Both the position numbers and the translations under genes were made by a program. The notes beneath the pieces are model-generated. The model was given only the letters and a program-made list of their open reading frames with translations. It had not been told where the DNA came from and made no database searches. Shown piece after piece: positions 1-35,857 of a DNA stretch of 35,857 bases. Within the stretch, counting starts at the first letter, position 1. Each line of letters starts with the position of its first letter. The stretch covers positions 1 to 35,857 of IMG/VR virus record IMGVR_UViG_3300044646_002153, one strand, 5' to 3'. This DNA comes from a virus.

Positions 1-846
1 CTCAAAAGTAAACTCCACATCGCGGAGAAGAACCTTGGTGTCGCCATCAAGGTCATTCAAGAGACAAAGACAGAGCGAAACAAGCTCACGTTCCACCTGG
101 GCGACTGGTTCGAGGCCTGGGCGAGCGTCTACCTTGAGCGTGCTGGCTACGCTCCTGTGCCCATTCCACAAAATTGCCTCTCAGAGGATGACCAGTGGCG
201 CGTAGAGGTGCAGTTCCCTGGCGCGCAGCTACTGGTGGGTCACCTCGACCTCGTCATTTCTAGGGGCCAGGGAGAGCCTCTGATAGTAGAGGTCAAAACA
301 ATGAGCGACAGCTATTGGAGGAGCTTCACTCGCCTCGGGTATAAAGCGAGTGAAGACCTATATTTTGTCGACAGTGGTGGCGACGATGACAGGGGTTATA
401 TGACTCAGCTCGCCCTTTACATAGGGTCGACGGGTTATAATGGTGTATGGCTGGCGCTGAACAAAGCCACCATGCAGATGGCCATCGTCACTCCTGACGG
501 TGCTGATTTGGAGTATGCCTGGAAGCGTGCCGAGCGCGTAAGCCAGGCGCTGAGCTGCATCGGTACACTAAAAGACGTGTACAATAAAGTGCTTGCACCA
601 CCGGGCGTGCCAGAGATATTCAAAGGTGCTGCTACTGGTCGCCTGATTCTTCCACCGACGATGCGCTACGAGACTTCCGCCATACCGGAGTTCTGGTATC
701 GCGTCATGGTCGCAAAAAACGGGTATAGTAAGGAGACGAAGTACATTGGCTCCTACGACGCAGACCTGTGGGGCGATGACCCGCCAATTAATGCGCTGCT
801 TGATAAAACTGATTACCTTACTTACGAGGACATCTGGCATGGATAG
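1..846 (+). CDS. PD-(D/E)XK (RecB/Cas4-like) nuclease, 5' truncated by window edge
   Basis: The frame is open from base 1 to the TAG at 844-846, so the 5' end lies outside the window and the GTG at 157 is only an internal codon. The visible 281 residues carry RecB-type nuclease signatures: GHLD at about residues 80-83, EVK at 97-99 (metal-binding acid and catalytic lysine) and a QxxxY motif (Q136, Y140), numbered from the window edge. Phage members of this family act as exonucleases that degrade host DNA or process replication and recombination ends. The gene overlaps thyX by 8 bases, which suggests translational coupling in a DNA-metabolism operon. It resembles Cas4 only in fold; no CRISPR locus is present. 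Exact polarity and substrate cannot be read from the sequence. Confidence 0.8.
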   Translation, partial: LKSKLHIAEKNLGVAIKVIQETKTERNKLTFHLGDWFEAWASVYLERAGYAPVPIPQNCLSEDDQWRVEVQFPGAQLLVGHLDLVISRGQGEPLIVEVKTMSDSYWRSFTRLGYKASEDLYFVDSGGDDDRGYMTQLALYIGSTGYNGVWLALNKATMQMAIVTPDGADLEYAWKRAERVSQALSCIGTLKDVYNKVLAPPGVPEIFKGAATGRLILPPTMRYETSAIPEFWYRVMVAKNGYSKETKYIGSYDADLWGDDPPINALLDKTDYLTYEDIWHG

Positions 847-1591
847 TAGAATGAAAGTCACCTTGGTTGCGAGGACTCCAAACCCCCAGCAAGTTATCTG
901 GGCCAGTGCTCACCAGTGCGTGTGTGAGGGTTCCCTGGAAAACGTTGAGCTACCGTCGGAGGAAGACGCTGGCCGTAGGGTGGTGAAGCATCTCCTCGCG
1001 GGAAACCGTGGGCACTTCTCCCCCCTGGAGGCCCCCGCTATAACTCTCAACGTTATCGGGTTCCCACACTCGACAATGCAGCAAATGCGCACCCACCGCG
1101 TTGGCGTACACTTCTCAGTGCAGAGCTTTCGCTACACCTCTGGGAAGATACTCGAGATTGCCCAGGCCCTGGCGGTCGCCCCTCGGGAACCCGGATTTAT
1201 CCAAGAAATAGTGGAGGACGCATTCTACCTGCGCTCGCCTGGGTTCTACACGTCACGCTCTGGCAAGGAGTATACCTACACTGCAGAGCAGCACCTGGAA
1301 GACTTAGAGCACTGCCTAGACGCGGCCAAGCTCTACGCGAAACGGGTAGAGGAGGGGTTTGCGGAAGAGCACGCCCGTAGCCTGATTCCATTCGACGTTA
1401 GGCAGAACTGGGTCATGACCGTGAACGTCCGCAGCCTCATGCACATCCTGGACCTGCGGGCAAAAGAGGACGCCCAACTCGAGTGCCGCTGGCTAGCGAA
1501 CGAGATGCTGCGACACCTCAGAGACTGGGCCCCAGCGCTGGCGGAATGGTACGTAGAGAACCGATTCAAACGAGCCAGGCTCTCGCCCTAG
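839..1591 (+). CDS. thyX: Flavin-dependent thymidylate synthase ThyX
   Basis: ThyX makes dTMP from dUMP using FAD, NADPH and methylene-tetrahydrofolate. The 250-aa product has the ThyX signature region RTHRVGVHFSVQSFRY at residues 84-99, a variant of the classical RHRx7S motif with one extra residue before the serine, followed by the usual S-x-R-Y ending. The C-terminal block (NVRSLMHILDLR, then KEDAQLE) matches the conserved flavin and nucleotide binding helix. I chose ATG 839 because GAGGA at 826-830 lies 8 bases upstream; a second in-frame ATG sits at 851. A longer reading from 746 would overlap the nuclease gene by 100 bases and is unlikely. It probably supplies thymidylate for phage replication, together with the MazG gene at 35336. 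Confidence 0.93.
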   Translation: MDSRMKVTLVARTPNPQQVIWASAHQCVCEGSLENVELPSEEDAGRRVVKHLLAGNRGHFSPLEAPAITLNVIGFPHSTMQQMRTHRVGVHFSVQSFRYTSGKILEIAQALAVAPREPGFIQEIVEDAFYLRSPGFYTSRSGKEYTYTAEQHLEDLEHCLDAAKLYAKRVEEGFAEEHARSLIPFDVRQNWVMTVNVRSLMHILDLRAKEDAQLECRWLANEMLRHLRDWAPALAEWYVENRFKRARLSP

Positions 1592-1643
1592 AGTCGAGTA
1601 AGCGGGTAGCTCAAACTACCCGCTTAGTTTAGACAATCGACTC
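1591..1643. terminator. Bidirectional terminator between converging thyX and tail fibre
   Basis: A perfect 11-bp stem (TAAGCGGGTAG at 1599-1609, its complement at 1616-1626) with a 6-base loop lies in the 37-base gap between converging genes. An outer inverted repeat, GAGTCGA at 1591-1597 and TCGACTC at 1637-1643, encloses it and reaches the stop codons of both genes. No long T run follows on either strand, so termination strength is uncertain, but position and symmetry fit a shared transcription barrier. Confidence 0.75.
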
Positions 1644-2933
1644 GCACCAAACAGTCGCAGTAAACCCGGATGGAAAAGGAATAGCAGACGCCGAATCAAT
1701 CGAGTAACTCTGAACGGTTACGTAGTTTAAGCCAGCTATGTTGGCAAAGCCAGTTTGATAAACTAAGTCGCAAAGACGCACATTTTCAATGTGCCTAATT
1801 CCTTGAGCCTGCCAGCAAGCACCTATAAAATCAACAAATCCTCCGGTTCCCGCTGCTAGGTTTTGACTAGCGGCCTCACAGCGAGAAAGAGTGATTAGAC
1901 CGTTGCCATAGGAAGAGGACCAATCAAACTGTATTGGAGCTCCTGGCGGAGTGGTAGAAGCTACAAAAATGCCAACAGACCTGTAATTGGCATTCAACCC
2001 ATTAACTTGAATGTAAATTAAAGTGTTGGCATTGCTAGTGTAATTATTGTTAAGAGACCAATCAATTCCCCATCTCTGGCATCCAGATAAGTGCGCCGGA
2101 GCCGTGATAGAAAACGAGTTTTGGCTCCCCGTGGTCGTGAAAGAACCCACAATTTGTCTAGCCACGGTCTTGTTCAGCGTCTGCTGCACGAAAGCAGTGG
2201 TTGCGACGCTGGTATTATTTGACCCGAGGGTCGGAGTAGGGGCTGTTACATTGCCCGTCAGCGCAGGGCTGTCTTTGGTCGCGTAGGGTACTAGAGCAGA
2301 GTTTACTGACGCTGTGGTCGCATACGGGGTTAGTGAATTACTAACAAACTGGGTTGTAGCCAGCTTGGTACTGGTGTCCTGGGTAGGCTGAGTGGGGGCC
2401 GTCGGGTTACCGAATAAGTTCGGAGAATTAAGAGGGGCTTTAGTGTTGATTGACGCTGCCAGAACTGTGTCAGCCGCTGTGTAGGCCGTTTTTACGGACT
2501 CAACTTCCGAGTATACGGCGCTCCTGGATGGAGCGTTGACGATATCCCCTGACCAGTTTGCGCCATAGGGGCTGCTACTGATAGAGGGTACGTTTGCAAA
2601 CCCCGGGGGGTACTTCACCAACTCCTCGAGCTTGCGACTAATCTTCTTGAGGTTTTCGTTGTAGTCATCACTGAGAATGGGACTGCGATAGGCAACGAGT
2701 TGATGAGGGGCTACGTCCGTCTCCCTTCGCACCTCCACCAGGGCGTTCATGCTACTCCCCGAGTATTGAATGCTGGTAGCACTCAATTTTGTAAAGAGTG
2801 TAGGAGATTGGAGGACACTATTAAAAAAAACGACAAAATCTTTAATAAACGTGTCGCTTATTAACTCAGCAGCAGTGACATCAAGCGTCCAGGTCGTGCC
2901 GCTGAGGTTCGCAAATACTGGTTGTGTCGCCAT
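1629..2933 (-). CDS. Tail fibre protein
   Basis: The 434-aa protein is a receptor-binding tail fibre candidate. The first 120 residues look like a globular virion-attachment region. The middle contains two copies of a fibre repeat, each built as (S)PxLxGNxTAPT followed by ATTxFV and a short helix; the second contains SVATTAFVQQTL. Such ATT(A/Q)FV repeats are typical of phage tail fibres. The last 170 residues are beta-rich and polar, as expected for a trimeric receptor-binding tip. The gene is last in the leftward structural operon, the position of gene 17 in T7-like phages. Its ATG directly follows the TAG of the upstream virion gene (stop 2934-2936), so translation is probably coupled. The receptor is unknown. 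Confidence 0.82.
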   Translation of the reverse strand: MATQPVFANLSGTTWTLDVTAAELISDTFIKDFVVFFNSVLQSPTLFTKLSATSIQYSGSSMNALVEVRRETDVAPHQLVAYRSPILSDDYNENLKKISRKLEELVKYPPGFANVPSISSSPYGANWSGDIVNAPSRSAVYSEVESVKTAYTAADTVLAASINTKAPLNSPNLFGNPTAPTQPTQDTSTKLATTQFVSNSLTPYATTASVNSALVPYATKDSPALTGNVTAPTPTLGSNNTSVATTAFVQQTLNKTVARQIVGSFTTTGSQNSFSITAPAHLSGCQRWGIDWSLNNNYTSNANTLIYIQVNGLNANYRSVGIFVASTTPPGAPIQFDWSSSYGNGLITLSRCEAASQNLAAGTGGFVDFIGACWQAQGIRHIENVRLCDLVYQTGFANIAGLNYVTVQSYSIDSASAIPFPSGFTATVWCESIV

Positions 2934-5900
2934 CTAGTTACTGCTCCTGCGGCGTCTGTCTGCTGGTTGTCCCGTCAGTTCTTCAAACTCCTGGTTAGCC
3001 GCCTCTGTGGTATCGCGGTACATAAACTTCTTGCGCTCTGCATCCAGGAGCTGGTCGTTACTCTCGAGCTCGTACATAACCATGTCGTTCATAGCCTCCA
3101 CCTGCGTTGCCAAGGCGCGGAGTTTTGCGACCTCAATGAGTAGTTCTTCTCGCTGCTCCGCATCCGTCTCCCGTCTGGCGTCTGCCAAGACCCGCCCCGC
3201 CTGGCGCCGGATGTCCTGACTGGTGAACGTGAGAGAGGCCTCCGTGCGCTGAAGGTTGCGATAACCATCGATGAGCTGTGGTGAAAAGCCGACCACACTC
3301 AGGGCCCTTACGAAAGCACTCTGCACCTCTGGGCGAACATCAAGCTCCCCAGCAGCGTTGAGGTACTGTGTGCGACTGCCAATGGCAGAGCTCTCCCTGC
3401 TTGGCAATACGCCCTGGTTGCGCAGGGTGCGCTCCACGTAGTTAAGCTGCGGCGCCAGGGTGGTGATGACGTACTTGGTGAAACCACCGCTCGCGGGGCC
3501 CACAGGGCCAATGTCGAAGCCCAGGATAGTGTCCCTTGTCTCAAAGTCAGCCTCTGTAAATGGGTTCTTCTGAGTCCACGCGGCGATAGCGAGCTGAATC
3601 ACTGGGTTGTTCATCTGCCCCAGGACGTCCCTAAAGAAGGCTCCGTCTCGCTGCTCTCTCGAATCCTCAATGTACTGGTCGAAGCGACCAACATGGTGCC
3701 CCCTGGCCCTCATGATGTTCGTTGTCGCCTCGGATAGGCGCCGCATCAAGTCCATGTGCGGGTCGAGGCGTGACATATCCACGCTGAACCACATGTTCTC
3801 TCGCCCATTGGGGTCTTTGAAGACGATGGGCATCTGGTTCCCAAACCAGGGAGGCGTGGCAGCCTCAGTAAAGTCCTCATCTTCACGAGCATCCCCATTG
3901 ATTGCCGTGTAGAGCCGCTGGTAAGCGATGTGCTGCGCAGGACTTTCCATTATATTGCGCAACGATGCGGGCATGGACGTGCTGAAGTAGTTCCAGAACG
4001 GGATAGCGCGGGACATTGCGCGGTCAATGACGCCTCCTCGGTCGTATCTGAACATGTACTCATTTAGGTGGCGCTTGGCATCGTCGAGGTTCTCGTACCG
4101 GTTCATTGGGGCGCCAGTAAAAAACTGCCCCACCCGTGCCCACCTGGAGCTGTCCATGGTAGTGAGCATATTCGCGAGCTTCATGGAGTCGGTAAAGAAC
4201 GCCAGTGGCATGGTAACGGTGTTGTAAATCTGCCTCTGACCCTCGACAATAGAGCCCGCAGCATAGCGCAGCGTCCCCGTTACGTCTCCAGCACGTAGCT
4301 GAGCGCTCATGTAGCCAAAGCGGCCCTGTAGGTCATACCACATCTGAGCGGGGCGAGAGTAGCCCGCCATGCGCCTGAGGCGCTGGTAGTCGTCATCACC
4401 AGCAACGCCACGCCGTAGCGTCTCGCCACCCATGGGCGCCTGGAGCTCGAGTTCTCTAGTGCTCACCATGGACTCGAAAATGTCCCTCACGGAGTACTTA
4501 CCATTGGCAAATACCTTCTCCGTGGGAAGAGCGTCGGGCCCAAAGCGCATGTAGTCACGTAGGTACTGCATACTCGTGGGTATAAGCGCCAGGTTAGTCC
4601 CAGCACGCCACCCCTGCACCACGGTTTCCACCGAGTTTCTAAAGATGTACTCCACGGTGGAGAGAACCGCAGATTTCCAGTACTTGGTGAACTGCATCCA
4701 GGCCCTGGTAAACGCGGATGAAGCCGCTGGCTCCGTGCTCAGGGAGAGAATGGCGTCCATCTGGTCAAAGGCGTACTTGTCGAGGTAGACGTTCTTCGCC
4801 GCCTCATTGGTGCTGGGGATGTTATACTTGTCCATGAGCGTCCCCATGGGCCGGTAGTCGCGGTACTTCGCCCTGTCGGCCTCGAACATCTCCCTAGAGA
4901 TGCCAAAACCGTTGCTGATGGCATTGACGTGCATCTCGTTGATGAGCATCGAGTCCCCCATGACAGATTGCATGGACTCCTTGTACATCTCAAAGCTGCG
5001 CACGGGGTCGACCACGACCGCACGACCGACCTCTTTACTGATAAAGTCGGGGAGCTGGTAGCGCTCCACAAGCACGTCCAGGACTCGAGTGGTCGCTAGG
5101 GGGAGCTTGCCAACAACGCCGGAGTCAACCAGGGCGTCTAGCTTCTCCTCGTGCATCTTCGCGAAGTCCCAGGAGAGTGTCCTGTCATCGAGCATGTGCT
5201 CCTGGAGGGCTCCATGGGCGAGCGCCTTCGCCTCTGCAACGGCCCTCTCGGCCTCTCCGAGCTCATTACCGAGCTCATCAAAGCGTCTCTCCATGGCCGC
5301 CTGCTGCGCGTCTGAGCGCCCCTTGGGACGGTTCTGAAGCTTCTCTGCGTAGGCGACATATTTATTAGTTTTGGCCTCAAGGTCTTTGATTAGAGCCCTG
5401 GCTGGCGTGGGCCCAATGTCAAAGCCGATGGCGTCCGCAAGGAGAAGCTCATCATTTACGCCCCACTCGAAGGTTTCCCTGGAAAAGAGACGGTCGCTTA
5501 CGGAGGAGTAGTACTTCGTGTTGTTGGGCGACATTCCCAACTCTGTGAGCTTGTGCTTGCGCATGATGTCGCGCATCTCAGGAGTGAAAAAGCGTGGGTT
5601 ATAGCGGCCCTGGAGGGATTCAAGCCCTACCCTGTTCGCCTGGGCGATGCCAAGAGCGCCATCATAGACCCCCGCCTGGCGAGTGAGCATGTCCTCAAGC
5701 GACCTAATTTCTGTTTCCGTATAACCCTGCGAGCGTAGGCGCTCCTCAAGGTCGACCTGGTGTTTCGCTCGTCTCGCTTCTTCCCAGCGAGTATTACCGT
5801 TTTGGTTAATCTCTGCTGCTCGCTTATCCAGGCCGTTGTCGACCAGGTCTAGCCAGTTCCTATTGAGCTGGTCTTTGCTGAGGTTCTTCCCAGCGCTGAT

Positions 5901-6356
5901 GCTCAAGAACTCTGAGTGTGTCTCCTTCACCACCTGGCTGAGCTGGAAGCGAGCGGGGAGCTCCGTACCGTCCGCCCAGAACTCTACCTGGTCGAAGAGA
6001 CTACGCCCAGCGTCCCGGGCGGCGAACATCCAGTCGTTAAGCCGTCTAGCTGCCGCATCCGGCCCTTGCCAGCGTGGCATGTATCGAGCAATGAGCGACC
6101 CAAAGTTGGTAATCCTGCCCTTCTTCAAGGACGCCGTGGCCGCCAGGTTGTGCTGAAAGGAGCGCTGAGCATAGAGGCGCATGAACTGAAAGAGCTCCTG
6201 GTCGTTCTGGAATGCTCTGATGTTGTACATCCTCGCCCGGCGAGCATTGTGCTCTGTGCGCCTGGTGCTATCTGTGGGCGGTGGGATTTCCTCACTCGCG
6301 GGGCGAGTGCTAGTGTAGTCGTTTACGTTTCTAGGCTGACAGCGTTCTATAGGCAT
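2934..6356 (-). CDS. Large internal virion protein (T7 gp16-like position)
   Basis: The 1140-aa protein is probably an ejected core protein that lines the DNA path during infection. It has a polar N-terminus, a long helical, coiled-coil-prone region around residues 290-420, and a C-terminal half rich in aromatic helical stretches such as FTRAWMQFTKYWKSAVLSTV and FWNYFSTSMPASLRNI. These are reminiscent of the membrane-active C-terminal regions of large podovirus internal proteins. I see no recognisable enzyme motif. It follows the other internal virion genes and precedes the tail fibre, the same position as T7 gene 16. The start ATG (6354-6356) lies inside the end of the upstream gene, a 10-base overlap. 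Function is inferred from position and length, not from a clear domain. Confidence 0.65.
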   Translation of the reverse strand: MPIERCQPRNVNDYTSTRPASEEIPPPTDSTRRTEHNARRARMYNIRAFQNDQELFQFMRLYAQRSFQHNLAATASLKKGRITNFGSLIARYMPRWQGPDAAARRLNDWMFAARDAGRSLFDQVEFWADGTELPARFQLSQVVKETHSEFLSISAGKNLSKDQLNRNWLDLVDNGLDKRAAEINQNGNTRWEEARRAKHQVDLEERLRSQGYTETEIRSLEDMLTRQAGVYDGALGIAQANRVGLESLQGRYNPRFFTPEMRDIMRKHKLTELGMSPNNTKYYSSVSDRLFSRETFEWGVNDELLLADAIGFDIGPTPARALIKDLEAKTNKYVAYAEKLQNRPKGRSDAQQAAMERRFDELGNELGEAERAVAEAKALAHGALQEHMLDDRTLSWDFAKMHEEKLDALVDSGVVGKLPLATTRVLDVLVERYQLPDFISKEVGRAVVVDPVRSFEMYKESMQSVMGDSMLINEMHVNAISNGFGISREMFEADRAKYRDYRPMGTLMDKYNIPSTNEAAKNVYLDKYAFDQMDAILSLSTEPAASSAFTRAWMQFTKYWKSAVLSTVEYIFRNSVETVVQGWRAGTNLALIPTSMQYLRDYMRFGPDALPTEKVFANGKYSVRDIFESMVSTRELELQAPMGGETLRRGVAGDDDYQRLRRMAGYSRPAQMWYDLQGRFGYMSAQLRAGDVTGTLRYAAGSIVEGQRQIYNTVTMPLAFFTDSMKLANMLTTMDSSRWARVGQFFTGAPMNRYENLDDAKRHLNEYMFRYDRGGVIDRAMSRAIPFWNYFSTSMPASLRNIMESPAQHIAYQRLYTAINGDAREDEDFTEAATPPWFGNQMPIVFKDPNGRENMWFSVDMSRLDPHMDLMRRLSEATTNIMRARGHHVGRFDQYIEDSREQRDGAFFRDVLGQMNNPVIQLAIAAWTQKNPFTEADFETRDTILGFDIGPVGPASGGFTKYVITTLAPQLNYVERTLRNQGVLPSRESSAIGSRTQYLNAAGELDVRPEVQSAFVRALSVVGFSPQLIDGYRNLQRTEASLTFTSQDIRRQAGRVLADARRETDAEQREELLIEVAKLRALATQVEAMNDMVMYELESNDQLLDAERKKFMYRDTTEAANQEFEELTGQPADRRRRSSN

Positions 6357-9300
6357 GGTGGTAGGTCGTTGTCTCTAATAAATTCTTGGCGCCGTAGCTC
6401 ATCCGCCTGGGCCTCGAGTTGCTTCATGGTTTCCTTGTCCCTCTGGGCCACGTCGTAGAGGGCATCGTCCGCCTCGGTAAGGCGTCGGAAAGCGTCGTCA
6501 ACCCGCTCAGACGCCTCCTGAAGGCGCTTAACTAACTGGCGACGTAGTTCCTTACCAAAACGGAAAGAGGACTGCTCAGCGAGCTGCCTAGAGCTCTCTG
6601 TTCCAAAAATAGCGGCTTCTGCCCTAGCGTGGTTCACACTCTCCACGGCCTGGTCTAGAGCACGGGGACTCCCGACTCTTGCGCCCTCTCCACTAATGAC
6701 GGAGGGTAAGCGAGTGTCGAAAATGTTTACTACGTTCCCAGCGTCTGAGTTAAAGCGTACACCCTCGTAACCCTGGGCGAGGAAAAAGTTGCTCATCTGA
6801 GTCTGGAGCTCGAACATTCGCACCTCGTCTACTCCCCCAGTGTCTCCAATCTTAAACCTGGAGGCGATGTAGTCATAGAACTGAGGCATGTTCTTCTTCC
6901 TCGTTGCTGCGATGGCGTTGTTCGCGCCCTTTTTGTCCTCACCAAACGCAGCGCGGATGATGTTCCTAACCCCCGCCCAGAGCTCTGGGTCGGCGGTGAG
7001 AAGTTCTCCACCATCGAGAAGGTTCGCATTCTCGATAGAAGCCGTAAAGACGGACCCTTGGGGCATGGGGGCATAATGTCCAACAGAGTTCGCTGGAGTA
7101 AAGCCTGTCGCCGCCGCCGTGGCCGTTCTTGGGTTATCATAGAAGTACACCCCAGCCCCGAGAGGGCGCCTGGCTGCCCCGGTCTGAAAGGAGTCGAGCT
7201 GCGACAAATCAGTGACGCTGTCTCTGGTACCGTGGTACCACTTAACGGCTTCATCCGGCTGACCATCGACGAGCGCGTTAAAGGTTTTTGTGCCCATCTC
7301 CTTCAAAGCTTGGAGGCGATGACGTCCATCGACAACACTGTACCCAGGAGAGGTCTCAAACTTTTGCGCGTCCTCTGGAGTAAAGAAGCCCAGGCGCATA
7401 GGTGGCACTGCTTCGCCATTTAGATAGGCTCTTTTTAGAGCATCCACGCGCCTGCGCTCATTCGGGTCCGTCATGTCTAGACGCAACCCCGAGGCCTCCT
7501 GGTTGGCAAACACTTCGTCGATGTTTACTTCGCGAATTTTGTAACCCTCAGGGACTTGACTCTCTGAGCGAAGTGTGCGACCCTTGAGGATGTTATCCTT
7601 CTGAGCGCTGGCTCTATCAGCAATGCGGTCAATCCGCGCCTGCCTGCTCCCCGCGTGAGTTCCGACGTTGAGGTTATTGGGAAGAAGGTTGTTATTCAGA
7701 ACGTCATCAGAGAGTTGTTTAGAGGGCCCTCTCATAGACGCCTCGAGCTCTTCTAGAAGTTCGACTCGGTGACGAACTTCAATCATAGAGCGCTCTACGT
7801 TCCTCTCTGCAATAACGAGCTCTTCTATGGCACTTCGAGCTTCTGGTGAGAGTAGAGGACTCTGAACACTATCCGGCAGCCGCTGGTTAATGTCATTCGT
7901 GTTGAGGCTAGAACGTATGCGAGCATCCTCTGTCGCATCCCTGGCAAAGTCAAGGTACTCTGCATCTGTCAAGTCCTCAACGTTGACGCCATTCATCTCG
8001 GCGTACTTCTGGATGTCGTCTGGGAAGTACTCTAGAGCATCGTCTACGTTCTCCCCCCTGCGGTAGGCTTGCTCCTGGAGCAGGTCGTTACGAGTGTCCG
8101 CGAGCTCCCTATCTGGTAGACCAGAGCGGTACACCTCGGAAGTAGAGAAGCGACCAGAGAGTTCCGTCTCAATGCTCTCATCAGAGAGTTTGCTGAGCTG
8201 CGTCTGCGAGTAGGTATTGGGACTCCCAAAGTCCTCCGGCCTGGCAGTGCGTGAGTCGGGGTTCCTCATCACCTCGTTGCTCACGAGTTTGGTCTCCCGA
8301 GGCTGGCCCCTGACAGGGTCTGGGCGCTTTGTCTCCACCCTGCCAACCCCCTCTATGCTGAGCGTCTTTAGGGCCGCAGCGTCTAGCTCTGGGCCCACGG
8401 TGTTATAGATGGAGCCATAGGTGTAGCGCAGCGACTCGAGCTGCTCTGCACTGAGCACCTTCCCACGGGAGATATCCGCGTGACCAAAGAAACGCGCTAG
8501 GTCGGTGAGCTGCTTCGCGGTCCTGTCAACCAGTTCCGCATCGGGAGTGTAAATGCTCTGCTCAAGAGGAAGGTTGCGACTCCACTGATAGAGCGCCGCT
8601 GGGTTCTTGGGAGGAACTAGAGTGCCTTGCTTGACTACGGGTAGAGTGTCATTGAGCGACACCTCCGGCGTAGGTATGGCCGCTTCTGGCTCCATGGGCC
8701 GCAGAGGCCGACCAGCAATGCGCTCACGAAGCGACTCGAACTCTTCCTGTAGATTTGCCAGAGTGCGCCGCATTGAGGGGCTGCGCTCCGCTTCTGGAAC
8801 GCTCTCAATCTGCCTTTGCAGAAGCCGGTTATTAATTAGGTCGTACTGAGCGCTCTTGATGTCGTCCACGGCGTCAATAAAGCCGCCATCGGGAGTAGTG
8901 CGCAAACTGCCCTCATCAATGGCTTTCTGCACCTGGGCTTCAGCCGTGAACCTCACGGGGCCCTCTGGGGCCTTAGGAGGGGCCATGCTCTCCTCGGGTA
9001 ACTCTGGACGCCTCTCTTGGTCAGGCGTCTCCTCGGGGCGCACAGGCGGCTCTGAGGGCATTTCCTCAGGGGTGAGTCCTTCTGGCGTCTCCTCTACGAC
9101 ACGCTCTGGAAAAAGGGGCAGACTCTCGGGCTCTTGAGCAGGCTCAGGAGGAGCTTCTGGCTCAGGCGTGGCTTCTGGCTGCGGCTCTATTCGCTCCGCA
9201 CTGGGCCTATCGAACGCCTGGTCCAGACGGTCTCTCCTCAATTGCTCCAGGTTGTCTTGTAGGTCGACCTCGAAAATAGTCCTCGAGGCGTCGAACGTGG

Positions 9301-10990
9301 GCTCGATGTCTCTGACCCGCTCAGAGAGTATGAAAGAGTCGACTGTCTGAAGCGTGTCTCTTGGGAGTTCTACCGCAATCCCTTCTTCCGTGGTAAAGAG
9401 CACCTCGTAATCCGGCACAGCCTGGGCGCCCCCGGTTAGAGGTGGCAGTGGTTCTCCACCCGGGCCCAGGGCGGGCACTTCGGGGCGGGTGCCAGGGAGT
9501 GCACGGCGTCCTTGCGCCTCTGGGGGCGACGGGGGTAGGCCGTCGGGGGATGTCACCCTGGGGCCGCCCGGGGCATCGGGGGGACGGTAGAGCACAATGT
9601 CAGTGCCTCCCATTGTCGCCCGGGCCACGCGGTTGAGTCTAATAAAGTCGCCAATGTCTGGAGCGCGGGAGTCGATAATAAACCCCGTGGCAAGAAGTCC
9701 AAGGTTGAGTGCTCTCTGAGACCAAGAGAGGTCTTCTCCTTGGAACATAAAGCGCTGAATACTGAGTGGAGAATACTCTGGCGACTCTAATAGTGAGAAG
9801 GTTTGAGAACTGTCGAAGGGATTGAGCCCCTGCCATAAAGGTTCTTCCCAATCATACTCATAGTTTTCTCCCCGCAGGGCGTGTTCAATAGTTCTGCCCC
9901 CACGCCAGAGAGATAGGCCAGTGCCTCCGATTACTGAACCAACGTAGTCAGACGCCCAGTTAACCGCCCCAGGAAGGCCTCTTCCGTAGCTCCCAAAGTC
10001 TAAACGAAGCACATCGCCAGGCGTTGCGTTGCCCTCTGGGGGAACAAACTCGTCATAGAGGTCCATCGACGGCTGTAGGTAATCCCGCAGAGGTGTCCCT
10101 ACTCGTTCACGTCCCTCGGCTCGCCGTTCCGCGCTGGCTGCGGGGGAACCATAGAGAGCGCGCCCCAGGCTCTGGTCGAACAAAGCGCCCGTCACAGGGT
10201 CCACAATGTCGGCCACTGCGTAGCCAAGCTGAAGCATTCCCCCGCCCAGGGCCGCGAGGTTAGTAATGGTGCTACCCGTGGCCTCGACGACATTAGTCGC
10301 CTGGGCCGCTGCGACACTCGAGGGCGTTGGCAGGTCTCTCCCAAGTACCCTCTCCGCCGCTCTGGCGGCTAGGTCAGCGGGCCCAAAAAGGAGTTGAGAA
10401 CCCCTGTCGATAGCACTTTGTAACCACTGTGGCGTCTCTAGTCTAGACAGCACCCCAGGCCTGGGAGGGGTGGCATCTCTACCCACCTGATTTGCATTCT
10501 GCCTAAAGGCATTGCGCATTGGATTGGGCGCGTTGGGGCCATACTGCTGGCGATAGTTTACCGCCGCCTGCTCCCGCCGCTGGCGCTCTTCTGTCGATTC
10601 TATGCTCCTCAAAGGGAGCGGGGCCCAACTTGTTTGAGCCGCACCATAGTCAGAGCGGTAGAGAGGGCTCTGAAATTGCAGGGGCATATTCTGGATGCTG
10701 TTTAACATCCAGTTGAACTGAGCCCCAGCGTTGGCCGCCGCGTCACTCGCCATCTGCTCCGCCGCACCAGACGCCTGAAAGCCCTGAAGGTTGGGTGCGT
10801 TTGGCGCAAGCGTCGAGAGGGCATTAGTCGTAGGGCCTAGAATCTCGCCCAACTGCGCCTGTTCCCTTGGCATTCCCGTCTCAGTAACTGTTGCCCGTGG
10901 CGTAGAAGCTATGATTCGTGGGACTTCTAAGGGCTTGCCAGTGTTTTCTGGGTCAGAGGCGGAATTATAATTAGTAATTAAATTGGACAT
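6347..10990 (-). CDS. Internal virion protein with ParB-like and ADP-ribosyltransferase-like domains
   Basis: This 1547-aa virion protein sits among ejectosome genes, so it is probably packaged and injected. Residues 1-590 are Pro/Gly/Ala-rich with a hydrophobic stretch near 215-255. About 600-665 is a Pro/Glu-rich linker. Residues about 1160-1235 look like a ParB/sulfiredoxin-type domain, with the motif VDGRHRLQAL (D1221). Residues about 1250-1420 look like an ADP-ribosyltransferase fold: WYHGT (H1253), GAGVYFYDNP (Y1282) and YEGVRF (E1409) could form the H-Y-E triad. The C-terminus is coiled coil. This modular build resembles so-called polyvalent proteins, which carry effector domains into cells with DNA. 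The domains are recognised by motif only; catalysis and targets are unproven. Confidence 0.7.
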   Translation of the reverse strand: MSNLITNYNSASDPENTGKPLEVPRIIASTPRATVTETGMPREQAQLGEILGPTTNALSTLAPNAPNLQGFQASGAAEQMASDAAANAGAQFNWMLNSIQNMPLQFQSPLYRSDYGAAQTSWAPLPLRSIESTEERQRREQAAVNYRQQYGPNAPNPMRNAFRQNANQVGRDATPPRPGVLSRLETPQWLQSAIDRGSQLLFGPADLAARAAERVLGRDLPTPSSVAAAQATNVVEATGSTITNLAALGGGMLQLGYAVADIVDPVTGALFDQSLGRALYGSPAASAERRAEGRERVGTPLRDYLQPSMDLYDEFVPPEGNATPGDVLRLDFGSYGRGLPGAVNWASDYVGSVIGGTGLSLWRGGRTIEHALRGENYEYDWEEPLWQGLNPFDSSQTFSLLESPEYSPLSIQRFMFQGEDLSWSQRALNLGLLATGFIIDSRAPDIGDFIRLNRVARATMGGTDIVLYRPPDAPGGPRVTSPDGLPPSPPEAQGRRALPGTRPEVPALGPGGEPLPPLTGGAQAVPDYEVLFTTEEGIAVELPRDTLQTVDSFILSERVRDIEPTFDASRTIFEVDLQDNLEQLRRDRLDQAFDRPSAERIEPQPEATPEPEAPPEPAQEPESLPLFPERVVEETPEGLTPEEMPSEPPVRPEETPDQERRPELPEESMAPPKAPEGPVRFTAEAQVQKAIDEGSLRTTPDGGFIDAVDDIKSAQYDLINNRLLQRQIESVPEAERSPSMRRTLANLQEEFESLRERIAGRPLRPMEPEAAIPTPEVSLNDTLPVVKQGTLVPPKNPAALYQWSRNLPLEQSIYTPDAELVDRTAKQLTDLARFFGHADISRGKVLSAEQLESLRYTYGSIYNTVGPELDAAALKTLSIEGVGRVETKRPDPVRGQPRETKLVSNEVMRNPDSRTARPEDFGSPNTYSQTQLSKLSDESIETELSGRFSTSEVYRSGLPDRELADTRNDLLQEQAYRRGENVDDALEYFPDDIQKYAEMNGVNVEDLTDAEYLDFARDATEDARIRSSLNTNDINQRLPDSVQSPLLSPEARSAIEELVIAERNVERSMIEVRHRVELLEELEASMRGPSKQLSDDVLNNNLLPNNLNVGTHAGSRQARIDRIADRASAQKDNILKGRTLRSESQVPEGYKIREVNIDEVFANQEASGLRLDMTDPNERRRVDALKRAYLNGEAVPPMRLGFFTPEDAQKFETSPGYSVVDGRHRLQALKEMGTKTFNALVDGQPDEAVKWYHGTRDSVTDLSQLDSFQTGAARRPLGAGVYFYDNPRTATAAATGFTPANSVGHYAPMPQGSVFTASIENANLLDGGELLTADPELWAGVRNIIRAAFGEDKKGANNAIAATRKKNMPQFYDYIASRFKIGDTGGVDEVRMFELQTQMSNFFLAQGYEGVRFNSDAGNVVNIFDTRLPSVISGEGARVGSPRALDQAVESVNHARAEAAIFGTESSRQLAEQSSFRFGKELRRQLVKRLQEASERVDDAFRRLTEADDALYDVAQRDKETMKQLEAQADELRRQEFIRDNDLPPCL

Positions 10991-11019
10991 TTAGGCCGCC
11001 AAAATAGCTCAAGGCCTAG

Positions 11020-14000
11020 TTAGCCAATCATCGAGAGCATCGACGCTTCGCCAATGTGTGCAATGAAACTGTCAGGACTCAACCCCGCCTGCTGCTGGCA
11101 AGAAGCACACCCGGCGACCATGGTGTCGTGCACTTCTTCCCCACTCACTTGGTCATAGGGTGTCCAATAGCGCCTGCCCGCTTGTTCTCCAAGACGGTTG
11201 AGGTACTGGTGAAAGCGAATGTCTCCGTCACCAACGTCTCTTAAGTTTGCTGGGTTATCCCAGGCCCCGCCGCCACCACCCCACACTGTGTAAAGCACTT
11301 GGTGAGCGTGCTGGTAGGGTTTATTCCCCCCGTAGCGCATGTGCTCCTTGAAATACTCCCGGACGACATCGAGCTGCTCCGCTCTAGTCATGTTGCGAAG
11401 CTGCTGCATAGAGTAGCGTCGACCATTCACGGTTTTGTAGGAGCCACCACGGTTGTCAGGGCAGAACTGAATCAGACCAAAGCACCCAATCGAGTTGGGC
11501 TTGGCGGGGTCAAAGGAGCCACCGGTTTCAAACGCCATCACATCCGCTAGCCAAACGGCTGGGATTCTAAGCTCGTTCGCTAAATCGTGAAATTTTCGTC
11601 TAAACGCAGAGTCCTGTGCCAGGGCCTCATAGCCATAGTTATTGTCGGGATTGTTAAATTGTCGAATGTCACCATAGTCAGCGATGTCGTTTGAGTAGCG
11701 GTTGTTTCTTACCGGGTTTGCCCCGTGGAACACTTCGGGCCCGTTATGGGGACGATAGGCGGGCTCCTGGGAGCCGCTTTGGCCGTTGCGAGGAACGCGA
11801 ATAGAACTCTGAAAAGCCTGGCGGCGCGTGCCCACGAGGGAAGCGGCCTCGTCACTCATGGCGTAAATAGTCCCGCCGTAGACGTAAGCGGAGCCGTCTG
11901 GGAGAATGTAGGCGCCCGGGGGCGGGGGGGCGGTGGCGACAACGACAGGTGCGTTCCTCACAGGGGGAGGCGCCTGGGGAGACCGTGGCGTACCGCTAGG
12001 CTGCGACACACCTGCTGGTGGCATCCCCAGGCCCCTGGGAAGCACAGCGGCGCTTTCGTTTCTGGACTCATTAATGTAGGCCACAGGGTCGAGAGTGTTG
12101 GCCCCGTTGCCCTCGGAACGGGCGCCCGGCTTTAGAACACTGAAGTGAAGGTGAGCGCCCCGACTGCCCCCGGTGTTCCCCATGATGCCCAGCGGTTGCC
12201 CCTGGGAAACGACATCTCCTGGTTTAACCTGGGGCGCTCCTGTGAGGTGGGCATAAACGGCGGTGTTTCCCTGGGCATCTTCCACCCAGACGTAGCAGCC
12301 CCACCCGCCAGAGGTGCACGTTGCCGCCGTTACCCGGCCAGTACGAACCGCAGCGACCTGGTGATTTCCCCTGTCTCCACCCTCGGGGGCAAAGTCAATC
12401 CCAGCGTGGCGTCGCCCATTGCCACGGTCTGCCAGGTAACCACTCGTGATTACCATGATGTTCTCAGCGCTTCCCGCTGTGAAGGGGATAGGAGTGCCCG
12501 CTGCTAGGCCCCCGTTGTCCCTTTTCAGCATTGCCAGGGGACGCGGTTGGGGCCCTCTAGCCGCGTCCCCCTGCCTAAAAGACTGTGTGCCCTGGGCCCG
12601 GAGTTGCGCTCGCCTAGAGGCTGCCTCCTGCCTCTGCCTCTGCGCTTCTTCGCTATTAAAAAACTCGCCCTGTCGTTCTGCCCCTTGATGTAGACCGTAG
12701 GGAATCAGCGGCGCTTGAAGCTGAGTTAGACGCTGCTGGTTAATGACCGCTTCTTGCCTAAGCTGCGCGTCCATTGTTTGGTTGGTGGAGTAGTTGTTAT
12801 AGGCGCTCTCGTACTCCTGCCCCAGAGCTTTTTGCTCTTCTGTGCTCGCTCTGGCAAAACGCTGTGCCATTTGCATCGCCTGGTTCAGCCTAGCAAGCTC
12901 CCCATTAATCTCCGTTGTGCGACCCTCAATGCGTGATATTTCCGCCTGGGCGTCATTATAGAGTTTGATAACAGACTCGATGCTGTCTCTATAGGGCCCT
13001 TTCTCAATGGTCTCGAGGGAATCCGTCCCGGTCATAATCGCCGCCACTGCGCGACCAACTTCTAAAGAAGCCAGCGGGTTGGCATCGTACATCTGCTGCT
13101 GCTGCAGCTCCATGTACTCTCCATAGACGCGGCTTTCTTCGAGACGGTTAGTGAGCTCATCCTGGAAGCCCCAGGGAGTGATGTTGGTGCCGTAGAGCAG
13201 GTTGATGTTTTGAATGTCGAGCTGGCGCTGCTCGGCAGAAATTTGCCCAGTGTCGTAGGCTACCTGGACGTTTTGCAGCATCGTAGCCGCCGTCTCAAAG
13301 TTCTGCGCCTGCGACATCAGCTCTTGCTGCGCTTTGCTCCCCTGCTCATAGGCGTTGCCAATGAACCGGTACATGTCGGCTCGCATCTGCGCCTGGTTAA
13401 TAGGACTTAGAGCCTGAAACTCTGGCATTTCCGTAAACGCCTGTTCAGCCTCACGAATCAGCTCGTAGTTGCGCGTGGGGGAAAGGTAGGCCCCGCGTTC
13501 GCTCAGCTCTGCAGTAATCGTCGTGACCAGAATTTTGCCACGTTCTAGCGCGACGGCAGTGGCGGCTTCACGCGCCTCGCGCACGTTCCGCTGACCCTCG
13601 TTCCACATGTCCTCGTTAATTCTGTTTAGGTCGCTGAAGATGCCGTTCATTAACGACTGTACAGTCTCTGGCGACAAGTTTTCAAAGGTGCTCAGGGCCT
13701 TAATGGTCATCTCCCTCACTCGAGGTACACCCTTTTCATACCCCTCTTGCTGAATGATTGCCCGGGCGTTTTCGACAACGGGCTGCAGGGCCTGAATGGC
13801 AAGCACCTGCTGCTGCTCGCTCAAACTTTTGTCGAGCTGCGCCTGCATCTGCTGCTGCTGCTCTTGCCTGGCGCCAAACATTTCCCCAAACACGCCAGCC
13901 GCCTTGGCCAGGCTGTCGAGTGCCTCTGTAAAACGGGGGGAGGCACCACGGCGCTGTGCCGCCGCAGCGTTTACCGCCGCCGACGTTTCTTGCTGGATAA

Positions 14001-14160
14001 CAAGAGAGCGTTGCATCGCCTCCCCCGCTTGTTGAATTGCCTCGGAGGAGCGACTTAGAGAGGCCTCAGTTATTTGGCGGCTACCGGTCTGCACCTCTGG
14101 TACTTCGGCACTTCCACCAGACGAACCTGTAGTGCCAATAATTCGTAATGGAAGAGCCAT
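11020..14160 (-). CDS. Internal virion protein with M23 peptidase and lytic transglycosylase domains
   Basis: The 1046-aa protein carries two cell-wall enzymes. After a long Gln-rich coiled-coil half (residues 1-500), an M23 (LytM-type) zinc endopeptidase domain spans about 565-680, with ligands H585 and D589 (HxxxD) and the HLHF motif at H670-H672. A Pro-rich linker follows. A soluble lytic transglycosylase-like domain spans about 855-985, with the probable catalytic E878 in MAFETGGSFDP and the following GLIQFCP. Together they would cut peptide cross-links and glycan strands so the ejected proteins and DNA can cross the peptidoglycan. T7 keeps its transglycosylase on gp16; here it is joined to a peptidase. 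It lies 3 bases from the upstream virion gene. Confidence 0.87.
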   Translation of the reverse strand: MALPLRIIGTTGSSGGSAEVPEVQTGSRQITEASLSRSSEAIQQAGEAMQRSLVIQQETSAAVNAAAAQRRGASPRFTEALDSLAKAAGVFGEMFGARQEQQQQMQAQLDKSLSEQQQVLAIQALQPVVENARAIIQQEGYEKGVPRVREMTIKALSTFENLSPETVQSLMNGIFSDLNRINEDMWNEGQRNVREAREAATAVALERGKILVTTITAELSERGAYLSPTRNYELIREAEQAFTEMPEFQALSPINQAQMRADMYRFIGNAYEQGSKAQQELMSQAQNFETAATMLQNVQVAYDTGQISAEQRQLDIQNINLLYGTNITPWGFQDELTNRLEESRVYGEYMELQQQQMYDANPLASLEVGRAVAAIMTGTDSLETIEKGPYRDSIESVIKLYNDAQAEISRIEGRTTEINGELARLNQAMQMAQRFARASTEEQKALGQEYESAYNNYSTNQTMDAQLRQEAVINQQRLTQLQAPLIPYGLHQGAERQGEFFNSEEAQRQRQEAASRRAQLRAQGTQSFRQGDAARGPQPRPLAMLKRDNGGLAAGTPIPFTAGSAENIMVITSGYLADRGNGRRHAGIDFAPEGGDRGNHQVAAVRTGRVTAATCTSGGWGCYVWVEDAQGNTAVYAHLTGAPQVKPGDVVSQGQPLGIMGNTGGSRGAHLHFSVLKPGARSEGNGANTLDPVAYINESRNESAAVLPRGLGMPPAGVSQPSGTPRSPQAPPPVRNAPVVVATAPPPPGAYILPDGSAYVYGGTIYAMSDEAASLVGTRRQAFQSSIRVPRNGQSGSQEPAYRPHNGPEVFHGANPVRNNRYSNDIADYGDIRQFNNPDNNYGYEALAQDSAFRRKFHDLANELRIPAVWLADVMAFETGGSFDPAKPNSIGCFGLIQFCPDNRGGSYKTVNGRRYSMQQLRNMTRAEQLDVVREYFKEHMRYGGNKPYQHAHQVLYTVWGGGGGAWDNPANLRDVGDGDIRFHQYLNRLGEQAGRRYWTPYDQVSGEEVHDTMVAGCASCQQQAGLSPDSFIAHIGEASMLSMIG

Positions 14161-14163
14161 AGT

Positions 14164-15270
14164 TTACCCCAGGTTAAAGAGCGCATTAGTCCTGTCAGTC
14201 ATTACGCCGCGCCCGTAATCAAGATTTTGAGTAGCCTGTCGAGATTGCGCATTGCTAGCGACACCCCTAGAGTAATCAATGGGGGTGACAGGTTGCGCCA
14301 GGGGATTGGTTATTCGCGGTGCCACGGTGGGTGGAGAGACGGCGTTGTAGACCGTCATCCCGGCGCCTACCAGGCTGGGCAGGGCGGAGAATAGACTGGG
14401 TCCGCTGGCTCGAACGTCCCGCTGCGCCAATTGGTTCTGCCGCATAGCAGAGGCGTAGCTCACTTGGTCCGTAGACTGAGCCGCTTCTAATTGAAAGAGC
14501 CTGCTACTTGCCTCTGCATCCAGCGCCGCCTGGGTCATTTGCGACTCAAGAAGAACGTTATTCCTGGCAAACTCTAATTGAGTACGCGCCAGAGCAACGT
14601 CCTGGTCAGCCATTGTTTTCCGAGTTTCGCTCTCTGTTTGCGACAGGGCCTGCTGCAGAGACGCCATGCGCTCAGTAATGTCACGGTTTTGTTGAGCTGT
14701 TGCTATGTTGAGCTCAAAGAGTTGCTGAAACTCCGCCATGCTCACGCCCTGCTGCAGTCCCTGCGCCTCTGCCATGCTCGCGGTGCTCAAAGATTCTGTC
14801 TGCCCACGGGCGGCCTGGGTGGCCCCGGCGACATCTTCCTGGGCGGCCTGAGCCATCCGCGCCTCTGTTTGCCTAGAAGCCTGCTCCAGTTCCTGAGACA
14901 CTCGTCCCTGTTCTTGGGCGGCTGAGGCCGATTCGACCAGGCGCTGCTGTTCTATTTGGAACATTTCCTGGGCTTGCTGAAACTCGGCCATAATATTGGC
15001 GCGGTTTGTAGAGAGCTCTTGGAGGCGAATGTTGAACAAACGCGCCTGCTCTCCCATAGCAACTTCTTGTCGCATTCGCCCCTGCTCAGCAATGGCGATG
15101 TCTTTCTGAAATGCTCGTTGTCTATTCAAAAGCTCAAACTGTTTTGTCTGGCTTTCTTCTTGTTCGCGAAGAGCGTCACGTTGAACCCTAGCCTGTCGAT
15201 TCTGCGAAGAAATAGCAGACATCGTGCCAACGGCCCCTGCCAACGCCCCTACCACTGGAGCAAATGCCAT
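14164..15270 (-). CDS. Internal virion protein, gp14-like
   Basis: The 368-aa protein begins with a short hydrophobic segment (AFAPVVGALAGAVGTMSAIS, about residues 2-21) and continues as a long Gln/Glu/Ala-rich coiled coil to about residue 270, then a polar tail. Small internal core proteins of T7-like phages, such as gp14, have this pattern and form the outer-membrane part of the ejection channel. It directly follows tail tubular protein B, as in T7-like gene order, and its ATG is two bases after that gene's stop, with GGAG just upstream. The assignment rests on position, length and composition. Confidence 0.65.
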   Translation of the reverse strand: MAFAPVVGALAGAVGTMSAISSQNRQARVQRDALREQEESQTKQFELLNRQRAFQKDIAIAEQGRMRQEVAMGEQARLFNIRLQELSTNRANIMAEFQQAQEMFQIEQQRLVESASAAQEQGRVSQELEQASRQTEARMAQAAQEDVAGATQAARGQTESLSTASMAEAQGLQQGVSMAEFQQLFELNIATAQQNRDITERMASLQQALSQTESETRKTMADQDVALARTQLEFARNNVLLESQMTQAALDAEASSRLFQLEAAQSTDQVSYASAMRQNQLAQRDVRASGPSLFSALPSLVGAGMTVYNAVSPPTVAPRITNPLAQPVTPIDYSRGVASNAQSRQATQNLDYGRGVMTDRTNALFNLG

Positions 15271-15272
15271 AA

Positions 15273-18200
15273 CTACTCTCCTGTTACACGTCGTCGGCCC
15301 GTCTGGCGGCGGCCCTCTACCTGATATGCAGATAGCGCCCAGGCGTCGTCGTCCGCGCTCCAGAGCACTGCCTGAATAGAGTAGCCCACGCCTTGGAGAG
15401 GAACGGACACGTTTGCGTATTCACTCCGTCCTAGATTGCCATCAAGGTCGTCAAAACTGTAGAAGTCGTACAAGAGCTCACTCAGCCTAAACAGGTCTTG
15501 CTCCGTGTAGCCCTCTCGCTCATTATTATAAACGATGCTGATGTTGACATCGGTGCCAATTTTTCTTTCGCCATCAACGTTGTCCCCAGGAGTAGATGCT
15601 GGGTAGACGTCGTCAAAAGCGCGTAGAGAAAAGAGTCCAGACCAATTAAAAAAGCGCTTATGTTGCTTGAGCAGGCCGTAACTAAATACGGGCGACGCAT
15701 AGATTGTAGGGTAAACGGTGCCTACTATGTAAGTGTCTAAGGCATTACCACTCAAAGTTACGTTACCAGTGCCTTCGTTAATTGTGTAGGCGCCGTCGTT
15801 TCGGTAAACCGACTCTAAGTTCTTTTTTACGGCCTCGTACCCATAGACTCGCTGTGAGCTAATGCGCACCGTAGGGTTTTTGTAGGACACGGTCAGAGTG
15901 TCCCCGGCGTCGGGCGTAAACAAGAGCAGAATGGTGTTGTTAAGCTGCTTTGCCCACTGAGTGCGAAACGTGAGCACTTGGTTATTCAAACGCACTACAA
16001 GGTCTTCTACATTCTCCAATGGCGACACGACCAAACGGTGAGAGTACCTGGAAGAAGTAGACGTGGTGTAGGTCTCTGTCATTAGGGGACAAAGCTGTGG
16101 AGTCGTGTTTCCCGCGACAATCTTAACAAAGTCTATGGGGTACTCGTACTCAGTGCGTAGAATTTGGACAATGTTATTGCACCTGCGATGCACGATTAAA
16201 AACCGCTCGGTGCCGTCGTTGTCACTGTATTGACACATGTCCAGCACTTGAAAACCCACAATGCTCTCGTATTCTGTCCAGGCGCTGGTGTCGGTAAAGT
16301 AAACAAGCAGTCGAGAACGCAGCCCATCTTCATAGCGGGGAATGACGGCATAAAGCTTTTTAGTCGTTGGGTCAAAGGCTAATGCCGCCCGGTCTCGCAT
16401 CTGCCTTACGTTTTCAATATCAAACAGGCTGGCAATTTTGTAGCTCAAAGTGAGCAGGTTGTAGGAGTCGTCGAGGCCATCACTTGGCACTAATTGATAA
16501 ACGCCAGTCTTGCTTAGAATAAACGCCGCGTGCTCACCCACGGCCATGCACTGCTCATTCAATACTCCAGTATTGCCCACGAACTGGGTTAAAAACTGCT
16601 CAAAAGTAAAAGCGCTTCTGGAAAAAACACGGTAAAAGCGGTCATTTGTAGAGACGAACAGAGAGCCTTGGTAGACGCCCATGCTTCTAATCCTGTCGCT
16701 AGAGCCTCCCTGGAGGACGATGTCAAACCCGTGGCTCGGGGTTGTCGTAAAAGCGTCTATAGTAAAGTCGTTGTAAAGTTCGCCAGGCCAGGAAAAGTCG
16801 CTCACGGCGCTAACTGCGACATCCATAGGGCGCTCTGGGAAACCTCCAAGCACTAGCCTCGATTGGTAGAGCGTTCCCGTAGAGGGGAACAAGCCTAGCA
16901 TGTAATTTGCAAATTTGCCCAGGCCATAGACGGGAAACCACGTGCCGGAACGGTAAGGCGTGTTGACGTTTAGACCAGCACTGCCAGTCCATTTATTTTC
17001 AACGTTGACAATGCGAACCACTGCAGCAGACGGCAGTCCTCGTTTGCGACCGTTTCCGAATGAAATGTGGGACGCTTTTTGTGTAAAAGAAGAACTCACT
17101 ATTTTGGGAAAACGCCTTTTTCCACTCGTAATGTCGTTTGCCGTGCCAGTACCTACTCCAGCTCCTGGGTTAATTTGTGGATTGCTGGCAATAAGGTCTG
17201 GGTTTGGGTCGTCCCAATCATTTTCGTCAAAAAGTAAACACTGATATTCTAAAACCGGATTATAATCTCGGTTAGTGGCTAGACTAATTTGCTCTGATTT
17301 AGTAAAGTTGTTTACTTCAACAAAAATGTTACTGCGAGTTAACCCAGTGCCTCCGTTGTGCGAAAGTCGGCGTATCCTCGTAGCAAAATTTAGAGAAGGA
17401 GGTTGATTGTTTGAAACGTTTCCAAACAACAGCGAAGCCGTGCCATCAATTGCTTCTTCTGCAGAGGGGTGGTTAGGGTTTACATAGTTTAGAGAGCCAT
17501 CAGAGGGCTTATATTTAGTGCTATCAAAAGGGTTGTGTGCCCTAATAAAATACCCATCGGTATTCCCGTAGTTCAAGGAGGCGTAAATTCTGTAAAGACC
17601 ATAGGCGTCTCTTTCACAGTCGTCCTGAACTTCTGGGGAAAGGACTACGCTTCTTTGACTAGCATTGTCATTAAACCTAGTTTTGGAGTCGAAAAAACGA
17701 TTCGTGTTATAGAGTTCCGCCTCTGCCCACCACTGCCAGAAAAAATAAATAAAAGTGACCACGTCTCCGGCGACAACGTTCTGGGTTAGAGTCGCCGTTT
17801 TAGTCACGGAATTATAGGCAAGATTTGCACTAGGCGCAATGCTAGAGTTTACAAAGGCAAAAAAGTTTGAGCCAGAAGTGGCGTAAGTAAGACGACCATC
17901 AACGGCTGTTACTGTAGCGGCGTTGGTCTGGACAACAGTACTTACTTCTACAATTTTGACATGCACTGGTACAGTTCTTTTACCAAGCATAATAAAACGT
18001 TGCTCTGGTTCATTAGTGGGAATAATGACGACAGAATCTTCTGAAACCGTACTGGGCCAGACGTTGGTAAAGTTGACTAAATTAGAAAATACGTCATTGT
18101 TTACTGAGAGTATTTTAATACCAGTACCAACTTTGGCAACTAAAAAATTTAGTCCCGAAGTGCTTGTTACGCGGCTGTAATTTATGCCATTTGTAGACAG

Positions 18201-18404
18201 CGCTTCTTCGTAAAGAACCCGAGTGCCCTTGCGCTTGATTAAATTGGCACCATTGGTTACATCAACATTTAGAAGCCTGTGAGCGTCGTTGTAGGGCATG
18301 TTGGCCACGTTGGCTACCGTGTTCAGGCCGCCAAACGCCGTGGCCTGAATCAACTCCTCTGAGCCCGTGTCGCCCGGGTGTCTAAAGAGCCCCTCGCGGT
18401 CCAT
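15273..18404 (-). CDS. Tail tubular protein B (nozzle)
   Basis: The 1043-aa protein matches the large tail nozzle protein of T7-like phages (T7 gp12, 794 aa), here about a third longer. Characteristic stretches include an N-terminal beta domain and the central YQSRLVLGGFPERP, MGVYQGSLFVSTNDRFYRV and HAAFILSKTGVYQLV segments, which belong to its propeller-like platform. It would form the tail tip through which DNA leaves and to which fibres attach. AGGAG at the end of the upstream gene serves as its ribosome-binding site. The gene is immediately downstream of tail tubular protein A, the usual order. Confidence 0.87.
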   Translation of the reverse strand: MDREGLFRHPGDTGSEELIQATAFGGLNTVANVANMPYNDAHRLLNVDVTNGANLIKRKGTRVLYEEALSTNGINYSRVTSTSGLNFLVAKVGTGIKILSVNNDVFSNLVNFTNVWPSTVSEDSVVIIPTNEPEQRFIMLGKRTVPVHVKIVEVSTVVQTNAATVTAVDGRLTYATSGSNFFAFVNSSIAPSANLAYNSVTKTATLTQNVVAGDVVTFIYFFWQWWAEAELYNTNRFFDSKTRFNDNASQRSVVLSPEVQDDCERDAYGLYRIYASLNYGNTDGYFIRAHNPFDSTKYKPSDGSLNYVNPNHPSAEEAIDGTASLLFGNVSNNQPPSLNFATRIRRLSHNGGTGLTRSNIFVEVNNFTKSEQISLATNRDYNPVLEYQCLLFDENDWDDPNPDLIASNPQINPGAGVGTGTANDITSGKRRFPKIVSSSFTQKASHISFGNGRKRGLPSAAVVRIVNVENKWTGSAGLNVNTPYRSGTWFPVYGLGKFANYMLGLFPSTGTLYQSRLVLGGFPERPMDVAVSAVSDFSWPGELYNDFTIDAFTTTPSHGFDIVLQGGSSDRIRSMGVYQGSLFVSTNDRFYRVFSRSAFTFEQFLTQFVGNTGVLNEQCMAVGEHAAFILSKTGVYQLVPSDGLDDSYNLLTLSYKIASLFDIENVRQMRDRAALAFDPTTKKLYAVIPRYEDGLRSRLLVYFTDTSAWTEYESIVGFQVLDMCQYSDNDGTERFLIVHRRCNNIVQILRTEYEYPIDFVKIVAGNTTPQLCPLMTETYTTSTSSRYSHRLVVSPLENVEDLVVRLNNQVLTFRTQWAKQLNNTILLLFTPDAGDTLTVSYKNPTVRISSQRVYGYEAVKKNLESVYRNDGAYTINEGTGNVTLSGNALDTYIVGTVYPTIYASPVFSYGLLKQHKRFFNWSGLFSLRAFDDVYPASTPGDNVDGERKIGTDVNISIVYNNEREGYTEQDLFRLSELLYDFYSFDDLDGNLGRSEYANVSVPLQGVGYSIQAVLWSADDDAWALSAYQVEGRRQTGRRRVTGE

Positions 18405-18409
18405 GGCGC

Positions 18410-19015
18410 CTAGCTCCTTTTGCGGTAAAGATTCTGTTGGCGGCGGCCTACGCCCGTTTCTCTAGATTGATAGGCCTGTACCATTCGAGTAAATTCGCTT
18501 GCTTTTATATTTGCCAGGTTGCCGTCGCCCAGGTGGTCGATAGCTAGGCGATAGATTGTCTGAGTGCGGACAATGGGTAAGAACCGGTCGGGTACAGGAA
18601 TTTGAAAGTTGTCTAGGTCGGGGTTGATTACAAGCTGCGTGTAGCCATAGATTGAAAAATCTGCAGCAGGCTCTCCCACCAAATCCTGGCTTACCTCAAT
18701 ACTGTCGTCGCCCAGTATCGCAAAGGAGTACTGAGCGTTAGAATAGAGCTCTTCGATATTAACCGGGTTAAGTATGCGCTCTTTTAGAAGCACGCTCTGA
18801 ACTTGCCTCATTGAGGCGATAACCAAAGCAGTCCCCGTTTTTGAAATTGGCGTTGTTCTAATTTTGAGAAAAGACCAGTTATTCGCTAGTTGAAAATCTT
18901 CAACAGCGTCTCTAACTGCTAGAGCGGCTTTACGGCCTACCGGAGTCGACAGGGAGACCTGGGGCCGCTCTCCTACAGCTAGAAGGACGTCGTTGACAAA
19001 GCGAATTAACTCCAC
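18410..19015 (-). CDS. Tail tubular protein A (gatekeeper)
   Basis: The open frame reaches back to 19168, but that would overlap the capsid gene by 148 bases. I place the start at GTG 19015, five bases after the capsid stop, giving 201 aa, close to T7 gp11 (196 aa). The resulting N-terminus, MELIRFVNDVLLAVGERPQ, is typical of this family (short amphipathic helix, then the AxGE-P turn), and a NNWSF segment follows as usual. The protein forms the ring between portal and nozzle. The next gene, tail tubular protein B, follows after a 5-base gap, with a good ribosome-binding site inside this gene's end. Confidence 0.84.
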   Translation of the reverse strand: MELIRFVNDVLLAVGERPQVSLSTPVGRKAALAVRDAVEDFQLANNWSFLKIRTTPISKTGTALVIASMRQVQSVLLKERILNPVNIEELYSNAQYSFAILGDDSIEVSQDLVGEPAADFSIYGYTQLVINPDLDNFQIPVPDRFLPIVRTQTIYRLAIDHLGDGNLANIKASEFTRMVQAYQSRETGVGRRQQNLYRKRS

Positions 19016-19020
19016 GAGTT

Positions 19021-20124
19021 TTAGTAAGTCTCGAAGCTTTCGATAACAATGGCGTGCTCTTCGCGATAAATCTTGGTGTCCAAGAGAGGATACCCGGTAA
19101 TTAGAGCATCGGTCTGATAGAGCGCCAAACGAGCGGGCTCGACGGTGGGAGAGGCGGGCTGCCACCACTTGGCAAAGCCACGCTTTAAGAGAAGGCCAGA
19201 ATAGGCGTTCTCCGCCAGGGAATGCGTGACGTCCACGTCGTGGTTACCAGCGCCGTTGGGGTTACCATTGTACTGAGGGTCTGGCCACCAGGGACTGTAG
19301 ATAGTGTTGCCACTCACGGTCTTTGCAAAACCGGGGGTGGGCACTAACAGGGGGCTGGCGTCGATAATTTCAGAGTTTAAGTCCACGCCGTTTACGGTGT
19401 TTTTGGTGATGTTGTTATTTACAATCACGGGAATACCGTAGAGAGTGCCTACCTGACCAGTTTCAGTAGGGCGGCCACTCACATAGTCGAAGGAGTTAAA
19501 CTCGGGAATAGTGAGCAGAGAGGTGTATTGGCTAGGACTAAAGACGAAAACGCAGTCGGACAAGTTTACGTTTCGCTTTTCCATCTGCAACTTCGCAGCA
19601 AGAAGAGCAGCACGGTTGAGAGGAGCGTTGATAAACTGTCCAGGGTTATTCGGGTCGGGCGCTTGAGAAGTGACTACAGAGCCATACTTTTTAAGAGCAG
19701 GACGCAGGGCCAAAATCCACCGGTCAATATCTCGAGCCAATGCGTAAGACGCTTCTCGAGAATACTCAGACATTGCATCGTAATTGCTTTGAATTTCGAG
19801 AACGTCTTCAATGGCAAAAGTCACAAAGGGGCGGTAGTTTACCGTCATTCGCCATTCGCCACTTTTGGGCTGTTGCAGCACAAGCTCATGGTTGGGCACT
19901 TTTTGTTGCACCCGAAGGCGGCCAACAGTGGGAACAACAATCTCTTTCCCCTGTTTATATGAGTCTGGAATGGGGTCCAGAAACTGCGTCATGATAAAAG
20001 TCTGGTCCAGATACCGCTTAAGCTCGTCCACCCAGAGAATGGGGATAAACGAATCGTGCGTACTCTGGTTAAGAAAACCACCTTGGTTCAGCAGAGAACC
20101 ACTGGCAATGGGTTGAAAAGTCAT
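19021..20124 (-). CDS. Major capsid protein
   Basis: The 367-aa protein has the length, composition and position of a T7-like HK97-fold major capsid protein. It lies after the scaffold and before the tail tubular genes. The N-terminal arm is polar (residues 1-25); a helix with ELKRYLDQTFIMTQFLDP follows, then an E-loop-like and P-domain region with YSREASYALARDIDRWI, and a beta-rich A-domain with DCVFVFSPSQYTSLL. AGGAA about 8 bases before the ATG supports the start. Copies assemble into the icosahedral shell around the scaffold. Confidence 0.88.
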   Translation of the reverse strand: MTFQPIASGSLLNQGGFLNQSTHDSFIPILWVDELKRYLDQTFIMTQFLDPIPDSYKQGKEIVVPTVGRLRVQQKVPNHELVLQQPKSGEWRMTVNYRPFVTFAIEDVLEIQSNYDAMSEYSREASYALARDIDRWILALRPALKKYGSVVTSQAPDPNNPGQFINAPLNRAALLAAKLQMEKRNVNLSDCVFVFSPSQYTSLLTIPEFNSFDYVSGRPTETGQVGTLYGIPVIVNNNITKNTVNGVDLNSEIIDASPLLVPTPGFAKTVSGNTIYSPWWPDPQYNGNPNGAGNHDVDVTHSLAENAYSGLLLKRGFAKWWQPASPTVEPARLALYQTDALITGYPLLDTKIYREEHAIVIESFETY

Positions 20125-20141
20125 ACTGGGTTCCTACTAAA

Positions 20142-20666
20142 CTAGGCGTTTCTATCTACGAGATTCTGAGCGTAGGCTGCGGTAATCGCTTGATGATTAG
20201 CTCTGCGCTCAGCGGGCGTCATTTTGGCAATTTGAGAAGCCGTAAACAGGGCTTCTTTCTGCGCATAGGTGGGCACAGTGCTTCTGTTTAAGCCGCCCGT
20301 TTCGACTGGTGCTGCTTGGCTTTTTCGTGCTTTTAGAGCCTGAGCGATAAGAATAGCTCCGTCGGCATCGGCAAGTGCCTGGGCGCGTTGGGGGTTGGTT
20401 TTTGCAATTTCCTGGAGCTCCTGCTCTACCTCGACAAAGAGAGTATTAAACTCATTACCCCATTCGTCCTTAAGGCGACGCCGTTGAAGTTCAACAGTAT
20501 TTTGCGCATTTTGATTGAGCGCATTTTGTAACAAGGGGTCTGCTTGCACCAGGTTGTGAAAGTTCTTTCTAAACCGCTCAAAATCGTCATCTACTGGAGC
20601 AACGGTTTCTGGAATAGCGCTTTCAGAAACTACGGGTTGAGTGTTGTCAAAAAGAGTGTCGGTCAT
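20142..20666 (-). CDS. Probable capsid scaffolding protein
   Basis: The 174-aa protein is acidic at the N-terminus (Glu/Asp/Pro-rich, residues 1-30), helical in the middle (FRKNFHNLVQADPLLQNAL and the following charged helix) and ends with a basic helical segment that could contact capsid subunits. This layout and the position between portal and major capsid genes match scaffolding proteins of T7-like phages, which guide procapsid assembly and leave before DNA packaging. It is shorter than T7 gp9 (about 307 aa). No protease motif is visible. The function is assigned from context. Confidence 0.7.
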   Translation of the reverse strand: MTDTLFDNTQPVVSESAIPETVAPVDDDFERFRKNFHNLVQADPLLQNALNQNAQNTVELQRRRLKDEWGNEFNTLFVEVEQELQEIAKTNPQRAQALADADGAILIAQALKARKSQAAPVETGGLNRSTVPTYAQKEALFTASQIAKMTPAERRANHQAITAAYAQNLVDRNA

Positions 20667-20670
20667 AAAT

Positions 20671-22647
20671 TTAACCCTGCATAACGTTTGCGAGTGCTTG
20701 CTCTGGTCCTACCCTGGCGTTTTCTGCCGCAACGGCGTTAACCATGGGAACGCCGCCACTCTGGTAAGCTAGCTGCTTTAACATTTCTGCCTCGTTTACT
20801 GGGGCCTCGGGCATTGGAGGAACGGCTCCTTGAGGCATCGCCTGGGGCACCATTTCTTGCGCTGGGGCCTGAGGCGCTGGCTGTTTTAAGAACTTGTCTA
20901 TGTCCTCGGAAAAGCCAAAACGCCTAGAGGCCATGCGCAGCAGCTCTTCCCAATTAATACTTTCTGTCCACTGGGGCACTTGCGACACGAGGTTAACAAA
21001 GTCGACTACTTGCTGAAGTTGTCGCTCTTTGTTGGCAATGTACTCGGCCCCGACAGGCATAATCTCGTAATCGAACATGAGCTCTCTGGGCCCAAAGTGC
21101 GCATAGATTTGCTCCCCGCGCTGCCCCGGGTATCGAATCACTTCGTCATAGGTGACATACTGGCGACACATCATTATCGTTTTGACCAGCATGGCGTGGA
21201 GCTGAGTGTTTTCGATGTGCCCATGGATAGAGCTCAACCGGTTTCCCCCGGCGTCTCGTACGGCTTGAATCTCCTGAGCAGTTACCCGCTCTCCCTTGCG
21301 GCCTTGCTGGGTGCCAATGTAGGCCCCGACGCCTACAGTCTTGTCGATGTTAATCTCGAGAAGATTTGTTTCTTGATAGGAGACGTAGACGCCATTGCCA
21401 TCCCGCTGGAGCGGGAAGACGTTTCCAGGAGTCGCCATGGGAATAATCTTACCAGGCTCTGTAACCATGTCAGCGGGGTCTGTAACGCCGTCTGGGACGT
21501 ATCCCCACATAGTGTCGACTAGCAACTCTAAGTTGTCCAGGCGCTGGTTAGAGAGCACGTTGAGCTGATGAATCATGCCCAGCACGGGCTCAAGTGGAGA
21601 TAAGCCATAGGGCCGCCCCGGCACCGGGATAGCCGTGCCAATAATAAAGGGCCGCCCGCCCCAATAAGGGTTGGGCTCCACTCGCGCCAGGTTGCTACCG
21701 ACGACAGTAATGACGACATCGTGATAGGTCACGCCCTCTACAGTAATGTCGCCCCAGAACTCGAGCACGTCCACAAGTTCTTTGGGGTCGTACTCCATGC
21801 CCAGGAAACGACTTACTCGCTCTGACTGCATCTTGGTGCGTCCGTTTACAGACGTGGCGACAACTGATGTTGGGTTGAGACGGTCATACTCTTTGGTCGC
21901 AATTTTGCGCATTACAGTCGCTTTTTCCTGGCGCATAACGCGAATAAAGTTGGCGCGGTTGATGTCCCTGGCAGAGTGGTCTAGGAAGCAATCAAAACTG
22001 TCTAGCACCTCAAGGCTGATGTTGTCATACTCAGGCACTTCTTCTTCAATCGCGGGGTATATTTTGTTACCTTCGTCGTCCTCTTTTTCAATCCGTCGCT
22101 TGCGAGTTACCAAACGCGTTTCCCAGGGCAGTGCTAGGACGCTAAAACCGGTCACAAGTAATTGTCGAATGTAAGTTTCCCAATAGGATGTAAATTGTGC
22201 TTCTCTGAGTTTTTTAGAGACGAAGCGTTTTGTGGCCTTGGCGACATCTGCAAGTTCTGGGTTCTCTGCCGGTACAACATCGAACCAGTCACTGCTGGGA
22301 AAGAACGCTGTTTGGAGGTACGCATTGATGGTTTCTATGATTTCATAACCCTTGCCACTGGCAATGCGATGGCGCCAATCGTCGTTGACGTCTCCTACGA
22401 GACGCGCCACTCTTTGGCGCAGAAACTCTTCCGCTTCTGGTGTACCAAAATAAGTGGCCCAGGATTCAAGCCACACTGTTTCGCGATTAGTCCTGGCGTT
22501 TCGGTAGGTCTCATAGAGGCCCAGCACTGCTTGCGCCAAAAATTCTGTCGCCGGTTCTGAAGTCTTCTGGTGTATGTTCCCTGCGGAGGTGTTTCCAGAA
22601 ACTGCAGTCGTTAAAAAAGACCCCGGAGCTGTCTGGGCATTGTTCAT
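20671..22647 (-). CDS. Portal (head-tail connector) protein
   Basis: The 658-aa protein has the T7-like portal pattern: a helical N-terminal region, a clip and wing region with WRHRIASGKGYEIIETINAY and FWGDITVEG, the stretch GRPYGLSPLEPVLGMIHQLN leading into the long stem helix, then GERVTAQEIQAVRDAGGNRL. The C-terminal 60 residues are Pro/Gln/Ala-rich and flexible. Twelve copies form the DNA channel at one capsid vertex and dock the terminase. The start overlaps the terminase stop in an ATGA, so the two are translated together. T7 gp8 is 536 aa; the extra length is mostly at the C-terminus. Confidence 0.9.
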   Translation of the reverse strand: MNNAQTAPGSFLTTAVSGNTSAGNIHQKTSEPATEFLAQAVLGLYETYRNARTNRETVWLESWATYFGTPEAEEFLRQRVARLVGDVNDDWRHRIASGKGYEIIETINAYLQTAFFPSSDWFDVVPAENPELADVAKATKRFVSKKLREAQFTSYWETYIRQLLVTGFSVLALPWETRLVTRKRRIEKEDDEGNKIYPAIEEEVPEYDNISLEVLDSFDCFLDHSARDINRANFIRVMRQEKATVMRKIATKEYDRLNPTSVVATSVNGRTKMQSERVSRFLGMEYDPKELVDVLEFWGDITVEGVTYHDVVITVVGSNLARVEPNPYWGGRPFIIGTAIPVPGRPYGLSPLEPVLGMIHQLNVLSNQRLDNLELLVDTMWGYVPDGVTDPADMVTEPGKIIPMATPGNVFPLQRDGNGVYVSYQETNLLEINIDKTVGVGAYIGTQQGRKGERVTAQEIQAVRDAGGNRLSSIHGHIENTQLHAMLVKTIMMCRQYVTYDEVIRYPGQRGEQIYAHFGPRELMFDYEIMPVGAEYIANKERQLQQVVDFVNLVSQVPQWTESINWEELLRMASRRFGFSEDIDKFLKQPAPQAPAQEMVPQAMPQGAVPPMPEAPVNEAEMLKQLAYQSGGVPMVNAVAAENARVGPEQALANVMQG

Positions 22648-24362
22648 CGAGTCCCTCCGTACTTATTGTTAACCGTGGCGGCCACACGGGTTCTGCGCTT
22701 CTTTCTCTCATTGGAACTGCGCACAGGGTGTGACAACTCACAAAGGACCGCAATAGCGTCAATGATATCGTCACGGACATCCGGGCTAGGAAAATATAAA
22801 AATTCTTCCTTGACCTCTTTACTCTGCGCATACCTCTGGCCCAAGTAAAGCTTTTCTTCGTTTAGCAGCGGCTCTATGTAGCCAAGGATACGTTCTTTTT
22901 TGTCGCCCTTGGGTTTATAGTCGATAATGGCTATCTGCTTTCCAAGTGCCTGATAGCCCTCAGCTATGGTGTATCGCAAATTTGCAAAACCGCCTACAGT
23001 CTCTACGTGGATGCTGGGAATGCGCCAGTAATCCGTGAGCTCCGCGAGTTGTGCGACAAGTTCTGAGGGCGTCCAGTGCCCAAAGCGAATTTCAAATACC
23101 AGCACTTCTCTATTGGGGCCTTTGCCGCCAAGAACTATCGCCGTCCAGTCAGCCGTGACAGACGTGCTCGCAGCGGGGTCTACGACAATCATGGGCTTAA
23201 TTTCGACCGGGTATTGGTAATCCGCCAGGTTGACTTTGAGAATGCCGTTGGGAGCCATCTGAATGGCGTTAGGCTGCACAAAGCGCATTGAGGCCCAGCC
23301 TAGTTGACCATCGTCCTCGACGAGGTGAGTGTTGAGATACTGGCTTGCAAAGCGTTTAGACGGCAGCCGTCGGCGTAGCTTTTTCTCCATCTGGTCGTCA
23401 AAGCCTTCCGGCCAGAGATAGCCATTCGTAGCGTCTACACCATTTGCGTAGATGTTTCTAAAGAACGTGTGTAGAGGGTCGTCATTTTGCGTGGATAGAA
23501 ACTCGTGCAGCTCTTCGTCGTCGTCAATGTCTTCGCCAAGCAGAGAGCTGTAATAGTCCCAACTGTAATACCGAGTGCCGAGGATGACAATCTCGTCTCC
23601 TCTATCAACCGTTTCGTCATAAGGGTTTAGGACCGACTCGATATCGTAAGTCCAGGATTTAATTTTGTTCGCTTTGACCAAAGAATCACTATTGTCGAAC
23701 GTTACCAAGTCGTCAAATATGACCAGGTCATAGTGTTCCCCCGTGTTTGGCGACCCTACCGAGGCTGCCGTTATGGTAGGCTCCTTGTAAATCTCTGTGC
23801 GGTTTACCTGAAGCTTGTCCGCACGCCAGACAACTTTCTGGTCAGCGGCCTCGGTGTAGCCCTCGTCGTAGTCGTCCTCAAACTCGTTGTACTTGTTCCT
23901 GCGAGACTTGGCCCTCGCCTGGCCAGTGCGGTCCAGGGCGGGAATGAGCGGCCCAGAGTAGTGTGGGCGACTATCCCAGACGTGCTCCCTGAGGTCTTTG
24001 TTTTCAAAGTACTGCTTAATTTCCCGCACAAAGGCGCTAGCAAGGTTGTCCTTGTTTGCCGTTCCCACCATAATGCGAATGTTTGGGTCTTTATAAACGC
24101 GCCACATAACGTAGAGCGTTGAGGCAAAAGAACTTTTTAAGTGGCCCCGGGGGATAAGAATCAGCCTGCGCTCTCTGGTGCTTTGAAGAAAAGCGGCGAG
24201 TTCTTTGTGCACCTGTCCAAAACTCTCTGGGCCCCCGTAGAAGTGAATGAGCTCGAGAAACGCCCACAAGTCTGTGAGCGCTCTAGTCTTTAAGCGCTGA
24301 AACTCTAGTTTGCTTAGGCGCTCCCAGGGGGGTTTAATTGAGTTTCTCGGTTTGCGTCTCAT
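22644..24362 (-). CDS. Terminase large subunit
   Basis: The 572-aa DNA-packaging motor has an N-terminal ATPase with a deviant Walker A, RGHLKSS at residues 72-78, and Walker B with acidic pair VIFDDL (D217, D218). The coupling motif region LGTRYYSWDY lies near 261-270. The C-terminal RNase H-fold nuclease has VVDPAAST (D395) and a second acid near D405, with DDIIDAIAVL near the end. This is the T7 gp19 type, which cuts concatemers to unit genomes with terminal repeats. The gene's first 29 bases overlap the small upstream 57-aa gene. Confidence 0.93.
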   Translation of the reverse strand: MRRKPRNSIKPPWERLSKLEFQRLKTRALTDLWAFLELIHFYGGPESFGQVHKELAAFLQSTRERRLILIPRGHLKSSFASTLYVMWRVYKDPNIRIMVGTANKDNLASAFVREIKQYFENKDLREHVWDSRPHYSGPLIPALDRTGQARAKSRRNKYNEFEDDYDEGYTEAADQKVVWRADKLQVNRTEIYKEPTITAASVGSPNTGEHYDLVIFDDLVTFDNSDSLVKANKIKSWTYDIESVLNPYDETVDRGDEIVILGTRYYSWDYYSSLLGEDIDDDEELHEFLSTQNDDPLHTFFRNIYANGVDATNGYLWPEGFDDQMEKKLRRRLPSKRFASQYLNTHLVEDDGQLGWASMRFVQPNAIQMAPNGILKVNLADYQYPVEIKPMIVVDPAASTSVTADWTAIVLGGKGPNREVLVFEIRFGHWTPSELVAQLAELTDYWRIPSIHVETVGGFANLRYTIAEGYQALGKQIAIIDYKPKGDKKERILGYIEPLLNEEKLYLGQRYAQSKEVKEEFLYFPSPDVRDDIIDAIAVLCELSHPVRSSNERKKRRTRVAATVNNKYGGTR

Positions 24363-24507
24363 CGCTCTCCTCGCTTTTTTCTTCCGACATCTCAGAGAGT
24401 GTAATGTGAAGTGCTTCTACAATCACCTGGTAGAGTCCACGAATTGCAGGGGGAATGAGAATCTCTATAAGGCGCAGAGCTTCTAAAATTTTTTCGCTAA
24501 AAGTCAT
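24334..24507 (-). CDS. Small 57-aa protein upstream of terminase, function unknown
   Basis: A short frame from ATG 24507 to TAA 24334 encodes 57 residues. The ATG lies two bases after the stop of the preceding coiled-coil gene, which also provides AGG for ribosome binding, and its 3' end overlaps the terminase gene by 29 bases; this spacing is that of a real operon member. The first 36 residues are amphipathic to hydrophobic (ILEALRLIEILIPPAIRGLY), the last 20 very acidic. T7 places a small holin and other short genes around its small terminase, so a membrane or packaging role is possible, but charged residues in the hydrophobic stretch make a transmembrane helix doubtful. Confidence 0.6.
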   Translation of the reverse strand: MTFSEKILEALRLIEILIPPAIRGLYQVIVEALHITLSEMSEEKSEESDETQTEKLN

Positions 24508-24509
24508 CG

Positions 24510-24959
24510 CTACCTGGGCCTGTAGGCCATACCGAACTGTCGTCTCCTAATCTCTTGTGCACGTCTCTGAGCGGCGCTACGTGCCTGGTTAGTAGCCTGG
24601 AGTGTAAATAGGCTCTGCTGCTGCTCACGGGCCTGTACGGTTTCTCTCTGCGCACGCTGTTCGGCAAGAGCACTAACGCGCTGCTGCTCCTGTAGAATAG
24701 AATCAAAAAAGGAGAGCTGCTGCTGCTGTTGCACCCTGAGCGTTTCTGCTCTTTCGCGCTCAGCGGCGGAGAGAGCCTCAAACTGAGCCGCTGTCTGCGC
24801 CATTTGTCGGCGCATCAGGGCCTCTTGGCGAGCAAACGCCTCTTTTTGAAGTTTCACTTGCTGAGCCATTAAACGCTCTTGCTCGGCTTGCTGAAGTGCC
24901 TGAGTTGCCTGAGACGTTGATTGGTCCTGTGGTTTACTCCCTCCGCCGCCAAAACCCAT
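24510..24959 (-). CDS. Small coiled-coil protein, probably virion-associated
   Basis: The 149-aa product starts with a glycine-rich MGFGGGGSKP segment and continues as an almost uninterrupted Gln/Glu/Ala/Arg coiled coil to its basic end (RRRQFGMAYRPR). The Gly-rich start followed by a helical rod resembles small internal virion proteins of podoviruses, but the gene lies upstream of terminase rather than with the other internal proteins. It starts two bases after the stop of the 118-aa gene and its stop is two bases before the 57-aa gene. I do not recognise a named family. Confidence 0.65.
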   Translation of the reverse strand: MGFGGGGSKPQDQSTSQATQALQQAEQERLMAQQVKLQKEAFARQEALMRRQMAQTAAQFEALSAAERERAETLRVQQQQQLSFFDSILQEQQRVSALAEQRAQRETVQAREQQQSLFTLQATNQARSAAQRRAQEIRRRQFGMAYRPR

Positions 24960-24961
24960 AA

Positions 24962-25318
24962 CTACTCCTCAACTTCAGTATTTTCCAATTCTGCACTCTG
25001 TTTTTTAGAGCGAGACGACGTAGAAGTTTTAGAAGACGCGCTTGCTTTGCGTGTCTTTTTAACGACCTCAGCGGCTTCTAGAAGGATGTCTTCTTCTTCT
25101 ACCTGCTGTGCCTCGGCAACAGAGTTTACAATGTGCCGCTGGCGCTTTTCGGCTTTTTCTTTATTGTAGGTGCGAAGACGGGCGATGTTTTCTTGAGCAC
25201 GCTCGTTAATAATTACAGAGCGCTCAATCAGTTTTGTCGAAAGAGCGTCCAAATTCTGAGGTGTTGGGGTAGTCGCAAGACTCGGTTTTTGAGAAAGTAA
25301 GGATTGAATTAAGTCCAT
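24962..25318 (-). CDS. First gene of leftward late operon, unknown
   Basis: The 118-aa protein has a polar N-terminus, a helical centre (residues 25-85) with basic and then acidic stretches, and a Ser/Thr/Lys-rich tail ending in acidic residues. It is the promoter-proximal gene of the late operon and sits three genes upstream of the large terminase. A small terminase subunit would be expected nearby in a T7-like phage and no other gene qualifies clearly, but I see no helix-turn-helix motif, so that is only a possibility. The ribosome-binding site is weak (ACCTGGTGC upstream of the ATG). Confidence 0.6.
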   Translation of the reverse strand: MDLIQSLLSQKPSLATTPTPQNLDALSTKLIERSVIINERAQENIARLRTYNKEKAEKRQRHIVNSVAEAQQVEEEDILLEAAEVVKKTRKASASSKTSTSSRSKKQSAELENTEVEE

Positions 25319-25467
25319 TTTTGCACCAGGTTACAATTAAATCCGCCACTAACACGGTAAGAATCAGTTCGAGCATAGGGGTAGTAGTGTGCTGCTACAC
25401 ATGGTTTAGCCGTTACAGCACCTTGCTAATATTCCATCGACCAAATATACCTAGCTGAGGAGCATTT
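25319..25467. promoter_or_regulatory. Divergent intergenic region between late operon and rightward module
   Basis: These 149 bases separate the two transcription directions and must hold the start signals for the leftward structural operon and the rightward surface module. I find no clear host-type promoter on either strand. On the plus strand TTTAGC and TAATAT with 16 bases between are a weak match. A short inverted repeat GTGT-N6-ACAC lies in the middle. Late genes may use a phage-specific polymerase signal that I cannot identify. Confidence 0.4.
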
Positions 25468-25719
25468 ATGGCTCTTAACGTTCTCTATGAAACGACTACC
25501 AACATTGGTGGCGATTTACGGAACCCTGGCTACGGAATGATTTGCGCCGTTGTTCACCCAGACAAACTCTTGGCGGCTGACGATGTTTTGCTTATTGCGG
25601 ACACTCTTCAGTTTGACATCCAAGAAAGTGATGTGAATAACGCCGCTTTGCTTGTTAAAGGGCCCAATGCGGATGTTGATTTTCGACAATCCGCTATTCA
25701 GGAAGACCCTACTCCGTAG
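25468..25719 (+). CDS. Small 83-aa protein, unknown
   Basis: I do not recognise this protein. It is mildly acidic with a beta-like pattern (GMICAVVHPDKLLAADDVLL) and no signal or membrane segment. GAGGAG at 25457-25462, five bases before the ATG, is one of the strongest ribosome-binding sites in the window, and a terminator follows at 25742-25762, so it may be expressed strongly as its own unit. It is the first rightward gene after the late-operon divergence and precedes the adhesin-like genes, which suggests a small virion or decoration protein, but that is a guess from position. Confidence 0.7.
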   Translation: MALNVLYETTTNIGGDLRNPGYGMICAVVHPDKLLAADDVLLIADTLQFDIQESDVNNAALLVKGPNADVDFRQSAIQEDPTP

Positions 25720-25741
25720 TCGGTTTACTTCGACAAAACAG

Positions 25742-25762
25742 CCAGGCCCCTGTCTGGTTTTT
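25742..25762 (+). terminator. Rho-independent terminator after 83-aa gene
   Basis: CCAGGC (25742-25747) pairs with GTCTGG (25752-25757), including one G-T wobble, around a CCCT loop, and five T follow directly. It lies 23 bases after the stop of the 83-aa gene and would separate that gene from the downstream surface-protein genes, at least partly. Confidence 0.78.
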
Positions 25763-25790
25763 ATAATCAGCCCTACAGCTTTTACACACT

Positions 25791-26468
25791 ATGACTACGT
25801 CCAACGAACCACCCGAGTTTTATAACAACCCTCCGTATTTAACTACTCAAGAGCTTCAAGACCTCATTACTTTAGAAGCCGAACGAGCTGGCGGCGGGGG
25901 CGGCGGTGGGGGTAACGGCACTGTAACGGTTACTGGACAGGTTGAAATTAAGAACGACTCTGGTAATCCTATTCCAGTGTCTGGTGCACTTACCAATACA
26001 GAACTTAGAGCCACTGCTGTACCCGTCAGTGGTCCCCTTACAGACACTCAGCTCAGAGCTACAGCCGTTCCAGTTTCTGGGCCGCTGACTCAGGCGCAAT
26101 TAACCGCCGCCGCTTTAGCTACCGATTCCGTTTCCCAGGCAATTAGAGATAGATTGCCAACTACCCTGGTTGGAGGACGGCTTAATGTTGAGCCCCTCGG
26201 CATTCCAGGAGTAGCACGGCAGCTTGCTGCTGGGGCGGCTACCGCAAACACCACTCTAACTGTAGGAGTTGGAAGAATTAGTATTTACGCCCGTGGGGCG
26301 GATATACGATACGCCATTGGCAGCAGTACTCAAACGGCTTCGGCTACAACTTCTCATTTTATTGCTTCGGGAGAACGGCTTGACCTTGATGTTCCAGCGA
26401 CTCCTAACATCGCCGTTATTCGTGCTGGTTCTACAGACGGGACTCTAGAGCTTACTGAACTATCATGA
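25791..26468 (+). CDS. Virion-surface repeat protein with glycine hinge
   Basis: The 225-aa protein has a polar N-terminus (residues 1-33), an eight-glycine hinge (34-41), a beta region, then three tandem copies of a PVSGxLTxxxLRA unit (about 62-106), and a beta-rich C-terminal domain ending in IRAGSTDGTLELTEL. Tandem PVSGPLT repeats are common in phage structural and head-decoration or fibre proteins. The glycine run suggests a flexible link between an anchor and an exposed domain. It overlaps the downstream LamG-like gene in an ATGA, so both are probably made together. A role as fibre or decoration protein is inferred. Confidence 0.65.
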   Translation: MTTSNEPPEFYNNPPYLTTQELQDLITLEAERAGGGGGGGGNGTVTVTGQVEIKNDSGNPIPVSGALTNTELRATAVPVSGPLTDTQLRATAVPVSGPLTQAQLTAAALATDSVSQAIRDRLPTTLVGGRLNVEPLGIPGVARQLAAGAATANTTLTVGVGRISIYARGADIRYAIGSSTQTASATTSHFIASGERLDLDVPATPNIAVIRAGSTDGTLELTELS

Positions 26469-27286
26469 GATTAAGAGCCACCCGACTATCGGGCATTTCT
26501 AGCAGCTCCCGCCGACTCTGGACGCCCGCTCAACTGCCCGGCCTCGCTCTATGGCTCGACGCCACCGACATCAGCACTATCACGCTGAACGGCGGGAACG
26601 TCAGCCAGTGGAATGACAAATCGAGCAACGCTCGGCACGCTACGCAGCCAAACGCATCGTCTCAAATTCCCTACAACTCGACCGGCTTGAACAACAAGCC
26701 TGCATTAGTATTTCCGAGCGCTTCAAACAATCTGTCAATTTCCACAGCCCATTATTCGTGGGCACCCGACCGGAAGTTTGCTAACTTTACGGTTGCAAAT
26801 TTAACGAATACAACCTCAGCCATATTTCTGAGGTTGCTGAACAGCGAAACGCCGGGAACAACTGGAACAGATTATCCACAGGGGTATATGGGCACCGGTA
26901 GCCCTAGCACAAATTTCTTTGCAATTGCTGGCGTAGCATTAACTACGCCGCAAATTGCTGGACTGTTCGGCGCGCCACGAGTTTTGGCGCAAATATTCGG
27001 AACGGGCGGCGTGGGAGCGGATGTCCACGGTGCCAGCATCGACGCGGGCACCATTTTGCAAACGCCAAACTGCACGGGGCTACTGGCGACCCAGGGGATG
27101 AGGATTGGCTCGGTTCTCTTAAACCCGTTTTCGTGGCGTGGCCCGATAGGCGAGGTTGTTCAGGTTAGCGGCGACCTGACGGTGCTGAACCGCCAGCGCG
27201 TAGAGGGCTACCTCGCGCACAAGTGGGAGATGGCAACCAACCTGCCCGCCAATCATCCGTTCCGCTTTACACCACCAACGGCTTGA
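26465..27286 (+). CDS. LamG/concanavalin-like adhesin candidate
   Basis: The 273-aa protein starts with a short basic tail, then WTPAQLPGLALWLDATD, followed by a GGNVSQWNDKSSN-type segment. It ends in IGEVVQVSGDLTVLNRQRVEGYLAHKW and LPANHPFRFTPP. This opening and closing pattern is characteristic of laminin-G/concanavalin-like jelly-roll domains in phage and bacterial surface proteins that bind glycans. No signal peptide is present. Its base composition looks more GC-rich than the gene before it, which may mean separate acquisition. It most likely forms a glycan-binding part of the virion, distinct from the leftward tail fibre. Confidence 0.72.
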   Translation: MRLRATRLSGISSSSRRLWTPAQLPGLALWLDATDISTITLNGGNVSQWNDKSSNARHATQPNASSQIPYNSTGLNNKPALVFPSASNNLSISTAHYSWAPDRKFANFTVANLTNTTSAIFLRLLNSETPGTTGTDYPQGYMGTGSPSTNFFAIAGVALTTPQIAGLFGAPRVLAQIFGTGGVGADVHGASIDAGTILQTPNCTGLLATQGMRIGSVLLNPFSWRGPIGEVVQVSGDLTVLNRQRVEGYLAHKWEMATNLPANHPFRFTPPTA

Positions 27287-27293
27287 GCGCACC

Positions 27294-27539
27294 ATGAAAT
27301 ACCGCATCTTCGACACCGAGGCCGAGACCGTCGCCGCCGAAGCGGCCATTAGTGCTGCGATGGGATATCCCAAGCCTGGTATCAATGCTGCTACTGGCGA
27401 AGTAGAGCCCTATTGCATAACAGCACGCTGGGCCGTACCGCAACAGATTGCCGATGGCCGATGGGTATTTCCAAGCCCTGACGACGAAGGCGTAGAAGCT
27501 GACGAAGATTGGTTTCCTGCTCCAGAGGGTAACCTATGA
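27294..27539 (+). CDS. Small acidic protein at end of surface module
   Basis: The 81-aa protein has an N-terminal helix (EAETVAAEAAISAAMG), the segment ARWAVPQQIADGRWVFPSP and an acidic tail. Small proteins ending in WA...DGRWVFP occur next to fibre genes in several phages, so it may be a fibre partner or chaperone; I cannot name the family. It follows the LamG-like gene by 7 bases. Its TGA overlaps an ATG (27536) of a nine-codon frame that runs straight into the hairpin-rich non-coding region, perhaps a remnant of a lost gene. Confidence 0.65.
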   Translation: MKYRIFDTEAETVAAEAAISAAMGYPKPGINAATGEVEPYCITARWAVPQQIADGRWVFPSPDDEGVEADEDWFPAPEGNL

Positions 27540-27546
27540 CCACAAC

Positions 27547-27917
27547 TCTTTTAGACGCCTTCTAAAAACGACAAGGGTGCTCGTTTAGGGTTTGGTCGTC
27601 TCGTTGAAAAGAGCGACCTCATAGCGTATTCTGTCGTCTCCTGGGATGTCATTCGCTCTATAGTACCTTACGCGGTTCTCTGGGCTTAGTTCTCTGAGAG
27701 CCGCTAAATGTTTTTCATTCATGCTTTCAACATATAGAGTAGTAATACGCTTAGAAGACGAACGAAGAGAGTCTTCTACTTCTACTCGTCTTTAGGAAAG
27801 ACTCGTAGAAGCATAGTGTCGTCTTCTAGACGAAGCGACATTTCTCTTTTAGCGACAGTGAGATGTTTAGTTCTGTATCATCAACACTCTCGTCTTATAG
27901 ACGCCTCTTATAGACGC
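27547..27917 (+). repeat. TCTTNTAGACG repeat, four copies
   Basis: TCTTTTAGACGC at 27547, TCTTCTAGACG at 27822, and two copies of TCTTATAGACGC at 27893-27904 and 27906-27917, the last two 13 bases apart start to start. Each copy contains an internal inverted repeat (for example CGTCT-TAT-AGACG at 27891-27903). They may be binding sites for a phage protein, such as origin iterons or operators. Confidence 0.6.
27752..27839. repeat. Three back-to-back stem-loops
   Basis: TAGAAGAC (27752-27759) pairs perfectly with GTCTTCTA (27771-27778). The next base begins a second hairpin, CTTCTAC and GTCTTT (27779-27793) against AAAGAC and GTAGAAG (27797-27811), with a 2x2 internal loop of TC opposite TC. 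Six bases later GTCG-T-CTTC (27818-27826) pairs with GAAGCGAC (27832-27839), leaving a bulged T. A hairpin with the same bulged T (GGTCG-T-CTC against GAGCGACC) lies upstream at 27594-27618. Almost every base of 27752-27839 is in a stem or short loop. Confidence 0.7.
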
Positions 27918-27980
27918 TTGTGCCCCGCCCTTCCCCGTGAGGGGAATAGCATCAACGGTGGGCTCTGAGACGCCTTAGGC

Positions 27981-27997
27981 GAGACTTAAACGGTCTC
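27981..27997 (+). repeat. GAGACC-type repeat, copy 1
   Basis: GAGACT-TAAAC-GGTCTC, with one T-G wobble in the stem, followed by TCTAAAGGCG. This copy lies in the gene-free region and shares the downstream TCTAAAGGCG with copy 2. Confidence 0.7.
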
Positions 27998-28008
27998 TCT
28001 AAAGGCGC

Positions 28009-28040
28009 CTCTACGAGTTCCTATTTAGGAACGAGTAGAG
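28009..28040. repeat. Stem-loop sharing both arms with 27780-27810, in inverted orientation
   Basis: CTCTAC-GA-GTTCCTA (28009-28023) pairs with TAGGAAC-GA-GTAGAG (28026-28040), leaving a symmetric 2x2 GA/GA internal loop. Read on the minus strand, its arms TCTACTCGT and ACTCGTAGA are identical to those of the hairpin at 27779-27811, while the inner stem and loop differ. Tandem GA mismatches are stable in RNA. Confidence 0.65.
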
Positions 28041-28074
28041 GAGGAAGCTCGAGTGGTCGTCGCTACCGCTGTTT

Positions 28075-28164
28075 AGTGAACGAGAGCTTTCTCTAGAAAG
28101 CGTGAGCGGTTTTTCTAGAGGAGAAGTAAAGCACTCAGCTCTCTTTAACTCTCGCTTCTTCACT
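28075..28164. repeat. Long-range paired element with internal hairpin
   Basis: AGTGAA and CGAGAG (28075-28086) are complementary to CTCTCG (28149-28154) and TTCACT (28159-28164), with CTTC bulged between the two halves. Inside lies a 6-bp hairpin, GCTTTC-TCTA-GAAAGC (28086-28101), followed by a TTTTT run at 28110-28114. This could be a folded RNA domain or part of a terminator region. Confidence 0.45.
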
Positions 28165-28281
28165 ACGAAGCTTAACAGGTTAAACAGCTCTATTTATCTA
28201 CGTGTATATACTAGACTTTCTATATATATAAGAGAGACTAATAGTAATGTCGTATAGTATGTAGTTCGCTTTATAATAGGC

Positions 28282-28298
28282 GAGACCTAAACGGTCTC
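28282..28298 (+). repeat. GAGACC-type repeat, copy 2
   Basis: GAGACC-TAAAC-GGTCTC, a perfect 6-bp inverted repeat, followed by TCTAAAGGCGAG. It lies about 185 bases upstream of the -10 box of the first early promoter. Confidence 0.8.
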
Positions 28299-28482
28299 TC
28301 TAAAGGCGAGTGTTATCTAAGGCGTGACGTTTTTAGGACGTAAATTTTGTGAGTGTTGTCATATATATATATCGCGCCCTATCCCCCCCATGCGCCTCCC
28401 TCGTACGCGTGTATCATAGTATGTGTGCTCTATAGTGCTTTTGTCCTATAGTACCTCTAAACACTTGAGTTTGCGTAGGTAC

Positions 28483-28511
28483 TTGACAAATTTGTCCTAA
28501 TCGCCTATAGT
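28483..28511 (+). promoter_or_regulatory. Host-type promoter for SAP-domain gene
   Basis: A perfect -35 TTGACA (28483-28488), a 17-base spacer and -10 TATAGT (28506-28511) lie 50 bases before the first early gene. The 20 bases from the -10 onward, TATAGTGAAAGTGTCGAAAT, recur exactly at the promoter at 30422. Confidence 0.88.
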
Positions 28512-28561
28512 GAAAGTGTCGAAATTAAACAGCGACATTCACCACTACACAGGTACTAATC

Positions 28562-29221
28562 ATGAAAGTTAACTACACCAAGTCCACCAAGACCGCTCAC
28601 GTCTCTACTTCCCTACGCGCTGAGATGCTGACCTATGGCCGCAGCATAGGCGCCGTGACGCATACGCATGACCAACCAGTGGCATACCGTGGCTTACAGC
28701 GTGCGTGTAAAGCCGCTGGGGTGTCTGCCAAGGGTAGCACTGCCGTGTTGAGAAAGCGTCTATGGGAGGCGGAGTTTGGCTCTAAGGAACCCAACGCCGT
28801 ACCCCTTACAAGGCGTCAACGCCAGGCGCTTGTAGAGTCGACGCCAGTAGACGTACAAAGTGAGAACGATTCTCATTCTCAGTTCGACTACGCCGCCGCC
28901 TATGGCATGGATACCGCCGTAACCTACGCGGTTCCCGACCCCGCGCCAGAACCCGCCGATAGCCCAGCACCTAAGGCGCGTAAGGCCCCTAAGGCGCCCG
29001 CTAAGCGCCGCCTATCTTCCATCGGGGTAGGGTACCGTGAGACCCAGCGCTTTGTCGCCTTGTGGCGCGAGCAAGACCGTCTGACAATGCCTGCCAAAAA
29101 TACCGGATGGGACAATGTCGAGGAAAATGTACAGTTCATCCTCGACCAACCCCGCTTCTGGGGGTGGGCCAGCACCGAACACGGCACCGCCGCCCTGGCC
29201 GCGCTAGGGGTAAGCCTCTAA
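28562..29221 (+). CDS. SAP-domain DNA-binding protein, first early gene
   Basis: The 219-aa protein has a SAP-type helix-turn-helix segment at about residues 42-72 (YRGLQRACKAAGVSAKGS, then a helix ending in LRKRLWEAE), a fold that binds DNA in nuclear and phage proteins. An acidic and Pro-rich middle (100-135) leads to a Lys/Pro/Ala-rich basic linker (138-150) and a C-terminal helical domain with aromatic residues. It is the first gene downstream of the strongest host-type promoter, the position of host take-over genes in T7-like phages. A role in binding host or phage DNA is plausible; the partner is unknown. Start ATG 28562 is followed by a good coding run; no strong ribosome-binding site is visible. 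Confidence 0.75.
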   Translation: MKVNYTKSTKTAHVSTSLRAEMLTYGRSIGAVTHTHDQPVAYRGLQRACKAAGVSAKGSTAVLRKRLWEAEFGSKEPNAVPLTRRQRQALVESTPVDVQSENDSHSQFDYAAAYGMDTAVTYAVPDPAPEPADSPAPKARKAPKAPAKRRLSSIGVGYRETQRFVALWREQDRLTMPAKNTGWDNVEENVQFILDQPRFWGWASTEHGTAALAALGVSL

Positions 29222-29271
29222 TCTCTCTCACCTCGCACACCGTGTCCTAGGCTTGAGCAAGTGCCAAGCTA

Positions 29272-29311
29272 GCGAGACCTCCACGGTCTCTCAAGAGGTC
29301 GCTAGACCTCG
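29272..29311 (+). repeat. GAGACC-type repeat, copy 3 (two-hairpin form)
   Basis: GAGACC-TCCAC-GGTCTC (29274-29290) is followed by TCAA and a second hairpin GAGGTC-GCTA-GACCTC (29295-29310). The GAGGTC arm can instead pair with GACCTC at 29276-29281, inside the first hairpin, so the two folds exclude each other. Confidence 0.8.
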
Positions 29312-29353
29312 AGTCGACATCTAGCCCAGGGTTTGCGATAACCCTAAGGGCCT

Positions 29354-29393
29354 GCGAGACCTCAACGGTCTCTAGAGAGGTCACAAGACCTCG
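29354..29393 (+). repeat. GAGACC-type repeat, copy 4 (two-hairpin form)
   Basis: GAGACC-TCAAC-GGTCTC (29356-29372) is followed by TAGA and GAGGTC-ACAA-GACCTC (29377-29392). The second loop differs from copy 3 while both stems are kept. Confidence 0.8.
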
Positions 29394-29409
29394 CTAGGCC
29401 ACGGTGCAA

Positions 29410-29449
29410 GCGAGACCTTAACGGTCTCTCAAGAAATCGCTAGACCTCG
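29410..29449 (+). repeat. GAGACC-type repeat, copy 5 (second hairpin decayed)
   Basis: GAGACC-TTAAC-GGTCTC (29412-29428) is followed by GAAATC-GCTA-GACCTC (29433-29448), in which two of six pairs of the second stem are lost. It lies 37 bases before the next gene. Confidence 0.75.
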
Positions 29450-29485
29450 AAACGTCCACACAACTGCCATGAAGGAGTCTATAAA

Positions 29486-29677
29486 ATGAAACGTCAATCC
29501 CGCCTTGGATATAAACCAGTGCCCAGAGTGTCTGGGCACCTCGTTCCCAACCTCATCACCGCCGCCCTGGCGGTAGGTATGGGGTGGCTACTTTCGGCAC
29601 CGCTGACCTATACTGTTCAAGAGGTCGCCTGTGGGCCTCATGCACTACAATTCACTTGTGATAATGCACGACCCTAA
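29486..29677 (+). CDS. Small single-span membrane protein
   Basis: The 63-aa protein has a basic N-terminus and one hydrophobic segment at about residues 22-44 (NLITAALAVGMGWLLSAPL), then a short tail with two Cys. AAGGAG at 29472-29477, eight bases before the ATG, is a clear ribosome-binding site. The same AAGGAGTCTA context precedes the gene at 33282. The topology fits an inner-membrane protein; holin or host-membrane modulator are both possible. The following gene starts inside its end. Confidence 0.7.
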   Translation: MKRQSRLGYKPVPRVSGHLVPNLITAALAVGMGWLLSAPLTYTVQEVACGPHALQFTCDNARP

Positions 29678-30245
29678 TCCCAATCCCACTCAATTAATCA
29701 AGCTCGCCCGCGCCCTAGAGGCGCGAGACCCTGTACTGTACCAGCAGGGTCTCAACTGGTACACCGCCGCATATGACCAGGCGGTGTTCCTGGCTGACTA
29801 TTATGGTACCTACAGCGCCACCCAAGTGGCGGGGGTACTCGCGGCACTCTCGCCCCAGGTATCCTGGAAGAGAAACGTAGAACTCGCTGAGTCTGCAATA
29901 GTTTCTCACCTAAGCGGTCTACCTATAACCGGCCAGACCGGTGACAACTGCGCAAAAGCCCAGCGCGTTCTCGACGGGTCTTCCCCGCTAGATGTCCTAG
30001 GCGGTCTCAAAGTCAGGGCCTTCTACCAGTGCATCCTGGCCAAAGGTCAAACAGACTCAGTCTGTATCGACCGCCACGCACTGGCCGCGTGGTATTGCCC
30101 AGGCCAGGCGGTATGGGGGTCGCTAACCCCTAATCGTTACCGTGCCGTGGCGGCTGACTATGTCACCGCCGCGCGTGTCCTAGGGGTCTCTCCCGCCGTA
30201 TGTCAGGCGGTGGTATGGTGTGCATGGAGGTGTAGCGCCGACTAG
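29664..30245 (+). CDS. Unknown early protein with helical DNA-glycosylase-like pattern
   Basis: The chosen ATG 29664 gives 193 aa starting MHDPNPNPTQLIKLARAL; in-frame ATG 29640 and GTG 29631 would add 8 or 11 residues. It overlaps the membrane-protein gene by 14 bases. The protein is helical with the conserved-looking blocks VLAALSPQVSWKRNVELA (58-75), GGLKVRAFYQ (113-122) and DSVCIDRHALAAWY (131-144). This order (SPQ-x-W-x-RN, then GxKVxxFY, then IDRHA) occurs in a family of phage proteins of unknown role and resembles helix-hairpin-helix base-excision glycosylases. I would not claim glycosylase activity without a structural match. A terminator follows at 30262. Confidence 0.65.
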   Translation: MHDPNPNPTQLIKLARALEARDPVLYQQGLNWYTAAYDQAVFLADYYGTYSATQVAGVLAALSPQVSWKRNVELAESAIVSHLSGLPITGQTGDNCAKAQRVLDGSSPLDVLGGLKVRAFYQCILAKGQTDSVCIDRHALAAWYCPGQAVWGSLTPNRYRAVAADYVTAARVLGVSPAVCQAVVWCAWRCSAD

Positions 30246-30261
30246 CCTATCCTAATCACTC

Positions 30262-30293
30262 GGGGTCGCTTAACTGCGGCCCCATTTTAATAA
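30262..30293 (+). terminator. Rho-independent terminator
   Basis: GGGGTCGC (30262-30269) pairs with GCGGCCCC (30276-30283), with one T-G wobble, around the loop TTAACT, followed by ATTTTAATAA. It lies 17 bases after the stop of the preceding gene and closes the first early transcription unit before the next promoter at 30399. Confidence 0.85.
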
Positions 30294-30301
30294 CCTTCAG
30301 A

Positions 30302-30318
30302 GAGACCTTCTAGGTCTC
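30302..30318 (-). repeat. GAGACC-type repeat, copy 6 (inverted orientation)
   Basis: GAGACC-TTCTA-GGTCTC reads on the minus strand as GCGAGACC-TAGAA-GGTCTCTC, so it is the only copy in the opposite orientation. It is flanked by a direct repeat of CCTTCAG (30295-30301 and 30320-30326) and lies just after the terminator. The second hairpin is absent. Confidence 0.75.
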
Positions 30319-30398
30319 GCCTTCAGCACGGTAGGACCACCGCGCGTCCTGTAAAATTGTGCAATAGGTTACAAGTTCATTTCAAACGCCTATAGGGC

Positions 30399-30427
30399 TT
30401 GACAAACTCTAAAAGGCGTGGTATAGT
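30399..30427 (+). promoter_or_regulatory. Host-type promoter with conserved leader
   Basis: TTGACA (30399-30404), 17 bases, TATAGT (30422-30427). The -10 and the next 14 bases are identical to those at 28506-28525, so transcripts from both promoters begin alike. Confidence 0.88.
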
Positions 30428-30457
30428 GAAAGTGTCGAAATCAATGGAGTGTAATCA

Positions 30458-30658
30458 GTGTCTAGAACCCGTCGAAACCTTCCCAAGCACTGCTTCCGCC
30501 GCCCCCGTGGGCGACGGGCTGTAGAGGCACAACGTGACCAAGCCATTTCACAGGCTCAGGATGTGGGCCTACGCCTGGCGGGCAACCGCTGGGCAATACC
30601 ACCCGATGGCTGGGAGGACATTGAGTTCGCGTCTATTCGAGAGGCAAAGTATGACTAA
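30458..30658 (+). CDS. Small basic protein, unknown
   Basis: The 66-aa product starts at GTG 30458, with GGAG at 30446-30449 eight bases upstream, and is very basic at the N-terminus (MSRTRRNLPKHCFRRPRGRR), which suggests nucleic-acid or phosphate contact. The C-terminal part is neutral to acidic (DGWEDIEFASIREAKYD). It overlaps the next gene by 8 bases. It is the first gene after the second early promoter. No family is recognised; a 25-codon frame from ATG 30445 covers the same DNA but is less likely. Confidence 0.6.
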   Translation: MSRTRRNLPKHCFRRPRGRRAVEAQRDQAISQAQDVGLRLAGNRWAIPPDGWEDIEFASIREAKYD

Positions 30659-30872
30659 AAAGTATCTCCATCACCAAGAGTGTTACCAAGAGTGGCGAGA
30701 GTTATACTTTCTCGCCCTCGAGCGCGGAGATGAGAGCGGCTGTCGCCGCGCAATCTTCGAGATGGCCCGCCATGATGTCACCGCAGCCCTCATGAGCTGG
30801 GAGACGGGGCCAGATAACATGCGCAGTGAGCGCCTGGCTCACTACCGCATAAAGTATGGCCTAGGGGCTTGA
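30651..30872 (+). CDS. Small 73-aa early protein, unknown
   Basis: ATG 30651 has GAGG at 30641-30644 and six bases of spacing; it begins MTKKYLHHQECYQEWREL. The longer reading from 30534 would cover most of the preceding gene and is rejected. The protein is helical and charged (FLALERGDESGCRRAIFEM), with no recognised motif. Its TGA stop (30870-30872) is part of the -35 box TTGACA of the next promoter, so gene end and promoter are fused. Confidence 0.65.
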   Translation: MTKKYLHHQECYQEWRELYFLALERGDESGCRRAIFEMARHDVTAALMSWETGPDNMRSERLAHYRIKYGLGA

Positions 30873-30897
30873 CAAACCCCTCGAAATCTGCTACGTT
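30869..30897 (+). promoter_or_regulatory. Host-type promoter overlapping a stop codon
   Basis: TTGACA (30869-30874), a 17-base spacer and a weaker -10, TACGTT (30892-30897). It would transcribe the twin CX3C gene and probably the 225-aa gene after it. Confidence 0.65.
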
Positions 30898-30921
30898 AGT
30901 TAGTAAAAGCTGGGGAGCGCA

Positions 30922-30934
30922 CTAACCCGGCACT
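30922..30934 (+). repeat. Leader element CTAACCCGGCACT, copy 1
   Basis: CTAACCCGGCACT lies in the leader of the twin CX3C gene, 18 bases before its start; an identical copy is at 31251-31263 before the next gene. The bases just after it (TTATCCACA and AATCACACA) are also similar, so the two leaders share about 20 bases. Confidence 0.6.
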
Positions 30935-30952
30935 TATCCACATGAGGTCAAA

Positions 30953-31177
30953 ATGAGTACAGCAATTATTTGTGCGTGGGCTGGCGGTATATGTCTCGGT
31001 ATTGCGGCGATGAATATTGTCACGCCCGAATGCCCCTATCCCGCCCCGGCCCCAGCGCCTGTCCCCGCCGCCTCTATGCTGGTCAGCAACCAGCCTGTGC
31101 AGACGCCACTAGAGCGCTGCCTCGCTCGTTGCACCACTGGCGTATGCCAGAGGAACTGCGTGTTCAAACACAAGTAG
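30953..31177 (+). CDS. Small membrane-anchored or exported protein with twin CX3C motif
   Basis: The 74-aa protein starts with a hydrophobic helix (residues 4-23, IICAWAGGICLGIAAMNIV), which could be a signal or membrane anchor, followed by an Ala/Pro-rich linker (29-40). The C-terminal part holds C56, C60, C65 and C69 in a CX3C-X4-CX3C pattern (CLARCTTGVCQRNC), which could bind a metal or form two disulfides in a helical hairpin. GAGG at 30944-30947 precedes the ATG by five bases. The linker and Cys module suggest action outside the cytoplasm. No family is recognised. Confidence 0.65.
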   Translation: MSTAIICAWAGGICLGIAAMNIVTPECPYPAPAPAPVPAASMLVSNQPVQTPLERCLARCTTGVCQRNCVFKHK

Positions 31178-31201
31178 TTCCTCAACCCCTCGCCGGGTAG
31201 C

Positions 31202-31242
31202 GAGACCTCAACGGTCTCTCAAGAGGTCACGATAGTGGCCTC
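31202..31242 (+). repeat. GAGACC-type repeat, copy 7 (extended second hairpin)
   Basis: GAGACC-TCAAC-GGTCTC (31202-31218) is followed by TCAA and GAGGTCAC-GATA-GTGGCCTC (31223-31242), where the second stem is extended to 8 bp with a T-G wobble. The first hairpin also overlaps CTCGC-N6-GCGAG at 31189-31204. Stem kept while loop and bases change supports a folding requirement. Confidence 0.8.
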
Positions 31243-31250
31243 GTGGGGCT

Positions 31251-31263
31251 CTAACCCGGCACT
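31251..31263 (+). repeat. Leader element CTAACCCGGCACT, copy 2
   Basis: An identical copy of the element at 30922-30934, here 26 bases before the ATG of the 225-aa gene and followed by a short CA repeat (31267-31279). Confidence 0.6.
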
Positions 31264-31289
31264 AATCACACACACACACGGAGAGAACC

Positions 31290-31967
31290 ATGTTAAACGA
31301 AAGTATCATCGAAGGTATTTCTGACATCGCGAGTCTAGGTATTGATGATTTCGATGACGAAATGCAGCAAGTAGCAGAGCGCCTAGCCCTAGCATATTTG
31401 ACCGGCAGGTGCCGGGCGGCTGAGTGCCGCCAGAACGGCGCTAGCGACATTCTCACCGTCTGGCTGCACAGCCAGGTGAAGCGCGACAGAGACCAGTGGG
31501 TGCATCGCCGCACGGGGTGCGTCTTTAGGATGGTCAATAGAGTCTCGAACTACGATTCTAATCTCACGTGGATGTCCCAGGCCGTCAAGGCTGGGTTCTT
31601 GGACGTCGCCAAGACGTGTATAACAGGTGGTAGCCCGCTTTGGAGCGATACCACCAACGACATTTTCAGGGGGCTGCACGATGTAGCCCACGTGGAATAC
31701 GGTCTAGGCTTTACCACAGAGGAGGAGTGCCACCTGGCGCTTCTCACGTGCGGCGACTTTCTAGAGTGGGTAAATCAAACTCCCATTCTTGACCCCATCT
31801 GGGCGGGGCACTGGGACGAAGCCGCCGTTTCCCAGGCCACCAACGCCCTCCTGTCGGAGATTGCCCTCCAGGCCGTCGCGGTCTGGTGGCTGGGCGGGTT
31901 TGACAAAACTCGCGAGAACCCCTATACTGGGGAAGTGCTGCACTACAGCCAGAAGGTCATAGTCTAA
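31290..31967 (+). CDS. 225-aa early protein with HDxxH-type motif
   Basis: The ATG is preceded by GGAGAG four bases upstream. The C-terminal half contains NDIFRGLHDVAHVEYGLGF and TTEEECHLALL (residues 123-151: H130, D131, H134, E144-146, H148). This pattern, FRxxHDxxxH, then G-x-GF, then EEE, recalls a phage protein family with FRAxHDxFGHA and GEE blocks that may bind a metal; the match is partial. The N-terminal half is helical, with Cys at 41 and 46. The gene's end contains a strong promoter for the next gene. Function is unknown; a metal-dependent hydrolase is one possibility. Confidence 0.6.
   Translation: MLNESIIEGISDIASLGIDDFDDEMQQVAERLALAYLTGRCRAAECRQNGASDILTVWLHSQVKRDRDQWVHRRTGCVFRMVNRVSNYDSNLTWMSQAVKAGFLDVAKTCITGGSPLWSDTTNDIFRGLHDVAHVEYGLGFTTEEECHLALLTCGDFLEWVNQTPILDPIWAGHWDEAAVSQATNALLSEIALQAVAVWWLGGFDKTRENPYTGEVLHYSQKVIV
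31900..31928 (+). promoter_or_regulatory. Host-type promoter inside the 3' end of the 225-aa gene
   Basis: TTGACA (31900-31905), 17 bases, TATACT (31923-31928). It is entirely within coding sequence, 46 bases before the stop, and would drive the paralogue family. Confidence 0.82.
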
Positions 31968-31978
31968 GTTTCTCCGCT

Positions 31979-32008
31979 GGGGCGCTCAGCGCCGCCGCTT
32001 GGCGCCCC
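31979..32008 (+). other. GC-rich hairpin upstream of the paralogue family
   Basis: GGGGCGC (31979-31985) pairs with GCGCCCC (32002-32008); the loop contains a further GGCGCT/AGCGCC inverted repeat. No T run follows, so a leaky terminator, an RNA-stabilising leader hairpin or a translation block are all possible. It lies between the promoter at 31900 and the ATG at 32046. Confidence 0.55.
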
Positions 32009-32045
32009 TAAATCACTCTGGACCACCCAATCACCAAAAAAAATC

Positions 32046-32399
32046 ATGCTGACACGTATTCAGTATCACAGGCGCAAAAAGCTCTGGAGTTGGCAACACT
32101 TGTCCTCGGGCCACTGGCGAGTGCTTGGCTACCAGTTCTCCGTTATCCTCGATAACGTCGAGGTAAATACGCACTATGCACGGGGAACGCTCATAACTAG
32201 AGACGTTAACAACCTGGCAGAAGGCTGGACTAAACCCCACCCTACAGAGTACCTACAAGACCTTGACAAAGTGGGTGAGCTCTGGTATAATGAGGACATC
32301 GGCTTTTACAATGTTTACCGAGATAAAGCCTCGGTGCTCTTTGTAATGGGGCGCCTAATAGAGTTTTACAGGAAAAAATCATGCAGGAAAAAATCATGA
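32046..32399 (+). CDS. Paralogue 1 of tandem GELWYN family
   Basis: The 117-aa protein is the first and most diverged of three adjacent related genes. Its N-terminus is basic and aromatic (RIQYHRRKKLWSWQHL) and its C-terminal half has DKVGELWYNEDIGFYNVY (residues 74-91), the family signature. No Shine-Dalgarno site is visible; a run of eight A precedes TCATG. The DNA for the signature is also the promoter at 32263-32291. Its last residues, RKKSCRKKS, come from a perfect 15-bp tandem duplication that also contains the next gene's start. Function unknown. Confidence 0.65.
   Translation: MLTRIQYHRRKKLWSWQHLSSGHWRVLGYQFSVILDNVEVNTHYARGTLITRDVNNLAEGWTKPHPTEYLQDLDKVGELWYNEDIGFYNVYRDKASVLFVMGRLIEFYRKKSCRKKS
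32263..32291 (+). promoter_or_regulatory. Host-type promoter with extended -10, inside paralogue 1
   Basis: TTGACA (32263-32268), 17 bases, TATAAT (32286-32291), preceded by TGG to give an extended -10. All of it encodes the conserved L-D-K-V-G-E-L-W-Y-N segment of paralogue 1. Confidence 0.85.
32369..32398 (+). repeat. Perfect 15-bp tandem duplication of a ribosome-binding site and start codon
   Basis: CAGGAAAAAATCATG occurs twice in a row (32369-32383 and 32384-32398). Each copy has AGGA and an in-frame ATG, so paralogue 2 has two equivalent starts (32381 and 32396). Confidence 0.9.
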
Positions 32400-32800
32400 C
32401 CAACGACCGCATACGGGTTCACTGGAACGTCCACAAGCAAATGTGGACCGTACAGCGATACTGGAAGCATGTAGGCTGGCGTCTCTACGCCTGGCGTCAT
32501 GCGGTGCTCTTGTCCCACGTCAAGTTGATAGTGTCCGAGGCTGGGCGTCAACGCGCTTTAGAAACGGGCGTTAAGAACGTTCACGCATTCATCAGTGGTA
32601 TTCTAGTGGCCGACGACATCGCCACCGCCCTAGAGCACTCGGATGAGTTCGGTTTCAAAGTGGGTGAGCTGTGGTATAATCCTCAGCAGGGCTTCTATGA
32701 CAAGCGCAGCAAGCTGCAATATCCTCCGAACGCAGAGTTTCAGCACGCGCTCATTACCTACAAGAAAGTCGAGGTGTACCGTGCAACTAAAACGCCATGA
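32381..32800 (+). CDS. Paralogue 2 of tandem GELWYN family
   Basis: The protein is 139 aa from ATG 32381, or 134 aa from ATG 32396, which lines up better with paralogue 3. Shared blocks are RIRVHWN, GWR, RQRALETGVKNVHAFISG (residues 51-68 from the second start) and FKVGELWYNPQQGFYD. Compared with paralogue 3 it is clearly homologous over its whole length. The signature again reads TGGTATAAT in the DNA, but the upstream hexamer is GTTTCA instead of TTGACA. It is probably co-transcribed with its relatives. Function unknown; no enzyme motif is seen. Confidence 0.72.
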   Translation: MQEKIMTNDRIRVHWNVHKQMWTVQRYWKHVGWRLYAWRHAVLLSHVKLIVSEAGRQRALETGVKNVHAFISGILVADDIATALEHSDEFGFKVGELWYNPQQGFYDKRSKLQYPPNAEFQHALITYKKVEVYRATKTP

Positions 32801-33164
32801 AACACACCGCATACATTGGAACTCAAGAAGACGGCTCTGGAGCGTACATCATCACCTTCCCGACGTGGGCTGGAGCGTTCAAACTCACAGCCACCACGTA
32901 TACCTGGCCGAAGCAGGGCTCAGGGTGTACGAAAGCGGGCGTAAACAAACCCTAGAGACGGGCGTGAAAAACGTCCATGCCTATATAACAGGCAATCTAC
33001 GTGCGCTCACGTTAAAGGGGTGCATAGAGTTGTTGCCCGGGTGGCAACAAGTAGGAGAAATATGGTACACTCCAGAGAAGGGGTTCTACTCCGTTCATGG
33101 CGGAGAAATCCCCGAGTTTTCCCGAGTACTTACCTGCCATAACGTTATCCAGGTGTACAATTGA
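32781..33164 (+). CDS. Paralogue 3 of tandem GELWYN family
   Basis: GTG 32781, with AGGTG just upstream, gives 127 aa beginning MQLKRHETHRIHWN, which lines up with the start of paralogue 2; the frame further upstream to 32643 is not homologous and overlaps paralogue 2. Shared blocks are HRIHWN, RKQTLETGVKNVHAYITG (54-71) and QQVGEIWYTPEKGFYS (89-104). Here the signature is encoded by TGGTACACT, so the promoter reading is lost. An inverted repeat GTTGCC-N5-GGCAAC precedes it in the coding sequence. It overlaps paralogue 2 by 20 bases. Confidence 0.72.
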   Translation: MQLKRHETHRIHWNSRRRLWSVHHHLPDVGWSVQTHSHHVYLAEAGLRVYESGRKQTLETGVKNVHAYITGNLRALTLKGCIELLPGWQQVGEIWYTPEKGFYSVHGGEIPEFSRVLTCHNVIQVYN

Positions 33165-33165
33165 G

Positions 33166-33190
33166 ACTAAAAAGCCATGAAACACCCCGC
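33166..33190 (+). pseudogene. Remnant of a fourth paralogue start
   Basis: The 25 bases from ACTAAAAAGCCATG match 32786-32810, the start of paralogue 3, with two mismatches, and the preceding AGGTGTAC is shared too. No related reading frame follows (the ATG at 33177 stops after about 22 codons), so this looks like the leftover edge of a further tandem copy. Confidence 0.5.
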
Positions 33191-33281
33191 CGTCGGGGCC
33201 GCAACGACCACGGGCGTCTGGCAAGCGCCCGCCTACGTCAGGTAAAAAAGAGTCAGCAAAAGCTGCGAAGGAGTCTAAAAA

Positions 33282-33803
33282 GTGAGTGAATTAACAGCAG
33301 CCCTGGGCGACAAGGCCCGGGGCCTGAGAATCGAAAAGTGCATCATAGAATCGATGGGGTGGCGGCCCTCCACCAAGGAGGAAAACATCAAGTCCGACAT
33401 CGACGCTTGGACCCAGAAGGGCACCAGCGTCAGCATCAAGTCCATTGCCCGCGCGACCTTCGAGCGCCGGGGTAACCTGGCGTTTGAACTCCGGGTGGAG
33501 CACCGTGAGAGGGGCTGGGAGAAGTCTTGGTGGTACACCGGTGCCGCCACGAAATACGTGTTCCACATCGAGGGCGGGCGTCTCTACGTGGTCGACAAGA
33601 AGCAACTACGCTTGTGGGTCGCCGCCCACGGCTGGGAGCGTGTCACCAGCCACCGCCCCGAGACCCGAGCGAAGCAGCTCGCCATGGGCCACGTCCACCT
33701 GAACGCTGAGGTGGGCCTAGTGCGCCTACAAACCCTGCTTGACAGCGGGGTAGCCGCTGTGTTAAAATCTGAGAAAGCAAAGCAAGCGGAGAATTGCAAA
33801 TGA
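33282..33803 (+). CDS. Possible PD-(D/E)XK-fold protein
   Basis: The start is GTG 33282, with AAGGAG at 33268-33273 and eight bases of spacing. The 173-aa protein has a short helix, then NIKSDIDAWTQKG and TSVSIKS (D39, D41, K53), then LAFELRVEH (E69, E73). A D-I-D followed by V-S-I-K and a later F-E-L strand is a pattern seen in small phage endonuclease-like proteins of the PD-(D/E)XK class, though the acid normally two before the lysine is a serine here, so activity may be lost or use another acid. A host-type promoter lies in its 3' end. Confidence 0.55.
   Translation: MSELTAALGDKARGLRIEKCIIESMGWRPSTKEENIKSDIDAWTQKGTSVSIKSIARATFERRGNLAFELRVEHRERGWEKSWWYTGAATKYVFHIEGGRLYVVDKKQLRLWVAAHGWERVTSHRPETRAKQLAMGHVHLNAEVGLVRLQTLLDSGVAAVLKSEKAKQAENCK
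33739..33768 (+). promoter_or_regulatory. Host-type promoter inside the 3' end of the gene at 33282
   Basis: TTGACA (33739-33744), an 18-base spacer and TAAAAT (33763-33768), 32 bases before the next start codon. All of it is coding sequence of the preceding gene. Confidence 0.72.
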
Positions 33804-34186
33804 ACGTATGGACCCTAACCAGGCACTTTGACGCCTGGGAATCAAGCGAGATTGGAATCTTCTCGTCCAGCGAAATCGCCGGGGCCAGCGCCCTGGCTCG
33901 AGCGGACGATATCGACCGCGTGGTGGTGCGTCAGCTCACCGCCCTGGCTACGGATAACCCGCCAGAAGAGACGGTGTTAAAAGAGAGCTCCGACCCGTGG
34001 AACCGGGTTGGGGAGCTCTGGGTAGTACAGGAGTGCCTAGTGCAAGAAGCGCCATTGCTCCCCCTCGACGCCACGAGCGAAGTAAAGGAACAGTTAGAAG
34101 AGGCGGAGGCAGAAGACGCCTACTGGGACGCCCTGTACAGTGACGTTTGTGACGACCGCATAGAGGATTGGGTAGATGATTATTAA
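33800..34186 (+). CDS. Acidic early protein with a GELW motif
   Basis: ATG 33800 overlaps the previous stop (ATGA) and has GGAG at 33788-33791. The 128-aa protein is strongly acidic, mainly in its last 45 residues (KEQLEEAEAEDAYWDALYSD, then DRIEDWVDDY). A segment WNRVGELWVVQ resembles the signature of the paralogue family upstream, which may point to a shared partner or distant relationship; the rest does not align. Strongly acidic small phage proteins sometimes mimic DNA to block host DNA-binding proteins, but nothing here proves that. Confidence 0.65.
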   Translation: MNVWTLTRHFDAWESSEIGIFSSSEIAGASALARADDIDRVVVRQLTALATDNPPEETVLKESSDPWNRVGELWVVQECLVQEAPLLPLDATSEVKEQLEEAEAEDAYWDALYSDVCDDRIEDWVDDY

Positions 34187-34541
34187 TGCTGACGTGCTCA
34201 AGGCGCAGCTCAGCGCCGCCTTCAGGATAATGGAGGTAACGGCTGACGAGCCAGACATAGAACGTCCCAGCGTGACTATCTGCTTCGGCCCAAAGCCTCA
34301 GGACACCCACTGGGAGTACGACTTCACCCTCTCCCTGAAAGACACGTTCCGTCAGGACCAAGCCATGCCCACGGACCTGGTCAAAGACTTCTACTCTCGA
34401 CAGGTCGTCAAGTGGGTGCGCGGCTCCATGCGACCCCTTGACAATTACCTCCCTGGCCCTTATAATGGGGTCATCACCCTCACCCCTCAAGGTGACGGGT
34501 TCATCGCTACCATCGCACTCAACTACTACTCGGAGTTTTGA
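34176..34541 (+). CDS. Unknown early protein, 121 aa
   Basis: The protein alternates helix (VLKAQLSAAFRIME) and beta segments (VTICFGPKP, YDFTLSLKD, GVITLTPQG, FIATIALNYY). No motif is recognised. Its start overlaps the end of the acidic protein gene by 11 bases, so coupling is likely, and a strong promoter for the next gene lies near its 3' end. Confidence 0.65.
   Translation: MIINADVLKAQLSAAFRIMEVTADEPDIERPSVTICFGPKPQDTHWEYDFTLSLKDTFRQDQAMPTDLVKDFYSRQVVKWVRGSMRPLDNYLPGPYNGVITLTPQGDGFIATIALNYYSEF
34438..34466 (+). promoter_or_regulatory. Consensus host-type promoter inside the 3' end of the gene at 34176
   Basis: TTGACA (34438-34443), 17 bases, TATAAT (34461-34466): a full consensus match at both boxes, 79 bases before the next start codon. 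Confidence 0.9.
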
Positions 34542-34544
34542 TAT

Positions 34545-35066
34545 ATGCAACTAATCTTTGACCCTTGCAGCCCCTCTGAGCTATGCGTCTCTGGCCTGGG
34601 CCGCAGTGGTGGCTTCTTTGGCCTCTACGTGGTGCGCCCCGCCCTGACAGCCCTCGTATCCGCCTTGCTACGTGGTGAGCACGGAGGTCTCTCCGTGTAC
34701 ACCAATGAGAACGTGTTTGAAAGGCCACACACTTTCACCTACGTCTGTGGTCTCGGTATTCACCAGACCGTTAAAATTCCGCTTGATGACGTCGAGCCCG
34801 AGAAGTTGGTGTCGCTGCTCATCACCAAGCTCATCTCGAGCATAGGCGCGGATGGCGTGGGCCTCTGGATAGACGACGGTTTACTCTATGTTGATGGCTT
34901 CGACTGCCAGAGAACGCGGGACACCGCCCTGTGGGTAGGCGACCAGCGCTCTGAGCTCAGCATCTACGACCGCGTAACGCAAGAGTGCATCGACGTTACC
35001 CCCGTGCGTGAACGTCTCGCCGCTATCCAGCGGTTGGCGAAAGCTGGATGCGGGGGAGATGCCTAA
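34545..35066 (+). CDS. Unknown early protein, 173 aa
   Basis: I do not recognise this protein. It has a hydrophobic, glycine-rich N-terminal third (SGLGRSGGFFGLYVVRPALT), a central IPLDDVEPEKLVSLLITKLI helix and a C-terminal beta and helix part with GVGLWIDDGLLYVDGFD. It follows the previous stop by three bases. The consensus promoter at 34438 suggests early, possibly high expression. It overlaps the HNH gene by 8 bases. Confidence 0.62.
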   Translation: MQLIFDPCSPSELCVSGLGRSGGFFGLYVVRPALTALVSALLRGEHGGLSVYTNENVFERPHTFTYVCGLGIHQTVKIPLDDVEPEKLVSLLITKLISSIGADGVGLWIDDGLLYVDGFDCQRTRDTALWVGDQRSELSIYDRVTQECIDVTPVRERLAAIQRLAKAGCGGDA

Positions 35067-35346
35067 CAGCAAGAAAACCGAGAAGTGGTTACGCCGGAAG
35101 GAGCGCATTCGCAAGAGTGCGTCCCTTCCGGGGCGGGAGCTCGCTGACGAGTTCTGCGCGGAGATGCGCAAGCTAGGTTTTACTTGCGACCATATAGTAC
35201 CCCTGGCCGCTGGGGGGAAACATCATCGAGGTAACCTGCAGGGCCTCACTGCCGAGCAAAACCGCGATAAGGGTGAGCGTCTCGACTGGCACCACCCAAG
35301 CGGCATAGACTGTGTACCTTATTGGAAACCGAAGCATGAACCTTGA
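35059..35346 (+). CDS. HNH endonuclease
   Basis: From ATG 35059 the 95-aa protein has a basic N-terminus (SKKTEKWLRRKERIRK) and an HNH core: CDHIVPLAAGGKHH (D44, H45), GNLQGL (N59) and AEQNRDK (N68), the usual DH, N and N/H positions of the beta-beta-alpha metal finger. A purine-rich GGGGGAG touches the start codon, closer than usual; the longer reading from GTG 35008 has no better site and overlaps the previous gene more. It could be a free-standing homing-type nuclease, or a packaging or host-DNA degrading nickase. It overlaps mazG by 11 bases. Confidence 0.85.
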   Translation: MPNSKKTEKWLRRKERIRKSASLPGRELADEFCAEMRKLGFTCDHIVPLAAGGKHHRGNLQGLTAEQNRDKGERLDWHHPSGIDCVPYWKPKHEP

Positions 35347-35638
35347 CGACTATCAAACCGCTGCGGCGGCTTTTTCCTTGCCCGTTGACTGTGAGATTAA
35401 AGAGTGGCTCGCCGTGCAGACCCTAGGTCTCGCAGGCGAAGCCGGTGAAGTAACCGAGCACGTGAAAAAGTACCTCCTATACGGTCGACCTCTCGACCGT
35501 GAAGCCCTTGACAAGGAGCTGGGCGACGTGTTATGGTATATTTCAGAGCTGTGTACCATCCTAGGGCTTTCCCTAGAGCAAGTCGCAGAGAATAACATCG
35601 AAAAGTTACGCACCCGTTACCCCGAAGTAAGCGCATGA
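35336..35638 (+). CDS. mazG: MazG-type nucleotide pyrophosphohydrolase
   Basis: The 100-aa protein has the MazG metal-binding motifs GLAGEAGEVTE (E35, E38) and DKELGDVLWY (E61, D64) on two helices of the four-helix bundle. The enzyme hydrolyses (d)NTPs to the monophosphates; phage versions are thought to adjust nucleotide pools or alarmone levels during infection. Start ATG 35336 is chosen over GTG 35312 because it fits the family length and overlaps HNH less. It and thyX both belong to nucleotide metabolism, though they lie at opposite edges of the window. It overlaps the next gene in an ATGA. Confidence 0.9.
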   Translation: MNLDDYQTAAAAFSLPVDCEIKEWLAVQTLGLAGEAGEVTEHVKKYLLYGRPLDREALDKELGDVLWYISELCTILGLSLEQVAENNIEKLRTRYPEVSA

Positions 35639-35857
35639 TTGAGAACCCCTGCACCTTAATGGCGGACATAAACGCCATCTACTACTCCATATCGCCTCAT
35701 CTGCGCAATTCGTTGCTGCGGTTAATTGACTCAGCGGCGCACCATAGCGTCGACCCCGACGATGTACGAGACTACACCGGTCTGAGCAGAGAAGTTTGCG
35801 AAGAGGTCGCTGAGACTTCTGCCAAAGCAAACGACTGGCTCATGTCGGGCTTAGAGG
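35635..35857 (+). CDS. Unknown early protein, 3' end beyond window
   Basis: Starting at ATG 35635 in an ATGA overlap with mazG, 74 codons are open to the window edge. The product so far is helical (INAIYYSISPHLRNSLLRLI, then VCEEVAETSAKANDWLMSGL) with an acidic region between. No motif is recognised. The overlap makes it a co-translated partner of mazG. Confidence 0.65.
   Translation, partial: MIENPCTLMADINAIYYSISPHLRNSLLRLIDSAAHHSVDPDDVRDYTGLSREVCEEVAETSAKANDWLMSGLE

Follow-up and report, generated by a model that had tools for sequence, protein, structure and literature searches.

A very probable concatemer junction, with a predicted packaging cut site and an adjoining hairpin cluster, in a metagenomic relative of the Saffermanviridae

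Introduction

The closest described counterparts of the locus reported here are the terminal-repeat (DTR) junctions of the Saffermanviridae, which are podoviruses infecting filamentous freshwater cyanobacteria. In Pf-WMP3, PP, A-4L, Pf-WMP4, LPP-1 and TR020, the junction lies between the terminase-side small ORFs and the first early genes, and it presents an A/T-rich stretch, the cut, a run of C residues approximately 25 nt inside the repeat and an early promoter at the left end. The repeat is 107–810 bp long in these relatives; the A-4L record carries an exact terminal repeat of 810 bp, and a range of 107–234 bp is given for the group (PMC10140849).

The ends of T7 and T3 are laid out in a similar manner: the C-run starts at nt 26 of the DTR, an A/T box and the word TGAGTG or TGAATG stand just left of the cut, and promoters are found near the ends, where both phages have phiOL and phiOR. 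The right edge of the repeat is also shared by these two phages, as TGTGTCCCT followed across the edge by ATCTGTTA; no right-edge motif common to the cyanophages was seen. A further parallel comes from the cobaviruses SIO1 and ICBM1, a different phage group that is compared here by description rather than by sequence: the ORF-free inter-module region corresponds to the DTR, the 5' end of which is conserved and GC-rich, and in SIO1, a stretch devoid of ORFs that separates two modules turned out to be the DTR region (PMC6775973).

The DNA analysed here, referred to throughout as the window, is the whole of IMGVR_UViG_3300044646_002153, a linear metagenomic virus record of 35,857 bases in IMG/VR. 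On sequence comparison, the stretch between its late and early genes is very probably a concatemer junction, the joined genome ends of a cyanopodovirus that is T7-like and akin to the Saffermanviridae, with a packaging cut site that can be predicted.

Results

Gene content and affiliation of the contig

The window is a linear fragment that lacks the replication core, the part expected to hold the DNA polymerase and primase/helicase genes and, judging from relatives, to measure 5–7 kb, and it carries a T7-like podovirus gene set comprising terminase, portal ('head–tail adaptor'), capsid, tail, peptidase, ParB-like and tail-fibre genes. From the terminase to the tail fibre, all are on the − strand (24362 down to 1629), and the order across the window is tail fibre, ParB-like, peptidase, tail, capsid, portal and terminase (−), then small ORFs, the predicted genome end and start, and early genes on the + strand. 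The late gene order is that of Pf-WMP4, PP, TR020 and LPP-1, and the terminase, portal, capsid and tail genes are homologous to those of the Saffermanviridae. The terminase (22644–24362) is 40% identical to those of Cyanophage PP and Pf-WMP3, and 37% identical to that of Anabaena phage A-4L, by tblastn, and 40–44% identical to those of Pf-WMP3, A-4L and TR020 by alignment. A blastn search with 27300–28800 against 50,697 phage records gave no match; given this result, and a terminase amino acid identity of at most 44% to the aligned classified members, we regard the window as a relative of the family. Both contig ends fall within the early/replication side, with exonuclease and thymidylate synthase genes at one and MazG at the other, as would be expected if assembly had collapsed the terminal repeats and then broken the circle elsewhere. 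P-SSP7 was first assembled as a circle, and its DTRs were found later (PMC3350473).

In the ORF list, the last + strand gene of the surface/late module occupies 27294–27539 and encodes a product of 81 aa with no match in PHROG or Pfam. The first early gene (28562–29221, +; 219 aa) is 48–51% identical to positions 5997–6626 of L010 (IMGVR_UViG_3300013133_001752; 7,570 bp), the only contig found to carry both the orthologous region and the same early genes: retrieval of relatives through the early proteins yielded nothing beyond it for the region, and a scan of viral contigs for the exact terminus pattern returned it alone. The early protein encoded at 29631–30245 corresponds to Pfam DUF7178 (PF23802) and has homologues in L010 and A-4L. 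The kilobase between the two flanking genes had been described as gene-free, which requires correction: a small conserved ORF of 45 codons, read leftward, lies at 27585–27722 (−), and its product shares 41% amino acid identity over 44 aa (E 2e-5) with that of L010 5239–5370, which has the same position relative to the junction. The true non-coding gap is, therefore, 27723–28561 (839 bp). On its other side, the small ORF of L010 has a different neighbour, the portal gene ending directly at it (5004–5445), and the arrangement looks as if the segment matching window 20671–27540 were inverted; this difference points to a rearrangement or a misassembly in one of the two contigs.

A conserved block at the predicted genome end

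The non-coding sequences of the window and L010 have almost entirely diverged, save for one 60-bp block: window 28330–28389 is 82% identical to L010 5735–5794, and is the most conserved non-coding piece between the two. On the + strand, the block reads TTTTTAGGACGTAAATTTTG-TGAGTG-(cut)-N~25-CCCCCCC, and it matches the surroundings of known DTR starts, where an A/T box, TGAGTG and the cut are followed by a C-run approximately 25 nt inside the repeat; we predict that it serves as the terminase recognition and cleavage site. In all 12 DTR phages checked, which range from T7 to the cyanophages (Pf-WMP3, A-4L, PP (taken from the record start), Pf-WMP4, LPP-1, TR020, T7, T3, SP6, phiKMV, Syn5 and P-SSP7), a C-run (C4 to C8) begins at nt 20–29 of the DTR. 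In 11 of these known DTRs it is a run of C5 or longer beginning at nt 20–27, SP6 having C4 at nt 29, and the probability of a C5+ run at that distance from a random site is 0.006. An A/T box such as AAAATTTTG lies left of the cut in most DTR phages, and a TGAG-like word in several; the DTR of A-4L begins with TCTAATAATAATAGGGCGCTGCATTTCCCCCC after ..TATTTGAGTGAG, and that of Pf-WMP3 (234 bp) with TATAGTATGTGTATGTGTAGTGTGTTCCCCCC.

The pattern TGAGTGN{18,32}CCCCCC occurs once in the window (0.02 expected). When a matrix was derived from seven phages whose ends are known, its best site in the window was at 28384 (23.5 bits); the next distinct site scored 10.8, and the maximum over 60 shuffled genomes was 16.4. 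The same block is the top site in L010. On leave-one-out, the matrix ranks most other phages' ends poorly, probably owing to variable spacing, and it is thus no general detector of genome ends. A similar block lies 1.4–6 kb beyond the terminase in approximately 18 further IMG/VR contigs, which were picked by eye from a mechanical list of C-runs in 80 terminase-related loci; as a control for this choice, C6 runs were compared for an A/T box in front of them, which is present for 13 of the 27 that are non-coding and oriented as expected, versus 11 of the 86 others (Fisher p = 0.0003). Relatives with an A/T-box-to-C-run block are L033, L035, L046, L050, L054, L055, L059 and L061–L064, and also L069, L073, L075, L086, L107 and L108. 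Such blocks probably represent unmarked genome ends of uncultured relatives.

The position of the junction, with the terminase-side end on its left and the first early gene on its right, is supported by synteny with Pf-WMP3, A-4L, PP, Pf-WMP4, LPP-1 and TR020. The genome ends of Pf-WMP3 and A-4L lie at the same point, which the window crosses without a break at approximately 25.3–28.6 kb. From the distances to the C-run and to TGAGTG, we infer that the left end of the DTR, and hence the genome terminus, is at about 28358 (28357–28361), the cut falling within approximately 3 nt of that position; by synteny with Pf-WMP3 and A-4L, 28358–28561 (+) would then be the left part of the repeat.

Promoters on the early side

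The early promoter that had been proposed for this region is supported by a host-type TTGACA-17-TATAGT (11/12) at 28483–28511 (+), the counterpart of which in L010 reads TTGACT-17-TATATT. In Pf-WMP4, a host promoter is annotated within the left end (190–233), so the arrangement in the window is a usual one. A near-identical host-type promoter (also 11/12) occurs at 30399–30427, both being followed by GAAAGTGTCGAAAT, and there is a third TTGACA at about 30870. Sites resembling TACTATAGG were considered as T7-type phage promoters on the − strand, and were set aside: 31 were found against 21.9 expected, which is not a clear enrichment, and the sites closest to the early gene coincide in part with the −10 box of the host-type promoter. 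Unlike T7 and T3, the window has no identified phage RNA polymerase or phiOL/phiOR-type promoter.

The hairpin cluster

Just left of the predicted cut, 27724–28357 contains 12 hairpins, none overlapping another, whose stems are perfect over at least 5 bp, in agreement with the at least 12 inverted repeats of the preliminary description; shuffled sequences have 6.1 ± 2.0, and 1 of 300 reaches 12. Eight of the hairpins have stems of at least 6 bp (2.0 in shuffles, none of 300 reaching eight), a count that only one of 107 other segments of this length in the window reaches. The suggested comparison of folding energies with shuffled controls likewise came out in favour of structure, with z-scores for the whole stretch of −4.3 on the + strand and −5.1 on the − strand. 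The density is not, as had been thought, unlike the rest of the genome: the gaps at 29222–29485 (z −5.4) and 30246–30457 (z −5.3) are equally structured, and the lowest z among 120-nt windows (−6.2) is at 31141. Moreover, the structure is concentrated in the left half of the stretch, and the folding of the 331 nt that abut the predicted cut on its left is unremarkable (z −0.6).

The individual features that had been noticed were all recovered. Three hairpins stand back to back, at 27752–27778 (TAGAAGAC/GTCTTCTA, 8 bp), 27779–27811 and 27815–27842, and together they give a z of −3.0 when folded as RNA and −4.2 when folded as DNA, the DNA minimum-energy structure being partly re-paired. A bulged T is common to 27815–27842 (GTGTCG[T]CTTC..GAAGCGACA) and 27594–27618 (GGTCG[T]CTC..GAGCGACC), the latter lying inside the 3' part of the small ORF, and a 2 × 2 internal loop is common to 27779–27811 and 28008–28041. 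In addition, a short hairpin word, CGTCTTNTAGACG, recurs within 27820–27916 (+), being exact at 27820 and 27891 and having one mismatch at 27904; it has 10 matches in the window at up to two mismatches, against 2.6 expected.

In the 600 bp left of the cut, hairpins of at least 6 bp number seven in the window, L010, L069 and L073, and between none and four at the other 21 sites, suggesting that they are unnecessary for junction function in general. Left of its junction, L010 has different repeats, a tandem AAGAAGCGTATAATT and a perfect hairpin AAGCGCCTATAAGTACTTATAGGCGCTT, which indicates that the hairpin sequence is not conserved; the stems of the cluster are absent from this contig, the only relative with an orthologous region. 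The ends of T7 carry other short repeats rather than a cluster of this kind.

An inverted pair of hairpins with tandem G–A mismatches

The two hairpins that share the 2 × 2 loop are related and stand in inverted orientation. Read on the − strand, 27779–27811 is CTTCTAC-GA-GTCTTT-CCT-AAAGAC-GA-GTAGAAG, and read on the + strand, 28008–28041 is CCTCTAC-GA-GTTCCT-ATTT-AGGAAC-GA-GTAGAGG, each thus consisting of 7 bp, a tandem G–A mismatch, 6 bp and a short loop. They are the only hairpins of this architecture in the window (0.04 expected); no others with G–A mismatches were found in approximately 3 Mb (both strands) of fetched loci, and the pattern gave a single Enterococcus match in prokaryote genomes, which is no more than chance by estimate. 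Four of the 13 base pairs differ between the two hairpins by changes on both sides, with no pair broken and the G–A mismatches kept. This is the strongest sign in the region of selection on structure, albeit one that comes from a single pair and allows no firm conclusion, and template-switch correction of palindromes could be an alternative source of the compensatory changes. We take the pair to resemble REP/BIME-type elements in that two related imperfect hairpins, both with internal mismatches, stand inverted to each other, and, presumably, to differ from them in having no GTAG foot in the REP position, in occurring as one pair only and in that no such transposase was seen.

A dispersed hairpin element

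A further element, GCGAGACCTNAACGGTCTCTC, has seven copies in the window, at 27981, 28282, 29274, 29356, 29412 and 31202 on the + strand and at 30301 on the − strand, all of them in non-coding gaps of the junction/early side. Two of these fall in the cluster: GAGACCTNAACGGTCTCT at 27981–27998 (+), which has one mismatch that leaves a G–U pair on the + strand, and GAGACCTAAACGGTCTCT at 28282–28299 (+). At 29274, 29356 and 31202, the element and a second hairpin behind it, with the sequence GAGGTC..GACCTC or a variant, form a double hairpin. The exact pattern is absent from the orthologous gap of L010, which has, at the site matching 29250–29330, a simple hairpin between matching flanks (GTGCCAAGC..GCCCAGGGTTT). 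Two sets of contigs with shared words were attributed to chance: L005–L009 share the exact GAGACC hairpin word and encode no related proteins, and L017–L021 share TTTTTAGGACGTAAATTT, which three near-identical members carry at an apparent gene 3' end.

Discussion

The arrangement can be read as follows. From left to right, the stretch would comprise the unique right end of the genome (the small ORF and then the hairpins), the terminase block, to be cut near 28358, and the beginning of the DTR; the repeat would span the early promoter and extend towards the first early gene, if not into it. Replication would join genomes head to tail via the DTR, the terminase would recognise the block formed by the A/T box, TGAGTG and the C-run, cutting both there and where the repeat ends on the right, and duplication would give each virion two copies of the repeat. 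The two genome ends would be seen as one continuous sequence because assembly collapsed both copies of the DTR. Relative to the junctions of the Saffermanviridae, the window differs in its lack of a DNA-level match, in its longer gap, which is packed with hairpins, and in that its DTR is a predicted one. Of the three options in the preliminary description, the processing region stands, as processing of DNA at a probable terminase-cut junction, and the structured RNA is not supported. For the third, an origin, no specific evidence was found; by analogy with phiOL and phiOR near the ends of T7 and T3, a secondary origin is possible.

What the hairpins themselves do is a separate matter, on which we lean only tentatively towards a role at the level of DNA: situated on the unique right end, they may, as extruded hairpins, pause forks or polymerase, or serve end completion or recombination. 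A bolder version, which we consider distinctly improbable, is that the right end carries a dedicated DNA hairpin module, in which the inverted pair (27779–27811/28008–28041), with its conserved tandem G–A mismatches, and the further stems would be recognised as single-stranded or extruded DNA by a phage protein that completes or duplicates the terminal repeat. In T7-like replication, these last steps have been described as incompletely understood (PMC3350473).

To a second reading we assign the same, equally tentative, standing: the hairpins may have no essential role and be dispersed palindromic repeats that have accumulated and drifted where the non-coding DNA of this lineage tolerates them. 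The confinement of all seven copies of the dispersed element to gaps on the junction/early side is in keeping with this, as are the strong variation in hairpin density among relatives and the simple hairpin of L010, which occupies the same gap between matching flanks as if the element had been inserted there. Against it, the four compensatory changes and the preserved tandem G–A mismatches argue for selection on at least one hairpin pair, and the exact pattern of the GAGACC element has no copy in 84,980 prokaryote genomes, so that no outside source is known for it.

The remaining functional readings are less likely than the DNA-level role that we prefer. It is unlikely that the cluster is an undescribed structured RNA, made by read-through from the upstream + strand genes or leftward from the junction. 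The sequence does fold clearly better than its shuffles, two hairpins of the same architecture differ by compensatory pair changes, and six of the seven copies of the dispersed element have the same loop orientation on the + strand, the element showing G–U rather than broken pairs. However, stability is equal on the two strands, Rfam gave nothing at the gathering threshold (the best sub-threshold hit, E 0.68, being attributable to chance), the stems are not conserved in L010, and the best early promoter lies to the right of the cluster. Moreover, since the matched G–A hairpins are oppositely oriented, no single transcript would hold both in their G–A forms. No tRNA or tmRNA genes were found.

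Equally doubtful is the proposal that the hairpins, lying between modules, terminate transcription or are processed in the manner of RNase III sites. Their location between converging or successive transcription units would suit such a function, and in T3, stem-loops annotated for RNase III occupy gaps between early genes; against this, there are no T-tailed terminator-like sites in 27540–28561, and the three in 27000–31400 compare with 3.3 expected. Most stems of the cluster are also too short for classical RNase III sites. Finally, it is very improbable that this is no genome end at all but a plain intergenic spacer or a product of misassembly: the window is an unverified metagenomic contig and the neighbour of the small ORF differs in L010, but the conserved block, the synteny and the C-run spacing are held in common with 12 phages whose ends are known.

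The junction itself is of a known kind; what is new here is a useful spacing rule and one unusual pair of hairpins. In the literature searched, we found no paper stating the C-run rule across these phage families, the closest published precedent being the conserved GC-rich DTR start of the cobaviruses (PMC6775973). For the phage, what had been a puzzling 'gene-free structured region' becomes a defined landmark that orients the contig, with base 1 of the genome predicted at about 28358, and the junction block offers a testable candidate for the terminase recognition site. Assembly usually erases T7-like genome ends, and the rule (an A/T box, often a TGAGTG-like word, the cut and a C-run approximately 25 nt inside) could help in finding them from assembled sequence alone.
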